Assembly (NCBI GenBank): GCA_017529425.1
Contig: JAFXNQ010000041.1
Location: 1 to 64,000, forward strand
DNA: 64,000 bases
Source of the DNA: Bacteroidales bacterium
Lineage (GTDB): Bacteria > Bacteroidota > Bacteroidia > Bacteroidales > UBA932
Direction of reading: 5' to 3'
Part shown: positions 1 to 64,000 of the stretch, piece by piece
Position numbering within the stretch: the first letter of the stretch is position 1
Layout: each line of letters starts with the position of its first letter
Notes under the pieces: generated by a model
Database searches by the model: none
Told to the model about the DNA's origin: nothing
The model's input: only the letters and a program-made list of their open reading frames with translations
Made by a program: the position numbers and the translations under genes

Positions 1-1
1 G

Positions 2-967
2 GATTTTGAGTTCAGCGAAGTAACGGCCCTTGGCACAATCACTTATAAAGATTACACCCAAATCCACATCGATGCCGTAATGAACGACTCGCTGGTGGAC
101 CTGCAGGCCATAAAGGATGCCCGCTTCAAGGTGGTTCTGGACCCCGTGAACTCAGTGGGCGGCGTGGTAATGCCCAAACTTCTGGAACAGCTGGGCGTGG
201 AGTGCATCACCATCAACGGCACCCCTGACGGCCACTTTGCCCACAATCCGGAGCCGCTCCCCGCAAACCTGGTGGGGTTGAGCCGCACCGTGGTCGCCAA
301 CAACGCCCATCTTGGCATCAGCGTCGATCCCGATGTAGACCGCTTGGCGTTCATCTGCGAGAACGGTGAGCCCTTTGGCGAGGAGTACACCATCGTGGCG
401 GTATCGGACTATGTCCTCAGCTACGTCAAGGGTCCCGCAGTCTCCAATATCTCATCCAGCCGTGCTCTGCGCGACATTGCCGAGGCACACGGCTGCCCTT
501 ATTACTTCTCTGCAGTAGGTGAAGTCAATGTCACCACAAAAATGCACGAAGTGGGTGCAGTCACCGGCGGCGAAGGGAACGGCGGAGTCATCTACCCCGC
601 CCTGCACCACGGCCGCGACGCGCTGATGGGTGTCACCCTGTTCCTGAGCCACATGGCGCACAAGGGGCTCAGCGCAAGCGCACTGCGGGCCACTTATCCC
701 GATTATTTCATCTTCAAGAACAAGATAGACCTCCCCAACGCCGACGCTGCGGAGAAGATTTTTGACGCCGTAAAGAGACGCTACGCAAGCGAGAAACTCA
801 CCACCATAGACGGTGTCCGGATAGACTTCGAGGCGGACAAGATGTGGGTAATCCTGCGCAAGTCCAACACAGAGCCCATCATCCGCATATATGCAGAGGC
901 GCCCATCGAGGTTGCCGGAGAGGCCCTTGCAGAAGAGATAGTAAACCTCGCTCACGAGATTCTCTAA
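2..967 (+). CDS. glmM: Phosphoglucosamine mutase (phosphohexomutase family), 3' part
   Basis: The reading frame is open from base 2, so the N-terminal part lies outside the window. The visible part holds the metal-binding loop DPDVDR (bases about 326-343), a sugar-binding loop of the type GGEGNGG (about 566-586), and the C-terminal phosphate-binding loop RKSNTEP (about 859-879). This is the domain order of alpha-D-phosphohexomutases. The family interconverts hexose 6- and 1-phosphates; the Bacteroidetes GlmM type makes glucosamine 1-phosphate for peptidoglycan and LPS precursors in the cytoplasm. The active-site serine loop is off-window. The next gene starts 3 bases downstream, so the two are probably co-transcribed. 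Phosphomannomutase is the main alternative. Confidence 0.85.
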   Translation, partial: DFEFSEVTALGTITYKDYTQIHIDAVMNDSLVDLQAIKDARFKVVLDPVNSVGGVVMPKLLEQLGVECITINGTPDGHFAHNPEPLPANLVGLSRTVVANNAHLGISVDPDVDRLAFICENGEPFGEEYTIVAVSDYVLSYVKGPAVSNISSSRALRDIAEAHGCPYYFSAVGEVNVTTKMHEVGAVTGGEGNGGVIYPALHHGRDALMGVTLFLSHMAHKGLSASALRATYPDYFIFKNKIDLPNADAAEKIFDAVKRRYASEKLTTIDGVRIDFEADKMWVILRKSNTEPIIRIYAEAPIEVAGEALAEEIVNLAHEIL

Positions 968-970
968 GAT

Positions 971-2020
971 ATGTTCTCCTTCAGGACTACACCGCTCCTG
1001 GAGCAGGAGGACCTGACTCTGCGGCGCGGGCGCATTGCCGTGCTGGACAGCCCCACGGCTTGGCACCCGCAATATGGCGAATACCTCGGCTACACGCTGG
1101 CCCGCTACCGCAACGTGGTGCGGCTCTCCTCGCTGGAAGAGCGCGAGGTGATTGCCGCCTCTGACGCTGTGGTAATTGAGCATCAGATTACCGGCAACCG
1201 GTTTGACCCTTTCCTGAAGCCGCTGCGGGACTTCCTGCTGGAGCAGAACCGCAGCCGCAAACCGGTATCGGTATATATCGTGGACCGGTTCAACCCCAGC
1301 GGCAGGTGCGTAGAGGGCGGACACTACGACGGTCTCCCCCACCGCCACGGCCTCACCCTCGGGGAACTGGCCAACATGTATTACAGCGAGATGAACGCCA
1401 GCTTCCCGCTGCACATAATCTCTGCCGCCGCAAACGACGCCGCACGCGAACTGATGCCGTGGAGCATTCCGCAGCCGTGCGGATTCGGCTCGCTGTTCTC
1501 CGCCACCTTCATGAGCGGCGCCTACCTCTGGAACGGCACCAACGTGAGCTGCGGCGACGGCACTACCCGACCCTACGAGATGTTCGGCGCACCCTTTATG
1601 GCACGCTTAGAGCGGGGACGCGACTATGTGTGGGAGAACGCCCTAACCTGGAACGATGTGGATTCTCCGGTATATGACCGCGCCACATATATGCGCTGGT
1701 GTGGTTTTACGCCCCATACGGGCCTTTATGCCGGCCAGGAGTGCCACGGCTTCCAGATGATACCAAACCCCGGAGAAACGGGCTATAATGCGCTCCTGCA
1801 TACCCTGCGACTGATCCGTTTCGTACGCGAAAACTGCCCGGAATTCACCTTCAACGACAGGATGGACTCCCTTGCCGGCAGCGAGGCGGTGATGAGCTAT
1901 CTTGCCGGGAACCTGGATTACGACACCCTCCGCAACCACCTCAAGACAGAGGAGCAGAAGTGGCTCCGCAAAGCCAAGAAATACCTTCTCTACGACGAAC
2001 CCCTCTACCGCATAAAATAA
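971..2020 (+). CDS. Divergent NamZ-like (DUF1343) protein
   Basis: A 349-aa protein of the DUF1343 family, whose characterised member NamZ is an exo-beta-N-acetylmuramidase that trims muramic acid ends during peptidoglycan recycling. Family motifs seen are LPHRHGLTLGEL (residues 122-133) and GTNVSCGDGT followed by PYEMFGAP (189-208). The protein is shorter than the usual roughly 400-430 aa: the N-terminus lacks both a signal peptide and most of the usual first module with its NQTG and PEHG-type motifs. It may therefore be cytoplasmic or degenerate. It starts 3 bases after glmM and ends before a hairpin shared with the opposing operon. The family call is firm; activity is uncertain. Confidence 0.8.
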   Translation: MFSFRTTPLLEQEDLTLRRGRIAVLDSPTAWHPQYGEYLGYTLARYRNVVRLSSLEEREVIAASDAVVIEHQITGNRFDPFLKPLRDFLLEQNRSRKPVSVYIVDRFNPSGRCVEGGHYDGLPHRHGLTLGELANMYYSEMNASFPLHIISAAANDAARELMPWSIPQPCGFGSLFSATFMSGAYLWNGTNVSCGDGTTRPYEMFGAPFMARLERGRDYVWENALTWNDVDSPVYDRATYMRWCGFTPHTGLYAGQECHGFQMIPNPGETGYNALLHTLRLIRFVRENCPEFTFNDRMDSLAGSEAVMSYLAGNLDYDTLRNHLKTEEQKWLRKAKKYLLYDEPLYRIK

Positions 2021-2035
2021 GCCGGATACTCATAA

Positions 2036-2068
2036 CGAAAAAGCCGGTCCTTGCGAGCCGGCTTAATT
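2036..2068. terminator. Bidirectional rho-independent terminator
   Basis: Arms AAGCCGG (2041-2047) and CCGGCTT (2058-2064) form a hairpin. It is flanked by a run of A on the left (T-run for minus-strand transcripts) and by TTAATT on the right. It sits between the convergent ends of the NamZ-like gene and the Ig-repeat lipoprotein gene and probably serves both. Confidence 0.7.
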
Positions 2069-2089
2069 CGATATGTGGGTTACGTTAGA

Positions 2090-5000
2090 TTAGTTCTTCT
2101 TGTAGAGGTAAACACCGTACTGACGGCCTGTACCTCCGATCTTAAATTTATCATCGGAGTTGAAGTACAAAACATCTTTTTTACCATCAGACTTCGTATA
2201 ATAGAAATAGAAGGCGTCAGAAACTGTACCATCTGTGCTGGCAGCAGCTTTGAGAGTAGCGGCATCGGTCAATGACATGGTCACCTTGCTTGAACTGACC
2301 TGGATATAGCGGCTGTAGGTAGTAGCGGAGTTTCCTGTTACATATCCCTCGGGGCCATCCAGAACATAGCTTTCGCCCTCTGCGGTGATAACAAATTCAC
2401 AACTGTCATAGTCACCTGTGATTGTTCCGCTGGTACCGTCAACCTCGACTGCACTTCCTGCCTGGTCACCGGCAAAAGCCATCTTCTGACCTTTACCATT
2501 GTAGTTATTTGCATCGGTGGACACAATCAGGTATGTAGCACCACTGGTAATCTCGGAGACCTTGGTGTAGGTTGCAGGTGCATTGTTCATGACTGTCAAA
2601 GTGTAAGATGCCTCACCTGCCTGGAGTTCAGAAGTGGCGGGGGCAGATGCCTTAACGGTGAAGACACCAGTACCGTTGATTGCCACTGCGCCTGCAGCAG
2701 ATACTGTAGGATATGCACTTGCTGCAACAGAAGCATCGGAGCATGTTACGCTGTAGGTAACGCCGTCGGTCTTGCCAGACAGGGTCGGAGCACCTGCAAA
2801 TGCATAAGGGAGAGTCTTACCATAGATGTTCACAGAAACTGCGCCCGTGCTGAATGCAAGGTTGCGCTTTTTGGGGCCGTTCTCCTGGAGCTTGTAAAGC
2901 TGGCAGTTAGCGCTGCTGGTCGAGCTCTGGAAATAACCCTGACTGGTCCAGCGCAGTTTATAACTGGTACCACTAACACGAGCTATAGTAGCTACGCCGC
3001 CAGAAGCAATGCTGATGTTGAGATTATGAGAAGATCCCTTTGTTTCCTCTGCTCCTATGTTGTTGCTTGTCGGATAGATATAACGGTTAGCCGATTCAAC
3101 AAAGAAGTAGTAACCAGTTTCAAGGGTAAGTTCGCAATCAACAAACTCGTCTGATACTATAGTGTGGTTCTCAATTGTAGCGCTCAATGCGTTAGCCGCA
3201 GCTTGAGTGAAGTTGCTGCCGTTCAATACCGGCTTGAACACTTTGCTGTTTGATTCGTTGACCAGCAGGTAATTGGCACCGACCTCAATATCAGCGCTAG
3301 ACTCTACCAATGCATATTCGGGTGTTACCGATTTGCTGTCTTCTACTACGACAGTGAAGTGTGCTTTTGCCTGTTTATAGGTGGCATCAGCCTCTGCAAT
3401 CGCGGTAATGACAGCGGTTGCATTCTTCTTAGCACCTTCTGCAATCGTAACGGTTACAGTTTCGTTATTGACCTTTGTAACTGTTGCGACGCTCTCATCG
3501 GATGATGTGAAGGTAACGGCAGTCTGGGCTCCGCTCAGGGTAGGAACGGCAGCTGTCCATGTGCTTGTACCCTTATCATACTTGGCAGTAGTGCTGCTGA
3601 AAGAAAGACTCTGCGGAGTGCGGCCGTCATACAGCTTATAGATGCAGATGTTGGCATTGTAATCGGTGCCCGCGGTTTGACCACTCTGCTGAATACCACT
3701 GAAGTAGTTTCTGGTAGACCAATAAATATGATAATTAGCGTCGTTAGAGCGGCCTACGGTAGCGATACCATCCGAATCAATGCTGATAGATACTGTATGG
3801 GAAGTGTTCTTAGCTTCTGCACCGAGGGCGGAGTCGCCAGAAGCGCCGGGATAGAGATACTTGCCGGCAGATTCAATCCAAAGGTATTTGCCCTCCTCGA
3901 AGGTAATCTGGCAATCAGTCAGATCGGCGGAGATGGTATTATCGGCAGTGTTGATCACAACATCCACGGCATTGTCGGTACTCTTGGTAAAGGCAGATCC
4001 AGAAGATGCAAGAATCGGTTTGAACGCCTTGGAAGCAGTCTCGTAAACCAGGATGTACTCACCGTCTTCTTCGATGTCATCATTAGAGAGGACCTTGGTG
4101 TAAACCGGGACGCTGGGGTCGCTGCTGGTAATGGTGATGGTGTAAGAAGCCTTTGCTGCCCTCCAGGTAGCATCCTTCTCTGCAGTTGCGGTAATCACCG
4201 CCTTGTCGCCCTTCTTGACACCTTCAGCAATGGTGACTTCACCGGTAGAAGCATCTACGGTAGCGACACTCTCGTCAGAAGATGAATAGGTTACGTCGGT
4301 TTCTGCACCGTTAAGGGTGGGAACACCTTTGCCTTCTTCCCAAGCACCTGCATATACATCGTAAGCAGCTTCGTCGGCAGAGAATGAAATGCTCTGGGCA
4401 GAGCGGCCGTCATTCAGCATATAGAGGCAGATGCCGGTAGAGTACTGACCGCTGATTGTAGCGTTGCTGCTGAAGTAGTGGCTGGAAACTGACCAAACGA
4501 AGTAGTTAGAGCCGGAGTTAGCCTTGATCTCTGCAATACCGTCTTCAAATGCAATATCCAGAGCGGTTGATGCAGTGCTCTCTGCATTGAGAGTACCACT
4601 TCCGCCGGATGTGCCAGTGGGATAAATATAATAATTGTCAGCACCAACAGCCTTGAAGAAGTAGCCCTCCTCAAGGGTAAGTTCACAATCAGCGAACTCA
4701 TCAGAAGTGATGACACCCTCATCGATAGTTACATCAAGTGCAGAGGATGCATCCTTGACATATTGAGTTTTACCAGAATTGAGAACCGGATAGAACACCT
4801 TGGGATCAGCGTCATCCTCATCACCTTCGAGGCCTTCGAATACCAACAGATAGTTGGCGCCGACCTCCAGGTCGCTGACTGAGGTAACCTTTACATACTG
4901 AGTTGCACCAACCGGAGCGGGAGTGCTGTCGGTAACGGTGAGGGTGTAGGTTGCAACAGCGCTCTGCCAAGTGTCGCTTGGAGCGGCTTTAGCAGTAATC

Positions 5001-6919
5001 ACAGCAACACCCTTCCCTAATACCTCTACTGCACCGTTTGCAGGATTGATGGTAGCAACGGCAGTATTGTCAATTGAGTAAGTGACATCGGTCTTTGCAC
5101 CGTCAGACACAGCCTGTCCGGTAAACGGAGCAGATGCATCGGTGTAAAGGTCATAAGAGACAGTCGGATTTGCAAAAGCAATCTCCTGAGGCATACGGGT
5201 GGTATAGAGAGCGGTAGCATCATAACCAGAAGAAGTAATCCTCCAGCCCTCGTTGTAATAAGCGTAGAAGTCGGTGACGGTGGACTCGTAAATGCTGGTG
5301 TTCCAGAAGTTGGTACCATCATAGTTCCATACCATATACTTGGTGAGGTCATCGCTTGAAGCCACAAGCTGATAGCTGCCGCTGTCGCTGAGGCGGGTCA
5401 GGTTGTAGCTGCCCTGGCTGAAGCTGTGGGTACCATAATCTGCAAGGGAGGCATCAATAGCCGCTGCTGTCCAAAGGAGACCTTCAACAGGTTCAAGAGA
5501 AGCGGTGCCCGCTTCTGAATCAACAGTCACTGCCACTTCGCTGAGGCTCCCGCTTGACAGGCGGAGGGCATTAGCTGCAGATACGATCATATAGTCATAT
5601 CCGTCATCGATGGCGCTGGCCTTGTAGTAAGTCACCTCGGGAGCGCTGTTTGTAACAGTGAGCTTATATGATGCGGAAGATGACATATACTGGTGTCCGT
5701 CACCGGAAGCGGTTGCAGTGATGGTAGTTTCACCTGCAATGCCAGTAAGGGTAACGTTACCGGACTCATCCACGGTAGCTACATCTGTGTTGCTGGAGCT
5801 ATAGGTTATGGTACCTGCGCTTTCTTTGTCAGCGATGTACAGAGTGGGTGCTACAGAGCCAAAGTCGGCCGCGGAATTGGTATAGACGTCATATTCAAAC
5901 TCAGTGACGGGCTGGCCATAAGCATCATCGTATTCCATCTCAAGAGGTTCACGGTCAACGCGTGTAACATTGCCGCCCACGGTCATATCCATGGCTATGT
6001 TGATGAACTCGCTGGCATAGAAGGTAAGAGAAGCAGGGGTAGTAAAACTCTTTGTGTAGATATATTTGTCGGTAACTACCTCTACACTCTTGATACTCTT
6101 GGTACCGGGGACGGTAACCATATATACATAAGTGGTTGCAGACCTTTTCAGACCATCCGGATAGCTCAAAGTGAGCTCGTAGGAGTCAGCGTTGGCCTGG
6201 AAATCAGCGGTATTGGTCTCAAAATCCACGTCAGCATAACCAACTTCACCGGTGATGATACCGTTATAATCCCTGGTATTCTCCACGCAGCTGATCTTCA
6301 CACTCTCTACATAGCTGCCTGCCAGGTTGGTGACAGCCAGACGGGAGAGAGCGACGGGACGTGAGAAATCGAGGAAGACCCTCTGCTCGTGAAGGGATGA
6401 AGAGTAAGTGTTGGGGCACGTACCAATCAAGAAGTCAGCCTTGGGGTCAATCAGGGACTCTACGTGAGGATACTGTACTGCAGGCACCAGGTACTTGTCG
6501 TTCTCGCGGGTCGCCATGAGGGCGGTGTATGCGAAGGTCGATCCGGCCTTGGTGAGTGCGGACGGAGGGTTGACGATAACGGTTGCGTTGTCAAACTCGG
6601 CATAGAAATATGCCTTCTCCCAAGTACCGTCCACAGGGGTAGTCATCTCCACCTTGCTTGCCTCCATGAAGTAGGCATTGCCGGAAGATGCGGTCTCGGT
6701 TTCAAAGATGTGGACATCATTGACATCGGTGTTTCTCCAGTCGGGGACCATTTTAAGCATAATGGCTGTCTTGGTCTCGTCGGCAGAGGGTGCCTTAGCC
6801 ATGAAAGTCACGGTGTGGGTCTTTTCCTTCTGTTCAAAGTTCTCAGCGGGCTTGTTGCAGGCTGCCACCCCCACGATTGCCAATGCACAGAAAAGTGCTG
6901 AAATTATATTCTTTTTCAT
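2090..6919 (-). CDS. Large surface lipoprotein with fimbrillin-like N-terminus and Ig-like (Big_2) repeats
   Basis: A 1609-aa protein. I chose the start at 6919 (MKKNIIS...) because it begins a lipoprotein signal peptide with a cysteine at about residue 21 (VGVAAC); the frame is open further upstream but only runs into the preceding gene. Residues about 25-320 resemble fimbrillin-like/Mfa-type proteins. After that, Big_2-like Ig modules (TYSSSNTDVATVD and close variants) alternate about four times with a 150-200-residue beta-rich module containing YLLV and YIYP motifs, ending in a KIGG...YGVYLY segment. No C-terminal sorting domain is evident. It is the last gene of a four-gene minus-strand operon and starts 16 bases after the 63-aa peptide gene. 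A cell-surface adhesin or matrix role is inferred. Confidence 0.85.
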   Translation of the reverse strand: MKKNIISALFCALAIVGVAACNKPAENFEQKEKTHTVTFMAKAPSADETKTAIMLKMVPDWRNTDVNDVHIFETETASSGNAYFMEASKVEMTTPVDGTWEKAYFYAEFDNATVIVNPPSALTKAGSTFAYTALMATRENDKYLVPAVQYPHVESLIDPKADFLIGTCPNTYSSSLHEQRVFLDFSRPVALSRLAVTNLAGSYVESVKISCVENTRDYNGIITGEVGYADVDFETNTADFQANADSYELTLSYPDGLKRSATTYVYMVTVPGTKSIKSVEVVTDKYIYTKSFTTPASLTFYASEFINIAMDMTVGGNVTRVDREPLEMEYDDAYGQPVTEFEYDVYTNSAADFGSVAPTLYIADKESAGTITYSSSNTDVATVDESGNVTLTGIAGETTITATASGDGHQYMSSSASYKLTVTNSAPEVTYYKASAIDDGYDYMIVSAANALRLSSGSLSEVAVTVDSEAGTASLEPVEGLLWTAAAIDASLADYGTHSFSQGSYNLTRLSDSGSYQLVASSDDLTKYMVWNYDGTNFWNTSIYESTVTDFYAYYNEGWRITSSGYDATALYTTRMPQEIAFANPTVSYDLYTDASAPFTGQAVSDGAKTDVTYSIDNTAVATINPANGAVEVLGKGVAVITAKAAPSDTWQSAVATYTLTVTDSTPAPVGATQYVKVTSVSDLEVGANYLLVFEGLEGDEDDADPKVFYPVLNSGKTQYVKDASSALDVTIDEGVITSDEFADCELTLEEGYFFKAVGADNYYIYPTGTSGGSGTLNAESTASTALDIAFEDGIAEIKANSGSNYFVWSVSSHYFSSNATISGQYSTGICLYMLNDGRSAQSISFSADEAAYDVYAGAWEEGKGVPTLNGAETDVTYSSSDESVATVDASTGEVTIAEGVKKGDKAVITATAEKDATWRAAKASYTITITSSDPSVPVYTKVLSNDDIEEDGEYILVYETASKAFKPILASSGSAFTKSTDNAVDVVINTADNTISADLTDCQITFEEGKYLWIESAGKYLYPGASGDSALGAEAKNTSHTVSISIDSDGIATVGRSNDANYHIYWSTRNYFSGIQQSGQTAGTDYNANICIYKLYDGRTPQSLSFSSTTAKYDKGTSTWTAAVPTLSGAQTAVTFTSSDESVATVTKVNNETVTVTIAEGAKKNATAVITAIAEADATYKQAKAHFTVVVEDSKSVTPEYALVESSADIEVGANYLLVNESNSKVFKPVLNGSNFTQAAANALSATIENHTIVSDEFVDCELTLETGYYFFVESANRYIYPTSNNIGAEETKGSSHNLNISIASGGVATIARVSGTSYKLRWTSQGYFQSSTSSANCQLYKLQENGPKKRNLAFSTGAVSVNIYGKTLPYAFAGAPTLSGKTDGVTYSVTCSDASVAASAYPTVSAAGAVAINGTGVFTVKASAPATSELQAGEASYTLTVMNNAPATYTKVSEITSGATYLIVSTDANNYNGKGQKMAFAGDQAGSAVEVDGTSGTITGDYDSCEFVITAEGESYVLDGPEGYVTGNSATTYSRYIQVSSSKVTMSLTDAATLKAAASTDGTVSDAFYFYYTKSDGKKDVLYFNSDDKFKIGGTGRQYGVYLYKKN

Positions 6920-6935
6920 ATGCTTGTAATAAATT

Positions 6936-7127
6936 CTAGTTGAGGAATTCATCGGCAGGAATGTCAAAAATAGAGTTGTCAAAGACGTCGAGTTCGCCGT
7001 CGTGACCGGGATCATACGGGATAGTTTCTCCCGCGTTACCAGACTGGCACACGATACCAGCCAGATTCACACTGACACATACAGAATCCGGAGATTCGTA
7101 CGGGGTAAAGTTATCTTGTTTTTTCAT
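6936..7127 (-). CDS. Small acidic protein (63 aa), partner of the Ig-repeat lipoprotein
   Basis: It encodes MKKQDNFTPYESPDSV... and ends in an acidic, Phe-containing tail (ELDVFDNSIFDIPADEF). It fits exactly between two giant genes with gaps of 12 and 16 bases, which supports a real translated gene. The pattern YE(S/A)P followed by hydrophobic residues, a glycine and a cysteine (YESPDSVCVSVNLAGIVC) is shared with the 77-aa protein at 12720-12953, which likewise precedes a giant lipoprotein. There is no signal peptide. I recall similar short peptides next to fimbrillin-like or Ig-like genes in gut Bacteroidales, but their function is unknown to me. Confidence 0.7.
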   Translation of the reverse strand: MKKQDNFTPYESPDSVCVSVNLAGIVCQSGNAGETIPYDPGHDGELDVFDNSIFDIPADEFLN

Positions 7128-7139
7128 AGCAAAAATATG

Positions 7140-10100
7140 TTACTCAAGCATATCGTTCTGGAACTGGGTAATCATGTCTCTGTCAACACCCAGCGTATTC
7201 ACAACATAATTGATAGCTTTCTCTTGCCAGGTGTTGCCGGAGGCGTTGTTGATCGCATTGTATACGGTATAGTACTGTTCAGGAGAACTGCCGTTACGTG
7301 CACGGAGGCCGACGGTAGAGAAAGAAGTCAACTCAAAGTCAATGTCGCACCTTTCGGGCGCAATACCAAGGAGGGATTCAAGGTACAGGCAGGTACCGCC
7401 TGTGCGGTCAGCACCAACCATACAGTGAATATATACATTGACACCATGGTGTACAGCATTCATGATTCGCATCAGGGTCGGACCCATCTTGTTCTTGTTT
7501 GTAAGGTCTGAGCCACCGCTATACTGCTCATTAGTATGGCCGGAATAGACATCTGGACTGTAAGTATTCTCCGCGATATTGGGAGACAAGTTGAGAGCGT
7601 TATTTATGGAGTTGCCGCTTCCACCCCAACCTCCTGAAGTACGGAGGTCAACGTCCAGACCGATCTTCATCTTATTCAGCAGATAGTTCTTCTGGTCGGA
7701 AGTGGTGTTGTCCATGTTACTGCCGCGGAAAATCTTGCCATACTTGATTGTCTTACCGCCATTTTCGGTCACCTGGCCACCGAGGTCACGGCAGTTGTTG
7801 GCATAGTTCTGACCAAAATTGGATTTTAAACCGATGCCCACCATGCGGCGGCGGCCTTCTGTTGCAAATGTACCAGAAGCAACTGTAGTACTGCCGTTCT
7901 TGGCAACCCAGTAGTATGTCCTGTTAGGAATAAGGTTGTAAATATCGGCTGTATTTGAGCTAACCTCAGCAACTGCCATTATTTCCTCGTCGGTGTGGGC
8001 CTGATCGTAATATACGGATACTGTAGTAGCCGATGATCCAGTCCAGCTCACTGTAGCCGGAGCCGGCCAGTCAAGACGATTGGTGGCGCTGACGTTGGTT
8101 GCATACTGGGAAGCGTACGATGTAGAACTGTGATTGCTCTTAGTGTAATTTGAGTACGCCTGATTGAAGAAACCGTTGACCGCAGAATTCTCTAGGTTGT
8201 AAACACCCTCCTGGGAGATACGGTTGATGTACAGGGTATAAGATGCGGAACCAGAGTAATACTCGTCGTTACCTGCTGCTGTACCAGTGATAGTGGTGCT
8301 GCCAAAGCCCCTGACGGTGATGGTAGTTCCAGAAATCGTAGCAACGTTGGTGTTGGAGGATGAGTAAGTGATATTACCATAACCACCCTGGAGCGTCTGG
8401 ACACTCATTATACCGCTTGCACTCTCCATAGTCTGGGTAATGGAACCCTGGGAGAAGTAAGGAGACTGAACCTTCTTGCTGCTGCCGCTGGAGGTCTTGA
8501 GGTAGAGGTGAACGCCGACGCCGACGCCGCTGCCGCCAATCTTGAACGTATCCGCACCGGTGCCGCCCATTGAGGAGGGTTTATAATAGAGGACCTCACT
8601 GGTAGAAGAGGAGTTCCTCTGGGCGGTCATAAATTCGAACCTCTCACCGGAAACAGTCAGGCTGTACAGATACTCGGATGAAGGTTGAGAACTTTCAAAT
8701 ACGAGACCTGTGGTGCTGTTGCCGCTGTTGGAGTAGTCACAGAGCAGATATCTGCCATCATTGAATCTTATGCAATACTTGCTGCCGCTCTGTGTTACAG
8801 TGAACTCATAGCCGCTATAAGCGTTGTTCGCAGAGGTGATTACACCACTTGCCGCATTGATGCTGACATAAGAACCGTCGGCAGCACCCTTGAACAGTCT
8901 GGTGTCGTCAACAGAGGTAATCAGATAGGTCCCACCTACTGTCAGGGAAGTAGCCTTCACATAGGTAGCGTCACCGGTAGAAGGTGTAGAAGAGGCCTCG
9001 TTAACAACCAGTGTATAAGACTGGGAAGCAGCGTTGTAGTTGCCCGCTGCAGCCGCGTTGGCGGTGATGGTAGTCTGGCCTGCACCCTTGATAGTGATGG
9101 TAGTACCGGAAACGGTAGCCACGTTGGTGTTGGAAGAGGTGTAAGTAACAGTGGTCTGTGCACCGCTTACCTGCTGAACAGACAAGGTCGAGCCCGCAGG
9201 ATAATTGTTCATTGAAACGGTCACTGTGGGCTGCGAGAACGAGAGATTCTGGTTCACCTTGCCAGAAGAGGAACCGCCTTCAGAGGTAAGCTTATAGAGA
9301 CGGATGTTGGATACCTGATAAGCACGCATCGAGAAGCCCTGTGCAGAACCTGAGTGATAGAAATAGTAGCTGCCGGAGTATATACCCAGGCCGTTTCCGC
9401 TGCTGGTGCCACCCCAGGAACTGCCACTGCCACTACCGCTGCCAATGGAGAATGCAGTTGCAGAAGACTCGGAAGTAGTATAAGTGATCCTGTTATCAGT
9501 TGTAGGAACAACAAGATACTGACCGGTACTCTTAACCTTGATCTTCCAGTTGGAGCCGGAAGCGATGAGTTCTACCTCTGCATTGAATATCTCACTGTCG
9601 TTTGTGAAAGTGAGGGTATTGCTTGAATCAATGTCCCTCTGGCCAATATACTGGCCATTGCTAACGTAACCCTGACTGCTATCCCAGTCACCGTTGAGAA
9701 CAGTAGGGAACAGAGCGATTGAATACTGGCTGCCGGATGACTCATAGCCGCCAAGCAGGTAGGTACCTGCAGATACACTTGTCTGATATGTGTAGGTACG
9801 GGATGTGCTTGAAGAGCTGGAACCGGAAGAAGTAATGGTCAGAGTGTAAGACTGCGATGCAGGGTTGTAGTTGTCATTACCCACTGCGTTGGCAGTGATT
9901 GTAGTGGTACCTGCGCCGACGATAACCAGCTGGCTGCCGTTTACAGTAGCAACATTGGTGTTGCTGGAGCTGTAGGTTACAGTTGTCCAGGCACCGCTTA
10001 CAGACTGAACAGAGTAAGAGTTGCCAATCGAGTAACCGTTGTCAAGCGACCAGGTAACGCTGGGGCTTGCAAAGGAAAGTGTCTGGTTCTGCTTGCTGGG

Positions 10101-12695
10101 GTTCACGGGAGTGCTGCCGCCGCCGTTCTGCAGTTTGTAGAGCTGCACGCGACGGTCGCTTGCGCTGGAGCTGGAATACTGGAATGCACCGCTCACATAT
10201 CCCAGATAATACTTATTGTAACCATTGGAATGGCCGGAGCTTACTACCTGTACACCGCCATTGGAATACTTGAAAGCGTGATAGTAGTTTGTTGCGGAAG
10301 AGCTGTAACTGCTGGTGCGGCTATTGGTAGAATTGATCTGCAACTCGCTGTTGGAGTAGAAGACGTACATACCGTCGCTGTTCTTCACATTGTATGCCTC
10401 CTGGCCCGACAGGTTAGCGTGCTCTACGCCTGCGTCAGAGACTGTGAGGGCATATTTATCAACAGTAGCGTTAGAAACAATCTGGCCGTTGCTGATTGTA
10501 ACATCCACTGCATAGCTGCTTGCGTTGCTGCTGAAAGCTGCAAATGCCTTGCTGCTGCTCTCGTCAACAAAGAGGTAAGTACCGTCCCAGCTTGTGGGCT
10601 CGGAGGTAACCTTAACATATGCTGCATCACCACTCGGAGTGGGAGTCGAGCCGTCGCTGATAACCAGGGTGTAGCTCTTGGAAGCTGCATAGTAATTGTC
10701 GTTCTCAGCTGCATTTGCAGTGATGGTGGTGGTACCTGCACCCACAATCACGACGTTGGTACCGGAGATGGTAGCAACATTGGTGTTGGAAGATGTGTAG
10801 GTAACGGTGGTCTGTGCGCCGCTTACGGCCTGAACTGCATAAGAGTTGCCTGCGGTGTAACCGTTACCCAGGGTCCACTGGATGCTGCTCTGTGCAAACG
10901 AGAGGTTCTGGTTCTGCTTGGTTGCGGAACCGCCGTTACTCAGTTTGTAGAGCTGCAGGCGACGGTCGGTATCGCTGGTGGCTACGCTGCTGCCGCCGGA
11001 GTAGTTGAAAGAGCCGCTGGTGTAACCCAGATAATACCTGTAAGAGCCGCTGCTCTGGACGGCACTTGCAACCTGCACGCCGCCGTTAGAATACTTGAAC
11101 ACGCTGTAATAAGTGTTCATGGAGCTGCTGCTCTGGCTGCTGGCCTTCTGGTTGGTAGAGAGAATCTGTACCTCAGAGCTGGAGCCAAAGATATACATAC
11201 CGTCGCTGTTGCGCAGGTTGTATGCCCTCTGGCCTGAGAAATTGGAGTTCTCATGATCTACACCTGCGTCGGTCACAGTGAACGCATATTTATTAACATT
11301 GGAGTTAGCCACAATCTGGCCGTTGCTGATTGTAACGCTCAATGCATAGTTGCTTGCATTGTCGCTGAACGCAGCGAATGCCATACTGCTGCTCTCATCC
11401 ACGATGAGGTAAGTGCCGTCCCAGCTTGTGGGCTCGGAGGTAACCTTCATGTAAGCTGCTTCTCCGCTGGGGGTAGAAGACTGGGAAACAACCAGAGTGT
11501 AAGACTTGGTTGCAGCATTATATATATCGTTTGACGGAGCGTTTGCGGTGATGGTGGTGCTACCTGCGCCAACAATCTGGATGGTTGTACCGGAGATGGT
11601 AGCCACATTGGTGTTGGAAGATGTGTAGGTAACGGTGGTACGTGCGCCGCTGACAGGCTGTACGTCATAAGTATTTCCAATGGAATAGCCGTTGCCCAGC
11701 TGCCATGTTACGGTAGATTGAGCAAAGGAGAGCTCCTGATCTTCCTTCTCGGGATCTACAGGTGTAGGATTATCTTCCGGAGTGGGATCGGTGCTGTGGT
11801 CAGCATCAAAGCTGAGGTTGAAGGTATATGTCTTACCAGCGTTGATCTTGGTATCGCTGGCACGCTCAAACAGGTGATAGAAAACAACCTCGTTGTTGTT
11901 GGCGTCGGTTGCGATAACCTTAGCCTTCACGCTGCCGCCTGCAGGGATGGTGAAGGGGACAACGCCTGCATAAAACTGCTCGACGTCACCGGCTGCAATT
12001 TCATCGGCGTCGTTAACGGTGAGGAGAACCCTCTTGGTTGCGCCTTTTTCTGCCTCCCAGTTGATGTTGTCATAAGTAATATCGCCCACAAAATCACCTG
12101 CAATCTCGCTGGATGCGGTGAATTCTATGCTCTTGACCACGATGGGACCGCTGGTGGTGTTGGTCACCTTATAGTCGAGACGCGCCAGGACGTTACGCAT
12201 ACGGACGCTGAGCTGCTCCGAACGGGAAACACCCAGCTCCTTACCTACCAGGGGGAAGCCGTCGCCGGCGATGTGGGTCATATCACTGTTACCGGTCTGA
12301 ACCTGAGTCGCAGGGATAGAGATGTGAGTCTGCTGCGGAGTCTTGTTGTCGTCGCGGTGAGGATAAATCATGTACCAGTCGTTGACATCACCGGAGTAAC
12401 TCAAACGACCGCCAAAAGTGTTGTTGCCCCTGTAAGTCAGGTGGCCTGAAACATAGCTCTCTGCACCATCCTCAATGTTGATGGCGGTAAGTTGGTCACT
12501 TTCAGACCATAATGTGGCCGAACCGTTATTGACGGTCTTGGTAACGACGCCGTCTTCTGTAGTGACATAACATAGTAACTCCTCAGCGAAGAGACCTTCC
12601 TGAGGAGCTTCTTCCCGTACGGCTGTACAAGAACAGACACCACAAAGTCCTGCAATCAGGACCCCTACGGTAGCTAATGAGAAAGTTTTTTTCAT
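7140..12695 (-). CDS. Fimbrillin-like/Ig-repeat lipoprotein with C-terminal tyrosine-phosphatase domain
   Basis: An 1851-aa protein. Residues 1-24 form a lipoprotein signal peptide (Cys near residue 23). Residues about 30-300 look like a fimbrillin/Mfa-like domain (VRMRNVLARLDYKV). Five Big_2 Ig-like repeats start near residues 318, 593, 870, 1148 and 1408, each with the SSNTNVATISG signature; they alternate with modules of the type KVTSEPTSWDGTYL. A fibronectin-III-like domain spans about 1495-1611. Residues 1613-1851 form a protein tyrosine/serine phosphatase domain: NNCRDLGGQ, then RGSNM, then LDVDLRT, and the catalytic P-loop HCMVGADRTG with Cys1758 and Arg1764 (CX5R). The phosphatase is thus predicted outside the cell on a long stalk. 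Its substrate is unknown. Confidence 0.85.
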   Translation of the reverse strand: MKKTFSLATVGVLIAGLCGVCSCTAVREEAPQEGLFAEELLCYVTTEDGVVTKTVNNGSATLWSESDQLTAINIEDGAESYVSGHLTYRGNNTFGGRLSYSGDVNDWYMIYPHRDDNKTPQQTHISIPATQVQTGNSDMTHIAGDGFPLVGKELGVSRSEQLSVRMRNVLARLDYKVTNTTSGPIVVKSIEFTASSEIAGDFVGDITYDNINWEAEKGATKRVLLTVNDADEIAAGDVEQFYAGVVPFTIPAGGSVKAKVIATDANNNEVVFYHLFERASDTKINAGKTYTFNLSFDADHSTDPTPEDNPTPVDPEKEDQELSFAQSTVTWQLGNGYSIGNTYDVQPVSGARTTVTYTSSNTNVATISGTTIQIVGAGSTTITANAPSNDIYNAATKSYTLVVSQSSTPSGEAAYMKVTSEPTSWDGTYLIVDESSSMAFAAFSDNASNYALSVTISNGQIVANSNVNKYAFTVTDAGVDHENSNFSGQRAYNLRNSDGMYIFGSSSEVQILSTNQKASSQSSSSMNTYYSVFKYSNGGVQVASAVQSSGSYRYYLGYTSGSFNYSGGSSVATSDTDRRLQLYKLSNGGSATKQNQNLSFAQSSIQWTLGNGYTAGNSYAVQAVSGAQTTVTYTSSNTNVATISGTNVVIVGAGTTTITANAAENDNYYAASKSYTLVISDGSTPTPSGDAAYVKVTSEPTSWDGTYLFVDESSSKAFAAFSSNASSYAVDVTISNGQIVSNATVDKYALTVSDAGVEHANLSGQEAYNVKNSDGMYVFYSNSELQINSTNSRTSSYSSSATNYYHAFKYSNGGVQVVSSGHSNGYNKYYLGYVSGAFQYSSSSASDRRVQLYKLQNGGGSTPVNPSKQNQTLSFASPSVTWSLDNGYSIGNSYSVQSVSGAWTTVTYSSSNTNVATVNGSQLVIVGAGTTTITANAVGNDNYNPASQSYTLTITSSGSSSSSTSRTYTYQTSVSAGTYLLGGYESSGSQYSIALFPTVLNGDWDSSQGYVSNGQYIGQRDIDSSNTLTFTNDSEIFNAEVELIASGSNWKIKVKSTGQYLVVPTTDNRITYTTSESSATAFSIGSGSGSGSSWGGTSSGNGLGIYSGSYYFYHSGSAQGFSMRAYQVSNIRLYKLTSEGGSSSGKVNQNLSFSQPTVTVSMNNYPAGSTLSVQQVSGAQTTVTYTSSNTNVATVSGTTITIKGAGQTTITANAAAAGNYNAASQSYTLVVNEASSTPSTGDATYVKATSLTVGGTYLITSVDDTRLFKGAADGSYVSINAASGVITSANNAYSGYEFTVTQSGSKYCIRFNDGRYLLCDYSNSGNSTTGLVFESSQPSSEYLYSLTVSGERFEFMTAQRNSSSTSEVLYYKPSSMGGTGADTFKIGGSGVGVGVHLYLKTSSGSSKKVQSPYFSQGSITQTMESASGIMSVQTLQGGYGNITYSSSNTNVATISGTTITVRGFGSTTITGTAAGNDEYYSGSASYTLYINRISQEGVYNLENSAVNGFFNQAYSNYTKSNHSSTSYASQYATNVSATNRLDWPAPATVSWTGSSATTVSVYYDQAHTDEEIMAVAEVSSNTADIYNLIPNRTYYWVAKNGSTTVASGTFATEGRRRMVGIGLKSNFGQNYANNCRDLGGQVTENGGKTIKYGKIFRGSNMDNTTSDQKNYLLNKMKIGLDVDLRTSGGWGGSGNSINNALNLSPNIAENTYSPDVYSGHTNEQYSGGSDLTNKNKMGPTLMRIMNAVHHGVNVYIHCMVGADRTGGTCLYLESLLGIAPERCDIDFELTSFSTVGLRARNGSSPEQYYTVYNAINNASGNTWQEKAINYVVNTLGVDRDMITQFQNDMLE

Positions 12696-12719
12696 GTTTA
12701 GATTAGTGAATATATTTAG

Positions 12720-12953
12720 TTAATTGTTTTCAGAAGCGCCAACAAGAACAAAATCGGAACCGGTAACATCAAAACCATCAACAGGACCTTCAAAGGGGGA
12801 GCTGAAATCGCCACCATGCTGCCAGGAAATGATGTCCTGCATCAAAGAGCCTTTACAGTCAATAGCTATCAATTCAGAAGCCGGAGCCTCATATAGACAC
12901 TCGGAATGTTTCGATATGTTTCGCTTTAACATTTCTTGCTTTGTGTCCGCCAT
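12720..12953 (-). CDS. Small protein (77 aa) heading the surface-protein operon
   Basis: It encodes MADTKQEMLKRN... and lies 24 bases upstream of the giant phosphatase lipoprotein in the same orientation. The middle, CLYEAPASELIAIDCKGSLM, matches the YE(A/S)P...V/I...G pattern of the 63-aa protein at 6936-7127. The C-terminus is acidic and Gly/Ser-rich. It has no signal peptide or known domain that I recognise. The repeated pairing of a small peptide with a giant lipoprotein argues for a linked function such as export, assembly or regulation, which is inference only. Confidence 0.65.
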   Translation of the reverse strand: MADTKQEMLKRNISKHSECLYEAPASELIAIDCKGSLMQDIISWQHGGDFSSPFEGPVDGFDVTGSDFVLVGASENN

Positions 12954-13022
12954 TAAACCGGTTATTGCCTAATAAAAATGGGGCGAACAAGGTGTAAAAT
13001 TACAAAATTCTGCCCGGAAAAA

Positions 13023-13053
13023 CAAAAAAAATAGGCTGAAAATCAGCCTATTT
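13023..13053 (-). terminator. Rho-independent terminator of the HerA-like ATPase gene
   Basis: Perfect 11-bp arms AAATAGGCTGA (13029-13039) and TCAGCCTATTT (13043-13053) with a 3-base loop. On the minus strand they are followed by an uninterrupted T-run (13024-13031). The right arm includes the stop codon of the ATPase gene (13048-13050). Confidence 0.9.
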
Positions 13054-14718
13054 AAGCAATCCTTTAAGCACCTCTGTGGTAATGCGCCGAGTAGCGCTGT
13101 TCACGGCCGATTTAGCAGCTTTCTGTACCGCCGTGGAGGCAGTTGATTTCTTGGAAGTTGTCTTCTTGGCAGTGGTCAGCTTCTTGGAAGCGGTCGTCTT
13201 CTTGGAGGTGGTGCTTTTCTTTGTAGATGTTCCGATTATGGACTTGGCGGCGTTTGTGGCGATACTGCGGGCAAAAGAGGTGGCCGCAGCAGCTATCATA
13301 GTACCAAAGATGGTCCGTTTAATGCCTGATGATTTCTTTTTCGCGGCCTTCTCCTTCTCTTTATCTTTCTGGGCGCGCGCCAGTGCCTTTTCCTCCTCTT
13401 CAGCAGCCTTCTGGGCAGCTTTCTCTGCCTCCTCATATTGCGCTGTGAGCACCTCATAGGCGCTCTCGCGATCAAAGAAACCGTCGTAATTCAGGATATT
13501 CTGCGGGGCGGACCTGTTGATATCCAGCCGCTGCCCCTCGCTGATTGCGCCGATAGAGCTCAGCGGGAACAGGATCTTGGCCCGCTCCACCACCGTAGGG
13601 GCACCCTTCTCGTCCAGGAAGCTGACCAGAGCCTCACCGGTAGCGAGCTCCGTTATGGCGGTGGCAGTATCAAAGCCCGGGTTGGCTCGGAAAGTCTCTG
13701 CCGCAACCCGCACCGCCTTCTGGTCGCGCGGAGTATAGGCACGCAGGGCGTGCTGCACTCGGTTGCCAAGCTGCCCCAGGATACTGTCTGGGATATCAGT
13801 AGGCGACTGTGTAACAAAATATACACCGATACCCTTGCTGCGAATCAGGCGCACCACCTGTTCTATCTTGTCTGTCAGGGCCTTGGGCGTATCTGCAAAC
13901 AGTGTGTGAGCCTCGTCAAAGAAGAACACCAGCTTGGGCTTCTCCAGGTCCCCCACCTCAGGCATCAGGGTGTAAAGCTCCGTAAGCAGCCAGAACAGGA
14001 AGGTAGAATAGAGCTTGGGGCGCATCATAAGCTCGTCCGCAGCCAGCACATTCATCACGCCGCGGCCATTCTCCACCGCCAGCAGATCCTGCACATTAAA
14101 CGCCGGTTCGCCAAAGAACTTGTCAGCCCCCTGATCCTCCAGAGTGAGGATGGCGCGTTGAATGGCACCGATGGATGCCGCAGAGATATTGCCGTATGTG
14201 GTGGTGTATTCCGACGCATGCTTCGACACAAAATCGAGCATCATCCTCAAGTCCTTTATATCTATGAGCAGCAAGTCGTTATCGTCCGCAATGCGGAACA
14301 CTATGTTCAGCACTCCGGTCTGAACGTCGTTGAGCTCCAGCATGCGGGAGAGAAGCTGAGGACCCATGGCGGAGACGGTGGTGCGCATGGTGTGCCCCTG
14401 CTTGCCAAACACGTCAAAGAAACGGGTCGGACACCCCTCAAACTGAGGATTCTCTATACCGAATTCCGGGCAACGCTTTGCTATGAAAGAACTCATAGCC
14501 CCCGTCTGGCTGATTCCACTCAAATCCCCCTTCATATCGGCCATAAAACAGGGGATGCCGGCCTGGGAAAAGGTCTCTGCCAGCACCTGCAGCGTTACGG
14601 TCTTTCCCGTACCGGTAGCCCCCGCCACCAATCCGTGACGGTTCAGCATCTTGGGATTAATATATATCGGCCCGTTATCGCTATGGGCCACATACATCAG
14701 GTTGTCGGAGGTGTACAT
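13048..14718 (-). CDS. HerA-like ATPase of the DUF853 (YjgR) family
   Basis: A 556-aa P-loop ATPase. Walker A is GATGTGKT (residues 33-40) and Walker B is LVFFFDEAH (about 264-272). FMADMKGDLSGIS directly after the Walker A region and VYFVTQSPTDIPDSIL are typical of the DUF853 relatives of the HerA/FtsK translocase family. The last 120 residues are a lysine/alanine/serine-rich tail with repeated TTSKK-like units, probably disordered and possibly nucleic-acid binding. The gene is monocistronic: its own promoter region overlaps the ompA terminator and a strong terminator follows. Cellular function of the family is not well defined. The family assignment is secure. Confidence 0.9.
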   Translation of the reverse strand: MYTSDNLMYVAHSDNGPIYINPKMLNRHGLVAGATGTGKTVTLQVLAETFSQAGIPCFMADMKGDLSGISQTGAMSSFIAKRCPEFGIENPQFEGCPTRFFDVFGKQGHTMRTTVSAMGPQLLSRMLELNDVQTGVLNIVFRIADDNDLLLIDIKDLRMMLDFVSKHASEYTTTYGNISAASIGAIQRAILTLEDQGADKFFGEPAFNVQDLLAVENGRGVMNVLAADELMMRPKLYSTFLFWLLTELYTLMPEVGDLEKPKLVFFFDEAHTLFADTPKALTDKIEQVVRLIRSKGIGVYFVTQSPTDIPDSILGQLGNRVQHALRAYTPRDQKAVRVAAETFRANPGFDTATAITELATGEALVSFLDEKGAPTVVERAKILFPLSSIGAISEGQRLDINRSAPQNILNYDGFFDRESAYEVLTAQYEEAEKAAQKAAEEEEKALARAQKDKEKEKAAKKKSSGIKRTIFGTMIAAAATSFARSIATNAAKSIIGTSTKKSTTSKKTTASKKLTTAKKTTSKKSTASTAVQKAAKSAVNSATRRITTEVLKGLLK

Positions 14719-14723
14719 ATCTG

Positions 14724-14790
14724 TTTTAAACGTTTAAAATTTATTTTCAAAAACCTTATCCGTTTCTACACGTTTATAAACGTTTAAAAA
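14724..14790 (-). promoter_or_regulatory. Palindromes with AAACGTTT core in the leader of the HerA-like gene
   Basis: Two palindromes lie just upstream of the start codon at 14718: TTTTAAACGTTTAAAA (14724-14739, 16 bp perfect) and ACGTTTATAAACGT (14770-14783). A further half-site CGTTTAAAAACG follows (14781-14792). They share the AAACGTTT/CGTTTA core. They fall in the expected 5' untranslated region and could be operator sites or RNA structure. Confidence 0.45.
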
Positions 14791-14804
14791 CGGCTAAGTA
14801 TCTT

Positions 14805-14836
14805 CAAATATAGCAAAAAAAGGGCAACCCTGCAAG
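14805..14836 (-). promoter_or_regulatory. Candidate Bacteroides-type promoter of the HerA-like gene
   Basis: On the minus strand a TATATTTG element (14805-14812) matches the -7 consensus TAnnTTTG. A CTTG lies 20 bases upstream in place of the -33 TTTG. It overlaps the ompA terminator hairpin and would give a leader of roughly 80 bases containing the AAACGTTT palindromes. Confidence 0.45.
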
Positions 14837-14846
14837 GCCGCCCTTT
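14815..14846 (-). terminator. Rho-independent terminator downstream of the OmpA gene
   Basis: Arms AAAGGGC (14819-14825) and GCCCTTT (14840-14846) enclose a 14-base loop. On the minus strand they run into seven T residues (14815-14821). It lies 24 bases after the stop codon of the OmpA gene. Confidence 0.8.
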
Positions 14847-14869
14847 ATAATAATTTTGAGTGTGTTGTC

Positions 14870-16036
14870 TTATTTAGTAACAACAACTGCTACGCGGTTC
14901 TCTTCGCGAACGTCAGATACCTGAACGGTGTCACCATAGTAGTTAACGGTGATACGGCTGGCTGCGATGCCTGCATCCTTAAGAGCCTTGGCAACGCGCT
15001 CTGCACGGTTCTGAGAGAGGGTCATGTTGTGTTTGGGCTTACCAGTCTGCTTGTCAGCATAACCGCTAACGGTAACGACTGCATCGGGGAACTCGTTCAG
15101 GACAGCCACGATGTGGTCAACCTTGGGAGCCTCTTCTTTCTTGATCACATACTTGTCAAGATCAAAGTAGATGTTCTCTACCTGTGCGCGGGCAGCAGCA
15201 CGTGCAGCGGCAGCCTTCTCGGCAGCAGCTTTCTCAGCAGCAGCCTTCTCAGCAGCAGCTCTCTCGGCAGCGAGACGCTCAGCCTCAGCCTTCTCGGCAG
15301 CAGCCTTCTCAGCAGCAGCCTTCTCGGCAGCAGCCTTTGCAGCAGCGAGTGCAGCAGCCTCAGCGGCAGCAGCCTCTGCAGCGCGGACAGCAGCTTTCTT
15401 CTTTACAGAACCGATGTTGAACTTCAGGCCGATAAGGGCAGCGAAGTTGTCATCCCACTTGAAGGGCTTCTTAATTTTGAGGATTTCGCCACCAAAGTAG
15501 GTGTTATCTTCCAGAGTGTTGAACTTGTTGTTGAGAGCGTTGTCCTGGAACTCGAGAGAGAGGTCAACCAGTTCGCTCAGACGGAAGTCAAAGCCAAGAC
15601 CGGCACGAACTGCAGGGCTGAAGCTACCAGCCTGATCGTTAGCAGCGAGACGGTAGTTTGCACCTGCGCCCAAGAAGATATAAGGATTAAAGAAACGGGT
15701 CTCTTTATATCTGAAGATGTTGCAGATGTCAAAAGTTGCATCCAAAGCAAGCTGGCCGTAATAGAAGGCATTCAGATTTGTACCATTGGTAGGGTAATAA
15801 CCCATAGGGCCGGAGATGCTACCGCGCAGGCCAAATACCGGGGTAAAATCGTAACCGACACTAATCTGGCCATTAGGGGAGATGTGTTTGAAGTGGCTGA
15901 TTGACCAGTTGTTGGAGGTAACATAGTTTGCACCACCCTGAACACCGAGATACCAGCCAGGATAGAACTTGTCCTGAGCGTTAACAGAAGCGCCCACGAA
16001 CAGCAAAGTAGCTAAAACAACAAGTACTTTTTTCAT
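14870..16036 (-). CDS. OmpA-family outer-membrane protein with alanine-rich linker
   Basis: A 388-aa protein. Residues 1-21 are a signal peptide ending VNAQ. Residues about 22-205 form an eight-stranded-barrel-type domain with alternating aromatic strands and a final NIG strand. Residues about 213-285 are an alanine/glutamate/lysine helix of repeated AAEKA units, encoded by GCAGC-rich direct repeats at about 15180-15400. Residues about 288-388 are the OmpA peptidoglycan-binding domain: IYFDLDKYVIK, VSGYADKQTG with the conserved Asp, and NRAERV with the conserved Arg. It anchors the outer membrane to peptidoglycan. The gene is monocistronic, divergent from ugd, and has a terminator. The long helical linker is more extended than in enterobacterial OmpA. 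Confidence 0.95.
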   Translation of the reverse strand: MKKVLVVLATLLFVGASVNAQDKFYPGWYLGVQGGANYVTSNNWSISHFKHISPNGQISVGYDFTPVFGLRGSISGPMGYYPTNGTNLNAFYYGQLALDATFDICNIFRYKETRFFNPYIFLGAGANYRLAANDQAGSFSPAVRAGLGFDFRLSELVDLSLEFQDNALNNKFNTLEDNTYFGGEILKIKKPFKWDDNFAALIGLKFNIGSVKKKAAVRAAEAAAAEAAALAAAKAAAEKAAAEKAAAEKAEAERLAAERAAAEKAAAEKAAAEKAAAARAAARAQVENIYFDLDKYVIKKEEAPKVDHIVAVLNEFPDAVVTVSGYADKQTGKPKHNMTLSQNRAERVAKALKDAGIAASRITVNYYGDTVQVSDVREENRVAVVVTK

Positions 16037-16088
16037 AGTTGCGTGTTTGTATAATTAATAATTTGTGATAGTTATTCTTTTAATCGCC

Positions 16089-16120
16089 CAAAGATATACA
16101 ATTTGTATTAAAAAAACAAT
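16089..16120 (-). promoter_or_regulatory. Promoter of the OmpA gene
   Basis: On the minus strand TATCTTTG (16089-16096) fits the Bacteroides -7 element TAnnTTTG. ATTG (16117-16120) lies 20 bases upstream in the -33 position. The leader before the start codon at 16036 would be about 45-50 bases. The element interleaves with the divergent ugd promoter. Confidence 0.65.
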
Positions 16121-16134
16121 TTTTCGTATATTTG
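16102..16134 (+). promoter_or_regulatory. Promoter of ugd, probably giving a leaderless mRNA
   Basis: TTTG (16102-16105), a 21-base spacer and TATATTTG (16127-16134) match the Bacteroides -33/-7 consensus. The ATG of ugd begins only 5 bases after the -7 element, about where transcription should start, so the message may have little or no leader. Confidence 0.7.
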
Positions 16135-16138
16135 TGTT

Positions 16139-17365
16139 ATGAAAATAGCAGTAGCAGGTACCGGATATGTGGGCATGAGCATCGCCACGCTCCTTGCCCA
16201 GCGCAATCACGTCGTCGCGGTGGACGTCATTGCAGACAAAGTCGATAAGATTAACAACCGCGTCTCACCCATCGCAGATGATTACATAGAGCGCTTTCTG
16301 GCAGAGAAACAACTTGACCTCAAAGCCACTACCGATGCGTCGGCCGCTTATGCCGACGCCGACTTTGTGGTAATCGCCACCCCCACCAACTATGACCCGC
16401 AGAAGAACTTCTTTGACACCAGCCATGTAGATGAGGTCATCAAACTGGTGATGGAGGTCAACCCCAGCGCCACCATGGTAATCAAGAGTACCGTACCTGT
16501 GGGCTTTACCAAGTCTGTAAGCAAACGTTTCTCAGAGGCGCGCATCCTCTTCTCCCCCGAGTTTCTGCGGGAGAGCAAAGCCCTTTACGACAACCTCTAC
16601 CCTTCCCGCATCATCGTGGGGTGCGACAGCGACGAGTTGAAGGAGGCAGCAGAGGCTTTTGCCACCCTGCTCAGGAATGCCGCCATCAAAGAAGATATCC
16701 CCGTCCTGTATATGGGCACCACGGAGGCCGAGGCGGTGAAGCTGTTTGCCAACACATACCTTGCGCTCCGGGTGAGCTATTTCAACGAACTTGATACCTA
16801 TGCCGAGATGAAAGGGCTCGACACCCGCTCCATCATAGAGGGAGTATGCCTTGACCCCCGCATCGGCAGCCACTATAACAACCCCAGCTTCGGTTACGGA
16901 GGATACTGCCTCCCAAAAGACACCAAGCAGCTGCTGGCCAACTACAACGATGTGCCTGAGAACATAATAGGGGCCATCGTGGCGAGCAACCGCACCAGGA
17001 AGGATTATATCGCAGACCGGGTGCTGGCAAAAGCCGGCTATTACAGCGCCAACAGCATCTGGGATTCCGCCCGTGAACATGAGGTCACCGTGGGGGTATT
17101 CCGCCTGACCATGAAAACCGGCAGCGACAACTTCCGCCAGAGCGCCATCCAGGGCATCATGAAGCGCATCAAGGCTAAGGGAGCGACGGTTATCGTATAC
17201 GAGCCCACCCTCCCCGACGGCTCAACCTTCTTTGGCAGCGCCGTGATAAACGACCTTGCGGCCTTCAAATCAAAGGCAGACGCCATAATCGCCAACCGCT
17301 GCGACCCTGCCCTGTCCGATGTAATGGACAAGGTATATACGAGGGATATATTCAAAAGAGATTAG
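16139..17365 (+). CDS. ugd: UDP-glucose 6-dehydrogenase
   Basis: A 408-aa NAD-dependent enzyme that oxidises UDP-glucose to UDP-glucuronate in the cytoplasm, feeding capsule or LPS sugars. The N-terminal Rossmann motif is [11 protein letters not shown] (residues 4-14). The hinge region FSPEFLRE and the catalytic motif [12 protein letters not shown] with Cys257 are present. The short form (about 390-410 aa) is typical of this branch. The product fits the UDP-glucuronate 4-epimerase encoded at 22847-24049. Its last four bases overlap the end of the convergent sugar-phosphate transferase gene. A strong promoter lies directly upstream. Confidence 0.95.
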
Positions 17366-18576
17366 TCCAAAGACTCTCCGTCAGAACACGAACCGCCCAG
17401 AAAACGGCTGTCCATAGCCGCACGGATGGCTTTCCACCACCTGGTGCCGATAAGGTTGGTGTTGTGTGCGTGACGGTACCAGAGCTGATATACCGCACTC
17501 CCCTCGCCACCCTTCTTATTCTTCTGGGCAATTGTCAAAAAATAGAATCCCTGGAGCAAAAGTCCCATTGCAATCACCACATAAGCCTGCAAATCAATAG
17601 AGGCGCCCAGGAGCCAGGAGACCAGGGTAACGGCGACAATAAAGAAGTTTATGACAAGAATCGAACCCGAGGTGGCCAGATGGGAATACCCCAGGTCAAT
17701 ATACATATGGTGCAGGTGAGTCTTGTCCGGGCGGAAGGGAGACCTCCCGCGCACAATCCTGTAAACCATCACCTTCAAGGTGTCAAAAACCGGCACTGCC
17801 AGAATGGCAAGGCAAATAGCAGGGAGCGACAGTCCCATATCTTCATAAACTGCACAAGGGGCTCCTGAAGTCAGGGCGCGGAACACAAATATGGTGAGCA
17901 GAGTGCCCAACATCAGGCTCCCGCCATCGCCCAGGAACATCTTGGAACGTACGCCAAAAACATTGTGGAGGAAAAACGGCAGCAGGGCTCCTACGGCAAA
18001 AAGAGCCGCGCTGAACATTGCATAGTCCCCGGCATGATAAAACAGGATGGCAAAAGCGATGCTGGCCATCATTCCAAAAGAAGAGCAATAGCCATCCACT
18101 CCGTCGATAAGGTTCACCGAATTGATGATGCCCACTCCCGCCACTATAGAGAGCGGAATACTTACGTAATCCGGGATAGAATGAAGCCCCCACAAACCGT
18201 GGAAATCATTTATCCCGATACCCAGAAGCGGGATCATTATCCATACCAGAAGTGACTCCAGCAAAAACCTCAACACAGGGGAGGTATCCTTTAAATCGTC
18301 CCAAAGGCCAATGGCATATATGGCTGTGAGCAGCAGCAAAAACCATAACAACTTGATGTCGCCGACTATGGCAAATTCTATCAAGCTCACAACCGTAAAG
18401 CCGATAAACACTACGGCCCCACCCATTATCGGCACCGGTACACGCTGCAACTTGCGGGCGTTGGGATTATCTACAATGTTGTGCTTTCGCGCAAAAGATA
18501 AAACCACCGGATACACCAGCATAGTTACCACAAAGGCAACCGACATCAGAATATATACTGTTTGGGTTAATGCCAT
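17362..18576 (-). CDS. Undecaprenyl-phosphate sugar-1-phosphate transferase (WecA/MraY family)
   Basis: A 404-aa polytopic membrane protein with about ten hydrophobic helices. Family motifs are GLWDDLKD (Mg-binding aspartates), [20 protein letters not shown] and the HLHH loop. This family transfers a HexNAc-1-phosphate from UDP-sugar onto undecaprenyl phosphate at the inner membrane, starting O-antigen, capsule or teichoic-type glycans. It lies head to tail (2 bases) with the nucleotidyltransferase-like gene upstream, in a minus-strand cluster of polysaccharide genes. A 5'-truncated family relative is present at 38590-39249. Sugar specificity cannot be read from the sequence. Confidence 0.9.
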
Positions 18577-18578
18577 CC

Positions 18579-19604
18579 CTACTTATTGAAAGTCCTCCAC
18601 CACTTATGCCACCTCTTCCAGGGACGGATCCAGAAGACCTCACCGGGATAGTGCCAGAACAGGCGGCGCTCGTGGTCGCGCGACCTGGATTTGCGCAGGC
18701 TGCCGGAGGTGTGGTGAGTGCCGGGCCTTGCATTCTCCTCCAGGAAGAAGGTGCCCTCCTTTTTATCGGGCTTGCAAAGCAGCATCTCGTCCGGTGCGCC
18801 GCAAACATCCTTCATCACCCACATAATCGCCCCGGCAAACTTGGCGATGCCAATCCGCCTTATCTGCTTCATGACCCACTCGCGCTCATCTGCTTTCAGC
18901 GCCTTGAGAATGTAGAAATAATCGATAATATGACGAATTCCGCTCCCCTCAGAGAGGAAGTGGCGGAATATATGTGACAAGGCATAAACCGCATTAAACC
19001 GTGCTGATGGATAAGCAATACCCAACGACTCATCCACCTCCATCTGAGCGGCCATATTTCTGTCAAAGAACCTCTGGAGAGGGCGGTTATGAGAGGGCTT
19101 GTAAAGCCATGTCGGGTGAAAATGGACGTCAGAACTCAAATCAGGGGGCAACACTGCGTGGACATTGTGCCACATGATATGCCCTACCCGACCCTCAGCT
19201 GTCATCCATTTCATCGCCTCTTTCCTGGAGCCGGCCAACCATAAATCCACATCCCCGCACTTTCTCCATGCCGGGTCGGGATATAGCTGGGCAATACCCA
19301 CACCCTTAAGCACACAACATTTAAATCCGGCTTCACGGAACCTTTCAGATAGCTCACGGGCACGCTTCAAATGGTGATTATACATAGCCTCGGCATTATG
19401 CCTCGACTCCAACCAATGCTGCCAGGCCGCCTCAGACGGCTTCTGCTCCTCCGGGAGTTTCTCAATCCCGTAAGAGAGAACCGCGGCCACAGACTTATGC
19501 CGGGCCTCATTTAACAGCGCAGTCCATTCATGCAAAGCAGGCACCCGCGACAACTTGTTACGCGTACCAAGGGATACCTTAAGCAGTTCGTTAAACAGAC
19601 TCAT
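18579..19604 (-). CDS. Nucleotidyltransferase family protein (NTP_transf_5 type), copy 1
   Basis: A 341-aa protein with the nucleotidyltransferase-fold motif CCVLKGVGIAQLYPDP followed by RKCGDVDLWL (residues about 95-123), where the aspartates of GDVDLWL would bind metal. An all-helical C-terminal half contains SHIFRHFLSEGSGIRHIIDYF. The family is found in Bacteroidetes polysaccharide loci and its substrate is not established. Two further members in this window (37233-38324 intact, 49818-50474 truncated) share the LKG...P.H/R...D(I/V/M)D signature. It ends 2 bases before the WecA-type gene, so the two are probably co-transcribed. Confidence 0.8.
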   Translation of the reverse strand: MSLFNELLKVSLGTRNKLSRVPALHEWTALLNEARHKSVAAVLSYGIEKLPEEQKPSEAAWQHWLESRHNAEAMYNHHLKRARELSERFREAGFKCCVLKGVGIAQLYPDPAWRKCGDVDLWLAGSRKEAMKWMTAEGRVGHIMWHNVHAVLPPDLSSDVHFHPTWLYKPSHNRPLQRFFDRNMAAQMEVDESLGIAYPSARFNAVYALSHIFRHFLSEGSGIRHIIDYFYILKALKADEREWVMKQIRRIGIAKFAGAIMWVMKDVCGAPDEMLLCKPDKKEGTFFLEENARPGTHHTSGSLRKSRSRDHERRLFWHYPGEVFWIRPWKRWHKWWRTFNK

Positions 19605-19663
19605 AGCAACATTATTCTTGAATCAGACGAGCAAAGGTAATCAATATGCTCAAGTATTCAAAA

Positions 19664-20641
19664 CTAAGATTTCCAGAGCGATTTCCAGAGGGGCAGCCGG
19701 CGGAACTCATCGGAGGCGACAAAACGTTTTGCATCTCTCAACCCCTTCAAAGAGGCCTTGAAGGGCAAAGTCCGCCTGCGCAGGGCGCATACCAGGGCAC
19801 TCATCAACGCAGTCCACAGCCAGGAACTGTAAAAAGCAAGGACCGACAATCCCTTTGCAAGCATAGATCCACGTGTCTGGAAAACAGACCTGTACCATAG
19901 GACGTACCTGATAAAAGAGATATCATGATAGTAGGCATCGCCTTTTGCGACATTGGACGTTTTGGCATCCTGGTGTATTATCCCGCTGGTAAAATGCATC
20001 AGAAGAGAATACCCTGCAACATACAGTTTATATGCAAGCAACTGGTCATCCCCAATTGGATAAGGGAATCGGTCCAACCAACACTCATCTTCCAGATTAA
20101 CCGATAAGAAAGCATCTTTCTTTGAAAGGAAGCACGGCCCGGCAAAGGACTGGGTAGGCATCACGCTCTTTGGCCTCAATGCATAACTGAAGCGGGAACT
20201 CAACCTTATCCTGACTGCGTACCTGCCGAATAATGAGGGGAGCGCCAGGGTATAAAGCGCTTTCATGATTATCTGTTTCAGTGAGTCTTTATGCTGTAGA
20301 AAAACCTTGGGGGACACACAGTCTGCTTTGTGTTTGGAGAGGGCCCCAAAAAGCTTTTGTACCGAGTCGGGCTGGAAATAGACATCATCATCACAGAAAA
20401 GGATGTAATCCGTATCAATCTCCTCATATCGCTGTGCCCGCTGGCGCATCATCCCCTTGGGGCATGTGATATATATCTCGTCTGCAATCTGTTCCGGCTG
20501 ACTGTATCCTTCCGCCAAATAGACAAAAATGGCTTTTGGGGGGTGAGTCTGCCCCTTGAGGCTCGTGATCATCTTCACAAACTTATCTCCCGCTTTACCC
20601 AGGGTACGGATAGCTACACAATAGTCAGGAAAACGATTCAA
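19664..20641 (-). CDS. Glycosyltransferase family 2
   Basis: A 325-aa GT-A enzyme. The N-terminal strand is YCVAIRTLGKAGDKF, followed by the acceptor-sugar segment KGMMRQRAQRYEEIDTDYIL and the metal-binding FCDDDVYFQPDSVQKL (residues about 82-97). A GPCFLSKKDAF segment and a DRFPYPIGDDQLLAYKL motif follow. Residues about 270-290 are hydrophobic and may anchor the C-terminus to the membrane. It overlaps the upstream capsular glycosyltransferase gene by 17 bases, indicating translational coupling. Predicted to add a sugar to a lipid-linked oligosaccharide at the cytoplasmic face. Donor and acceptor are unknown. Confidence 0.85.
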   Translation of the reverse strand: MNRFPDYCVAIRTLGKAGDKFVKMITSLKGQTHPPKAIFVYLAEGYSQPEQIADEIYITCPKGMMRQRAQRYEEIDTDYILFCDDDVYFQPDSVQKLFGALSKHKADCVSPKVFLQHKDSLKQIIMKALYTLALPSLFGRYAVRIRLSSRFSYALRPKSVMPTQSFAGPCFLSKKDAFLSVNLEDECWLDRFPYPIGDDQLLAYKLYVAGYSLLMHFTSGIIHQDAKTSNVAKGDAYYHDISFIRYVLWYRSVFQTRGSMLAKGLSVLAFYSSWLWTALMSALVCALRRRTLPFKASLKGLRDAKRFVASDEFRRLPLWKSLWKS

Positions 20642-21614
20642 AATTCAACAAATAATGATAATAGTTGCCCTGCCCCTTCTCTACCTGCTCCTTTACATTG
20701 TAGGATAACTTATGGAAGCACACATTTGAGATAAGGTTATCCCATTTTTCCTGGTTGAACTTATCCCCCCAGTGACGGCCCAGCTCCAGGCTCCTCGGAG
20801 CATAGCCATAAGGCATGGCGGCAATCTCACTGGGATATACCGACCTCAACATAGAGAAAAACTGATGGAAAATATAGTAATCCACCATACAGTCATAATC
20901 CTTCCAGTATGCAAATAACATATCCCTCAACACAAGCAGGACATCGTTATTAGTACAAGCGGTGATAAACCAGTTGCCAATACCGCCCCATCGGTTGCTG
21001 CCTGGCAGCGTGTATTGAAACATAAACAGGTCAGAGTCCAGGTAAGAGAGAGTTTCCTTCTCATTTTGCGGATACAGGCCCGTACACAGCACCGTAGAAT
21101 CAATCCAGGTACCACCGTGCCTGATGAGCAGCGACAGGCGGAGCAAGTCTGCAAAATGGGCCGGCGGGATTTGATGCTTGTTCCATCTATCCTCGATGTA
21201 ACCGGGCAGTTGCACATACTCTTGCCAATTGCGGCTATCCACAACCTTGACCTCCCAGTCCGGCAGATTCTTAACTATGGACGCATAGCAAACCTTCACC
21301 ATTTGAGGCGCCTGCTCCATCCCCTGCAGCCAGCAGAACCAGATAATCTTATGCGTCTCATGATACAGGTGCTGTTGAGCGTAATACTCCTTTCGCTCAT
21401 TCATCAGGGGGGCGTATTTAACAATCAGATGCCGCCCTACTATACGGGCAGCATCCTGATACGCACTCAAATAAGCCTGACGGCTAAAAGGATTCTTTAA
21501 TATCCCCCTCACCAACGGCCGCAATGCCCCCAGCCTGGCGTAGTGACGTACCACGCGTATACCGCCAAATTGCCTATAGCGTGAATAAACAATTTTGAGG
21601 AGCGTACGCGCCAT
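20625..21614 (-). CDS. Capsular polysaccharide synthesis glycosyltransferase (Caps_synth/GT32-like)
   Basis: A 329-aa protein. The motif PPAHFADLLRLSLLIRHGGTWIDSTVLCTG (split here as PPAHFADLLR and HGGTWIDSTV) is the DxD-like signature of capsular polysaccharide synthesis and GT32-type transferases. It is preceded by KIIWFCWLQGMEQAPQMV and CYASIVKNLPDWEV, which are also typical. There is no signal peptide. It sits upstream of and overlapping the GT2 gene, forming a two-gene glycosyltransferase unit. It probably transfers a hexose during surface polysaccharide assembly. Confidence 0.85.
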   Translation of the reverse strand: MARTLLKIVYSRYRQFGGIRVVRHYARLGALRPLVRGILKNPFSRQAYLSAYQDAARIVGRHLIVKYAPLMNERKEYYAQQHLYHETHKIIWFCWLQGMEQAPQMVKVCYASIVKNLPDWEVKVVDSRNWQEYVQLPGYIEDRWNKHQIPPAHFADLLRLSLLIRHGGTWIDSTVLCTGLYPQNEKETLSYLDSDLFMFQYTLPGSNRWGGIGNWFITACTNNDVLLVLRDMLFAYWKDYDCMVDYYIFHQFFSMLRSVYPSEIAAMPYGYAPRSLELGRHWGDKFNQEKWDNLISNVCFHKLSYNVKEQVEKGQGNYYHYLLNFESFS

Positions 21615-21642
21615 GCTAACTATAATGGATGCTTATTATCGC

Positions 21643-22827
21643 TTACAGCACCTTCACCTGCAACTTGGCGTATGCCCGCTCTACCTTCTCCAGCGCCTTC
21701 TCCACGCTCTCGTCGCGTGCCAGGAGCACGCCCATACGACGGTGCCCCTTAATGAACGGCTTCCCGAATATTCTGAGCTGGACGTCAGGCTCTGCGAGCA
21801 CCTCCTCCAGATTCTCGAATACGACCTCGGTTGTGTCGCCCTCCACCACAATGGCCTTGGATGCCGACGGGCCAAAGAAATTAACCTTGGGAATGGGCAG
21901 ACCAAGGACGGCGCGGGCGTGCAGGGCAAACTCGGAGAGATCCTGAGAAATCATAGTCACCATGCCTGTATCATGCGGACGGGGCGATACTTCGCTAAAG
22001 AGCACCTGCTCACCGCAGACAAACATCTCCACGCCAAAGATTCCGTAACCGCCCAGGGCGTCGGTAATCTTTTTGGCTATATCCTGCGCCTGCTTCAAGG
22101 CCTTCTCGCTCATGGGCTGCGCCTGCCAGGACTCGCGGTAGTCGCCATCCACCTGATGGTGGCCTATGGGATTCAGGAAAGTGGTACCGCCACAGTGGCG
22201 AACGGTAAGCAGGGTTATTTCATAGTCAAACTTCACAAAGCCCTCCACAATCACCTCTCCGGCACCGGCACGGCCACCCTCCTGGGCGATATTCCAGGAT
22301 CTGTCGGCATCGGAGGGCGTCTTGCAGACGCTTTGCCCGTGGCCGGAAGAACTCATGATGGGTTTCACCACGCAGGGGGTGCCAACCTCCTTGATGGCGG
22401 CGTCAAACTCCTCGCGGCTAGCGGCAAAACGGTAGTTGGATGTGGGCAGCCCCAGGGTCTCATGCGCCAGCTGGCGGATCCCCTTGCGGTTCATGGTCAG
22501 GAAGGTGGCATTGGCTGTAGGTATCACATTATACCCCTCCTTCTCCAACTCCACCAGCGTGGGGGTAGCGATGGCCTCCACCTCTGGAATAATCAGATCG
22601 GGCCTCTCCTTCTCTATGATTTCGCGAAGCCTGGCACCGTCCAGCATGGACAGAACATAGCTGCGATGAGCCACCTGCATCGCCGGGGCGTTCTCGTACC
22701 TGTCAAGGGCCACAACCTCAACCCCATAACGCTGCAACTCTATTGCAACCTCTTTTCCCAGTTCTCCCGAACCGCACAACAGTGCTTTCTTTGCCACTTT
22801 AGTAAGTGGAGTTCCTATCTTTACCAT
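21643..22827 (-). CDS. purT: Formate-dependent phosphoribosylglycinamide formyltransferase
   Basis: A 394-aa ATP-grasp enzyme of purine biosynthesis that uses formate and ATP to formylate GAR in the cytoplasm. It begins [20 protein letters not shown] with GSGELGKE, then [19 protein letters not shown] and PEVEAIAT. The ATP-grasp glycine loop is [13 protein letters not shown], and later motifs are VEMFVCGE and [13 protein letters not shown]. The length fits the family (about 390 aa). It is a housekeeping gene placed among polysaccharide genes and 19 bases downstream of the epimerase gene, so it may share that transcript. Confidence 0.95.
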
Positions 22828-22846
22828 ATCTATTTCTTTTTGTTTG

Positions 22847-24049
22847 CTACTTATAGTACGCCTTATACCATTCAGCGAACTTGCGGAGGCCTTCTCTTAG
22901 CGTGATCTTTGGGGTAAACCCAAAATCCTGCTCCAGTGCCGTTGTGTCAGCATAAGTGACGGGGACGTCCCCGGGCTGCATAGGCACCAGCTCTTTATGT
23001 GCCTCAAAATCATAATCTTCTGGCAGTACACCTGAGCGGAGCAACTCCTCCTGCAGGATGTTCACAAAGTCCAGCAGGTTCTCCGGCTGGCCGCCGCCGA
23101 TGTTATACACGGCGTAGGGGGGAACAGGCAGGCCATCCTCCCCTTTCTTGCGTTCCGGAGCCCTGGCCATCACCCGGACAATCCCCTCAACTATATCATC
23201 CACGTATGTGAAATCGCGCCGGCAGTTGCCGTAGTTGTAAATCTGAATGGTCTCCCCTTTCAGCAGCTTATTTGTGAAGCCAAAATAAGCCATATCGGGC
23301 CGGCCTGCGGGGCCGTAAACCGTAAAAAACCTCAGGCCAGTGCTGGGAATGTCATACAGCTTGCTGTAGCAGTGGGCCATCAGCTCGTTGCTCTTCTTGG
23401 TGGCTGCATACAGCGACACAGGGTTATCCACCCGGTCCTCAACCGCGAACGGCACCTTTTTGTTGCCGCCATAAACCGAGCTGGATGAGGCGTATACCAG
23501 ATGCTGCACCCCCTGGTAAGAATCTCCAGCCGCGGATTGAGACAGGTCTCTGGAATGCCGGCACGCCTCCAGGATATTATAGAATCCGATTATGTTACTC
23601 TCAATGTAAACATCCGGATTCTCAATGCTATACCGCACCCCAGCCTGCGCCGCCAGATTCACTACAATGTCAAACTTATACTCCGCAAATAACCTGTCAA
23701 CCAGCGCCTTGTCTGCAATGCTACCCCGCACGAACACATATTTGAGATGCCCGGTCTGGGCCGGGCATGACGGCACTTCCGAAGCCGGGCATGATGCCCC
23801 ACTCAAGCCGGCAATGACGGAGGCGTACTTCTCTTCAATCCGCTTCAGGCGGTACTCCTTCAGCGATACATCGTAATAAGCGTTCATATTGTCCAGGCCC
23901 ACGATGGTCAAACCGCAGCCACCCCCGACCTTGCCACCGTTGTCACCCCCGACTCGATCGGGGGTCTCCATCAGGCGCATCACCAGATTGGCGCCGATAA
24001 ACCCCGCCGCCCCGGTAACCAAAATAGTTTTATTATTAAAAGCGTTCAT
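22847..24049 (-). CDS. UDP-glucuronate 4-epimerase-like SDR enzyme with two REP-encoded insertions
   Basis: A 400-aa extended SDR. I placed the start at 24049 ([13 protein letters not shown]) rather than further upstream because the conserved beta-strand begins there. Motifs are [36 protein letters not shown] and the catalytic YAATKKSNE. The close family converts UDP-glucuronate to UDP-galacturonate, matching ugd at 16139. Two stretches absent from ordinary family members interrupt it: residues about 28-44 (Gly/Val/Asp-rich) and about 75-102 (Ser/Ala/Pro/Cys-rich). Each is encoded by a palindromic REP-like element in frame. Both lie in surface loops by expectation, so activity may survive. 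Length exceeds the usual roughly 350 aa by about the insert size. Confidence 0.85.
23744..23825. repeat. REP-like palindromic element inside the epimerase gene (GCCGGGCAT type)
   Basis: ATGCCCGG (23747-23754) and CCGGGCAT (23761-23768) form a perfect hairpin. They are followed by two related half-units, GAAGCCGGGCATGATG and CAAGCCGGCAATGACGG. The element is about 82 bp and is read in frame on the minus strand as a Ser/Ala/Pro/Cys-rich loop between KRIEEKY and LKYVFV. Confidence 0.75.
23919..23969. repeat. REP-like palindromic element inside the epimerase gene (ACCCCCGA type)
   Basis: ACCCCCGA (23945-23952) and TCGGGGGT (23958-23965) form a perfect hairpin with loop CTCGA, next to a partial unit ACCCCCGACC (23920-23929). 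Read in frame on the minus strand it gives a Gly-rich loop between RLMETP and LTIVGLDN of the epimerase. Confidence 0.75.
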
Positions 24050-24274
24050 CTTTGCAAATATAACCAATCTTGGCATATATTACCGCCTCGTTGATGAATT
24101 AATCCATCCTCTCCCATTCAACCATCAAAGGGCTGAGCGGTGCCCGACTCAGTCTAGTGTACCACCTCCAGTGGGGCTATCGAAAGAAACTGCCGATGGT
24201 CTTCCTCCTCCTGCTTTTCATCAGATACTTCTGCCCCGATGGAGCCGACATCTTTAAGGCATTCACGTTGGTCC

Positions 24275-24583
24275 CTATCCCCTATTCATCTTTGCAGGAA
24301 TAATCCGATCCACAACCACAATTCCGTCCTCGACGTGAAACACATAATCCCAACGCCGATTATGAGACACCATATGCCGGGCTTCGGGATGGATTTGTAA
24401 GAAAGTCTTGGAACTGGTCTTCCTGTAAAGATCTGCAAAGACGGAGAGCATCTTGATCTCTGCTCTCATGTTGTTGGCATAACGGACAGCACCATCCTCC
24501 GACATCATTCCCAGCAGAAAGGCGCGGAGCCGGGCTATATCCTGCAGGGCGTCACGGCCAATACGGACTTCATAGATTTGCAT
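24275..24583 (-). CDS. RelE/ParE-type toxin
   Basis: 102 aa from the chosen start MQIYEVRIGRDALQD, which overlaps the antitoxin gene by 14 bases; an upstream in-frame ATG at 24604 lies deeper in the antitoxin gene and is less likely. The pattern is that of ParE/RelE toxins: an N-terminal strand, then a helical hairpin (ALQDIARLRAFLLGMMSEDGAVRYANNM), then SHNRRWDYVFHVEDGIVVVDRII with the conserved R..YVF..... VVDRI core. ParE members poison DNA gyrase and RelE members cleave mRNA; which applies is not decidable here. It follows its antitoxin in one small operon. Confidence 0.8.
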   Translation of the reverse strand: MQIYEVRIGRDALQDIARLRAFLLGMMSEDGAVRYANNMRAEIKMLSVFADLYRKTSSKTFLQIHPEARHMVSHNRRWDYVFHVEDGIVVVDRIIPAKMNRG

Positions 24584-24737
24584 AGTCCTGGCGCACCTTT
24601 TCAATCAACTCATCGAAGTACTCGTCTACCGACACCGTACTTGCCATCACGCACTCACGGGTAGAGATACCGTATGCCACCGCAGGCTCCTCAAGCAGCT
24701 GTGGTTTCACTTCCATCTTTGGATATCTCTTCGCCAT
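24570..24737 (-). CDS. Antitoxin of the RelE/ParE pair (55 aa)
   Basis: A short gene beginning MAKRYPKMEVKPQLLEEPA and ending KVRQDYANL. It lies directly upstream of the toxin gene with a 14-base overlap, the usual order for type II modules. The C-terminal half (VSVDEYFDELIEKVRQDY) is an acidic amphipathic helix of the kind that wraps the toxin. No clear DNA-binding domain precedes it, so autoregulation may be weak or rely on the toxin complex. A consensus promoter lies just upstream. Confidence 0.75.
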   Translation of the reverse strand: MAKRYPKMEVKPQLLEEPAVAYGISTRECVMASTVSVDEYFDELIEKVRQDYANL

Positions 24738-24758
24738 AACTATTTGTTATATCATAGG

Positions 24759-24790
24759 CAAAAATAGCGATTATCGTTCAACAACGCAAA
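24759..24790 (-). promoter_or_regulatory. Consensus promoter of the toxin-antitoxin module
   Basis: On the minus strand TTTG (24787-24790), a 20-base spacer and TATTTTTG (24759-24766) match the Bacteroides -33/-7 consensus exactly. It lies about 20 bases upstream of the antitoxin start codon. Confidence 0.75.
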
Positions 24791-24804
24791 TCCTCATCTT
24801 CCAA

Positions 24805-24927
24805 CTACTTCATCACCTCAGCATTCTCAATTGTTCCATTTTTCCACCGCTCACGAAGATCCGCCTGCTTGGCCGCCTTGTCCTTAGCAATTTGAGCCAT
24901 CAGGTCAAGAATCTTCTTAGACTCCAT
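24805..24927 (-). CDS. Possible small protein (40 aa), perhaps a remnant
   Basis: It reads MESKKILDLMAQIAKDKAAK... and ends GTIENAEVMK, a charged helical peptide. A 17-codon frame beginning MPGKLSEKY at 24970 runs into it with an 11-base overlap and a different phase. The two may be pieces of one former gene split by a frameshift. It resembles no family that I can name. A strong terminator of the WbuC gene lies between it and the genes upstream. Confidence 0.35.
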   Translation of the reverse strand: MESKKILDLMAQIAKDKAAKQADLRERWKNGTIENAEVMK

Positions 24928-24987
24928 CCTGCTCGATTTGAATGTATTTTTCACTCAATTTTCCTGGCATAATCAAATAAAAAACAC

Positions 24988-25020
24988 AAAAAAAAGGCCG
25001 ATGCTGAGGCATCGACCTTT
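24988..25020 (-). terminator. Rho-independent terminator after wbuC
   Basis: Arms of 12 bases (24993-25004 and 25009-25020) with core CGATGC/GCATCG and one G-U pair enclose a TGAG tetraloop. On the minus strand eight T residues follow (24988-24995). It lies 20 bases past the wbuC stop codon and ends the dehydratase-wbuC unit. Confidence 0.9.
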
Positions 25021-25040
25021 CACTTAACTCTATCAGTTTT

Positions 25041-25436
25041 TTACAGACTCATGACATCATCTTCACCCAGCGGGGCGTAGGGGCCGTCTTTGCACTCCAG
25101 GATGACTGTGCCGGACTCGAGCACCTCAACTGAGTGCCATTGGCCGATTGGGATGTTGAGGCCGACGCAGTCGCTGCTGGGGGCCATGTCAATTACCTCT
25201 GTAACAATACCTTTATCGTTATAATATATCTCCCGCAGATGCCCTCTCAGGCAGACTACGGTTTCTGAGGTCGTTGTATGACGGTGGATGGGCAACTGAG
25301 TCCCAGGCTCCATCGCATTCAGCATTCGTTGCGACCCGTCTTCCGGCGAGTTACGCAAATCACGATTCATCCTTAGGCGCGGCGAGGCCTTCGCCTGAGC
25401 CGTAAGATCGTCCAATATTTCTTGTGTTATCTTCAT
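25041..25436 (-). CDS. wbuC: WbuC-family cupin protein
   Basis: A 131-aa protein of the WbuC family, small cupin-fold metalloproteins encoded in O-antigen and capsule loci; their reaction is not established. Cupin motif 1 is PIHRHTTTSETVVCLRG (metal ligands His-x-His and Glu) and motif 2 is IPIGQWHSVEVLE. The N-terminus NRDLRNSPEDGSQRMLNAMEPGT is characteristic. It lies 32 bases downstream of the FlaA1/CapD-type gene and is followed by a terminator. Two damaged copies of the same gene lie at 36875-37204 and 38392-38593. Confidence 0.9.
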   Translation of the reverse strand: MKITQEILDDLTAQAKASPRLRMNRDLRNSPEDGSQRMLNAMEPGTQLPIHRHTTTSETVVCLRGHLREIYYNDKGIVTEVIDMAPSSDCVGLNIPIGQWHSVEVLESGTVILECKDGPYAPLGEDDVMSL

Positions 25437-25468
25437 AATCTTGAAATCCTAACTAATTAAACCCAACC

Positions 25469-27439
25469 CTACTTATCACTTCTCACCGGTTCATCCAGCA
25501 CCTCATACACCGAGTTGTTGCTCTTGTACTCTGGCACAATCTCTTTCATCTTCTTTACGGTAGCCATCTTATCAAAGGTCTGGGCAATTTCTACCAACTC
25601 ATCTATATCCTTTGAAACAGCCGCATAGTCATATTCACGCACCTGAGCGATACGGATCTTTTCGTGGAAGGTTGGCTTGGTGCCCTCCTGTTCGTTCAAG
25701 ACTTCCTCATAAAGTTTTTCACCTTCACGCAAGCCGGTATACTTAATCTCCACGCCGGTAGCACCCGACAGGGCAATCATCCTCTTGGCCAAATCGGCAA
25801 TCTTGACCGGCTTACCCATATCAAACACGAAAATCTCTCCGCCATTGCCCATAGTACCCGCTTCAAGCACCAGCTTACAAGCCTCGGGTATAAGCATAAA
25901 GTAGCGTACAATGCTCTCATCTGTCACAGTCACAGGTCCGCCGTTCTTAATCTGCTCACGGAACAGCGGAATCACAGAGCCGTTTGAGCCCAGCACATTA
26001 CCAAAGCGAGTAGTCACAAACTGCGTGTATTCCTTAGAGCCTGTACCCAGCAACGCCTCTTTCTTAAGCTTCCTGTCCAGACTCTGGACATAAATCTCAC
26101 ATATACGCTTTGAGCAACCCATCACATTGGTCGGGTTCACGGCCTTGTCTGTAGAGACCATCACAAACTTCTTTACGCCATACTTCACACTAAGGTCTGC
26201 AATGATCTTAGTTCCCTTAACATTGTTCATCACCGCCTCGCTGGGATTACTCTCCATCATAGGGACGTGCTTATATGCAGCGGCGTGGAACACATAATCC
26301 GGCCTTTGCTCACTGAACACCGCCTCCATCCTGCTCTGCCGGTCGATGCTGGTCACAATCACCTCACAATCAACATCAGGGAAATCCTTTGCCATCATCA
26401 GCATAACGTCGTGCTGGGGAGTCTCCGCCTGGTCAATCAGTACCATCTTTGCCGGTTTGAAGGCCGCCACCTGCCTGACAATCTCCATACCTATCGAACC
26501 TGCGGCACCGGTAACCATCACCCGCATTCCAGACAACAACTCTTCCACCGCCTTCAAATCTACCTTAATCTCCTGACGCGGCAGCAAATCTTCCACACTC
26601 ACCTCGTGCAGCTGGATATCTTTTTCTGCCAGTTCACCATTACGGACACTAGCCTCCGTAGCTTCTTGCGCCATGTATATCTTGCAACCCTCCCCTATAA
26701 TCACATCCTGAATCTTTTGATTCTTACGGAAATCATTGGCCCTGGCCGGACTCACCAAAACAGCCTTAATCTTCTCCTTGCGGATAACCTCGGCGATATC
26801 ATCTTCCAGCGAATAGACGTTCACGTCCAAAAGCTTCATACCCTTTATACGGTGCTCGTGCGAGATAAAGCCCGCAAGCTCAAAGCGCACAGGAGTCTGA
26901 GAACGGATATACTTAGCCATCCCCACGCCACCCGTCAGCGCGCCGTAAATCAGCACCCTCGTCGCTGACACTTCCGCCTTAGACGCGCTATACAGCATCT
27001 TCACAGCCAGTCGCGATGCCCACATCAGCGACGTTGCAATCACAAAGGTCACCACCGTCTCCAGCGGACTCAAAGCACTCAGACACGCCACCCCCGTCCA
27101 GCGCAGAATCAGGGAGCAAACCAGTATCAGCGCCAAACTAACCCCGTTGGCATATGACAATTTAACCAGGTCCATCGTGTTTGAATAACGCAGCACCCCG
27201 GCGTATGTCCTGAACATCTTCGCCCCCACCAGCGATAGCAGCGCATAGAGCCCGGCTGTACAAACTACGGCCCAGCGGTTATCAATCGTAACCATCGTGC
27301 GTTTGGAAATCCAATATGTAATAACTGCCGATGCAAACACAATAGTCATGTCCATCAGCAGTATCACCCAATACGGCAGAACATTCTTCCCGAAATACCA
27401 GTGAGCGACTCTTTTAATCAAATTAGATTCCCGTATCAT
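25469..27439 (-). CDS. Membrane-bound nucleoside-diphosphate-sugar 4,6-dehydratase (FlaA1/CapD/WbpM type)
   Basis: A 656-aa protein. Four or five N-terminal transmembrane helices (about residues 15-130) are followed by a domain with an IYGALTGGVGMAKYI motif (about 165-180). The catalytic SDR domain starts with VMVTGAAGSIGMEI (about 308) and has YKHVPMMESNPSEAV and STDKAVNPTNVMGCSKR. In this large class the usual catalytic Tyr-Lys of SDRs is often replaced by Met-Lys or similar. Members make 4-keto-6-deoxy intermediates from UDP-GlcNAc at the inner membrane for surface glycans. It pairs with wbuC downstream. It appears intact. Confidence 0.9.
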   Translation of the reverse strand: MIRESNLIKRVAHWYFGKNVLPYWVILLMDMTIVFASAVITYWISKRTMVTIDNRWAVVCTAGLYALLSLVGAKMFRTYAGVLRYSNTMDLVKLSYANGVSLALILVCSLILRWTGVACLSALSPLETVVTFVIATSLMWASRLAVKMLYSASKAEVSATRVLIYGALTGGVGMAKYIRSQTPVRFELAGFISHEHRIKGMKLLDVNVYSLEDDIAEVIRKEKIKAVLVSPARANDFRKNQKIQDVIIGEGCKIYMAQEATEASVRNGELAEKDIQLHEVSVEDLLPRQEIKVDLKAVEELLSGMRVMVTGAAGSIGMEIVRQVAAFKPAKMVLIDQAETPQHDVMLMMAKDFPDVDCEVIVTSIDRQSRMEAVFSEQRPDYVFHAAAYKHVPMMESNPSEAVMNNVKGTKIIADLSVKYGVKKFVMVSTDKAVNPTNVMGCSKRICEIYVQSLDRKLKKEALLGTGSKEYTQFVTTRFGNVLGSNGSVIPLFREQIKNGGPVTVTDESIVRYFMLIPEACKLVLEAGTMGNGGEIFVFDMGKPVKIADLAKRMIALSGATGVEIKYTGLREGEKLYEEVLNEQEGTKPTFHEKIRIAQVREYDYAAVSKDIDELVEIAQTFDKMATVKKMKEIVPEYKSNNSVYEVLDEPVRSDK

Positions 27440-27519
27440 AAGGCTTTGTTATTCGATTCGGCTGCTAATATAACAATTCTATTTGGTTCATTTGCATGTT
27501 GTGCTCGATAAACGATGCT

Positions 27520-28587
27520 CTATTGTGTCACAAACACTCGCCATCTGCCCTCCTTATCACCCCGCTCCACATACTTCTTCTCCAGCAGTCGGCCCAGAAG
27601 CTTCTGCACCGCCGCTACGCTGATGCCAGCCGTGGAGCTCATATCTGCCAATGTAAGCACAGGCTGTGTCTGCATGGCGTTCAAAATTCTTGTGTAGTTG
27701 GGCGTTCGAAAGGCAACCCGCTCTCCATCGTACCACCACACGTTCTCATCCCGTTCTGTCAGGAACAGCACGTCGTTATATACCTCCGTTGCCACCAACT
27801 CATTGAAGTACTTTAGGAACGGCCGGATCTGGCGAAGCTCCGCGTGCGCCCCATCTGCAGGTACGCTCCCCACCTCAAGGTCAGCCCGATGCAGAGCCTC
27901 CAGATATTCGCTCTTCAGACGACTCCGCACCACAATCATCGGATGGTCGTGCCGCGCCAGGATGAAATTCACCATCAGGCGTGCAATGCGCCCGTTGCCA
28001 TCCTCAAACGGGTGAATGCGGATGAAACGGTAGTGAAACAGAACTGCCAACTCCACGGGCGACAGCTTCCCCTCCTGCGCCGAAGCGTTGTACCAGTTTA
28101 CCAATTCCGTCATCAAAGCCGGAGTCTCCTCTGGCGAAGCATAGTCAAACCGGTCGCCATAGCGGGTAATCACGCTGTTGGGTCGGGTCTTGTACTGACC
28201 GGCGTGCACCGTATAGCTCGTTTGCACGCCCCCCGGAAGGTCGCGATACACCGTATAGTCCTCCCGCAGCAGAGTCTTATGAAGCGTACGGATAAAGTTC
28301 TGCGTCAGCGGCATCTCCTTCACGCGGGCCTCCTGGGTCATCATCTTCAGCCCCACGTTACTGGCCGTCATCTCCTGCACATCCCACACGTCAGCCTCAC
28401 CTATTACCTTGCCAAACAGCAACAGAATCTCCGTCTGCCCATACGTGAGCGTATTGCCCTCGAGGTGGTTGCTGTTGTAGTTGAAGTCCACAGTGAACCT
28501 GCGACTCAATCGCTCCCTGTCCTTCTCCGACAGAGGTTGCAAAGCCTGCCAAGCATCCAGCGCCTTCTTGATATTCAGATACTTCAT
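27520..28587 (-). CDS. Fic-family AMP-transferase with N-terminal inhibitory motif and winged-helix C-terminus
   Basis: A 355-aa protein. The Fic active-site motif is HPFEDGNGR at residues 192-200. An inhibitory (S/T)xxxE(G/N) motif, SNHLEG (residues 39-44), lies N-terminal, marking a class II Fic protein that blocks its own ATP site. Residues about 290-355 form a winged-helix DNA-binding domain (VLTLADMSSTAGISVAAVQKLL). Such proteins AMPylate target proteins; targets are unknown. The DNA-binding domain and the perfect inverted repeat over its own promoter suggest autoregulation. It borders the defence island. Confidence 0.9.
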   Translation of the reverse strand: MKYLNIKKALDAWQALQPLSEKDRERLSRRFTVDFNYNSNHLEGNTLTYGQTEILLLFGKVIGEADVWDVQEMTASNVGLKMMTQEARVKEMPLTQNFIRTLHKTLLREDYTVYRDLPGGVQTSYTVHAGQYKTRPNSVITRYGDRFDYASPEETPALMTELVNWYNASAQEGKLSPVELAVLFHYRFIRIHPFEDGNGRIARLMVNFILARHDHPMIVVRSRLKSEYLEALHRADLEVGSVPADGAHAELRQIRPFLKYFNELVATEVYNDVLFLTERDENVWWYDGERVAFRTPNYTRILNAMQTQPVLTLADMSSTAGISVAAVQKLLGRLLEKKYVERGDKEGRWRVFVTQ

Positions 28588-28615
28588 ACGGTACGAATCT
28601 TTGTCATTCCGGCCG

Positions 28616-28663
28616 CAAAGATACGAAATATTTTCAAAAAGGTTGTAATACTACAACCTTTTT
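28616..28663 (-). promoter_or_regulatory. Fic gene promoter with perfect inverted-repeat operator
   Basis: A -7 element TATCTTTG (28616-28623, minus strand) lies 29 bases upstream of the start codon. No TTTG sits at the -33 position; instead a perfect inverted repeat with 12-base arms AAAAAGGTTGTA (28636-28647) and TACAACCTTTTT (28652-28663) covers it. It could be the operator of the Fic winged-helix domain. Confidence 0.55.
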
Positions 28664-28666
28664 AAC

Positions 28667-28700
28667 AAAAAAAGGCCGGTGCATTTCTGCATCTGCCTTT
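28667..28700 (-). terminator. Terminator of the RloA/RloB operon
   Basis: On the minus strand AAAGGC...TGCA-GAAA-TGCA...GCCTTT forms an interrupted hairpin followed by seven T residues (28667-28673). It lies about 65 bases after the RloB stop codon and upstream of the Fic promoter. Confidence 0.7.
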
Positions 28701-28766
28701 CGAACATTCAACACTGGTGTTTCCTTTGATTTCTCTTCAACCACTTAGAATAGAAATCGTATATCC

Positions 28767-29375
28767 CTACTCCTTCGTAATCTCACTAATGATATCAAAC
28801 AGCTTATACATCTGCGTGTATGACTTATATACCTCTAGCTCAGTTTCGTGCAATTTGTCCAGTTCACGCGAAATATCAATTGCCCTTTCCATATCACCCT
28901 TATCCTTCAGTTCACGATAGATATGGGTCTTGTTGAAGAAAGCCTCCGTCTTCTCGTAATTGAGAATATGCTTCTTAAGTTCCTGCAGCACGACATTATA
29001 ATCTGCATATTCCCTGCTCGATGGGCCGGGCATATAGTGCATCAAGAACCAGTATTCCGTACAAGGACTGGACTCAACAAAGATGATCTCGGGATTATCC
29101 CTCTTCAACGCACGGTAATGCTCCATCTTGTCATGATTACCCTCAATCACATCCATATCAATCAGGCACAACACATAATCATAACCCGCGTTCATTCGCT
29201 CTCGTGCCAGCATCACAATATCATCGATATCCGAATGTTTAGGCATGCCGGGAACCAGACTGAACCTGTAGCGCTCAGTTGTGCACATATCGTCTATATA
29301 GCGATACTCCGTCAGCCCTTCACCAATGATAGCAATGCTCTTCCGTACTCTTCTATTCCCTTGCCTCATGCTCAT
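28767..29375 (-). CDS. RloB-like TOPRIM-type nuclease of an AbiL-like defence pair
   Basis: About 202 aa from the start at 29375 (MSMRQGNRRVRK), chosen because the earlier in-frame ATGs lie deeper in the ATPase gene. IIGEGLTEYRYID gives the conserved glutamate, CLIDMDVIEG the DxD aspartates, and VESSPCTEYWFLMHY a family motif, together the TOPRIM-like core of RloB proteins. RloB members (AbiLii in lactococci) act with an AAA ATPase in abortive infection. Here the gene overlaps the end of the ATPase gene by about 23 bases and is followed by a terminator. Two genes, one transcript. The exact nucleic-acid target is unknown. Confidence 0.8.
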   Translation of the reverse strand: MSMRQGNRRVRKSIAIIGEGLTEYRYIDDMCTTERYRFSLVPGMPKHSDIDDIVMLARERMNAGYDYVLCLIDMDVIEGNHDKMEHYRALKRDNPEIIFVESSPCTEYWFLMHYMPGPSSREYADYNVVLQELKKHILNYEKTEAFFNKTHIYRELKDKGDMERAIDISRELDKLHETELEVYKSYTQMYKLFDIISEITKE

Positions 29376-30678
29376 AGTATTCATCCATATCCATATAAAT
29401 GCTGTCAAGGAAAGGCAGATTCACAAGTTTTTCCTGACGATATGCATTATAAACCGAGAGTGTCTTATGCAGGCCAAGTGTCGACAGCCTTACCAGTTGA
29501 GTCTCTCCGCCATCGTTCTTATCTGTAAACCAAATCACATCCCTGCGGATATAATCCTCATCCAGCAGGTTGATATCGTGTGTAGAGGCAATCAGCTGCC
29601 CACCTCGCTTGCTGTTCACCAGAAACACCTTTATGAAATAAGAGAGTAATTCATAGTGAATACTCGTCTCTATCTCGTCAATAGGAAGAACGACACCGTG
29701 AACCAACAGGTCATAAAGGATAGTTGCCAACCCCATATAACGCTTGGTACCTCTAGACTCCAACTCCTCAACGAGTTCCTTATCCCCACTACTGGTATGA
29801 TGCATAAAATACATCGTGTCCGAATGCAACGTGCCTTTTTTTAGGATCTCTTCTTTTGCCTTTTCAGGCATTACCGAGGTATTCTTGATCAGCAATTCCA
29901 TTCCCGGAGTAAGAGCTAGTTCCTCTTCATGAATAGACAAATCCAATATATTGAAGTCTGATGCCTTCAAGAAGTGGAGTATGAATTTCTTTAATCGTCC
30001 ATCCCCGTCGCTTTTTATACGGCTTTTCGTGAAACCCGTCAAGTCGCTCTGTGGATGCATCATAGGCGCAATCTTCTGGGAAAAGAAATCATATACCAGA
30101 TTCAGCCTGGATTTCTCCACGTTCGACTTACCGAAAGCAGCAATAACCGTCCGTTTATTGAAGGTATTACCATCTATGGCATTTCTGCTTTTCTTTGCCA
30201 ACCCCACTTTGCTGCCAAAAACAATATCCGTAGCATCTTTATCAGCATTATAGGTGCGCTTGTACAACAAGGTTGGCTGAACCGAGGAATAGACCTGCAG
30301 GGTCTCCTCATAAATAACCTTGTTATCCAGTACCAGATTGAGTTTATACTTCTCCCGGTTCAGATAGAAGGTCATTTCAAATTGCGTCCGTTCCTTTTGA
30401 GACACATCATCCAGCAAGAACGGCACAACCCCAATCTCATTGCCCTTGTTCAAGCTGTCATCAACCATGAACCGGGAGAAGAAGTCAAGCGCTTTCAGGA
30501 CATTGGTCTTTCCCGAGGCATTGGAGCCATAGATACAGCCGATTTTCAGAAGCGACACACCGTCAGCCACCTCTTCGGTATATATATCACGGGAGGTATC
30601 ATCGTTTGTTGGGATAAAACTCAGCGTCTGTTCATCCCGCAACGAGAAGAAGTTCTTGACTTTGAATTCCGCTATCAT
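29353..30678 (-). CDS. AAA15-type ATPase (RloA/AbiLi-like)
   Basis: A 441-aa ABC/OLD-like ATPase. Walker A is GSNASGKT (residues 51-58), the signature region is HHTSSGDKELVEELESRGTKR, and Walker B is VLPIDEIETSIHYELL. QLIASTHDINLLDEDYIRRD is the switch histidine region. It begins MIAEFKVKNFFSLRDEQTLSF, the canonical start of this family. Paired with RloB in overlapping order, this forms a probable abortive-infection module in which the ATPase senses or controls and the TOPRIM protein cuts. The complete family length suggests an intact system. Confidence 0.85.
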   Translation of the reverse strand: MIAEFKVKNFFSLRDEQTLSFIPTNDDTSRDIYTEEVADGVSLLKIGCIYGSNASGKTNVLKALDFFSRFMVDDSLNKGNEIGVVPFLLDDVSQKERTQFEMTFYLNREKYKLNLVLDNKVIYEETLQVYSSVQPTLLYKRTYNADKDATDIVFGSKVGLAKKSRNAIDGNTFNKRTVIAAFGKSNVEKSRLNLVYDFFSQKIAPMMHPQSDLTGFTKSRIKSDGDGRLKKFILHFLKASDFNILDLSIHEEELALTPGMELLIKNTSVMPEKAKEEILKKGTLHSDTMYFMHHTSSGDKELVEELESRGTKRYMGLATILYDLLVHGVVLPIDEIETSIHYELLSYFIKVFLVNSKRGGQLIASTHDINLLDEDYIRRDVIWFTDKNDGGETQLVRLSTLGLHKTLSVYNAYRQEKLVNLPFLDSIYMDMDEYYEHEARE

Positions 30679-30703
30679 AGCTATTCTGTATTAAATGACA
30701 ACA

Positions 30704-30711
30704 CAAAGATA
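30704..30711 (-). promoter_or_regulatory. -7 element of the RloA/RloB operon
   Basis: TATCTTTG on the minus strand, 25 bases upstream of the ATPase start codon, fits TAnnTTTG. The -33 region is AT-rich without a clear TTTG. The stretch from here to 30940 holds no gene that I can support. Confidence 0.5.
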
Positions 30712-30940
30712 GGAGAAAAATATAAATAAATATTAAATAATTATGATTTTATTTTTGGTTTTCGGAAATTATTCACAAATTCCCTGTACAGATTATGCCA
30801 TTTTGTCATTCTTTTGGGGATGGCATCTAATTTGTTTTAGAGAAATAAAAACGGATAGCCCAATCCGATGTCAAACTCGAAGTCCTTGGGCAAGTCTTCA
30901 CATTGGCCTGCAAAAGGACAGGCGTAAAGCAACAGTGCCT

Positions 30941-31114
30941 ATGGCAACAAATCCCCCAAGTGGCGATGGTCACAGAAACGGTGCAGTCAGAAAGCGCAGT
31001 CAGTTCCAAAATCCTGTAACTGGTCTCTGGAGTAAGAGAAATGCAGAAAACGGTCAGATTATGGACAACAAGCAGGACGGCAAGCCTTTCAAGGGTGTAC
31101 GAAAAGAAAAGTAA
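30941..31114 (+). CDS. Small basic protein with GDGHRNGAV motif (57 aa)
   Basis: The only plus-strand gene of the island. I chose the ATG at 30941 (MATNPPSGDGHRNGAVRKRSQ) because from there the sequence matches a short, highly charged family that I recall from Bacteroidetes and other bacteria, with a GDGH-R-GAV-RSQ-NP core and a C-terminal KPFKGVRKEK; the frame upstream does not look coding. Its function is unknown. A perfect terminator follows 19 bases after the stop codon, supporting expression as a single gene. Confidence 0.7.
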   Translation: MATNPPSGDGHRNGAVRKRSQFQNPVTGLWSKRNAENGQIMDNKQDGKPFKGVRKEK

Positions 31115-31133
31115 CCCTTAATGACTAAAATCG

Positions 31134-31167
31134 GGAGTGCTGCGGCAACAGCACTCCTTTTCTTTTT
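31134..31167 (+). terminator. Rho-independent terminator after the GDGHRNGAV protein gene
   Basis: Perfect arms GGAGTGCTG (31134-31142) and CAGCACTCC (31149-31157), a 6-base loop, then TTTTCTTTTT. Confidence 0.9.
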
Positions 31168-31269
31168 CCCTCGCTTCGGGCACAGTTGGCTATCGTCAAC
31201 AGAGCCTTCCACTCCCCACAGAGACCGGCTCCCTATCGGTCGCCCATCTTTTTATTACAACCCAAAGTT

Positions 31270-32634
31270 TTAATGACACTTATCATATTCCGAATGCATC
31301 ACAAAGTTACAAAGATAGATAATGGCACACCTTACCAACTGCGCGAGACGGATTGTATTGATAGCTAATTCGTGTTTTGATATGGCCAGCTGATAATCAT
31401 CATAACTCATCGGTCCATCACTGATGCGTACAATCTTATGCTCTATAAAGTTGCGAATTCTCTGCAAATCTTTCGTTTGCTCATCTATTACATATGCAAA
31501 TTTTTTGCTGCCATATACATCTAGATTCACATTATACAATGCTAACAATGATAGATTCTCTGGTCGTGTAAGAAACTCTGGTCGGATATTATTCTTTTTA
31601 TCGTACCATATTTTGGCAAAATCAGCTTGATAAACCTCAACAGGAAGTTTCAGATATGCCTGCAAGAAAACAGCAATCTTGTCAAAAATAGAATATAGGT
31701 TTTTGTACGACATCTTTAACAACTCCGTATTCACTTCTACCTTGTCAACTACTGTCTGAAAGACAATCTTTCTTGTATCAACAAATGATTTCTTTATTTC
31801 CTCAAACGATGATTCAAATAGCTTTTCCCTTTCTTTAGTATCACTCACATACGGCAACTTCACATTATCTAACAGAGATAACTGGGAGAACTGTTCCACA
31901 TCACAGAATCTATTGATTCTAAGATAGTTTTCATTAACCCACTGCTCATATATTCCATTCTCAACCTTTGAAAAATCTACCTGTGGGACATCAAAAGAGG
32001 GCGCAACCCAACCGCAGACTGTTGACATCAGTTCTGGAGCGACTTCTTTATAATGCCTCTCATGCTTTCGCATAAATTGTTGGGCCTTCCTTAAGATCCA
32101 CGGCTCTTCTTCTATCCAGAAAGCATGCATGTTTGCATATGAATAACCTTGATTAATCTCCACATCAATGGCATTCTTATCATCCATTGCAGCCAACTTG
32201 TAATACTGTTGAGCCTCGTTAAACCTACCAAGGTGATCGTATGCGTTTGCTATACACAAATAAGCCCTGCACCATAACCTAAACGCTGTCCAGTATAGTG
32301 CAGCCCATTCCTCTTTTGTTACTCGCACAACCACATAAAGAAGGTTGTGATAATAGCTTATCTCCCTATAAACATACTCGTTATCGTAATATGCCCTAGA
32401 GTAATCAAGACTCTTGCTTTTCAGATTACCATACGCTGCGCCAAGAGCATTATAAGCCAATAGTTGGTTGATCATATTCTCTTTCTTCCAGTCAATCTTT
32501 TCAAAACGCGACAGTTCAGAAAAGAACATATCCTCGTCCGCCAAGCCATCATTATACAAATCAACAAGAGCAGAGAACATTTCCAGTTGATTTGTCATCT
32601 CGTTTATTTCTGATTGTTCTGTTGAAAGTATCAT
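31270..32634 (-). CDS. TPR-like/HEPN-domain protein, third gene of the Hachiman operon
   Basis: A 454-aa helical protein. Residues about 40-200 look like TPR-type helical repeats (ALGAAYGNLKSKSLDYSRAYY; AYLCIANAYDHLGRFNEAQQYYKLA). The C-terminal part resembles the LA2681-like HEPN domain and holds an RX4H motif, R394-NFIE-H399, typical of HEPN ribonucleases. It starts 10 bases after hamB in the same orientation, so it is part of that operon, although HamA and HamB alone form the described Hachiman system. A toxic RNase effector or regulator role is inferred. The HEPN call rests on the motif and on family memory. Confidence 0.7.
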   Translation of the reverse strand: MILSTEQSEINEMTNQLEMFSALVDLYNDGLADEDMFFSELSRFEKIDWKKENMINQLLAYNALGAAYGNLKSKSLDYSRAYYDNEYVYREISYYHNLLYVVVRVTKEEWAALYWTAFRLWCRAYLCIANAYDHLGRFNEAQQYYKLAAMDDKNAIDVEINQGYSYANMHAFWIEEEPWILRKAQQFMRKHERHYKEVAPELMSTVCGWVAPSFDVPQVDFSKVENGIYEQWVNENYLRINRFCDVEQFSQLSLLDNVKLPYVSDTKEREKLFESSFEEIKKSFVDTRKIVFQTVVDKVEVNTELLKMSYKNLYSIFDKIAVFLQAYLKLPVEVYQADFAKIWYDKKNNIRPEFLTRPENLSLLALYNVNLDVYGSKKFAYVIDEQTKDLQRIRNFIEHKIVRISDGPMSYDDYQLAISKHELAINTIRLAQLVRCAIIYLCNFVMHSEYDKCH

Positions 32635-32644
32635 GTTATTCCTC

Positions 32645-35545
32645 TTATGATTTCAACCAACTTTCTACTCTCTCAATCGTCAACAACGGATATCCTTTCT
32701 CCTTGAAAAATCCAAGAATACGATCTGGATAAATCTTTAAGAACATAACATCAGCATATGCAGAGCCTAACACCTCATTCACATACTTTGCCATACCATG
32801 TGCTGCGATTCTATCTGACAATCTACTTGTAACTAATTCATACTCGTAAGATGTCCAAACCCCAAATTTAAGATAGTCTGGGAAGTCATCCAGATTCGCA
32901 TTCTCAACTTCAAATTTCCTTTTGACAAATGTAATCGCTGATCTCACTCCATCAGAAAAAACATTCTGTACAGTATTAGTCAATTGCATGACAATGTCAG
33001 AAGATATACCTACAATATTAGCTATTTCCGAATATGTTTTACCTTTCAAAAAGAGGACTGTAACATTAAAGAATAGATCCTTATTAATTCCTTCATCTAA
33101 TAGCCCAACTGTTTGTAACAGTGGAATTATATAGCTCAAGAATTCTTCTTGCTTCGATTCATTAAACTCCGCAAATCTTTCAATATCCTCTTCTTTTATA
33201 GTCTCACTGATGTCTTTGTACTGAACTAAAGTGAGTCCTGTTTCTAAGAATACCGGGTAATCGCCTCTTTCTGCCAATTCATTCATACTAGCATATCTTG
33301 CCTCAAACACTTTCACAAGCATTTGCCTGTCGGTTTCAGTGCCCAACTTATATGCAAGTGAGGCTTGGCATATTTCATCTGGATTGACAGTCTGAATATC
33401 ATCATTCTCCGCATTTCGTGATATCATAAGGTCAATACCGTCTGCTAAACCTGAATCTTCTAACAAAACATTTATCTGTTCATTTGAGGCCTCTTGCCAA
33501 TTATGTCGCCGCATAATTGTAACCAATTCGTATAAAGTACCATGGAATAAAGAAATCCCCTCTGATTTCATCGCTAAGAGAACTTTATTCTCAGCAGCCC
33601 CATTATCACTTTCAGGGACAATTACTACACCGTATCTTTGCTTCCCAGCACGACCCACTCTACCAACAATATTCTTTATAGACGCGATTGGTAGATACCG
33701 AGGCCCATGTTCATTCCCATACGAGGCTGGATCAAGTAAGTTATGAGCAACCAAGGTTTTTATGGGCATGTTCACACCCTCTGCAAGAGTTGAAGTACAA
33801 ACGATTAAAGAAATGGCTGATTTTGCATAACCATTTTCAATTACCTCTCTAATATCTTGCGGCAAGTCACCATGATGATAAGCGAATCCATTTGCCACAT
33901 AGTTCACAAGAGGATATGTGTCACCTAACATGTACTGAATATATTCTTTCAAATCCTCCAAAACCGCCTCACTATTCGAAAAGTATCTTGGCGATAGTTC
34001 TGGGATTTCTTCAATAATAGCAGCTATTTTCGCACAAATAGTGACACATCCAACAGGGCCTTTCTTGGTTGAAGAATAAATCATTACTGGCCCTGCTGGC
34101 AATGATTTCAGCGCAGTTAAACATGTCACACTTGTTTTACCCTTCTTTGCGACTTTGCATAATTCCTTGTCAACAAAACTCGAAATAGTAAAAGCCGAGC
34201 CTTGTAAACTCCTGTCCCATATATCAACATCTATCGCACCTTTATATGTTTTCGCTATTCCATACCGTAGGTCACAAGGCCGGTAGTCACTCTTACTAAC
34301 TTGTGTATTGCCCCCTCCTAGCCACTCATTGATATCTTCTATGTTCGGAATAATTGCGGACAAAAACATAAACCTCTTATGTTCTTGTTTTTTAAGGCGT
34401 GTTAGCAATAACTCATAACGGATACCACGTGTTGCATCTTCCAGCAATTGGCCCTCATCACATATAATCAAGCTAAACTCCCGCAGTTCCTCATCCAATA
34501 CTCCTTCAAGAGTTATAAAGGTCTCGGGGGTAGAAATAAGCAATTGGGCTTCTTCTATCGATGAATCACCGACATCAATAACATTACCGCCATACTTACT
34601 GGAACACTTTATATTAAACTTCCTGCCCACTTCCCTAAAACGCATCTTTAATTCCCTGCTTAAAGAGCGCAGTGGGGCAAGGTAAAGAATCTTTGCCATA
34701 GGATTGCGCTTCAGTTCTTGATATATCAACAATTCTGTGATATACGATTTACCGCCACTTGTTGCTAAACCAAGGCTAAATGATTGTTCAAATGACAAAA
34801 GCCCCCTATCCAAAGCGTCCCGTTGAGAAGGTAGAAAAGACAATATATGCTCTTCTTTTGAGTAAGCCACATATTCCATCCAGTTAGTATTAGGATCATA
34901 ATGCTTTAAATCACGCCAAATATTACTTGCTTGAAACTTATGTAATACATGCAGAAGAAGCCTCGAATCCATAAAATCTCGAGGTGACCTATAATCATAA
35001 TCCTTAACTTTATTCTCGAAGAAACCAATAATTCTTTCAAGATACTTTTCGTCACCTGTTGCCATATACTCATCGAATGGGTCAATTATATCTGCAAAAT
35101 CCTTATGCTCTTGACGGGTTACCCTGCATCCCGATATAATGTAGAACATCAACTGTCCCGCAACAGATGAATAATTATGTATCCAGTAAGACTTCAGTAA
35201 TAGTGAAGCTATTGCCTCGTACCCGCATACATAGTAAATTGCTGCAACAAAAAGATGATTATTAACGACATTGACACCTTCAAAGTCTTTGGAGGTATAA
35301 ATCTCAGAATATACAATTAATCCTTTTGCAATGTCTGCTAAGGATTGCTTTATTATTTCCTTTTCTTCTCCATCTTCTGTTTCAAATTGTTCAAGACAAT
35401 TCATCATCCTCGTTATGAGAGTGATGTAAAAGTCATCCTGTCTATCCTTAAATTCAAATGACAAGGCTGTATCCACATGATATGCCTTCACCATTTCGTA
35501 TGCCTCAGCATCTATAAAAGCCTGTTTTAGAATCTTCTCCATCAT
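32645..35545 (-). CDS. hamB: Hachiman defence protein HamB, superfamily 2 helicase
   Basis: A 966-aa Ski2-like helicase. Walker A lies in LATSGGKSYIT (Lys about 266), motif II is ICDEGQ (DEGQ about 363-366), motif III-like LSAIIP (395-400), motif V is TSTLAEGVNMPIKTL, and motif VI is IVGRVGRAGKQRYG. The N-terminal 200 residues are helical, as in HamB. It begins right after the hamA stop (TAA-ATG-ATG), so translation is coupled. In Hachiman the helicase is thought to survey DNA and release HamA to degrade it during phage infection. All helicase motifs are present. Confidence 0.9.
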   Translation of the reverse strand: MMEKILKQAFIDAEAYEMVKAYHVDTALSFEFKDRQDDFYITLITRMMNCLEQFETEDGEEKEIIKQSLADIAKGLIVYSEIYTSKDFEGVNVVNNHLFVAAIYYVCGYEAIASLLLKSYWIHNYSSVAGQLMFYIISGCRVTRQEHKDFADIIDPFDEYMATGDEKYLERIIGFFENKVKDYDYRSPRDFMDSRLLLHVLHKFQASNIWRDLKHYDPNTNWMEYVAYSKEEHILSFLPSQRDALDRGLLSFEQSFSLGLATSGGKSYITELLIYQELKRNPMAKILYLAPLRSLSRELKMRFREVGRKFNIKCSSKYGGNVIDVGDSSIEEAQLLISTPETFITLEGVLDEELREFSLIICDEGQLLEDATRGIRYELLLTRLKKQEHKRFMFLSAIIPNIEDINEWLGGGNTQVSKSDYRPCDLRYGIAKTYKGAIDVDIWDRSLQGSAFTISSFVDKELCKVAKKGKTSVTCLTALKSLPAGPVMIYSSTKKGPVGCVTICAKIAAIIEEIPELSPRYFSNSEAVLEDLKEYIQYMLGDTYPLVNYVANGFAYHHGDLPQDIREVIENGYAKSAISLIVCTSTLAEGVNMPIKTLVAHNLLDPASYGNEHGPRYLPIASIKNIVGRVGRAGKQRYGVVIVPESDNGAAENKVLLAMKSEGISLFHGTLYELVTIMRRHNWQEASNEQINVLLEDSGLADGIDLMISRNAENDDIQTVNPDEICQASLAYKLGTETDRQMLVKVFEARYASMNELAERGDYPVFLETGLTLVQYKDISETIKEEDIERFAEFNESKQEEFLSYIIPLLQTVGLLDEGINKDLFFNVTVLFLKGKTYSEIANIVGISSDIVMQLTNTVQNVFSDGVRSAITFVKRKFEVENANLDDFPDYLKFGVWTSYEYELVTSRLSDRIAAHGMAKYVNEVLGSAYADVMFLKIYPDRILGFFKEKGYPLLTIERVESWLKS

Positions 35546-36370
35546 TTAGGCATTTGGTAATTGAGCTAAAACATTTTCATAGAGAGTTTGTAAGCCTGCG
35601 ATGGGCACAAGGAATACACGAATATTGGGAAAGGTTGTAAACAAGTCATTTGGAAGCTTAGCAAATTGCTTCGCTGTGAAAGCACTGTCTACTATTGCAA
35701 CAGCGGTGAAAAGCTTCTGATATGTTACGGTATTATAAGGTTCTGCAAACCTATAAATCTGCTTATACTCAACCTTTAAACCTAAATCCTTACATCTTGT
35801 TAGGAGGTAATAGATGCTTTCTGCGGCCCTTGAAACACGGTCTTTATCTGCATCCATTACGGCATCAATAAACACGCATTGCTCCTTTTTTGCCTTATAA
35901 CCCTTTTTGTCAGTATAGTGGCCCGAAGGGACAGTTGCTCTCACTTTCACTTCAAAAGAAAACATTGTGTCATCTGGACAAGCGCCATTAGGATCAGATT
36001 TGAAAACAAGAACATCTGTATAATTGCTCGCAGCATCCTTCTTATCTTTTAGCCGCCATTTCATAGGACAGACATTTACGTCTGGATGCCAGACTTCACA
36101 TGCAAGATAATACGTCAGAATCTCACCAAAATCTCCAGCTTTCACATCTGCTGTTTTGGGCAGTCTTTCCTCTATCTCTTGTTTCCTAGTTGTTCCAAAG
36201 TCATTTACTATTTCAACCAACTTCTCTTCTTTGATATATGCTTCACGAAATGGCACAAGACATTCGCTTATAAACTGCGCTGTCTTAGTATCATCAAAAA
36301 CATATGCCGTAATACCTAACTCAGCATACGTCACGCTATCTTCCGTAAAAAATTTTTCTATGAATGCCAT
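35546..36370 (-). CDS. hamA: Hachiman defence protein HamA (DUF1837 nuclease)
   Basis: A 274-aa DUF1837 protein. The PD-(D/E)xK-type residues are visible: Glu83 in GDFGEILTYYLACEVW, Asp119 in NYTDVLVFK, and Glu140-Val-Lys142 in FSFEVKVRA. The KWRLKDKKDAASNYTD segment is characteristic of HamA. In the described system HamA is a sequence-nonspecific DNase held inactive by HamB. It is the first gene of the operon hamA-hamB-HEPN. No clear promoter was found in the roughly 80 bases upstream. Directly upstream lie IS21-type repeats and an istB remnant, which suggests arrival by or next to a mobile element. Confidence 0.9.
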   Translation of the reverse strand: MAFIEKFFTEDSVTYAELGITAYVFDDTKTAQFISECLVPFREAYIKEEKLVEIVNDFGTTRKQEIEERLPKTADVKAGDFGEILTYYLACEVWHPDVNVCPMKWRLKDKKDAASNYTDVLVFKSDPNGACPDDTMFSFEVKVRATVPSGHYTDKKGYKAKKEQCVFIDAVMDADKDRVSRAAESIYYLLTRCKDLGLKVEYKQIYRFAEPYNTVTYQKLFTAVAIVDSAFTAKQFAKLPNDLFTTFPNIRVFLVPIAGLQTLYENVLAQLPNA

Positions 36371-36428
36371 TTCTTTACAATTAAGGTATGTCTTTGGGCG
36401 TTTTTGCCGTATGCGGTCTTGCTTACTT

Positions 36429-36474
36429 ATTTAGCGGAAGCTGACTTGAAGATTTAGCGGCAAGTTGGCTGGAA
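36429..36474. repeat. Tandem imperfect repeat, possible IS21 terminal repeats
   Basis: Two 22-23-base units beginning ATTTAGCGG (36429-36450 and 36452-36474) share ATTTAGCGG-AAG-TG-CT-GAA. They lie past the 3' end of the istB remnant, where the right end of an IS21-family element would be expected to carry multiple terminal repeats. Confidence 0.4.
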
Positions 36475-36612
36475 CGAGATTCTATTGATATTGATTCTTG
36501 TGTTTATTCTTTTCTTGTAATAAGCTACCAATCTTTGTACATTTTTCGTAAAGATGTTTGTACGGCTGTTCAAAGGCTCATTAGTTCCTGTTGATTGTCG
36601 AACTTCTATTGT

Positions 36613-36862
36613 TTAGTAAACAGCCTTACGGAGCTGCTTCCCATTAACGGTCGATTCGGAGGTAAAGATAGTCTTCCTGTTCTCAAGCCTGTAGCTTGTC
36701 CCTACAAGATTAATTACCCCGCAGCGATACAGCAAGCGGTCCAAGCGCGGTTGCGAGCACCGCGTCATTCAGCGTTTGAACCCACTCTGTGGGCGCGTTA
36801 TCCGTCGTGATGATGACCGAAGTCTTCTCGTGAAGAGAGTTTACCAGATTGAAGAACGAAGA
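36613..36862 (-). pseudogene. istB: Remnant of IS21-family helper ATPase gene (istB 3' end)
   Basis: On the minus strand the frame FFNLVNSLHEKTSVIITTDN continues with [18 protein letters not shown], then shifts phase by deletion and resumes as [20 protein letters not shown] and ENRKTIF before a stop at 36613-36615. These are the conserved C-terminal motifs of IstB. Only about the last 80 residues remain and a frameshift breaks them, so the element is dead. It sits between hamA and a damaged wbuC. Confidence 0.8.
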
Positions 36863-36874
36863 GAATTATTCAGA

Positions 36875-37204
36875 TTACAAACTCAGAATATCCCCCTCCC
36901 CCAGCGGCTCATATGAACCATCCTTAGCTTCAAGGATGACTGTGCCACTTTCCAGCACCTCAACAGTATGCCACTGGCCGGCAGGGATGTTGAGGGCAAC
37001 GCAGTCGCTACCGGGAGCCAGGTCGATCACCTCCGTAACCTCTCCGTTATCGTTATAAAAAAATTGCCGCAAATGTCCTCTCAGGCATACTACGGTTTCC
37101 GAAGTCGACCGGTGCCGATGAACAGGCATCACCGCCCCTGGCTCCAGCACCTCCACCGAGTGCCATTGTCCGATTGGTATGTTGAGGGTGACGCGTTGAA
37201 TCAA
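36875..37204 (-). pseudogene. Chimeric, internally rearranged wbuC copy
   Basis: A 109-aa frame. The first 16 or so residues repeat the C-terminal cupin motif (LNIPIGQWHSVEVLE) and then jump to PGAVMPVHRHRSTSETVVC, the beginning of cupin motif 1, followed by a normal C-terminus with a second LNIPAGQWHTVEVLE. So the 3' segment of one copy is fused to the middle of another, and the real N-terminus is missing. It is most easily explained by recombination between two wbuC genes at the similar VLE.G/MEPG stretch. It may still fold, but I treat it as non-functional. Confidence 0.7.
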
Positions 37205-37232
37205 TCACGTTAGTAGTAGGATGATAAAAACA

Positions 37233-38324
37233 TCATATTGAATTCGGTTTTAACAGATGACTCCATACCCCACTCCGAAACGCACTCCACAGGCTTTCTT
37301 TGTAGCATAATTCATGCTTCCACCCATTACCCTTCCAACGACGGTACTTGAAGATAACACGCTTAATTATGTTCTCCGGCAATTCCCTCGAAAACTCGGG
37401 AGACAGTATATCATTTAGCACGCGGTCCATTAACAATGGATCAACTTGCAAGGATGAAAATAAGTCTGCCTCAAACCCCAAATCATCCACGCATATTGCA
37501 TTGAATATATCGTAAAGTTTCCTCATGCCAAACTCTTCGAGTACGCCTTCCAGCCACACCAAGTCCACCTCTTTTCTGTGAGCCTTGATAAATAGCCCCC
37601 AATCCATTAATTGCCGCAGCGTAATGCCTTCAGAGGCAAAATGCATCATGGCGTGTTTCAGCAGGAATAGCGCATGCAGGTTTGGAGAAGGCAAATACAC
37701 CCTTTCACCATTAACATCTACAAAGTGACTATCATCCTCAGCCAACTTTTTAAGCCGCCCCTCAAACTCCACATTCGATTTATGGTGATGAACATTGATG
37801 AAATCATAATGATTTTCTACCATAAAATCACCCCAACAAAAAGCTGTATGATGGTGGTGACTCCTGTCTATTTCAATGCCTTTCTCTTCTTCAAGAACAG
37901 CATCAGCCTCTTTATGAGAACCGAATAGCCAAATATCTATATCGCCGCAAGGCCGATGCTCAGGCTTAGGCCAGTCCAATGAACAGGCATACCCCTTCAA
38001 CACCATCATCTTATAACCATGCCGGTTATAAAAGCCAGCCAGATTGGCAATGGTCATTCTATAAACATCATATCGATACTCATAGTCCTGAAGTGCCTCT
38101 CCTATCCATTGCAGCAACATCGGTTTGGGTGGTCTATGTCCATCAGGGAGCCGCTCCACGCCGTCAACCAATACGGCATTAAGCCCATGCTGGGCAGCAA
38201 GGGATTCCAAAGCATCCCAATCAAACTGCATCGGTCTTTCTGTAGAGGAATGACCAATCCCTAATCGTATTAGTGCTAATAGAGCTTTATTATTCTCTGT
38301 CATAGCATTATCATTCTTTGACAA
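37233..38324 (-). CDS. Nucleotidyltransferase family protein (NTP_transf_5 type), copy 2
   Basis: A 363-aa protein with KMMVLKGYACSLDWPKPEHR and PCGDIDIWL, the same signature as copy 1 (18579-19604), and a helical C-terminal half (HALFLLKHAMMHFASEGITL; RQLMDWGLF). A His-rich stretch (SHHHHTAFCW) follows the active-site region. It appears complete, yet it lies alone among broken capsule genes (wbuC fragments on both sides, truncated WecA-type gene upstream). Whether it is still expressed is unclear. Its role in surface polysaccharide synthesis is inferred from location and family. Confidence 0.8.
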   Translation of the reverse strand: MSKNDNAMTENNKALLALIRLGIGHSSTERPMQFDWDALESLAAQHGLNAVLVDGVERLPDGHRPPKPMLLQWIGEALQDYEYRYDVYRMTIANLAGFYNRHGYKMMVLKGYACSLDWPKPEHRPCGDIDIWLFGSHKEADAVLEEEKGIEIDRSHHHHTAFCWGDFMVENHYDFINVHHHKSNVEFEGRLKKLAEDDSHFVDVNGERVYLPSPNLHALFLLKHAMMHFASEGITLRQLMDWGLFIKAHRKEVDLVWLEGVLEEFGMRKLYDIFNAICVDDLGFEADLFSSLQVDPLLMDRVLNDILSPEFSRELPENIIKRVIFKYRRWKGNGWKHELCYKESLWSAFRSGVWSHLLKPNSI

Positions 38325-38391
38325 GTACCCAGAAGACCCTAAAAATCAAACCGATATCCACAAAGAGCGAGTGATTATTAAACAGACTCCG

Positions 38392-38593
38392 AATAAAGCT
38401 TAATTATCTCACGTAGATGCCCGCTCAGGCAAACTACGGTTTCTAAGGTCTTTGTGTGCCGATGAATCGGCAGAAATATCCCTGGTTCAAGAGCCTTCTG
38501 CATCCGCTGCGACCCGACTTCCGGCGAGTTTCACATTGGCGAAGCTTCCGCTTACGCCGTGAGTTCATCCATCAATGATTATGATATCTTCAT
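38392..38593 (-). pseudogene. wbuC: Decayed wbuC copy with stop codons
   Basis: Reading from the ATG at 38591-38593 on the minus strand gives a WbuC-like N-terminus (LMDELTA, AEASP, NSPEVGSQRM) interrupted by at least three in-frame stop codons. It then continues PGIFLPIHRHTKTLETVVCL and SGHLREII before similarity ends near 38392. It overlaps the end of the truncated WecA-type gene by 4 bases, the normal spacing in an original wecA-wbuC operon. Confidence 0.75.
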
Positions 38594-39249
38594 TTCTTTA
38601 AGGATGCCAGGTATTCAGCATGCAGGTGATAGTACTTACGCATAAACAGGATATACGCACCGACCAATGCTACCCCCACAACAACCAGATAGATCCAATG
38701 CGCCAGCACAGTGTTCGGCACCAGATAAACCATCACCAACGATATCACAAGCTGAAGCCCCATATAAAACAGCGACACTACCTCGTGACTCATCCCCAAC
38801 TCATTTGCCATCAACTGAAACGCATGCTTCCTGTGAGCTTCTCCAAGGTGCTCATGTAACATAATCCTGTGAACAATCGTGCAGCACCCATCAATACCAT
38901 ACACAATCAAGAAGATCATCCACGTTATATCCCCCGTCTTTGCAATCAGCGAACCTATAGCAAACAACATGATGAAAGCTATGCCGATACTCCCCACATC
39001 GCCTGCGAAACACTTAGCTTTTCCCTTGGGTCGGTAGTTGAAAATGCTGAATACCAGAACGCCAAGGATGGCAACTATAAGATATGACTCTTCAATAAAA
39101 GGAACGCTACGGCGCACAAGCGCCAGTGGAACCAAAACAGCCAACGTATACGCCGCCGTTATCCCGTTAACACCATCCATGAAAGCTATCTTGAAGACGC
39201 TGTTCTTGCTATTCGTAACAACCGTGTGCCTGACTTCCGACACAGCCAT
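38590..39249 (-). pseudogene. 5'-truncated WecA/MraY-family sugar-phosphate transferase
   Basis: 219 aa that match the middle and C-terminal part of the family: FMDGVNGITAAYT, CFAGDVGSIGIAF, and HEHLGEAHRKHAFQLMANEL, with five or six hydrophobic helices. The first 100 or so residues, including the DDxxD region, are missing; the start is replaced by unrelated sequence before KIAFMDG. Without the N-terminal helices it is unlikely to be active. It would once have been the initiating or second transferase of a polysaccharide operon ending in wbuC. Confidence 0.8.
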
Positions 39250-39612
39250 ATCATCAGTGCCGCATGCCCCAGCCGCCCCGAACTTATCAGTGTGCTCTTA
39301 CTGGCCCGTAAGCAATGGCCCTCTGCCAAGATTCTGGGAATATCCAAGTTGGGACTTGAGGTACGTGACGGGCGAATCGTATCAAGCTGACGCCTTTGTC
39401 AAAGAGAGACCATGAACTCTATCAGGCGTGAACTTAGCGATTTGCCTTGAGTTACGAGAGCTATTCATTACTCTGGGCCTTGATCGGAACTACATCAATA
39501 AATGGGGTCCGTTTTTTTGTGGGACCGCTTATCGCATCTCTGTCTCAATCCTCAGTTTTCACTCCTTCTCATCGTAATATCTATCCACGAGAGTCTTCCT
39601 AATCATTTATTC
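39250..39612. other. Intergenic scar with no intact gene
   Basis: This 363-base stretch separates the truncated WecA-type gene from the DUF262 operon. On the plus strand one phase reads YPSWDLRYVTGESYQADAFV, a stop, then ELRELFITLGLDRNYINKWG and PFFCG, which looks like a decayed coding segment, but I cannot name the family. Nothing else is recognised. Confidence 0.4.
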
Positions 39613-40545
39613 TTATGAAGCGATGCCCCTTCTGAGCCTTGCTACTATTGCTTTGGCCAACCTGAAATCTGCTGCCTGGTCTTTGCCATGATGAATAGTC
39701 TTGCTGCCAAAGAGAGCAATATAGATAGCATTAGCATCACATTCAAAATATACCCTTATGCCGGAACCCTTGTGCCGCAATTCATGAACACTACTGGTCT
39801 TGTCAACCTGATCAGATTTAACTAAGTCCATATTGCCATTATTTGCAGGATACAATAACCCAGCATTAATGGCATCCTCAAAACGCTGGACTACTAACTG
39901 TTGCAACACCGTTCCAAGCACACACCAGTCATCTTTGAACTCTTTACTGATAACAACCTTTCCTTTACGTCCGAGCAGATCTTGTAATCTGTCCCAAGGC
40001 TCGGACTTTGGGGGAAGCGGAGGCGTTAGCAGCTCTGTTATAAACTGATTATTATCAGTGTGCCAATTTGGAATCTCATTGCTCGACTCCTCTTCTGTCT
40101 CAATGTCCTTAAGCATCAATTTCAGAATATCACAACAAACCTTCTCCTCAACAGGCAAAGATGCTGCAATCATATCTAACTTCTGAGCAATCAGTAGATA
40201 GTGCGCATCGCGCCCATTCCACCTACACTCCTTACCGATTTCTGGGTCATCTAATAATTGTTCAGCCTCATAAATGAGCGGCACATTGCTGCCAACTAAT
40301 TTGCTAGCATAAGCGAACAAGGTCGGATTCGATTTCAACTGCCCCAACAGATCTCTAAGCGTCACACTACAAAGAGTCACATTGTCCGCATAGTCACGAG
40401 TCACCCAATGCTGAGCTAAATCCAAGAGTTCATTTTTATGAAGCTCTTTATAACCCATCACCATATCTTTAAACAACGCCCCTACGTTCTCACCACCTTC
40501 TGGCTGTTCAGGCAGGCAGTCATTCAAATAGAATCTCTTTGGCAT
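39613..40545 (-). CDS. Unknown protein with C-terminal RelE/Gp49-like toxin domain
   Basis: A 310-aa protein. Residues about 215-308 follow the HigB/Gp49 (RelE-superfamily) pattern: a helix QQLVVQRFEDAINAG, then SSVHELRHKGSGIRVYFECD, AIYIALFGSKTIHHGKDQAA and a final helix LAKAIVARLRRG. Residues 1-200 are helical and match nothing I recognise. It is the last gene of a three-gene operon, 18 bases after the AAA ATPase gene. A toxin domain fused to a large N-terminal region, encoded with a DUF262 protein and an ATPase, suggests an effector of a defence system. No cognate small antitoxin is visible. Confidence 0.6.
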   Translation of the reverse strand: MPKRFYLNDCLPEQPEGGENVGALFKDMVMGYKELHKNELLDLAQHWVTRDYADNVTLCSVTLRDLLGQLKSNPTLFAYASKLVGSNVPLIYEAEQLLDDPEIGKECRWNGRDAHYLLIAQKLDMIAASLPVEEKVCCDILKLMLKDIETEEESSNEIPNWHTDNNQFITELLTPPLPPKSEPWDRLQDLLGRKGKVVISKEFKDDWCVLGTVLQQLVVQRFEDAINAGLLYPANNGNMDLVKSDQVDKTSSVHELRHKGSGIRVYFECDANAIYIALFGSKTIHHGKDQAADFRLAKAIVARLRRGIAS

Positions 40546-40563
40546 GATCTTCGATATTTCTCG

Positions 40564-41538
40564 TTACAGCAGCCGTTCAGCATTGTTCATAAACTGTGTG
40601 AACATATCGTCAGGCCAACGATCCAAACTTCCATCCTCTTGAAGCATTGGGAATTCAATCTCGGTAGTTTCTTCGTCATTCAACCTAAACCACGCCATAC
40701 TTACTTCTTTAGAAAAGCCATGATGTTCTTTGGCATAGATGCGCACGCCGTCAAAAACGTGGTCACTATGTGTTTCTACCACAATCTGGGCTCCTGCACT
40801 AACGGCTCTACAAATCAAATCCGCCAACGCAGTTTGACCCTTTGCGTGGATATGTGCTTCTGGATTCTCAAGCAGCACAATGCTGTTCTTTTTAGTCACG
40901 CCTAATAAAATGGCGACAATAATTGGTAGAGTATAACTAAGACCAAAGCCTACATTTGTAGGAAGGTTTTCATTATAAGTAGCTGTATGGGCTTCTTGCC
41001 CGGGAACTTTGTCCATGTTAAACCTTACCCCAGGACTTATTTGTTTCAACCAACCTTGAACAACAAATTTAAAGGCCGCGCCTTCACAATCTGGTGTCAG
41101 CATTGACTCTGGCAGTACTACGCCCTCATCAGAACTCTCCTCAATACAACGCAACACATTCATTCCTTTTGAGTCTAATTCAGCATTCTTGTTGCTCGGA
41201 TAAATGGTCTGTGGGCCAATTCTGTCTGCACCAACGTATATTACCTTAGGATAACTGGGATTCTTTTCTGCACGATTCGAGTACGTTACTGCATACTCAC
41301 CGAAAACAGCTGTCAACTCCATCTTTTCCTCATGTTTATTACGTAATGTATTCTCATCGCCACAGTTCTCAGGTAGCACTTCTTCTTTACGTTCAGCCAC
41401 TCTGCCAAGAATACGTAATGCTTGTATCACACTACTTTTACCGCTACTGTTCAAGCCGGCCAAAACGTTCAATGGCTTCAGTGGTATTAATTGGTGACGA
41501 ATCGACTTATAACCGTCTATGATAAGTTGTTCAATCAT
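40564..41538 (-). CDS. AAA/ABC-type ATPase with DUF3696 C-terminus
   Basis: A 324-aa OLD-like ATPase. Walker A is GLNSSGKS (residues 28-35), the signature-like segment is VGFGLSYTLPIIVAIL, Walker B is SIVLLENPEAHIHAKGQTALA, and QIVVETHSDHVFDGVRI is the switch region. The end (FPMLQEDGSLDRWPDDMFTQ) matches DUF3696. The start overlaps the end of the DUF262 gene by 4 bases, so the two are translationally coupled. ATPases of this type act as sensors or motors in several antiphage systems. Function here is inferred from context. Confidence 0.85.
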   Translation of the reverse strand: MIEQLIIDGYKSIRHQLIPLKPLNVLAGLNSSGKSSVIQALRILGRVAERKEEVLPENCGDENTLRNKHEEKMELTAVFGEYAVTYSNRAEKNPSYPKVIYVGADRIGPQTIYPSNKNAELDSKGMNVLRCIEESSDEGVVLPESMLTPDCEGAAFKFVVQGWLKQISPGVRFNMDKVPGQEAHTATYNENLPTNVGFGLSYTLPIIVAILLGVTKKNSIVLLENPEAHIHAKGQTALADLICRAVSAGAQIVVETHSDHVFDGVRIYAKEHHGFSKEVSMAWFRLNDEETTEIEFPMLQEDGSLDRWPDDMFTQFMNNAERLL

Positions 41539-42962
41539 TTGTATGCATTAATTAAATTGTTGATAATCCCATATCGGTAACTTACGCTCCACTTGCTCAT
41601 ACTGTCACGAGAGATAGCAATAATAAAATTTTCATCATACAAGTATCTGCCATATTCCTCAATCATCCCATCTCTGTGCGACAGTAATCTTTCAAACTCT
41701 TCGTCCGTCAGTCTTGACAATAGCACACCCCAAGTTTCAAACAGCGACTTATTAATTGGAGAACGCCTGTAATTAGGCATGCTCTTTCTGAAGGCATGAG
41801 GTCCGAACAAGTCCCTTCCCCTGAGCATCGCCTTCTCAAATGAGCGCTTTATTTCATCTTTGGTCAGCACAGTTACATCACTCACTGCCATATTCCCTTC
41901 TTTTACCAATTTCTTTATGTCGCGATTGTTCAGTTCAGGAAGCGCATTGTATATCATCATAGTATCACCAAGCCAAGTATCAACATTCATCGATTTATTA
42001 TAACGCGTAAAATCGCGTAGCATAAAAGCGACAAATCGTAAAACGAGTTCCTTATCTTCCATACGCAGGCTCTTGACCGACCATCCTGTTGCATCTTTAA
42101 AGCAATGCATATCAGCCAGTTCATTAAGAAGAATTGAGCATTCTCCTCCATAGAGAGCATTGCGGATTTCTTGTGGACTGAGTGTTAGTCCACCTGTATT
42201 AATTCGCTTAAATATGTTACGTTTTACATCTTCTGGAGTTCCTGGATTAATAATGGTGAATGTAAACTCCGTCTCCATAATACGATTTACGTAAAGAGTT
42301 GGCAGTTCACTCATATCATGACCATTCAACAGATTTCCGCAAAATTCCAATCCTTCTAACCTGAAACCATGCCCCTTTCTCGAAATATCTTGTGTTGCAA
42401 GATATTCATTACCCAACACGAAATCTCTTATAGTGCTAAGACGCTGCAGGCCGTCCACCACAGTCCAATAATCGTTAGTATCTGCTGATACATAAAACAT
42501 TGGAATTGGTATGCGAAGAAGCAACGACTCTATCAGCTGGCATTTCCTCGTATTATCCCAAACTTCCTTACGCTGAAATCCAGGATTCAGCTTAATAGTC
42601 TTCTGCTCCATACGTCTTATAATAGCATCCATAGACACCACCCTCTTCTCTATCGAAATTGACGACGGGTCAAATGGTTGTTTCGATTCGTCATCAACGT
42701 TCACAGAAAGCTCAGGCGCCTCATCCTCTATACCCTTCACTTCCTCATCATTCAGTTTTTTCTCAAGCAACTCTATAGTGTGCTGCGTTTCCTCTGAGAC
42801 AGTCTGCTTCAATAGGGTTGATACTTCATCAAGCCGTCCTCCTTCAAATTGCAAACGTAAAGTTTGACCATACTCAGATTTAACAAAGTATAGCCCAGGT
42901 GTACTGCCGGTGCTTACATCCTGCAGTTCTACGTATGGTATATATAGCTTTTCTTCGCTCAT
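41535..42962 (-). CDS. DUF262 (ParB/GmrS-like) protein
   Basis: A 475-aa protein. Residues about 100-330 form a DUF262 domain: NPGFQRKEVWDNTRKCQLIE, then IPIPMFYVSA, and the nucleotide-binding motif VDGLQRLSTIRDF with D170-G-L-Q-R174. FKRINTGGLTLSPQEIRNAL is also a family motif. A C-terminal helical part follows but no DUF1524 HNH domain is seen, so it is not a GmrSD-type fusion. It is the first gene of the operon DUF262 - AAA - RelE-like. DUF262 domains bind or hydrolyse nucleotides and occur in type IV restriction and other defence systems. Confidence 0.85.
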   Translation of the reverse strand: MSEEKLYIPYVELQDVSTGSTPGLYFVKSEYGQTLRLQFEGGRLDEVSTLLKQTVSEETQHTIELLEKKLNDEEVKGIEDEAPELSVNVDDESKQPFDPSSISIEKRVVSMDAIIRRMEQKTIKLNPGFQRKEVWDNTRKCQLIESLLLRIPIPMFYVSADTNDYWTVVDGLQRLSTIRDFVLGNEYLATQDISRKGHGFRLEGLEFCGNLLNGHDMSELPTLYVNRIMETEFTFTIINPGTPEDVKRNIFKRINTGGLTLSPQEIRNALYGGECSILLNELADMHCFKDATGWSVKSLRMEDKELVLRFVAFMLRDFTRYNKSMNVDTWLGDTMMIYNALPELNNRDIKKLVKEGNMAVSDVTVLTKDEIKRSFEKAMLRGRDLFGPHAFRKSMPNYRRSPINKSLFETWGVLLSRLTDEEFERLLSHRDGMIEEYGRYLYDENFIIAISRDSMSKWSVSYRYGIINNLINAYK

Positions 42963-43011
42963 ATCATTATCTTCATTTATACCTCTTTCAAGTAGAGGTT
43001 ACATTATCTTG

Positions 43012-43019
43012 CAAAATTA
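43012..43019 (-). promoter_or_regulatory. Candidate -7 element of the DUF262 operon
   Basis: TAATTTTG on the minus strand fits TAnnTTTG and lies 49 bases before the DUF262 start codon. No TTTG lies at proper spacing. A small hairpin (ACCTCT/AGAGGT, about 42981-42999) follows in the leader. Confidence 0.35.
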
Positions 43020-43099
43020 ACGATTCTCGCTCAAACTCTTCACGTTTCCTTGCAATAATTATGAATTGTTAACGTCGAACCGTTTTCTTCCCCGATTAA

Positions 43100-44368
43100 T
43101 TACTTCTTCACCAGTTTAATTAAGCTCTCTCTCAAGAAATCAATATTCCCGCTGTTCTTGGTCTTCCGTTTTCTGATATCCCTTAGTTTCTCTATTCCTT
43201 TGAGAGTAAACCCTGCCACTGTTCCAATGTGACCTATTATTGTATCGACTGGGATTTCCATTCCGGCATATGCTGATGTAGAAACCACTATCCACACTTG
43301 ACCTCCATCCCTCATCTTTTTGAAGATAGAGTCTAGTATATCCTTCATATCTTCAAAATAAGCTTGAACCATCAGTGGAATTCTTTTACACATAAGCTTC
43401 TCTTGATGACTCAATAAATACTCCATCACACTGGTATAGTCGGGACCAAAGTTTTGTTCCGTTGGTGTAGGCCATAGAGCTTGCACATGCGAACGCACCG
43501 TATTTAGTCTCAATTGATAAAGAGCCTCATTGTTTGGTATAAAACCTCCCATGAACAATTCTGGTCTATATATATCAGTATAATCAAACGTATTGAGATA
43601 AGGAGGTGAAGTTATACACAGTGAATAGGTATTCACATCATCTTTTTTAAGGAACGAACGGCTATCTTCGCAAACAATGAGGGGTAATGATTCCACATGC
43701 GTCGTTTTCACATCTTCAAGACATATTTTCAGTCTATCAGAAAGTGATTCCACGAAAGACTCTCTATCATATCCGTTATTTTCCCATCCTTTCTTATATT
43801 TAAAGCATTTGCCATCTCGTCGCGCATTTGCATTGGCCATCAACGACGAAACGAGGGCAAGTTTTAGAATATCCTTAATTTGAACAGAATCGACGTTTTC
43901 AAGAAATTGGAATCCTCTCTCATATGCATCAGCTACAGGTCGGTTAAACAGCCATTTCTTTAAACTTTCGTGTTCCGTAAACGTCGATATTCCTATCCAT
44001 CTTGATGTGGAAAGTGTATCTTTCTTTATAGCTTCTATCAACGACTTCGAATAAACTTCAAGTTCCTTCGCTTCAACATTATTGGCTTTAGTCCTGGCGA
44101 TAAAAGCGGTAAAAGGGTTTACCTCTACGCCAACTGAGGGAATTCCTCTTATGGCGCTTGTCAGTGTTACAGTACCACTTCCGTTGAAGGGATCTAAGAT
44201 AAGGTCATCGCTTCCCAAATGGAGCTCATCTATCGCCTTGTTGACAAGATTGGGCGAAAAACCTTCTTTGTAGTAATACCACCGATGCCTTGGTAGATTC
44301 ACCGTATCGATAGCATTTGATAGGTTTGCTGCCATATCAACACTCACGTTATCAATCTTGATAGGCAT
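43100..44368 (-). CDS. DNA methyltransferase (N4-cytosine/N6-adenine amino-MTase)
   Basis: A 422-aa protein with the AdoMet-binding motif LILDPFNGSGTVTL (DPFNGSGT at residues 59-66) and the catalytic motif TSPPY (253-257, CITSPPYLNTFDY). The binding motif precedes the catalytic motif, the order of alpha or gamma amino-methyltransferases rather than the common beta order. SVGVEVNPFTAFIARTKANN marks the adenosine-binding acidic loop. It overlaps the nuclease-like gene upstream by 17 bases and is the last gene of a five-gene unit. It probably protects host DNA from the associated nuclease. The recognition sequence is unknown. Confidence 0.9.
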   Translation of the reverse strand: MPIKIDNVSVDMAANLSNAIDTVNLPRHRWYYYKEGFSPNLVNKAIDELHLGSDDLILDPFNGSGTVTLTSAIRGIPSVGVEVNPFTAFIARTKANNVEAKELEVYSKSLIEAIKKDTLSTSRWIGISTFTEHESLKKWLFNRPVADAYERGFQFLENVDSVQIKDILKLALVSSLMANANARRDGKCFKYKKGWENNGYDRESFVESLSDRLKICLEDVKTTHVESLPLIVCEDSRSFLKKDDVNTYSLCITSPPYLNTFDYTDIYRPELFMGGFIPNNEALYQLRLNTVRSHVQALWPTPTEQNFGPDYTSVMEYLLSHQEKLMCKRIPLMVQAYFEDMKDILDSIFKKMRDGGQVWIVVSTSAYAGMEIPVDTIIGHIGTVAGFTLKGIEKLRDIRKRKTKNSGNIDFLRESLIKLVKK

Positions 44369-45401
44369 CGTTGCTAACCTTTATAAAGAACCGATAGGGT
44401 TTTTTAAAATCAGTTCTTAATGTTTCATACTGAGGATTATATGATATTTCACGCTCTTTGTAGTAGTTAGCATTCTCACGAGAGATCTTAACGGCATGGG
44501 GGTCGTTATTCTCTTTTCTACGAAGATCAAATACTGCCAAATAGCCAACCGTTACATAATGCGGATAAGTATCTCCATTGTTGTCAATATAATTGACCAA
44601 CTGTGCAGCCCCACTATTAGCTCGCCCATCTGCATATGGCACCCCTATTTCACCTTTATCATTCAATGATTTTCCTATCCATTTGATTTCAATAAGTGCA
44701 ATGTGACTAGTGCCCTGCCATGTCACAATAATATCTACTGGATGGGAATCATCTACAATGTGTTCGCGTTTTACGGTACAATGACGCAATCTGATACTCA
44801 GATACTCTTCTAGAGCCTTTTGCAGATTCTCCTCTGGTGCGGGATAAAAAAACAAGCGTGCCTCATTCATCGATTCAGACAAGTATTTCCCTTTACAAGA
44901 AAGAGCTACATTATCCCTGTAGTTTATCAATGCTTCGTCTAAATCATTGTAAGTTCTGACAGCAAAGAAGCTACCTTCACTCGGTGTTTCTTCATCGGAG
45001 AAAGCATGTAGTGTTCCTTTTATATAGAACTGATCCGCTTGCTTCTCATTGGCTCTCCATCTGTATACAAATGTTTTACCAGATAGAGCCATTGCATCAA
45101 AATGGTCGTCTTGCACTACGTTGAGGGTGTCTTCATCTACAAATCTCACTACTAATCGTTTTGTTGAGACGGAATGTATGTTATCCATCTCCATCGTTTT
45201 GCAGTAATCCTGATACTCCGCATAATTCCCCACATAAGCCATTATGCTCTCATATTGACTTATGTCTATTGCCTTGTACAGTTTCTTCAATTGTGACACA
45301 CAGAATTTAAAATCATCAATAGCTTCGCTACCGTATGTGTCATCAATCTTCAGTATAAACTGCTTTTGCAGCACCCTGATTAACGTCTCTTCCGTTTTCA
45401 T
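44352..45401 (-). CDS. Candidate PD-(D/E)xK nuclease, effector of the ABC-type system
   Basis: A 349-aa protein. The C-terminal part holds a PD-(D/E)xK-like core: Asp223 in HPVDIIVTW, then ALIEIKW with Glu238-Ile-Lys240, preceded by a helix with Glu near 198-199. The following GAAQLVNYIDNNGDTYPHYV is often seen in restriction-type nucleases. Residues 1-180 are of unknown fold. It starts 3 bases after the 193-aa gene and overlaps the methyltransferase gene, so the four genes are tightly coupled. The call as nuclease rests on the motif alone. Confidence 0.65.
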   Translation of the reverse strand: MKTEETLIRVLQKQFILKIDDTYGSEAIDDFKFCVSQLKKLYKAIDISQYESIMAYVGNYAEYQDYCKTMEMDNIHSVSTKRLVVRFVDEDTLNVVQDDHFDAMALSGKTFVYRWRANEKQADQFYIKGTLHAFSDEETPSEGSFFAVRTYNDLDEALINYRDNVALSCKGKYLSESMNEARLFFYPAPEENLQKALEEYLSIRLRHCTVKREHIVDDSHPVDIIVTWQGTSHIALIEIKWIGKSLNDKGEIGVPYADGRANSGAAQLVNYIDNNGDTYPHYVTVGYLAVFDLRRKENNDPHAVKISRENANYYKEREISYNPQYETLRTDFKKPYRFFIKVSNDAYQD

Positions 45402-45404
45402 CGT

Positions 45405-45986
45405 CTATTCCAATTCCTGCTTCAAATACTCCAACCAAGATAGGGCGGGTATAAACAGATTCTTGCGTTCTCCTATGGCTTGCCTTACAATGCCAAACTG
45501 CTGATGTAATCTGGATATAGCAGAATTATCCTCACTATTCAAATATTTCATTGTATGAACAGACGATTCTGTAATAACAGAATCACCTGATAATATATTA
45601 AGCAACTCTGCAATCGTACCTGTCAACAAACAGTCACACGCAGCCTGCAGATATTCCTGACGTGATTTAAACAGGTCCATCTCCATCATGAATAATAGTC
45701 GAGTTTCACCAGCTCCAGTACTATGATAACATGCATCTTTTTTCTCAAGCTGCCCTTTTCCTATCAACAATGAGCAGGATTCTGCAAGTTCTGCTGAAAC
45801 TGGGGCTCCCTGCACATTTCGCATAAACGAATAACCCCAGTTTGATACAGGATTACCTTTATAAAGTGACAGCAGACATCCAAAGTAACTTAGAAAGGTT
45901 ACTTCCATCAGGCTTAAACTTTCATACTGACTCTCCGTCTTATGCACAATATATAGCGTATCGAATATAGCAGTCGGATTAGGCAT
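45405..45986 (-). CDS. Small unknown protein, possible middle component of an ABC three-component system
   Basis: A 193-aa mostly helical protein with no catalytic motif that I recognise. Its start overlaps the end of the SMC-like ATPase gene by 8 bases and its stop is 3 bases before the nuclease gene. An ATPase, a small helical protein and an effector in this order match the layout described for ABC three-component (ABC-3C) conflict systems, where the small middle component links ATPase and effector. The segment SLMEVTFLSYFGCLLSLYKG is the most hydrophobic part. Assignment is by position, not by sequence family. Confidence 0.5.
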   Translation of the reverse strand: MPNPTAIFDTLYIVHKTESQYESLSLMEVTFLSYFGCLLSLYKGNPVSNWGYSFMRNVQGAPVSAELAESCSLLIGKGQLEKKDACYHSTGAGETRLLFMMEMDLFKSRQEYLQAACDCLLTGTIAELLNILSGDSVITESSVHTMKYLNSEDNSAISRLHQQFGIVRQAIGERKNLFIPALSWLEYLKQELE

Positions 45987-47922
45987 ATTGCACTTTAAGT
46001 TTTTCTTCTATCTTTTCGTATGCATCTTCTATCACGCTTTGCTCTTCTTGTTGGACCTGGGTTAGTATCGTCCATTCAGTCATGCGCTCTATCTTCATCT
46101 TTTGTTCGCCGCACAATTCGGCCAACTTAAGCAACAACTGAGACGAATTGATATTGGCCGTCATTATCACACTATAACCCTTCGTCACAAAATCAGCAAA
46201 CATCTTACCAGCCCGACTCTCGTAAGCCACATCTAATGAGCCTTCTGGTGTATCAATCAACATAAAGGCACGATCTGTGTGGATGTTCTCAATAAGAGAG
46301 AAACGCAAAGCAATATCCAAAAAATACTGTTGACTTTCTGAAAGTTGGTATCTCAAGCGGCGATCCGAACCGTTCACACTCACTACTAAGCTGGGCATTC
46401 CGCTCACATTTCTCAGTTCCACATCTATATCCAGGCCAATAAAACTCTTGGCATATTGTTGGAAAGTTGGAATAAACGTCTCTGCCATCGTTGCATACTG
46501 CTGTTTCAGTGCATCGTCCAGTGGTTTTAGCTCTTCCTGACAATTGTTGCGGTTGTTTTCTGCGTCTTCTTTTTCTTTGCGTAGTTGACTTATGTTCAAG
46601 CGTAATGCCTCTATCTCCTTTTGAACCTGTTGTCCTTGCTGGATATTGTTTTTCTTTGCCAATATAGACTCGTTCGTCTTGACAAATTGCTCTATCTGTT
46701 GATTCAGTTGTTCAATTTCTGATTTGTCGGTTTCCAACTCTGTATCCAGTCTTCTGAGTGTTTCTGTCAATTCACCGGCCTTGTGCTTAAGTTCAGAAAG
46801 AATCCCATCTAGTTTCTTAAGCTCTTTCAGTACAGCCTGTTCATTTTCAACTTGTTTGTGTTTAATGACATCAACAATGGTCTGGCGCAAATTGCCAACC
46901 AACTCTTCAATGTCGGCATCCTCGTTCTCAGTAAGCCGCAGAATAATCTGTTTCAGTGAATATTGAATGCGATCATCGCTCTCAATGGCCACACCCGAGG
47001 TGGTATAAAGAGAACCGAACAGCTGTTCATATTGAGTTTTAATCTCGTTTTGTTTCAGCGCATTATCATCTATCTGGAGCTTAGTTTCTTCTCTTCTTGC
47101 TTTCTTTTGTTCTAACAGCCGTTGCTTTTCGTCACGTGCTGTCTGTATAGCATCTATCGCATTGCAAGCCTCCTCAATTTCATTCATTTCTTGCTCTGAA
47201 ACAACACCGTTTGATTGTAGTTTGCCTAACCTTTTCTCTACTTTACTGATTTCCCATTGAATATTGCGCATATTAGACTCAAAGCGCTTGATATTTTTGC
47301 GTAGTATATCTGCTCTTTGTGCATTGCCAGAATCAATAGAAAAGAAAAGGTACATCACACGGCTCATCACATCCTCATCCCAAAATAGGAGTTTCTTACT
47401 TTCATCAAAAGTGAGAACGTATGTTTGTATGAATATATACTGATCAAATGACGATAGTTCTGAGTCTTGTACAAAAAAACGTTTATACTGGTCTTGTAAC
47501 GACTCTTCATCTGTAACCGTCTCATTCCCCTCTATATCGCACCTGCTATAATTCAGCAGATCAGCACCATTGAAGAATCCACGGGTGATGCTGTATAAAT
47601 AATCACCTAATGTAAACTCTACTGTCACCTGTGCCTGCATCCTATCACGCTCATCGATACGTCCTTCAAAGAATGTGTCTGCAAAGCCATATGCCTTCTT
47701 AACAAATTCAGAAATGGAGTTCAGTGATTTGAAATCAATGTTAGGTTGTACAACCACTCCTGTCATAGCATACGACACAATGGATATAAATGTAGACTTA
47801 CCCAAACCGTTCGCTCCGGCAAGGCACATCACTCCATCCTTCACGTCAATCTCTATGCGTCGCTGCAATTTATAGAGTGAGAAATTCTCTATAACGATTC
47901 TGTTGATCTTTGGAAGTTTCAT
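45979..47922 (-). CDS. SMC/Rad50-like coiled-coil ABC ATPase
   Basis: A 647-aa protein. Walker A is GANGLGKST (residues 36-44). A long coiled coil covers about residues 210-490 (Glu/Gln/Lys-rich heptads). Then come the signature YQLSESQQYFLDIALRFSLI and Walker B/D-loop FMLIDTPEGSLD. The C-terminus ends in a further helix. No nuclease domain is fused to it. It is the core of a cluster with a small protein, nuclease candidate and DNA methyltransferase, all within overlapping or near-touching genes. Such ATPases sense DNA structures or invading DNA in several defence systems. Confidence 0.85.
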   Translation of the reverse strand: MKLPKINRIVIENFSLYKLQRRIEIDVKDGVMCLAGANGLGKSTFISIVSYAMTGVVVQPNIDFKSLNSISEFVKKAYGFADTFFEGRIDERDRMQAQVTVEFTLGDYLYSITRGFFNGADLLNYSRCDIEGNETVTDEESLQDQYKRFFVQDSELSSFDQYIFIQTYVLTFDESKKLLFWDEDVMSRVMYLFFSIDSGNAQRADILRKNIKRFESNMRNIQWEISKVEKRLGKLQSNGVVSEQEMNEIEEACNAIDAIQTARDEKQRLLEQKKARREETKLQIDDNALKQNEIKTQYEQLFGSLYTTSGVAIESDDRIQYSLKQIILRLTENEDADIEELVGNLRQTIVDVIKHKQVENEQAVLKELKKLDGILSELKHKAGELTETLRRLDTELETDKSEIEQLNQQIEQFVKTNESILAKKNNIQQGQQVQKEIEALRLNISQLRKEKEDAENNRNNCQEELKPLDDALKQQYATMAETFIPTFQQYAKSFIGLDIDVELRNVSGMPSLVVSVNGSDRRLRYQLSESQQYFLDIALRFSLIENIHTDRAFMLIDTPEGSLDVAYESRAGKMFADFVTKGYSVIMTANINSSQLLLKLAELCGEQKMKIERMTEWTILTQVQQEEQSVIEDAYEKIEEKLKVQYA

Positions 47923-47973
47923 TATTCCTATTATTATTATCTACTCTTTCAACCTTTCACCATTCGCCTTAAC

Positions 47974-48231
47974 CTATTTCATCCTCCCCATCCCCCTCAT
48001 CTCATCCTTCACGCCTTGGATATACACTTCCAGGCTTTGCTTCATATGACGCTTCTGTTCTTCCTTCTCTTGATATGAGAACTGAGAATGGTCTATCGTT
48101 GCCTCACAATAATGCGATATGTTCTCTTTTATCACATCTATCTGCCATTCGGTTATAGGGCCACTCGTAAAGTTCGCCCCAAGATAACCGGCAAGCACTC
48201 CTTTGAAGTATTGTTCTACCATATCAATCAT
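47974..48231 (-). CDS. Small protein (85 aa) upstream of the SMC-like ATPase
   Basis: It reads MIDMVEQYFKGVLAGYLGAN and ends EMRGMGRMK; charged, helical, no signal peptide and no domain that I recognise. It lies 51 bases upstream of the ATPase gene in the same orientation and is likely its first operon partner. The following 140 bases to 48371 hold nothing I can identify. It could be an additional small subunit or a regulator. Confidence 0.55.
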   Translation of the reverse strand: MIDMVEQYFKGVLAGYLGANFTSGPITEWQIDVIKENISHYCEATIDHSQFSYQEKEEQKRHMKQSLEVYIQGVKDEMRGMGRMK

Positions 48232-48371
48232 TCACCATCAATCGTGAACAATGACTCGTGAAACACAAGTTGCCATGAACCATTAATCATGAACCACCCA
48301 AGGTCTTCTCTGAGGCACAAACAGGTACGAGCAGAACTGCCATACCCCTTTAATGATGCCCTTAATCATGA

Positions 48372-48983
48372 TTACATCTTCTGATCCAAATTCTTCCCCT
48401 TTTCTTCATGTTCAAAGTTGGGGATAAATTCGCGGATGGCGTCGACGACCTGGGCTTTGGTGAAGTCTTCGCGAGCGAAGATACTTTCCAACTTGGTAAA
48501 GAATGTGTCAACCTCGCCCATTGAGTGACGGGCTGTCTGCTCAACGACGCCCAGTGCTTGGAAGCGAGCCATGTCTATCTTTTCACCCGGCACATAGAAC
48601 TCTTCATCCGCCTTCTCACCCGTCGTATCTGAACCGAAGTACACCGCCGGATAAGTCTCACTATCATATCTCATCCCCGCAGCATATGCCACAGCCTCGG
48701 CATCATTGGCGCACTGCTTCTTCTCGAAACCTTCTGCCTTCACAAACTCATCGCAAATAGCAGAGAAAGTCAGCATCTGGTCTTCGCCCAGTTTCGGGAA
48801 GAATACCTCGCCCCCATTACCAAGAATACAAGCCAACATACAAATCTGCCCCGACTCCTCAGGCGAAACAAAGTACCTCTTCACGTCTGAAGGTGCCACT
48901 AACGGCTGCTTTTTCTGCAGACGATGGATCCAGCCATCGGGCAGCGATCCATTCGAGAAGGCCACATCCGCAAAGCGGACGAA
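48372..48983 (-). pseudogene. 5'-truncated UDP-HexNAc 4,6-dehydratase-like gene (C-terminal half)
   Basis: The frame reads CFVRFADVAFSNGSLPDGW and continues to a family-typical end EHEEKGKNLDQKM. RFADVAFSNGSLPDGW and SDVKRYFVSPEESGQICMLA are internal motifs of soluble polysaccharide-biosynthesis SDR proteins of about 400 aa; the N-terminal Rossmann half is gone. The only in-frame start is a GTG within the conserved core. On the left of the junction lies the TGA stop of the aminotransferase remnant, so a deletion joined the two directly. Confidence 0.8.
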
Positions 48984-48986
48984 GCA

Positions 48987-49688
48987 TCAAAGACTCTTAA
49001 CAATCTCCACAAAGTTCCCAATCACATACTCCACATCCTCATCAGTCAGACGAGTATGCAGCGGAAGGGTCACCTCGTTCACGAACAGATTATACGCATT
49101 CGGGAAGTCCTTGATATCAAAGCCCAACGCCTTATATTCGGTCATCATAGGCAGTGGCTTGTAATGCACGTTATATGCAATACCTCTTTCCGCCATCTTG
49201 ACAATCACATCCCTGCGTTCCTGGTCATTACGACCAAGCAAGCGGGTAATATACAAGTGACCGCTACCGGCAAAGTCCGGCCCATAATGCTTTAATACCG
49301 CTACGGGCAAATCTTGCAAAGCGCTATCATACACACCAATAATATGCCTTCGACGCTCCAGCATACCCTGATAGCGTTCCAACTGAGCCAGACCAATACC
49401 CGCCATGATGTCGGTCATGTTGCACTTATACCAAGGGCCAATGACATCATACTCCCAGGCACCAAGTTGAGTCTTTGCAAGGGCATCTTTATTCTGCCCA
49501 TGCAGAGAATACAATTGAGAGAGTCGATATAAATAACCATTCCACGTTTCGCCATCAATATGAGGCACAGTTGACCATGCATCAATAGTTACAGGCTCTT
49601 CTCCATAAGGCAGATTCCAAGTCAGAGCACCCCATATAACAACAATCCCTCTTCCTACTTTTCGCGTATTATTATTTATACACGGCAC
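48987..49688 (-). pseudogene. 5'-truncated DegT/DnrJ/EryC1-type sugar aminotransferase
   Basis: From about residue 20 the 233-aa frame follows the C-terminal half of PLP-dependent sugar aminotransferases: GALTWNLPYG, LYRLSQLYSLHGQNKDALAK, WEYDVIGPWYKCNMTDIMAG, ERRRHIIGVYD, and IAYNVHYKPLPMMTEYKALG. The active-site lysine region and the PLP-binding N-terminal half are missing. The first 18 or so residues are unrelated filler. It has an intact stop. It cannot be active as it stands. Confidence 0.8.
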
Positions 49689-49714
49689 CGAGCCGTACAG
49701 AGACTCACTCGGTC

Positions 49715-49925
49715 CTAAACTATCGCCCCCTTAATCACCCCCACAATATACCTCACATCCTCATCACTCACATACGGCCCGGCAGGCAAGCACATACCCA
49801 CCTTGAAGATAGCCTCGCTAACACCGTTCACATACGCAGGTGCTGATGCATAAACCGGCTGACAGGGCGAGCCTCAATGCCCGCAGCGTCCATAAAAACG
49901 CGCAATGCTTCCACATTTTCAGTCG
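49715..49925 (-). pseudogene. 3' fragment of a second DegT-type aminotransferase
   Basis: On the minus strand, VEALRVFMDAAGIEARP is followed by a small deletion and frameshift and then by QPVYASAPAYVNGVSEAIF, KVGMCLPAGPYVSDEDVRYI and VGVIKGAIV with a stop at 49715-49717. This is the C-terminal tip of a DegT-family aminotransferase distinct from the one downstream. Part of it is read out of frame as the tail of the truncated nucleotidyltransferase. Confidence 0.75.
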
Positions 49926-50474
49926 TTTGTTACCACGGAAAGGAACCATATACTTATGATTCTCAACCACAAGTCCAGGAAAATAGAAGGTACTATTCTT
50001 ATAGAAACTAGTACTTACTTCTACCCCAAGAGTCCTGGCAAGATCGTTTCCAAAACCCCATGCGTATAATGTGCCTGTTTCTGACAGAAGATAGCAATCC
50101 ATGTCGGCACTGCTTCTGTGTATTGGATTAGGATAGCATTCTGATATCACATATCCTTTGAGAACGTAGGTACGGATGGCGTTGTTATGGAATAACAGTG
50201 CCATTTCACAAGCTGTCTTCCACTGTATTGCATAGTGTTCTTCTGCTTGCAGTACTGCACCAATCAACTGAAGTAAATCCTTCTTCTCAGGCCGCTGTTT
50301 TAATGGAATCCTGTCAATACCATCAAGAACAACCCCAGACAAGCCTTGTTCTTCCGCTATCGCTTCTATAACCGTCCAGTCAGCGTGAGAAAAATCCAAA
50401 TTAGGCAGAGGATAGTCTGCATCTATCCCCAACCTCACCAATTCAAGAAATAACTCTTGATTTGTCGAAACCAT
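49818..50474 (-). pseudogene. 3'-truncated nucleotidyltransferase (NTP_transf_5 type), copy 3
   Basis: Of 218 codons, the first 183 or so match the family: TYVLKGYVISECYPNPIHR then SSADMDCYLL, in the position of LKG...GD(I/V)D in the other two copies, and PGLVVENHKYM. From about base 49925 on, the frame reads unrelated sequence, which is the aminotransferase fragment in another phase (LWTLRALRLALSAGLCIS). The helical C-terminal half is missing. The gene begins 25 bases after the WbuB-like glycosyltransferase gene, at the end of the capsule operon. Confidence 0.75.
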
Positions 50475-50498
50475 TGTTAATATGTATAGTCTAACGAA

Positions 50499-51713
50499 CT
50501 ACACCAGCCCTTTAAGGATATCGAAGTACTTCTTCGTCTGCGTCTTTCTGGCAGCATTCTCTTCCGCAAACTTACGGGCATTCTTTCCCTGTGCGTCCAA
50601 ATGCCCGCGCTTCTCGTATGCTTCAAGTATCGTATTGGCCAAGGCATCAGCATCACCATGTTCCAGCGTATAACCCATGTCTTTCTCTTTAATCAACTGG
50701 GCAATATCACTGGTCTGGTCAACAAGCGACAACATGGCAGAACCGGCAGACATGATGACAAAGGTTTTTGAAGGCAGTGCCATCTTTGACAGACCTGGCT
50801 CAATGGAAACAAGTTCCAAATCACCAATACTGTATATTTCTGCACAACGTGAAGCAGGTTGCAAAGGACGGATTAATATGTAGTCCAACCCTTCGTCTGC
50901 AACTTGCTTCTCGAGTTGAGCCTTATAAGAACCACTACCAATTATCACAAAGATAATGTCAGAATTCTGGGCATGTGCTTTCTTAGCAGCCTCAACAATA
51001 ACAGGCCAGCCTTGGAACAAACCAATATCTCCAGCGTAAGAAACAATGAATTTGTCCTTTGGAACATCCAGTTCATCCATCAGTTTATTATTGATTCTCT
51101 CCACATGATGCAGGCTCTCAGTATCTGCCCAGTTATAGATAACATCTATCTTGTCTGCAGGGCATTTCTGAGACATGATGGTGCGCTTCATCTCCTCGGA
51201 AATAGTGATGATTCGCGTGTTCTTGCGATAAACCCAACGCTCCATCATACGGAAGAACTTAATCATTGGATTTCCTTCACCGTACCCTTTAATCTTTATC
51301 AATGTATCGGGGAACAAATCCTGTGCATTATATACAGTCGGTGCTTTCTTTACTAACTTGGCACCCATCCAGCCAAGGAAGAAAGGAGAACTGTAGATGT
51401 AGTAAACATCAGTAGGTGTTTTCTTAGCTTCCTTATAAATAGTCCAAGTCAACTTGGCATATTTAATCATGCGGTCAAACAATCCTTCTCCTTCACCACC
51501 CCTGCTGCCTACTCTGCGAACAATTACATTTTCAGATATTTGCTCTACGGGATGTTCAAGATAATACTGCTTGACCTCCTCAGAGATACGTCTTGAGGGG
51601 AATCCAGTCAACACAGTCACCTTTGCACCATACTCGCCTAAATCCAAGGCCAATTCATTTAGAAGAGCATGACGTTCCTTACATAAATGACCTGTTATAA
51701 ATGTTATATTCAT
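50499..51713 (-). CDS. WbuB-like glycosyltransferase family 4
   Basis: A 404-aa GT-B enzyme. It begins MNITFITGHLCKERHALLNE; the middle YNAQDLFPDTLIKIKGYGEG resembles WbuB/WbpH-type L-FucNAc or related HexNAc transferases. The C-terminal half has VSYAGDIGLFQGWPVIVEAA and the donor-binding region VSIEPGLSKMALPSKTFVIM. It is the last intact gene of the capsule operon. WbuB and WbuC genes are commonly found together, and WbuC copies do occur elsewhere in this window. Donor sugar is inferred, not proven. Confidence 0.85.
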   Translation of the reverse strand: MNITFITGHLCKERHALLNELALDLGEYGAKVTVLTGFPSRRISEEVKQYYLEHPVEQISENVIVRRVGSRGGEGEGLFDRMIKYAKLTWTIYKEAKKTPTDVYYIYSSPFFLGWMGAKLVKKAPTVYNAQDLFPDTLIKIKGYGEGNPMIKFFRMMERWVYRKNTRIITISEEMKRTIMSQKCPADKIDVIYNWADTESLHHVERINNKLMDELDVPKDKFIVSYAGDIGLFQGWPVIVEAAKKAHAQNSDIIFVIIGSGSYKAQLEKQVADEGLDYILIRPLQPASRCAEIYSIGDLELVSIEPGLSKMALPSKTFVIMSAGSAMLSLVDQTSDIAQLIKEKDMGYTLEHGDADALANTILEAYEKRGHLDAQGKNARKFAEENAARKTQTKKYFDILKGLV

Positions 51714-51719
51714 TTTCGA

Positions 51720-52766
51720 CTATTTAATTTTTAACAATTTGCTGAGACCATCTGAAATGAGTCCGGAGATATAATTTACAACCAGTGCAGCAGCAATGAT
51801 TGCGGGAACAATAAACATTATATTCAACGGAAATACGATATCTTGCATATAGTATATTATCACATGCTGAACAACATAAATGTCAAGGGTTAATTCAGAC
51901 AGCTTCCATACACATTTCGACTGCCAGCTATTGATGCTATCATTGCGATAGAGTAATTTCTTAAAGCTCTCCTCAAATTGAAATATGGCTTTGAAGATTA
52001 ATACTGCTGAAAAAAGCAATACAATATTAACAACTATTTGATAATTATATGTCCATGTATGGCTCCGAACGTATGTTATCAGGAATGCATACATAACCGC
52101 AACCATCACACAAAGCAAAACCCAGAACCCTTTATTGTCGTTTTTCTTCAGGAAACCAATCCGTTTTAATGTTGCTCCCGAAACCATTGCAGTAAAATAG
52201 AGGAATAGTGTAATGGGATGCGTTACTGCATTCATCCAATATTCACTCTTATCAACAAGGAACAGGTAAGCAAGCATATAGCATACAAAAGCGGCCCCCA
52301 ATCCTACCAACGACAACTTTCCCTTAGAAAACTTGCCTATTGCTCCTGTGCCAATGCCCTCATATGAAGAGTTGATGGGGGTTATTAACTTCCTATAAAA
52401 GAAGAATGGTATATATAGAACCATGATTGCCCCAACAAAAACATAAGCAGTCGGGTAAACAAAAACATAAAAAGCACTCTTCCCTGACAAAGAGAAATAT
52501 CCTATTGCTAAGTTAAATACGGTCATCAATATGACAGCCGGATATATTCTCAGAATACGTTTAGCATACCAACTGAAAAAGTTCTTTGATTTCGAATCTA
52601 CCAGACAATAACCGCTAATCATGAAGAAGAGGACATCTCCCAATAAGCCACCTACTGCTAATGACTCATACGGCCAAACATCATTGAAATGAGTATTTGT
52701 TATTAGTGCCGTCGCTAAACATCGTAGAATAGCTATTGAAAGAATTTTTCCTTTAATATCTTTCAT
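51720..52766 (-). CDS. Membrane acyltransferase 3 family protein
   Basis: About 348 aa from the start at 52766 (MKDIKGKILSIAILRCLATAL); an upstream ATG at 52802 would overlap the preceding gene more. The N-terminal helix with LRCLATALITNTHFNDVW, then LGDVLFFMISGYCLVDS and FFSWYAKRILRIYPAVIL, are acyltransferase 3 (OafA/WecH-like) motifs; about ten hydrophobic helices follow. The usual active-site His appears in THFND. Predicted to O- or N-acylate (often acetylate) the glycan at the inner membrane. Confidence 0.85.
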   Translation of the reverse strand: MKDIKGKILSIAILRCLATALITNTHFNDVWPYESLAVGGLLGDVLFFMISGYCLVDSKSKNFFSWYAKRILRIYPAVILMTVFNLAIGYFSLSGKSAFYVFVYPTAYVFVGAIMVLYIPFFFYRKLITPINSSYEGIGTGAIGKFSKGKLSLVGLGAAFVCYMLAYLFLVDKSEYWMNAVTHPITLFLYFTAMVSGATLKRIGFLKKNDNKGFWVLLCVMVAVMYAFLITYVRSHTWTYNYQIVVNIVLLFSAVLIFKAIFQFEESFKKLLYRNDSINSWQSKCVWKLSELTLDIYVVQHVIIYYMQDIVFPLNIMFIVPAIIAAALVVNYISGLISDGLSKLLKIK

Positions 52767-52780
52767 TATTAATCCCTTTC

Positions 52781-53713
52781 TTAATAGATCTTGGTCAGCC
52801 AATCCAGATATTTCTCCAATTTACCTTGTACGCACTCCAGATACTTCATGTGTATCTTCTTTGTCCAAGCACCCTGTTCACCAGTACCTATTGCATACTT
52901 GTCAACGGTGTAAATAGGCGTAACTTCCATTGCACTTCCGCAAAGGAAAGCCTCATCAGCCATATAGACCTCAGTACGGTCAATAGTACGCTCCACGAAC
53001 CTCATTCCCAGCTCTTCTGTAGCCAGTTTGATAACAGTGTCACGGGTGATGCTCTCCAAAACACTGTCTGTCAAGCGAGGAGTAATCAGCGTATCACCCT
53101 TCACCATGAAGAAGCAACTGCCAGGGCCTTCTGCCACCTTGCCCACTTCGTTCAGGAAGATACAGGTATCATAGCCATTGCGCAATGCCTCACGCTGACC
53201 CACACGACTGTTGATATAGTTGGCACCGCACTTGATACGGGGGCTTAGGTTCTCGTCGCTAATCCTGCGCCATGAGGTGATGCAGCAGTTCAAGCCTTTC
53301 TTATTGTATTCAGCTGCTGTCCGTCCACGGGGGATAGGTGCCACAAACATTTCAACCGGCCCTTCAGAACCCCATGAACCAAACCCATCCACAAACAGCG
53401 TCTGACGCACGGAGAGATTCTCATCATATTCGTTAGCTTTCACGGTATCCACCAAAGCCTTTTGATAGTCCTCCTTCGTGTATTTGCTGTCAAGCTGTAT
53501 CAGTTTCGCAGAGCGAATCAAACGTTCATAATGGTCTGATAAGCGGAAAGCATAGAGCTGCTTCTGCTCGTCGTTCCAATAGCACGGGATTCCCTCAAAC
53601 ACATTGAGTCCAAACTGTGAGGTGGGCGATAGCACATTCACCATCGCATCATTCACGTTCATAATCTGACCTTTAAACCAGATCAGTCTGTTAGCGACAT
53701 CAGTCTTTGCCAT
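52781..53713 (-). CDS. Class IV (branched-chain type) PLP aminotransferase
   Basis: A 310-aa fold-type IV aminotransferase. The catalytic lysine is Lys161 in SPRIKCGANYINSR. Other motifs are PTSQFGLNVFEGIPCY near the N-terminus, NEVGKVAEGPGSCFF (cofactor phosphate region) and LESITRDTVIKLA. It most resembles IlvE/D-amino-acid transaminase-type enzymes. Its place inside a capsule operon, close to the aldolase at 54339 and the phosphoglycosyltransferase, suggests that it makes an unusual amino acid or amino-acid substituent for the polysaccharide rather than housekeeping valine. That role is inference. Confidence 0.85.
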   Translation of the reverse strand: MAKTDVANRLIWFKGQIMNVNDAMVNVLSPTSQFGLNVFEGIPCYWNDEQKQLYAFRLSDHYERLIRSAKLIQLDSKYTKEDYQKALVDTVKANEYDENLSVRQTLFVDGFGSWGSEGPVEMFVAPIPRGRTAAEYNKKGLNCCITSWRRISDENLSPRIKCGANYINSRVGQREALRNGYDTCIFLNEVGKVAEGPGSCFFMVKGDTLITPRLTDSVLESITRDTVIKLATEELGMRFVERTIDRTEVYMADEAFLCGSAMEVTPIYTVDKYAIGTGEQGAWTKKIHMKYLECVQGKLEKYLDWLTKIY

Positions 53714-53725
53714 AATATTGTCTTT

Positions 53726-54373
53726 TTATTTGTTATCTCCTATTGTTCCTTGTTTGTTCTTCTCCATGTTCTCAGGCTTCTCTGCCACATCACTCATAGA
53801 GAAAACACGGGTAAAGGTCATGAACCACATCTTAATGTCATAGAGAATGTAATACTTGCTCAATTTATCAATATAGATGTTATCCCAATAGACCTTCTCA
53901 TCCCATGAGAAGTCGTTTCTTCCCACGCACTGAGCCAAACCGGAGATTCCTGGCGGAACAGAGAACCTTCTCTTGTAGGCATCATTCAATGTATCCCATT
54001 CAGGGAAATGGCCCAGCACTGGAGAACGAGGGCCAATGAAAGCCATATCACCTTTTACAATATTCCACAGCTGTGGCAACTCATCAAGACTAGTTTTTCT
54101 AATGAAGCTCCCAACCTTAGTAATTCTTGGGTCTCCCTCAAAGCTATAAACTCCCGTACCCATATTTTGGGCATTCATCACCATTGAACGGAATTTGTAC
54201 ATATTGTACGGCTTCCCGTTCAAACCAATCCTCTTTTGTTTGAATATTGCCCCACCTTTTGAGTCAACACATACTGCAATTGCAACGGCCAGTAAAACTG
54301 GCGAGAGGATAATCAACGCTACTAAAGCGATAATCGTATCAATGATACGACGGATAAACAGATACACTTTCAT
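53726..54373 (-). CDS. PglC/WcaJ-type phosphoglycosyltransferase
   Basis: A 215-aa monotopic bacterial sugar transferase. One N-terminal hydrophobic segment (IIALVALIILSPVLLAVAIA) forms a re-entrant helix. Then come KQKRIGLNGKPYNMYKFRSM, the active-site motif KTSLDELPQLWNIVKGDMAF with its Asp-Glu pair, and GPRSPV. PPGISGLAQCVGRND follows. It transfers a sugar-1-phosphate to undecaprenyl phosphate and so starts the repeat unit of this operon. Its start overlaps the aldolase gene by 35 bases. Confidence 0.95.
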   Translation of the reverse strand: MKVYLFIRRIIDTIIALVALIILSPVLLAVAIAVCVDSKGGAIFKQKRIGLNGKPYNMYKFRSMVMNAQNMGTGVYSFEGDPRITKVGSFIRKTSLDELPQLWNIVKGDMAFIGPRSPVLGHFPEWDTLNDAYKRRFSVPPGISGLAQCVGRNDFSWDEKVYWDNIYIDKLSKYYILYDIKMWFMTFTRVFSMSDVAEKPENMEKNKQGTIGDNK

Positions 54374-55199
54374 ATTTGTTTTCCCTTATCTTTTTAACTA
54401 TTGACGAAACTTCTTCTTTCACTTGCTGGTGTATGACCCATAACTGTTTCTGAGAAAAAGCTACAAATTTCTTTTCCGCATCTCGTAAGTCCTGAACACC
54501 CTTTTGGAAATCTTCACGTATTTCATCCAAATCATGAATCAGATTGGTGTTGCAGAACGTCCTTGACAGGATGACCATTTGTGACCCAAGTCTGACGTGC
54601 TCGGCAAGAATGTGTTCTGCTGGGAGCATACCTCCGCCTATTCTGCCAATACCTCCAAAGCCATACTTAATCTTATTAGTCCTAAGCTCCCTGCATATCT
54701 CATCAACTGTTCCCTCTGCAAGCATCTCAAACATAAAGGTTTTCTGGAGGCTCAGATGTAAATCGTTTAGTCCTATATAGATTTCATCAATACCTTGAAT
54801 CGGCACAACCTCATTCAAAATGCTCCATGCTTCTTTGGTTTCAAGCAGTAAGTTCACAGTAGCACGGCCATCGACATAATCCACAAAGCGTTTTACTTCA
54901 TCTGTGGTCTTCCACATAGGCAGCATCACCACTTCTGCACCTCTGTCGATTGACTCTTTGACTTCATATTTTGATCCTTCATGAATGGGGTTGACTCTGG
55001 TCATTAATGCTGACTTGGTCAACACTTTTCTAAGATTTGTAATATCTTCTAATGTGTGATGGGATTTCACCGTGTCGCCCGGTTGCCTTTCTTCTTTTCC
55101 CATCCATTCCATATCAACCCACAATCTGTCAACGCCACACTGTTCGCCAATCAGTGCGACTTGGGGGTTGTTGGTAATATACATTAAATTAAGACTCAT
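54339..55199 (-). CDS. HpcH/HpaI aldolase family protein
   Basis: A 286-aa TIM-barrel protein. CGVDRLWVDMEWMGKE, VNPIHEG, DRGAEVVMLPMWKT, LLLETKEAW and GIDEIYIGLNDLHLSLQ follow the HpcH/HpaI (2-keto-3-deoxy aldolase/citrate-lyase) pattern, in which acidic residues in the LETKEAW and GLNDLHLS strands bind a metal. The C-terminal 50 residues are an extra helical tail. In the operon it lies next to a class IV aminotransferase and a phosphoglycosyltransferase. It may join pyruvate to an aldehyde for a polysaccharide substituent. The exact reaction is not readable. Confidence 0.8.
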   Translation of the reverse strand: MSLNLMYITNNPQVALIGEQCGVDRLWVDMEWMGKEERQPGDTVKSHHTLEDITNLRKVLTKSALMTRVNPIHEGSKYEVKESIDRGAEVVMLPMWKTTDEVKRFVDYVDGRATVNLLLETKEAWSILNEVVPIQGIDEIYIGLNDLHLSLQKTFMFEMLAEGTVDEICRELRTNKIKYGFGGIGRIGGGMLPAEHILAEHVRLGSQMVILSRTFCNTNLIHDLDEIREDFQKGVQDLRDAEKKFVAFSQKQLWVIHQQVKEEVSSIVKKIRENKYESVSVYPSYH

Positions 55200-55203
55200 C
55201 TTA

Positions 55204-56427
55204 TTATCTCTTTTTTGTTGGTAATAATCCTATCATTTCATCATATAAATTCAAATAACTCTCTGTATTATTTTCAACCGTATATCTTGACTTTACTAAA
55301 TCTATACAAGATTGGGAATAGGCTTGTTTCCCATTCTTTTTTATAATCTGAATATAATCATACACCTTCCTGTAGTCTTTATTTGGTGCAACAAAACCCG
55401 TTTGTGGTGTTATCAATGCTGGGGGAGCTGTGTTGTCATAAACAACAGCAGGTACCCCACAGGCATAACCTTCAATAATAGTCATCCCAAATGTTTCTGC
55501 AGAAGATAGGCATGTAATCACATCCGCCATTGAATATAACGATGCTAATTCCCTCTGGTCTCGTGTTTGACAAATCCCGATAATATTCTTAGGCAAAGAT
55601 GATTTAATACTATCTGTAACTCCTACCAAAACAATTATCTCATCTTCATTCAATAAAGAGCTCATAGCAATATAATCATTTAAGCCTTTATCACCTTTGT
55701 CCCACTGTGACGAAACACTAATGATAATAAACTTATTGTCAGCCCAAGTTGGCCTGTTTATGCATTTGCCCGGATGAAAAACATTCACATCGATACCATT
55801 AAGGATAACTCGGATATCCTTATCACCCAAACATGAAGAGGTAAGGCTTTTACCAACCCATTCCGATACGGCAACAATATGTAGGTTCCGGTTGGCGTTG
55901 AACAGCAATCGTTTTAATGTAAAATTTTCTTCAGTCCTATCAATAAGAGGAAGTTTTTCCCTTTTAACCACTGGGCATCCAGCGCACTTATCCTTCCACT
56001 TATTACATCCCATTCTTATAAAATGAGTACAATGACCTGTTATTGCCCAAAAATCATGAAATGTCCAAACCACTTTAATATCAGTGGCATTCAAATACTC
56101 AAATAGAATCTTATAGTTAAGCCAATGATCATGAATATTATGTAAATGGACAATATCTGGATCAATATCCTTTAGAATAGCCACCAACTTACGTGTAGCA
56201 ATGATGGAACATAGTCCTTCTCTGTCAAATAGCCTATTAAACGCATAGTGGACCAGAGTACTAAATCTATTGCCGATTTTAATCAAATGTGAATTGGAGT
56301 TACTAGAATGTCTTCCATAAACAATAAAGCTTTCCCATCCCCTGGCAATAGCAGCATTGCCTATTTGTTCGGCTATCTTACCTGTTGACCCCCAGTTAGC
56401 CGTAGCATTAATCTGTACCAATTTCAT
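55204..56427 (-). CDS. Glycosyltransferase family 4 (WcaC-like)
   Basis: A 407-aa GT-B enzyme. It starts MKLVQINATANWGSTGKIAE; IDPDIVHLHNIHDHWLNYKI and TFHDFWAITGHCTHF are typical of WcaC-like transferases. A Cys-rich motif GCNKWKDKCAGCPV probably binds a metal. The C-terminal GT4 motif is SSAETFGMTIIEGYACGVPA with conserved Glu residues. It overlaps the deacetylase gene by 4 bases. Predicted to extend the repeat unit on the cytoplasmic side. Confidence 0.85.
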   Translation of the reverse strand: MKLVQINATANWGSTGKIAEQIGNAAIARGWESFIVYGRHSSNSNSHLIKIGNRFSTLVHYAFNRLFDREGLCSIIATRKLVAILKDIDPDIVHLHNIHDHWLNYKILFEYLNATDIKVVWTFHDFWAITGHCTHFIRMGCNKWKDKCAGCPVVKREKLPLIDRTEENFTLKRLLFNANRNLHIVAVSEWVGKSLTSSCLGDKDIRVILNGIDVNVFHPGKCINRPTWADNKFIIISVSSQWDKGDKGLNDYIAMSSLLNEDEIIVLVGVTDSIKSSLPKNIIGICQTRDQRELASLYSMADVITCLSSAETFGMTIIEGYACGVPAVVYDNTAPPALITPQTGFVAPNKDYRKVYDYIQIIKKNGKQAYSQSCIDLVKSRYTVENNTESYLNLYDEMIGLLPTKKR

Positions 56428-57173
56428 GGGTTCACAACAATTTTTTTATAGTGCAAGTTGATATAATGTTGTTTAAGAAGGTTATTTCCACCCCGCAAAA
56501 TGTACTTCACCTCGTCTGTATCTGCCGATTGTAGAAGATTACGAGCACGCATATTGCCATGTATTAGAGTTTCATAGTCACCTGGGGCACTACTATAAAT
56601 GGTCGCGTATCCATATTTCCTTATCTTCTCCAGAAGATGGTCAGAAAAATAGCCTATGGGCAGGCATATTTCCGATACTTCTTTTCCTAACAACTCCGAT
56701 AGGTATTCTTTCGAATCCTTCAACTCCCTTATAAGTTCCTCGTCACTAAAAGTTGTCAAATCTTCGTGGCTCCACGCATGACATTCGAAGACAAACCCGT
56801 GTTCCTGCAGTTCCAAGATTTCCTCTTTCGTAAGATAGCACTCCTTGCCTATCAGTTCTACAGCAAGAAACACTGTTGGGCATATCCCCTCATCGTAGAA
56901 CACCTGCCTCACATCATAGATACCACGGAAACCGTCATCAAAAAGAATTGCCACTTCCCCCTCCTTTTTTGTAATTTTTGGAACAATCCGATAGCCTTCT
57001 TTTTTTATTACAGATACGTGCTGTCTAAACAGATTCAAAGATGTACCCATATCAGTATATTTCTTATCGCCGAACACGTCATGATAATACAATAATTTAC
57101 TGTTATGATTTTTTCTAACAACTGAACCTGCCATCAAAAGCAGCTTCCTGATATACGATGTGATTTTGCTCAT
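56424..57173 (-). CDS. Polysaccharide deacetylase (CE4/NodB family)
   Basis: A 249-aa protein with the NodB core: LFDDGFRGIYDV (Asp79-Asp80, catalytic base and metal ligand), CHAWSHEDLTTFS (His132 and His136, metal ligands) and ICLPIGYFSDH. It has no signal peptide, so it probably acts on the lipid-linked precursor in the cytoplasm or at the membrane and removes an N-acetyl group. It follows a GT4 gene and overlaps the next one by 4 bases, so it belongs to the capsule assembly set. Confidence 0.85.
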   Translation of the reverse strand: MSKITSYIRKLLLMAGSVVRKNHNSKLLYYHDVFGDKKYTDMGTSLNLFRQHVSVIKKEGYRIVPKITKKEGEVAILFDDGFRGIYDVRQVFYDEGICPTVFLAVELIGKECYLTKEEILELQEHGFVFECHAWSHEDLTTFSDEELIRELKDSKEYLSELLGKEVSEICLPIGYFSDHLLEKIRKYGYATIYSSAPGDYETLIHGNMRARNLLQSADTDEVKYILRGGNNLLKQHYINLHYKKIVVNP

Positions 57174-57191
57174 TTCTATTTATTTTTTCAT

Positions 57192-58343
57192 TTACACTGG
57201 CAACGCCTTGCTGCAAGGCCCCTCGGTTATTGCTGTATCACAGCCACTGCTCAAATTATCTATCAATGACAAAAAACTCTTAGCAGCATTTTGTGGCGAC
57301 CATAGTTTTTGCATCGTATTAACAGCCTCTATTCTACATTTGTCACGCAAGACAGTATTATTGATGAACAGAGTAACCTTCTCGTAAAGACTATCTATAT
57401 CCCCAGATTGAAAAACCAAACCATTGGTTCCATCGTTTATCAGATATGGAACAGATCCAATCGCATTACTGCCCACCACTGCACAGCCATTACTCATAGA
57501 TTCATTCAACACAGCACCCCAGCCCTCATTCTTGTCAGACGTAAAGAGAAAAATATCGTGACTTCTCATAGCTTCCAAAATTTGACTGTTTGGCACATTA
57601 CCCCTAAAGTTCACCACATCGGTCACACCCAATTGACACGCAAGCTGCTTGGTTTTCCCCCATTCAATCCCATCCCCATACATATCTATAACAAAGTCAT
57701 ACCCTTCGCGCCTTAATCTTGAAGCCAACAAGACTGGCAATTCTGGATGTTTCCATTTCAAGAATCTCGCACACCACATTAATTCTGCTTTTAAAGGCTT
57801 TGCTGTGCCTGAGCCAGGAACATCCAACTTAAACTTCTCGTCAACATAAGTAAAATATCCCCATTTATAACATTTGTCTTTGTATGAGAAGAGATGATAA
57901 TGATCGTTCGCCGCATAAGCACTCATACAGAGTTTGTAAATCGGCTTTTTATACCAGCCGGCAAAATGATAGGTAAGAATCATCTTCAGGATTACTGGGG
58001 AAGCCAGATTTAGCAAACCCCGTTTCAAATAACGCTCACTGGTATCAAATGACAAAAGCCCTCGCCTAACCCTTTCTTTTTCAAAAGGCAGTGCCTCAAC
58101 GCCATCAAACACACATGCATCTGCCGTCAGGGCCAATTCCATTGCTTTACTGTACAACAATTTAGACGCCCATGACTTTAATATATATGGGCGCGTACTA
58201 TAATCATCTGTAGAACCCTTTTGATCCGTACATCTTCCTGTCTCCACAAAGAAATAGTCCTTGCCAAGCAAATCATAAAAAACGTCCGCCAGGCAAGCCT
58301 GATGATGATTTAATACAAGTGAAAAAAAAACAACCTTCATCAT
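57192..58343 (-). CDS. Glycosyltransferase family 4
   Basis: A 383-aa GT-B enzyme. The C-terminal GT4 motifs are VVNFRGNVPNSQILEAMRSH, DIFLFTSDKNEGWGAVLNES and NGCAVVGSNAIGSVPYL, with the E-x7-E type glutamates in DKNEGWGAVLNES. The N-terminus MMKVVFFSLVLNHHQACLAD resembles other capsule GT4 proteins. It begins 4 bases inside the end of the polymerase gene. Sugar donor and linkage are unknown. Confidence 0.85.
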   Translation of the reverse strand: MMKVVFFSLVLNHHQACLADVFYDLLGKDYFFVETGRCTDQKGSTDDYSTRPYILKSWASKLLYSKAMELALTADACVFDGVEALPFEKERVRRGLLSFDTSERYLKRGLLNLASPVILKMILTYHFAGWYKKPIYKLCMSAYAANDHYHLFSYKDKCYKWGYFTYVDEKFKLDVPGSGTAKPLKAELMWCARFLKWKHPELPVLLASRLRREGYDFVIDMYGDGIEWGKTKQLACQLGVTDVVNFRGNVPNSQILEAMRSHDIFLFTSDKNEGWGAVLNESMSNGCAVVGSNAIGSVPYLINDGTNGLVFQSGDIDSLYEKVTLFINNTVLRDKCRIEAVNTMQKLWSPQNAAKSFLSLIDNLSSGCDTAITEGPCSKALPV

Positions 58344-59539
58344 TCAAGGACATTTGATGGATATTTACTGTCGTAAGCAACACCTACAGTCAACCAAAGC
58401 AAGAAGCATTCAAAACTACCTCCAGAGAAAATATAACCTTCGGCAAACATATGTACATATAACAAGGTCAAGACGCCTACAACAACAGACTGGAAACCCC
58501 CTGAACTTTTCCAAACATTGAGATACGACTTTATAAAAAAGGGTACAATCAGGAGAGCCCCCAGCAAACCTAGCATGGAAAGTATGGAAAGCCATGATGA
58601 CCCTGGTTCTATAACGCCATTTTTCGCACTGAATGCATCTGCTGAGTTAGGGTCAATCGAAACAAAACCTACTCCATATACTGGACTATTTGAAAATTCA
58701 GCTAATCGTGCATTCCATTTAACCTCGCGAGAATCCATATTGACAGCAGATAAATCGCCACCATTCTTTTCCAAAATGCCGCTTAGGGCACCATCCCATA
58801 AGGGGAAAGTCATCACAGCAATAATTGCAATCGCAACGCCTAGTTTCGCAAACTTGCCAGCGTTACCAGCCATCTTATACAATGCCATCACTATGCCGAC
58901 AAAACTTGCCAGCAATGCCACACGTGAAGCTGAAAACAAAATAGAAAAAAGGCACATGACCATCAAAAGCCAATACAACTTCTTCTTTCTGCCATATGCA
59001 TTGTAAGCCATAAAGACAGCCCCCACTCCAGAAATCAAACCAAGGAGAATCGAATGGTGAGTAAGGCCACCAAAAGTTCCTACTTGTCCAAATACATCCG
59101 CCTCTACAAACGTCATATAATTAATGCCCAAAAACCTCGCGAAAAAAGATCCTACTCCTATCACCGTGCAAGTCCATAATACAATCAGCATAATTTGTCT
59201 CCGCATCCTACGGAGGTATACACCTTCGAACAACGGTGAAATATCTATTAAAAGAAGTGCGAACAGCACATACCTCTGCCAAGATTGAAACACAGCATCA
59301 GGTCGTGCTAATATAATCTCGATAGGGATATACAATAATAACAACAATGGCAGAATAGTAATCGAACGCATCTTTGTCAAACAATACACAGCAAACAACG
59401 CCAACACAATATAAACGCCAACCTTAGGGAGATTTGGAACGAATCCCACAACTGCACTCACTTTAATTATGCCAAACCAAAAAGAAAAGGCATCGACCTT
59501 GTACAGGTCTTTTAGGTAGCTCCAAGCTCGTTTAAACAT
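58340..59539 (-). CDS. O-antigen/capsule polymerase (Wzy-like)
   Basis: A 399-aa integral membrane protein with about ten to twelve hydrophobic helices. The large periplasmic loop region contains SREVKWNARLAEFSNSPVYG followed by VGFVS and GVIEPGSSWLSILSML, the pattern seen in Wzy polymerases and O-antigen ligases (Wzy_C type). There is no other polymerase in the operon, so it is the likely repeat-unit polymerase. Its end overlaps the next glycosyltransferase gene. Sequence similarity in this family is low, so the call rests on topology and loop motif. Confidence 0.8.
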   Translation of the reverse strand: MFKRAWSYLKDLYKVDAFSFWFGIIKVSAVVGFVPNLPKVGVYIVLALFAVYCLTKMRSITILPLLLLLYIPIEIILARPDAVFQSWQRYVLFALLLIDISPLFEGVYLRRMRRQIMLIVLWTCTVIGVGSFFARFLGINYMTFVEADVFGQVGTFGGLTHHSILLGLISGVGAVFMAYNAYGRKKKLYWLLMVMCLFSILFSASRVALLASFVGIVMALYKMAGNAGKFAKLGVAIAIIAVMTFPLWDGALSGILEKNGGDLSAVNMDSREVKWNARLAEFSNSPVYGVGFVSIDPNSADAFSAKNGVIEPGSSWLSILSMLGLLGALLIVPFFIKSYLNVWKSSGGFQSVVVGVLTLLYVHMFAEGYIFSGGSFECFLLWLTVGVAYDSKYPSNVLE

Positions 59540-59567
59540 CTCTTACTATATTATAATTATCCGTTCT

Positions 59568-60728
59568 TTACGGAATACAGGATTCAATCTGTTTCACATG
59601 TTTTTTCATCAATTCACCAATTTCCCATGGGCGCGACAAGTGTTGCTTACAGCTATTTTTTTTATAATCAAGAATTATCTCGGCCAAAGACTTATCATCC
59701 CCCTTCTCTATCAGCCACCAATCTTGCTCTTCAACTGGTATAATCTCGCTTATTCCCTGCCCCTTCACACCAATGAACGGTACACCACAAGCGTAGGCTT
59801 CGGTATAAACACAACCAAATGCCTCCCAATACGAGGGCAAGACAAACAGGTCAAGGGATTGATAGAAAGTAAGCAATTTATCGTGCATCACTTCATTCTC
59901 AAAACTGAAATAGTCGTCTAATCCACGATTCGCTACATACTGCTCACAATCTTGCCTTGTGGCGCCAGTGCCAATGAACCTGACAAGGATATCTTTTTGT
60001 CCTGATGACACCAAACGCTCCACAGCCTTAATGAGCGTCATCTGGTCTTTCAGCGGCCAGAAGTTTCCTATGCAACCTATGGTGAATCTTTCATTTTGAA
60101 TCTTCTCCTTCGGGGGATAGAACTTAGTGGTATCTACCCCATTATATAGTACATACTCTTTCTTTAAGTGCACACCTGGGTAACTCTTCACATAGTCCAA
60201 GGTCTTTTGGCTCACCCCTACATTGATATCCACCGAATTGCAAATCCTGGTTCCATAGCGGATGCACAGCTGCTCGTGCCACTTGAATTTGGCAAATCGC
60301 CCGTCTGTGATACTCATCACGTCAAAGCCATGATGCTGCACTATCGCAACACATTGCGGATTTCTCTTTTTCACTGCCAATGCATAAGCGCCCGAGGCCG
60401 TCACATGGGCGTGACACACGGCTAAATCACGGGCATGAATGCCCATGCTCCGCAGTTTTCTGAACATTGATTGAGCAGAAAGCCAGTCATTCACCCTGTT
60501 CGGCAGCAAGTTACTGGGGATGGTATATTGGCGGAACCGGTGAACCGTCACTCCGTCAATCTCATAATCCATAGCCCTGTGCCACGGCGCACAGGGTTTC
60601 ATTACCACCACTTGATACTCCGACACCCGCATCAATGCCTTCACCTGATCCAGTACGTAAGGGCCACGGAAGCTATCTGGTTCTGGGAAGAAAGGTGTTA
60701 TAACAAGATATATTTTCTTTTTATTCAT
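59568..60728 (-). CDS. Glycosyltransferase family 4
   Basis: A 386-aa GT-B enzyme, start at 60728 (MNKKKIYLVITPFFPEPDSF). An earlier in-frame ATG at 60755 lies inside the previous gene. Motifs are CHAHVTASGAYALAV, TIGCIGNFWPLKDQMTLIKA and the GT4 donor site LPSYWEAFGCVYTEAYACGV with its glutamates. It overlaps the acyltransferase gene by 4 bases. Predicted to add a hexose or HexNAc to the lipid-linked repeat unit. Confidence 0.85.
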   Translation of the reverse strand: MNKKKIYLVITPFFPEPDSFRGPYVLDQVKALMRVSEYQVVVMKPCAPWHRAMDYEIDGVTVHRFRQYTIPSNLLPNRVNDWLSAQSMFRKLRSMGIHARDLAVCHAHVTASGAYALAVKKRNPQCVAIVQHHGFDVMSITDGRFAKFKWHEQLCIRYGTRICNSVDINVGVSQKTLDYVKSYPGVHLKKEYVLYNGVDTTKFYPPKEKIQNERFTIGCIGNFWPLKDQMTLIKAVERLVSSGQKDILVRFIGTGATRQDCEQYVANRGLDDYFSFENEVMHDKLLTFYQSLDLFVLPSYWEAFGCVYTEAYACGVPFIGVKGQGISEIIPVEEQDWWLIEKGDDKSLAEIILDYKKNSCKQHLSRPWEIGELMKKHVKQIESCIP

Positions 60729-61690
60729 AATTTTCCATGCATTAGGAATTGCCACATACGAGAGCGACTACATATCCTATCAATCATGATGCATATCGGT
60801 ATTAATACCGCTGCACCTGCCAAGCCACACACCATCTGTGGTACAATTTGCTTATTGCCTGTGATATATGATGACAACCACTCCATATCAAAGAGGAAGA
60901 AGAAATGCAACAGATAAATCGGCAATGTATATTCGCCCACATAGGACAAACATTGTAAAAGTGGATTCTGTTTGTCAACATGTGCGAAAGCTTGAATAAA
61001 TATAACTAAAATGCCGCATGTGGTTATGAAGTTCACCAATGGATTGTTTATGTCCTTCAATATAATGCCAACTATAACGGCAAGGATGCCGAGACTCAAC
61101 AGCCAGTGAGAGTCCCTTACTAAATCAAATAGTCGTACATACTTATGCATCAGGACTCCAATTATAAAGTAGCGGTAATAGGTAACAAAGCTGTCAACTC
61201 TAATCCCGTCCGCGCAATCTATATGCAGTACCTTCAAGGCTACAAAAACACAATATGGCAATGTCATAATAATTGCGTCTATCCAAAACCTCCGGATTTT
61301 CAAACGTTCAGATAAATATATTGTAACTATAGCAACCACACTCATCTCAAACAACGCATACATAAACCAAAATCTGCCCCCCCCACTTGTAAGTAAAACC
61401 TTTACAAAAGGATAGTCTGATATCAATTGCGACAAGAAGCCCACAAAAAGCATGGGTACGAGATAACTTATCGCTTTGTGCAGAATGTTCTGAACTGCGG
61501 ATTTAACGGTGAGCGGTTTATAACAGAAGTATCCGCTAATAAGGAAGAAGGCTGGCAGGTCGAATAATTCCATCAGAAATGATGCAAGACTACCATGTAC
61601 TCCAAACGAAAACTGAAGCAGATGGTTAGCCACCACAAAGATGATGGCCAGACCTTTAAGTTGATCCCAATAAACTATTCTTGAAGTCAT
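60725..61690 (-). CDS. Membrane acyltransferase 3 family protein (second copy)
   Basis: A 321-aa membrane protein. The N-terminus IVYWDQLKGLAIIFVVANHL with the conserved R/D...K and His, then ELFDLPAFFLISGYFCYKP, mark the acyltransferase 3 family; about ten helices follow. With the protein at 51720 this gives two different acyltransferases in one operon, so the polymer may carry more than one O-acyl group. It lies 69 bases downstream of the flippase gene. Confidence 0.85.
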   Translation of the reverse strand: MTSRIVYWDQLKGLAIIFVVANHLLQFSFGVHGSLASFLMELFDLPAFFLISGYFCYKPLTVKSAVQNILHKAISYLVPMLFVGFLSQLISDYPFVKVLLTSGGGRFWFMYALFEMSVVAIVTIYLSERLKIRRFWIDAIIMTLPYCVFVALKVLHIDCADGIRVDSFVTYYRYFIIGVLMHKYVRLFDLVRDSHWLLSLGILAVIVGIILKDINNPLVNFITTCGILVIFIQAFAHVDKQNPLLQCLSYVGEYTLPIYLLHFFFLFDMEWLSSYITGNKQIVPQMVCGLAGAAVLIPICIMIDRICSRSRMWQFLMHGKL

Positions 61691-61759
61691 GTCATATCAT
61701 TTCTTTAGGCTTGTATATAAGGATTAAGTGATTATAGTTTTGTCTGTATCCGAATTTGG

Positions 61760-63187
61760 TTAATGTCTTCTTGACACCAAACTCGTTAGCTCCTTCATCA
61801 TAGGATCTTTATGTAGAATAATATAATACAAAATAGGCGCAATAATACCGCCACAAATCAATACAAGCCAATTATTTAGTTTAGTAAAGGATAACAGGAA
61901 ACCAGGCAAACAAACGACAAGTGAAATTAAAAGATACGGTCCGACATCTTTAATTTGTTTCCACAATCCATAATTAAAGAATTTGCCCGTATAGTAAGAA
62001 TCAAAAAACACATTTATCTGAGTATAAATAACTCGTGAAATACAAATAGCGATAACGCCCATAGGAATGCAACTGATTAGAACCGCAAGAGCCAAACCTT
62101 TCTTAAAGAATTCCAGTTTCAAAACTAGATCAGAACGACCTTTAACATATAGGAGATTAAGATTTACAGTATCTATATGATTAAAGATTGATGAAAAGGT
62201 ATATATCTGGAGAAATACAATTGCGGCACTCCATTTAGTCGTTAAGACAATTTCTATAATGGGTTTAGCTAATGAAGCGAAAAGAATGCCTACAAAGAAA
62301 ATAATCAGAGATAGGATTTTAATATACTTTCGATAAACTACCATTAACCGTTCATTATCATCTTGTATCTTGGCCATAATAGGAAATGTCACCTTTTGCA
62401 TAACCATATTCACAGTGTCTGATGGGAATGCAGCAAGTCCAGCCCCCTTATCATACGCTCCTAATTCACCTGGAGTGTAGAACTTTCCAATTGCCAATGG
62501 AGCTATATTATAATATATTTTATTAATTAGCTGGGCACCCAATAACTTGCTTCCATATGAGAACAATTTATGGAATGAGGCTCTTGAAAAAATTCTCTTT
62601 GGTAGCCACTTACTCACATATAATACACAAAAGAAATTGATAGTACTATAAAGCAAAGTCTGAGTCACCAATGCCCATATTCCATACCCTACATAAGCCA
62701 AACATACGCCAACGACTCCTGAAAGAACGCTTGAAATGAAATTGCATTTAGCTAATGCTTTAAAGTTCAGCTCAACCGTCAATTTCGCCACCTGTACCGC
62801 CAGTAATGCATTGATAATGAGGCTTACAGATTGTATCCTCAAAACATCGCATAAGATGGGCATCTTATAGAAACTTGCTACATAAGGAGATGCGAAGAAT
62901 AGAATCGCATAACAGACTAACGATATTGCAAGATTAAAATAAAATACTGTTGAATAATCCTCTTCCGAGTGGTTCTTTTGCCTAATAAGAGCATTATTAA
63001 AACCACTATCGACAAAAACCTCGCCTATGGAGATAAAAACAGTTATCATACTAATTGCACCATAATCATCAGGACACAACAGCCTTGCCATTATGATGCC
63101 TAGTATAAACCGAACGCCCTGTATTGAGAATTTTTCAATAAAACCCCATTTGGCGCCCGAAATAGTTGTCTGCTTAACTGATTCCAC
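61760..63187 (-). CDS. Lipid-linked oligosaccharide flippase (Wzx-like)
   Basis: A 475-aa polytopic protein of the polysaccharide-transport MATE-like family. It starts MESVKQTTISGAKWGFIEKF, then GVRFILGIIMARLLCPDDYG and EVFVDSGFNNALIRQKNHSE, all typical of the WzxC/RfbX group, with about 12 to 14 helices. It moves the undecaprenyl-linked repeat unit across the inner membrane. It shares one base with the stop codon of the preceding gene, indicating translational coupling. Confidence 0.9.
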   Translation of the reverse strand: MESVKQTTISGAKWGFIEKFSIQGVRFILGIIMARLLCPDDYGAISMITVFISIGEVFVDSGFNNALIRQKNHSEEDYSTVFYFNLAISLVCYAILFFASPYVASFYKMPILCDVLRIQSVSLIINALLAVQVAKLTVELNFKALAKCNFISSVLSGVVGVCLAYVGYGIWALVTQTLLYSTINFFCVLYVSKWLPKRIFSRASFHKLFSYGSKLLGAQLINKIYYNIAPLAIGKFYTPGELGAYDKGAGLAAFPSDTVNMVMQKVTFPIMAKIQDDNERLMVVYRKYIKILSLIIFFVGILFASLAKPIIEIVLTTKWSAAIVFLQIYTFSSIFNHIDTVNLNLLYVKGRSDLVLKLEFFKKGLALAVLISCIPMGVIAICISRVIYTQINVFFDSYYTGKFFNYGLWKQIKDVGPYLLISLVVCLPGFLLSFTKLNNWLVLICGGIIAPILYYIILHKDPMMKELTSLVSRRH

Positions 63188-64000
63188 TACTGTATAAGTT
63201 TGACAAAAGAATCCTTGTTAAATTCATCATAAAATTCTCGATACCACGACTGAACTATTGAAGCATCTTGTTTACGATTATCTTCGTTTTGCAGCCGCGC
63301 CACGACCTGACAAAGTGACATACCCTTGTATAGCGGGTAATTATATTCGATATAGAAAAGCGTACCGTGCGGAATGCGCCCTTCAGTATCAATAAAGAAT
63401 GAAGGGACACCATTTTCAGCATACTCAAATGACGTTGTAGAATATAGCGTCACCTGAAGCATCACCTGTGGCAGTAATTCTTTCATAGACAAAGATGTCT
63501 GCTCAACAAAATCATATTTATTGAACCAATCGTCAATTGGGATAGAGTTATTATAACGAGGATGATGCTTCAAGAGTACGCGCATCCGCATACCTTTCAA
63601 TTGTTCCAATGCATATTCAAAAAGCGCTTTCTGTTTTTTGAGTTCTTGTAAATCAAAATCTTGTGTAAGTTGAAGAGAGAACAAAATAGCCTTGTCAGTA
63701 CATGACGACATATTAGTATTCACACTCGAGGTAATGGGGTAACCCGTCACATGTGTTCTGTTTTCAAATAAATATTCTTCATCACGTGTAAAACAACGCT
63801 CGTAACCTCTACCCCAAAACAGCCAATGCAGATTGCTTCCATAATAATGTGGGCGCAATTTCTGGTTGTCATCAAAAAAGGTAGGATGATGTTTATAGAG
63901 TATTCCGTGCTGCATGTCATATACATCACCTTTATCATTCATCGCTGCAAACAGGTGCAGCATAGATCCTGATATGGTAATATACTTTGTATATATAAGC
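63187..64000 (-). CDS. Capsule glycosyltransferase-like protein, N-terminus beyond window
   Basis: The frame is open to the right edge (LIYTKYITISGSMLH...), so the start lies outside. The visible 270 residues contain YDMQHGILYKHHP, HWLFWGRG and HVTGYPITSS. LLKHHPRYNNSIPIDDW, an HP-type motif, then LYSTTSFEYAENGVPSFFID with GTLFYIEYNYPLYKG follow. The QHG and HPR motifs together recall capsule polysaccharide transferases of the CDP-glycerol-transferase or polysialyltransferase-like GT-B fold, but I cannot fix the family. It is translationally coupled to the flippase gene. Confidence 0.6.
   Translation of the reverse strand, partial: LIYTKYITISGSMLHLFAAMNDKGDVYDMQHGILYKHHPTFFDDNQKLRPHYYGSNLHWLFWGRGYERCFTRDEEYLFENRTHVTGYPITSSVNTNMSSCTDKAILFSLQLTQDFDLQELKKQKALFEYALEQLKGMRMRVLLKHHPRYNNSIPIDDWFNKYDFVEQTSLSMKELLPQVMLQVTLYSTTSFEYAENGVPSFFIDTEGRIPHGTLFYIEYNYPLYKGMSLCQVVARLQNEDNRKQDASIVQSWYREFYDEFNKDSFVKLIQ

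Follow-up and report, generated by a model that had tools for sequence, protein, structure and literature searches.

What might a phosphatase do at the far end of a predicted surface lipoprotein of 1851 residues? The question is raised by an open reading frame at 7140..12695 on the minus strand of the window, the 64,000-nucleotide stretch of DNA analysed here, which comes from an uncultured Bacteroidales bacterium of rumen type. The frame starts with ATG and encodes a multidomain protein that the initial annotation had described as an extracellular tyrosine phosphatase on an Ig-repeat, fimbrillin-like lipoprotein. The single long frame was confirmed by the ORF call and the five Big_2 repeats by Pfam (five stretches of the protein, E 2.6e-9). 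The architecture is real and lies far beyond chance, since orthologues of 1884 and 1587 residues occupy the same locus in two congeners (genomes G020 and G323) and the dN/dS of the head is about 0.15-0.25.

Domain organisation of the lipoprotein

The chain consists of a base, four Big_2–trefoil pairs, a fifth Big_2 repeat, an FN3 domain and a terminal PTP-superfamily domain. All features given below lie on the minus strand. A type II signal peptide (12627..12695) with the lipobox V-C-S-C23 is followed by TAVREE and by a putative Mfa/fimbrillin-like region (residues 24-305, 11781..12626). The first four Big_2 repeats, assigned by Pfam with approximate limits, span residues about 318-405 (11481..11744), 593-680 (10656..10919), 868-955 (9831..10094) and 1148-1235 (8991..9254). 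The fifth covers residues about 1408-1485 (8241..8474), with the best Pfam stretch at 1430-1473. An NCBIfam search of the whole protein returned nothing useful.

The FN3-like domain (residues about 1486-1625, 7821..8240) is packed against the phosphatase in the model of the FN3-PTP module. Its presence had already been proposed, and the proposal is borne out by the module profile, which matches human fibronectin chains (1fnf) at E 1.9e-5, with no single stretch passing alone. A single-sequence Pfam search of the window protein gave no FN3 match.

The head belongs to the PF13350 family

The phosphatase domain (7143..7820) is identified by Pfam, profile, model, Foldseek and motifs. Y_phosphatase3 (PF13350) matches residues 1632-1849 at E 9.8e-19, with 68.7 bits against a cut-off of 22.2. 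The head carries NNCRDLGG at 1633, LDVDLRT at 1680 and the P-loop HC1758MVGAD1763R1764, which begins with His1757; CX5R with a catalytic Asp in the P-loop is thus present (Cys1758, Asp1763, Arg1764). Cys, Asp and Arg (C277, D282 and R283 of the module) are invariant in an alignment of 40 relatives, as are the P-loop His and Gly and the motifs NxRDxGG and R-G. The initial annotation had predicted a large lipoprotein that ends in a seemingly intact PTP-superfamily domain, and the motifs are indeed found at the positions it gave.

The model of the FN3-PTP module has a pLDDT of 90 and a pTM of 0.90. In Foldseek, a Clostridioides difficile PTP (8dhj, E 6e-9) and MptpB (1ywf, E 7e-6) are the sole matches with E <= 0.001, and the module profile matches MptpB at E 5.5e-12. 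The intact motifs suggest that the head is catalytically competent, and the dN/dS of the PTP part (0.15-0.25) speaks for a functioning enzyme. An intact loop is not a given among such proteins: four Bacteroides sequences lack the catalytic Asp (PMC3091653), and the related locus L044 has the loop ECGTGNNR, in which the Asp is missing. Divergent P-loops were also seen in L128 (G323:C38; HCAGGCDR) and L042 (G008:C67; NCSAGRDR, His replaced by Asn), and these enzymes are possibly altered.

The name tyrosine phosphatase is a family label, as promiscuous MptpB-type enzymes are the protein's nearest characterised relatives and Ala stands in place of the P-loop Lys. The motif HCXXGKDR, with a catalytic Asp and a Lys that helps to bind phosphoinositides, defines the group of Beresford et al. 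(PMC3091653). With HCMVGADR, the window protein lacks this MptpB lipid-phosphatase signature. Extracellular relatives carry A, R, S or C in place of the Lys; the profile scan of the contigs of species genomes required A or R at this site and gave a biased set, and the FN3-PTP proteins of the other genome search, which had no such filter, also lack the Lys. At E<=1, the window protein has no Pfam match to the classical PTP family PF00102 or to the PTP-phytase family, the latter result not excluding phytase activity.

Three characterised or solved proteins come closest to the head. The MptpB group of atypical lipid phosphatases (Beresford et al. 2010, PMC3091653; PDB 1ywf) shares the Pfam family, the P-loop Asp before Arg and the status of a secreted enzyme. 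The window protein differs in lacking the Lys and in being a lipoprotein with FN3, Big_2 and trefoil domains for which host-cell entry is not known. Pho16B, a PTP with phytase activity from a soil metagenome (PMC6409689), also belongs to PF13350, has a signal peptide and is an extracellular organophosphatase, as the window protein may be. In contrast, it is a 38 kDa single-domain protein with HCXXGKDR and has neither an array nor a lipid anchor. The C. difficile PTP (8dhi/8dhj) is the best structural and sequence match, but its solved chain of 249 residues bears no array; a literature search on PDB 8DHI found no usable paper on its function.

The shaft contains beta-trefoil repeats

Self-comparison of the phosphatase lipoprotein and the neighbouring lipoprotein revealed nine copies of a domain of ~160-170 residues, four in the former and five in the latter. 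In the phosphatase protein these are R1 (residues 413-589, 10929..11459; repeat HMM E 2e-48, its fold assigned via homology to R4), R2 (691-859, 10119..10625) and R3 (966-1141, 9273..9800), both found by the repeat HMM, and R4 (1243-1404, 8484..8969), the modelled copy. The AlphaFold2 model from the repeat alignment has a pLDDT of 88.1, a pTM of 0.87 and an all-beta pattern. Its top structural match is the lectin 1w3a_A (VIA Z 12.9, rmsd 2.6, 132 aligned residues). Nearly all structural matches, with VIA Z from 12.9 down to 11.5 and a Foldseek E of 1e-3, are beta-trefoils; ricin-B-type lectins from fungi and clostridia rank first, together with CBM13-like portions of glycosidases.

By this model the repeat is a beta-trefoil closest to ricin-B-type lectins, and it may bind sugars. 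The sequence profile matches lectins in the PDB weakly (best E 0.005), and a Pfam search with 28 repeats at E<=1 gave no lectin family and no convincing family match. The fold also occurs in non-lectins such as FGF, fascin and the IP3 receptor. About half of the shaft is made of the four lectin-fold units alternating with Big_2. The description of the shaft as an Ig-repeat stalk was therefore correct for the Big_2 repeats but overlooked the four trefoils between them.

Against the whole genome, the trefoil profile finds these nine copies only, so the phosphatase and partner genes form a dedicated unit.

Lipid anchor and predicted location

The lipobox VCS-C23, recognised by inspection and pattern only, is conserved in both orthologues and present in nearly all congeneric relatives of the phosphatase lipoprotein. 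The TAVREE stretch after Cys23 bears only a loose resemblance to known export signals, a point against surface display. The fimbrillin-like nature of the N-terminus stands on indirect grounds: the window's own segment has no Pfam match to Mfa_like_1 (PF13149), even at E<=10, but PTP-lipoprotein paralogues from the same genus and genome do match (L028 with 28.2 and L045 with 28.4 bits, cut-off 27), and hhalign links the window's N-terminal group to them (95.9% probability, E 5e-9). Bacteroidales fimbrillin-like surface lipoproteins share the lipobox and probably the Mfa-like N-terminal domain; in the window protein this putative domain scores below the Pfam threshold and would form the base of an enzyme-tipped array.

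The lipoprotein most likely has its anchor in the outer membrane and is displayed on the cell surface, in line with the display proposed in the initial annotation. An exposed tip is suggested by the distal modules, which vary between species whereas the proximal part does not, by the signal peptides of relatives, and by the T9SS-like C-terminal tails of those in Prevotellaceae-type rumen MAGs.

FN3-PTP proteins are widespread in gut Bacteroidales

Four PF13350 genes are present in this genome, with open frames of 430, 642, 692 and 1859 codons. In an order-wide sample, 73 of 295 genomes have a PF13350 match, and frames other than those of this genome reach 521 codons at most. Within the genus, matches occur in 18 of 26 genomes and include two further long frames (1918 and 1599 codons) and a 905-codon frame. 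At least 528 relatives were found when 84,980 species genomes were scanned, and 79 loci were retained from them. These loci lie in MAGs, chiefly from the guts of ruminants and horses, and nearly all are Bacteroidales. Among rumen bacteria the module occurs in 1-6 copies per genome.

The proteins of the 79 loci range from about 370 to 2140 residues and include lipoproteins as well as secreted proteins: lipoboxes are found in relatives from the window's lineage, and standard signal peptides in those from Prevotellaceae-type MAGs. Many large Prevotellaceae-type relatives end in a T9SS-like tail, a call that reflects our reading of the motif GxxxxxxxxGxYIVNGKKxxVK; the NCBIfam model for such tails gave no match in the large relatives. 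In L072, L076, L108 (1711 and 1324 residues) and L052, two large FN3-PTP genes stand in tandem, which suggests local duplication. L067 contains a GH42-like stretch that lies under the Pfam cut-off and has a weak PDB match (E 8e-5), and it was left out of the argument.

The fusion had been called unusual, and a literature search for secreted FN3-PTP proteins in Bacteroidetes found no paper describing the architecture. FN3-PTP on large extracellular proteins is nevertheless widespread in gut Bacteroidales, and the fusion of PTP with Big_2 is not unique, as it recurs in L059, L063, L106 and L114. The head thus belongs to a large family of phosphatases secreted by gut bacteria that seems not to have been described.

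A phosphodiester glycosidase domain in one clade

Nine loci (L077, L086, L094, L096, L099, L101, L103, L107 and L117) encode a NAGPA domain (PF09992; E 2.8e-29 in L077) and FN3-PTP on one chain, in secreted proteins of ~1400-1470 residues from rumen Bacteroidaceae and Prevotellaceae. In a tenth locus (L080), the PTP ORF comes immediately after a NAGPA ORF. NAGPA frees sugars held in phosphodiester linkage (PMC12419801), so that a phosphomonoester would remain for the PTP head.

These giants share the extracellular FN3-PTP module with the window protein, but differ in their GRDR P-loop, T9SS-like tail and own phosphodiester-glycosidase domain. They show no match to the trefoil repeat HMM, and no published name for them was found in the literature. 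Together with close unfused members they form one clade (13 rows, 100/99) far from that of the window protein, which makes a transfer of substrate uncertain and the NAGPA argument a lead. The NAGPA gene of this genome is a separate one of 353 residues on another contig (C31), near no PTP gene.

Proposed function

We give a probability of roughly 0.5 to the reading that the protein is a surface lipoprotein with a lectin-like array and a competent PTP-superfamily head, serving as an extracellular phosphomonoesterase for phosphorylated glycans or small organophosphates. From membrane to tip, the fimbrillin-like base would carry the four Big_2/beta-trefoil pairs, the fifth Big_2 repeat, FN3 as a spacer and the MptpB-like PF13350 phosphatase. 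The trefoils may bind glycans or a surface rich in them, with avidity arising from several weak sites, and once bound would keep the head close to phosphorylated glycans or small organophosphates. The head would then strip phosphate monoesters via a cysteinyl-phosphate intermediate, with Cys1758 as the putative nucleophile, Arg1764 binding the phosphate and Asp1763 acting as acid/base. The purpose could be nutrient or phosphate scavenging, or glycan remodelling. An extracellular organophosphatase is plausible given the promiscuity of Pho16B, which was active on all ten phosphoesters tested, including glucose-6-phosphate and phytate (PMC6409689). Between the substrates first suggested, the phosphoglycan option fits better than phosphotyrosine, as related heads are fused to a phosphodiester glycosidase.

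It is rather unlikely that the protein is a phosphate-scavenging organophosphatase or phytase of the rumen or gut lumen whose array serves only for reaching beyond the capsule or for attachment to plant particles. The origin of most relatives in ruminant and horse gut would suit this role, and secreted Pho16B splits phytate with about 30% of the activity seen on its preferred substrate (PMC6409689). However, the annotated stretch contains no Pho-type or phytase neighbourhood, and Arg is the only basic residue of the P-loop, a feature that in this family accompanies low activity toward inositides with several phosphates (PMC3091653).

A displayed protein-tyrosine phosphatase acting on host or microbial phosphoproteins, in a signalling or virulence-like role, is improbable. 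Phosphotyrosine is scarce on extracellular proteins, the fusion partners of the relatives are glycan-type, and the module occurs widely among rumen bacteria, for which no path into host cells is known. The PTP catalytic core is intact, and two PF13350 members, MptpB and Lmo1800 of Listeria, act on phosphotyrosine peptides (PMC3091653). Neither the pTyr-binding motif nor the WPD loop known from classical PTPs is present in the family, however (PMC3091653).

When PTP-superfamily enzymes are secreted, they are mostly discussed in the context of virulence, as factors directed at host signalling. Here, many rumen and gut commensals are predicted to display related enzymes extracellularly on glycan-type scaffolds, in one clade with a phosphodiester glycosidase on the same chain. 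If these are glycan or organophosphate phosphatases, they would point to an overlooked step in the gut breakdown of phosphorylated glycans.

A conserved gene pair with variable heads

The partner gene (2090..6919, minus strand) encodes a lipoprotein of 1609 residues that starts with MKKNII and contains Big_2 repeats and five trefoils, but no phosphatase (Pfam, repeat HMM); it is probably a co-displayed binder. The order GlmM - NamZ - partner - PTP - HerA - OmpA - sugar-nucleotide dehydrogenase is kept in G020 and G323. In a further genome (G009) the locus reads GlmM - NamZ - PTP - HerA, with a short PTP lipoprotein, no partner and no trefoil array. Capsule/exopolysaccharide-type genes (UDP-sugar dehydrogenase, GT4, GT2, Caps_synth and epimerase) adjoin the locus at 16139-24076.

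The two parts of the phosphatase gene have diverged to different extents. For flanking genes, dS between the window and its sisters is 0.33-0.84 (0.32-0.90 including the G020-G323 pair), and bootstrap medians are similar for the N-terminal 300 residues (0.42-0.61) and for the last trefoil with Big_2 (0.64-0.71). The PTP part reaches about 1.3-1.6 (bootstrap medians 1.34-1.50), and a divergence step is seen at about residue 1490 in sliding identity. Bootstrap 95% ranges are 0.32-0.99 for the base and shaft parts and 0.91-2.83 for the PTP part, overlapping slightly at the edges. Base, shaft and neighbours thus follow one dS clock while the head is older, and the heads look exchanged on a conserved shaft; as NG86 estimates approach saturation once they exceed 1 and the comparison covers only three species, this is suggestive rather than proven. 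A foreign donor was rejected, as the three heads group together (96/89). Their higher dS suggests old alleles of one subclade, exchanged among close relatives.

In the partner, dS is 0.43-0.94 for the base and mostly at least 1.3, with some exceptions, for the distal trefoils; the base is conserved and the distal trefoils vary strongly between species. We tentatively consider, as a minority possibility, that the lectin-array pair is inherited vertically and that the head and the partner's distal trefoils are replaced by recombination between species, each head serving its own phosphorylated glycan. If true, such an interchangeable-head device would constitute a new class of glycan phosphatases working outside the cell in gut Bacteroidales, together with or after phosphodiester glycosidases. 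The mosaic also offers a natural experiment on what selection acts on in such surface proteins.

The partner, with the same array and no enzyme, and the much greater divergence of heads than of stalks would both suit a protein that is mainly an adhesin, in which the trefoil/Big_2 array does the work and the PTP head is carried along in a weak or degenerate state. We consider this doubtful, since the head is under purifying selection with all catalytic residues retained, and the G009 gene keeps the head without the array, which makes the head the constant element. A periplasmic lipoprotein acting on the cell's own envelope, such as lipid-linked or capsule phosphates, is very unlikely in spite of the adjoining UDP-sugar dehydrogenase, GT4, Caps_synth and epimerase genes, as an array of about 1500 residues would fit the periplasm poorly, the distal variability suggests exposure, the NamZ, GlmM, HerA and OmpA neighbours are not capsule genes, and G009 keeps NamZ, GlmM and HerA beside its short form.

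Within the stalk, residues ~690-780 in the second trefoil unit are nearly identical at third codon positions to those of the G020 orthologue (L025), which is a sign of recent exchange or gene conversion. Each lipoprotein gene is directly preceded by a small minus-strand ORF: one of 77 codons upstream of the phosphatase gene (12720..12953; 57% conserved in G020 and G323) and one of 63 codons between the two lipoprotein genes, upstream of the partner (6936..7127; 89% and 59% conserved in G020 and G323). Both contain a Y-E-[AS]-P motif near the start, plus a Cys.

Follow-up and report, generated by a model that had tools for sequence, protein, structure and literature searches.

Three genes run on the minus strand from position 42962 to 39613 of a 64,000-nucleotide stretch of a Bacteroidales contig (the window) in the order DUF262 protein, ATPase and 310-aa protein. 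A 4-base overlap (ATGA) joins the first two, and 18 bases separate the second from the third (Table 1). An earlier note on this DNA had placed the three open reading frames and the 4-base overlap exactly as they were found here.

Table 1. Features of the triplet and of its surroundings in the window
Feature	Position	Strand	Description	Evidence
nsnA (ptuX)	41535..42962	-	475-aa DUF262/GmrSD_N ParB/Srx-like NTPase, without DUF1524	Pfam, PADLOC
nsnB (ptuY)	40564..41538	-	324-aa ABC/OLD-type ATPase, DUF3696 C-terminus	Pfam, PADLOC, Walker motifs
nsnC (ptuZ)	39613..40545	-	310-aa putative effector, N-terminal scaffold plus predicted C-terminal RelE/HigB-type BECR domain	PADLOC, AlphaFold2
NsnC N-terminal scaffold, residues 1-180	40006..40545	-		Profile matches across effector classes, alignment A5
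NsnC predicted C-terminal RelE/HigB-type BECR domain, residues 189-310	39613..39981	-		VIA-align, conservation
Hachiman pair	32645-36370	-	HamB helicase; HamA	HamB, PADLOC 1.5e-189; HamA (DUF1837) 2.9e-40
Four tightly packed genes upstream of nsnA	43100-47922	-	Methyltransferase, 349-aa protein, 193-aa protein, SMC-like ATPase	

The sole Pfam domain of the 475-aa NsnA is GmrSD_N/DUF262 (2.3e-22). A DGLQR motif begins at residue 170, with D170, G171, Q173 and R174 invariant in alignment A1, and the motif and the domain match together bear out the description of this protein as a D170-GLQR DUF262 protein. NsnB matches AAA_15 (2.2e-23) and, in its tail, DUF3696 (2.7e-6), with a Walker A motif GLNSSGKS at 28 and a Walker B motif LLENPEAH at 222. 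The label "OLD-like" DUF3696 ATPase holds for the ATPase domain, which is of the OLD kind, and for the DUF3696 tail, but not for the TOPRIM nuclease domain: the 324-aa protein has no TOPRIM match at E values up to 1, and an OLD nuclease with a C-terminal TOPRIM was rejected on that ground. Pfam finds a DUF1524 nuclease domain in none of the three proteins, and judged by that domain the locus was not assigned to GmrSD type IV restriction. As had been remarked, there is no small antitoxin-like ORF within or adjoining the three genes, the only small ORFs nearby being three of 28-53 aa, downstream.

PADLOC models match all three proteins: NsnA over residues 68-473 of the 475-aa protein (4.5e-126), NsnB over residues 1-324 of the 324-aa protein (1.6e-77), and NsnC (PDLC03897) over residues 4-304 of the 310-aa protein (1.1e-19). 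These are the gene names of the Menshen system of Millman et al. 2022, and the locus is almost certainly Menshen (nsnABC). The window has the same three proteins in the same order (DUF262, ABC ATPase, third protein) and no difference was found that sets it apart from Menshen. Its NsnC has a HigB/RelE-type C-terminus, whereas other Menshen loci have other C-terminal domains. According to a review, Menshen consists of DUF262 and a predicted OLD nuclease; although it mentions an OLD-family domain, no TOPRIM domain is seen in the window NsnB. Menshen confers phage resistance, which is abolished by deleting or mutating its DUF262 gene (PMC10952713), and the proposed role of the triplet in phage defence is upheld through this known family.

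The same arrangement has been described under a second name. In Gerdes 2025 (mBio, PMC11980606), ptuXYZ comprises a DUF262 protein without DUF1524, called a putative nuclease, a P-loop ATPase, and a third protein in which the second of two domains is a BECR toxin domain. The window locus shares the DUF1524-less DUF262 protein, the P-loop ATPase and the C-terminal BECR fold in a two-domain protein. The third protein of ptuXYZ is described as having a YoeB-related C-terminal domain and a PIN-like N-terminal domain, whereas the window NsnC domain is nearest to HigB and its N-terminus had no PIN match among the chains compared. The word "Menshen" is absent from the text of Gerdes 2025 (PMC11980606), and the literature searched yielded no paper that joins the two names. 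The earlier note had regarded the arrangement as unnamed; this was rejected in view of the PADLOC matches of the three proteins to nsnABC and the ptuXYZ description (PMC11980606). The locus is an ordinary copy of an already known system whose arrangement has been named twice, as nsnABC and as ptuXYZ.

The triplet sits in a defence island that also holds a Hachiman pair. Among the four genes upstream of nsnA, the methyltransferase matches MTase_II (3e-60), the SMC-like ATPase matches LmuB (5e-22), and the 349-aa nuclease-like protein has weak similarity to SduA_C; Pfam and PADLOC gave no identity for the 193-aa protein. A larger unit that includes these four genes was rejected: 137 bases separate them from nsnA, no homologue of theirs turned up in any of the fetched relative loci, and the gene for the nuclease-like protein recurs in one other genome among 296 of the phylum, as a weak partial match. 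The Hachiman pair was likewise not seen next to the triplet in relatives. These genes are possibly an undescribed defence unit of their own.

Comparison of neighbourhoods confirmed that the three genes keep together. Relatives were found by means of NsnA and NsnB in Bacteroidota genomes, a scan of 84,980 species, and viral contigs. This gave 96 NsnA-NsnB pairs and 92 distinct third proteins encoded by a same-strand gene directly downstream. The 92 distinct triplets come from many phyla and keep the order A-B-C, with a median A-B overlap of 4 bases and a median B-C gap of 2 bases; a unit in which 92 distinct homologous triplets keep their order is far from chance. Nine apparent exceptions proved on inspection to result from the end of a contig, a broken frame, a fusion or an artefact of ORF calling, and all but one, which ends at a contig edge, contained NsnC or a piece of it. 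Conversely, an NsnC model run against 395 genomes of the phylum gave three strong matches, all adjoining nsnAB. Unrelated genes surround the triplet in L100, the closest complete relative, and no conserved extra partner was seen in the flanks of the relatives. A type II toxin-antitoxin module was rejected for the lack of a small adjoining antitoxin gene and of such a partner. A plasmid search with NsnC and a viral-contig scan with the window NsnB gave no match; a viral-contig scan with the NsnA alignment found nsnABC-type loci. In one relative (L108:6945-8285) a single 446-aa ORF covers NsnB together with the C-terminal portion of NsnC; either a deletion has fused the two naturally or the assembly is wrong here.

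Several lines of evidence identify the C-terminal domain of NsnC. Pfam gives no match in the window protein, searching the sequences of solved structures with the whole protein or its C-terminus gave nothing useful, and NCBIfam TIGR02683 (RelE/ParE) matches residues 250-301 weakly (3e-4, below its cut-off). Among the 42 NsnC relatives of the RelE type, Pfam Gp49 is found in 16 (best 7.6e-11) and TIGR02683 in 19. The AlphaFold2 model of NsnC (mean pLDDT 93.5) has a C-terminal domain with the order strand-helix-helix-strands-helix. VIA-align superimposes residues 189-310 of the model on HigB1 of M. tuberculosis (Z 10.7, rmsd 3.5 over 105 residues), on RelE in complex with the 70S ribosome (Z 8.9, rmsd 2.5 over 92 residues) and on Cami1 (Z 7.0). 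The top matches all belong to the RelE/ParE superfamily; Foldseek matches are weaker (best E 7.8e-3, to HigB2), and sequence identity is about 13%. The predicted structure thus confirms a RelE/HigB-type BECR fold for residues ~190-310, and together with the family matches in relatives it substantiates both the RelE/Gp49-like domain that had been read from the sequence and its fusion to an uncharacterised N-terminal region.

Four polar residues of this domain are conserved among 45 relatives, E255 (44/45), R257 (41/45), R264 (45/45) and K282 (39/45), which, from family membership, would correspond to catalytic residues of HigB and RelE toxins. The likeness to these type II toxins extends to the fold and to the conserved E, R, R and K, whose equivalence is presumed; the difference is that they are paired with a small antitoxin, whereas NsnC is fused to a scaffold of ~190 residues and has no such gene. 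Because the RelE/ParE superfamily also includes the ParE gyrase inhibitors, the fold by itself does not reveal the target of NsnC.

The N-terminal scaffold has a high-confidence model (pLDDT 96, pTM 0.90) and an invariant N8 in alignment A5. Neither the PDB (best Z 3.5) nor a set of viral models offered a convincing match to its fold; no PIN chain stood among the chains compared, which is no disproof of a PIN fold.

Clustering of the C-terminal 115 residues divides the NsnC proteins into nine classes, whose counts are not population frequencies because relatives were gathered by similarity to the window NsnA and NsnB. The HigB/RelE-like class has 53 members, the window included. Class C1, with an RIHF...IGYIGxHL ending (e.g., L172:5114-6091), has 25 members and no Pfam match, and its C-terminus is possibly another BECR-like domain. 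There are four members with a TTGxNxxET ending, three YoeB-like members (Pfam YoeB 6e-10 in L173) and one DUF4160-like member (Pfam 2e-9 in L140); the remaining classes are smaller and unnamed. Separately, the NsnC proteins of L096:4130-4849, L092:4128-5012 and L035:4804-5727 have C-termini without a Pfam match, in classes of one or two members, and may thus hold toxin domains that have gone unrecognised.

In profile comparison the HigB, RIHF, TTG, YoeB and DUF4160 classes are homologous in their N-terminal parts, with HHalign probabilities of 90-99 for most pairs; across the same five classes HHalign detects no homology between C-terminal parts, except for one weak match between HigB and RIHF (77). 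Placing the nine classes on the NsnB tree requires a minimum of 11 changes, and payloads have therefore been exchanged on a common NsnC scaffold. A scaffold common to HigB, YoeB, DUF4160 and other classes is as expected for a docking part joined to a payload. Tentatively, residues 1-180 could have a fold unlike any solved structure and serve as a common socket on NsnA/NsnB, with toxin domains swapped in during evolution and an antitoxin-free RelE/HigB RNase as the payload here. Because effector classes such as DUF4160 exist, Menshen does not need a RelE domain, and its common step may lie elsewhere. Going by its title, Li et al. 2025 (NAR gkaf357) deals with domain polymorphism in Menshen and probably covers the exchange of NsnC C-terminal domains.

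A mechanism can be proposed for the RelE-type form. NsnA, as a ParB/Srx-like NTPase, and NsnB, as an ABC-type ATPase, would form the sensing and switching part, onto which NsnC would dock through its N-terminal scaffold. Upon infection, a nucleotide-driven rearrangement would enable the C-terminal BECR domain to work as a ribosome-dependent mRNA endonuclease and so stop translation. In our estimate there is a little better than an even chance that infection is sensed by NsnA and NsnB, which gate NsnC, and that NsnC then cuts mRNA at the ribosome in the manner of RelE and Cami1; complex formation, infection sensing, RNase activity and translation arrest are the steps that we infer. Cami1 of type III CRISPR, a fusion of CARF and RelE that cA4 activates to cleave mRNA in the A site (PMC11229360), provides a precedent for a sensor-fused RelE effector. 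Both proteins are larger defence proteins that end in a RelE domain, but the N-terminus of Cami1 is a cyclic-oligoadenylate sensor, whereas that of NsnC showed no such match.

How the partners control NsnC can be read in two ways that are about equally fair, and the data fit both. NsnC may be harmless alone and be assembled or switched on by NsnA and NsnB after infection, the partners acting as activators rather than as an antitoxin. This quite possible course is consistent with the lack of an antitoxin-like ORF in or beside the operon, with the lack of a conserved extra partner in the flanks of relatives, and with Cami1, whose RelE fusion responds to a signal instead of being released from an antitoxin; it has to contend with the fact that free RelE-type toxins usually act without helpers. 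The confirmed RelE-type domain and the strict co-occurrence of nsnA, nsnB and nsnC suit the version of the earlier note, in which NsnC is constitutively toxic and is kept neutralised by NsnA and NsnB until infection sets it free. Such restraint is conceivable but somewhat doubtful, as nsnC comes last in the operon and a type II inhibitor is normally a small protein wrapped around its toxin, of which no counterpart is seen at the locus.

A different division of labour would make DNA damage by NsnA and NsnB the main antiviral act, through nicking by the DUF262 protein or an OLD-type nuclease, with NsnC as an accessory back-up. The review's account of Menshen, with its predicted OLD nuclease beside DUF262, points this way, as does the description of the DUF262 protein as a putative nuclease in Gerdes 2025 (PMC11980606). 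At the window locus, however, NsnA lacks DUF1524 and NsnB lacks TOPRIM, and nsnC, which carries a toxin-family domain, is kept in essentially every readable locus, all of which makes this unlikely. Taken as a whole, the reading of the locus as an anti-phage Menshen system (nsnABC = ptuXYZ) with a RelE/HigB-type effector and a gating mechanism is reasonably probable.

Beyond its RelE-type effector and the link between Menshen and ptuXYZ, the locus itself is ordinary. That link ties an experimentally supported system to a bioinformatic proposal. For Menshen, the RelE-type NsnC offers a concrete, testable effector, and it would be an example of a RelE-type domain that is controlled without a classical antitoxin.
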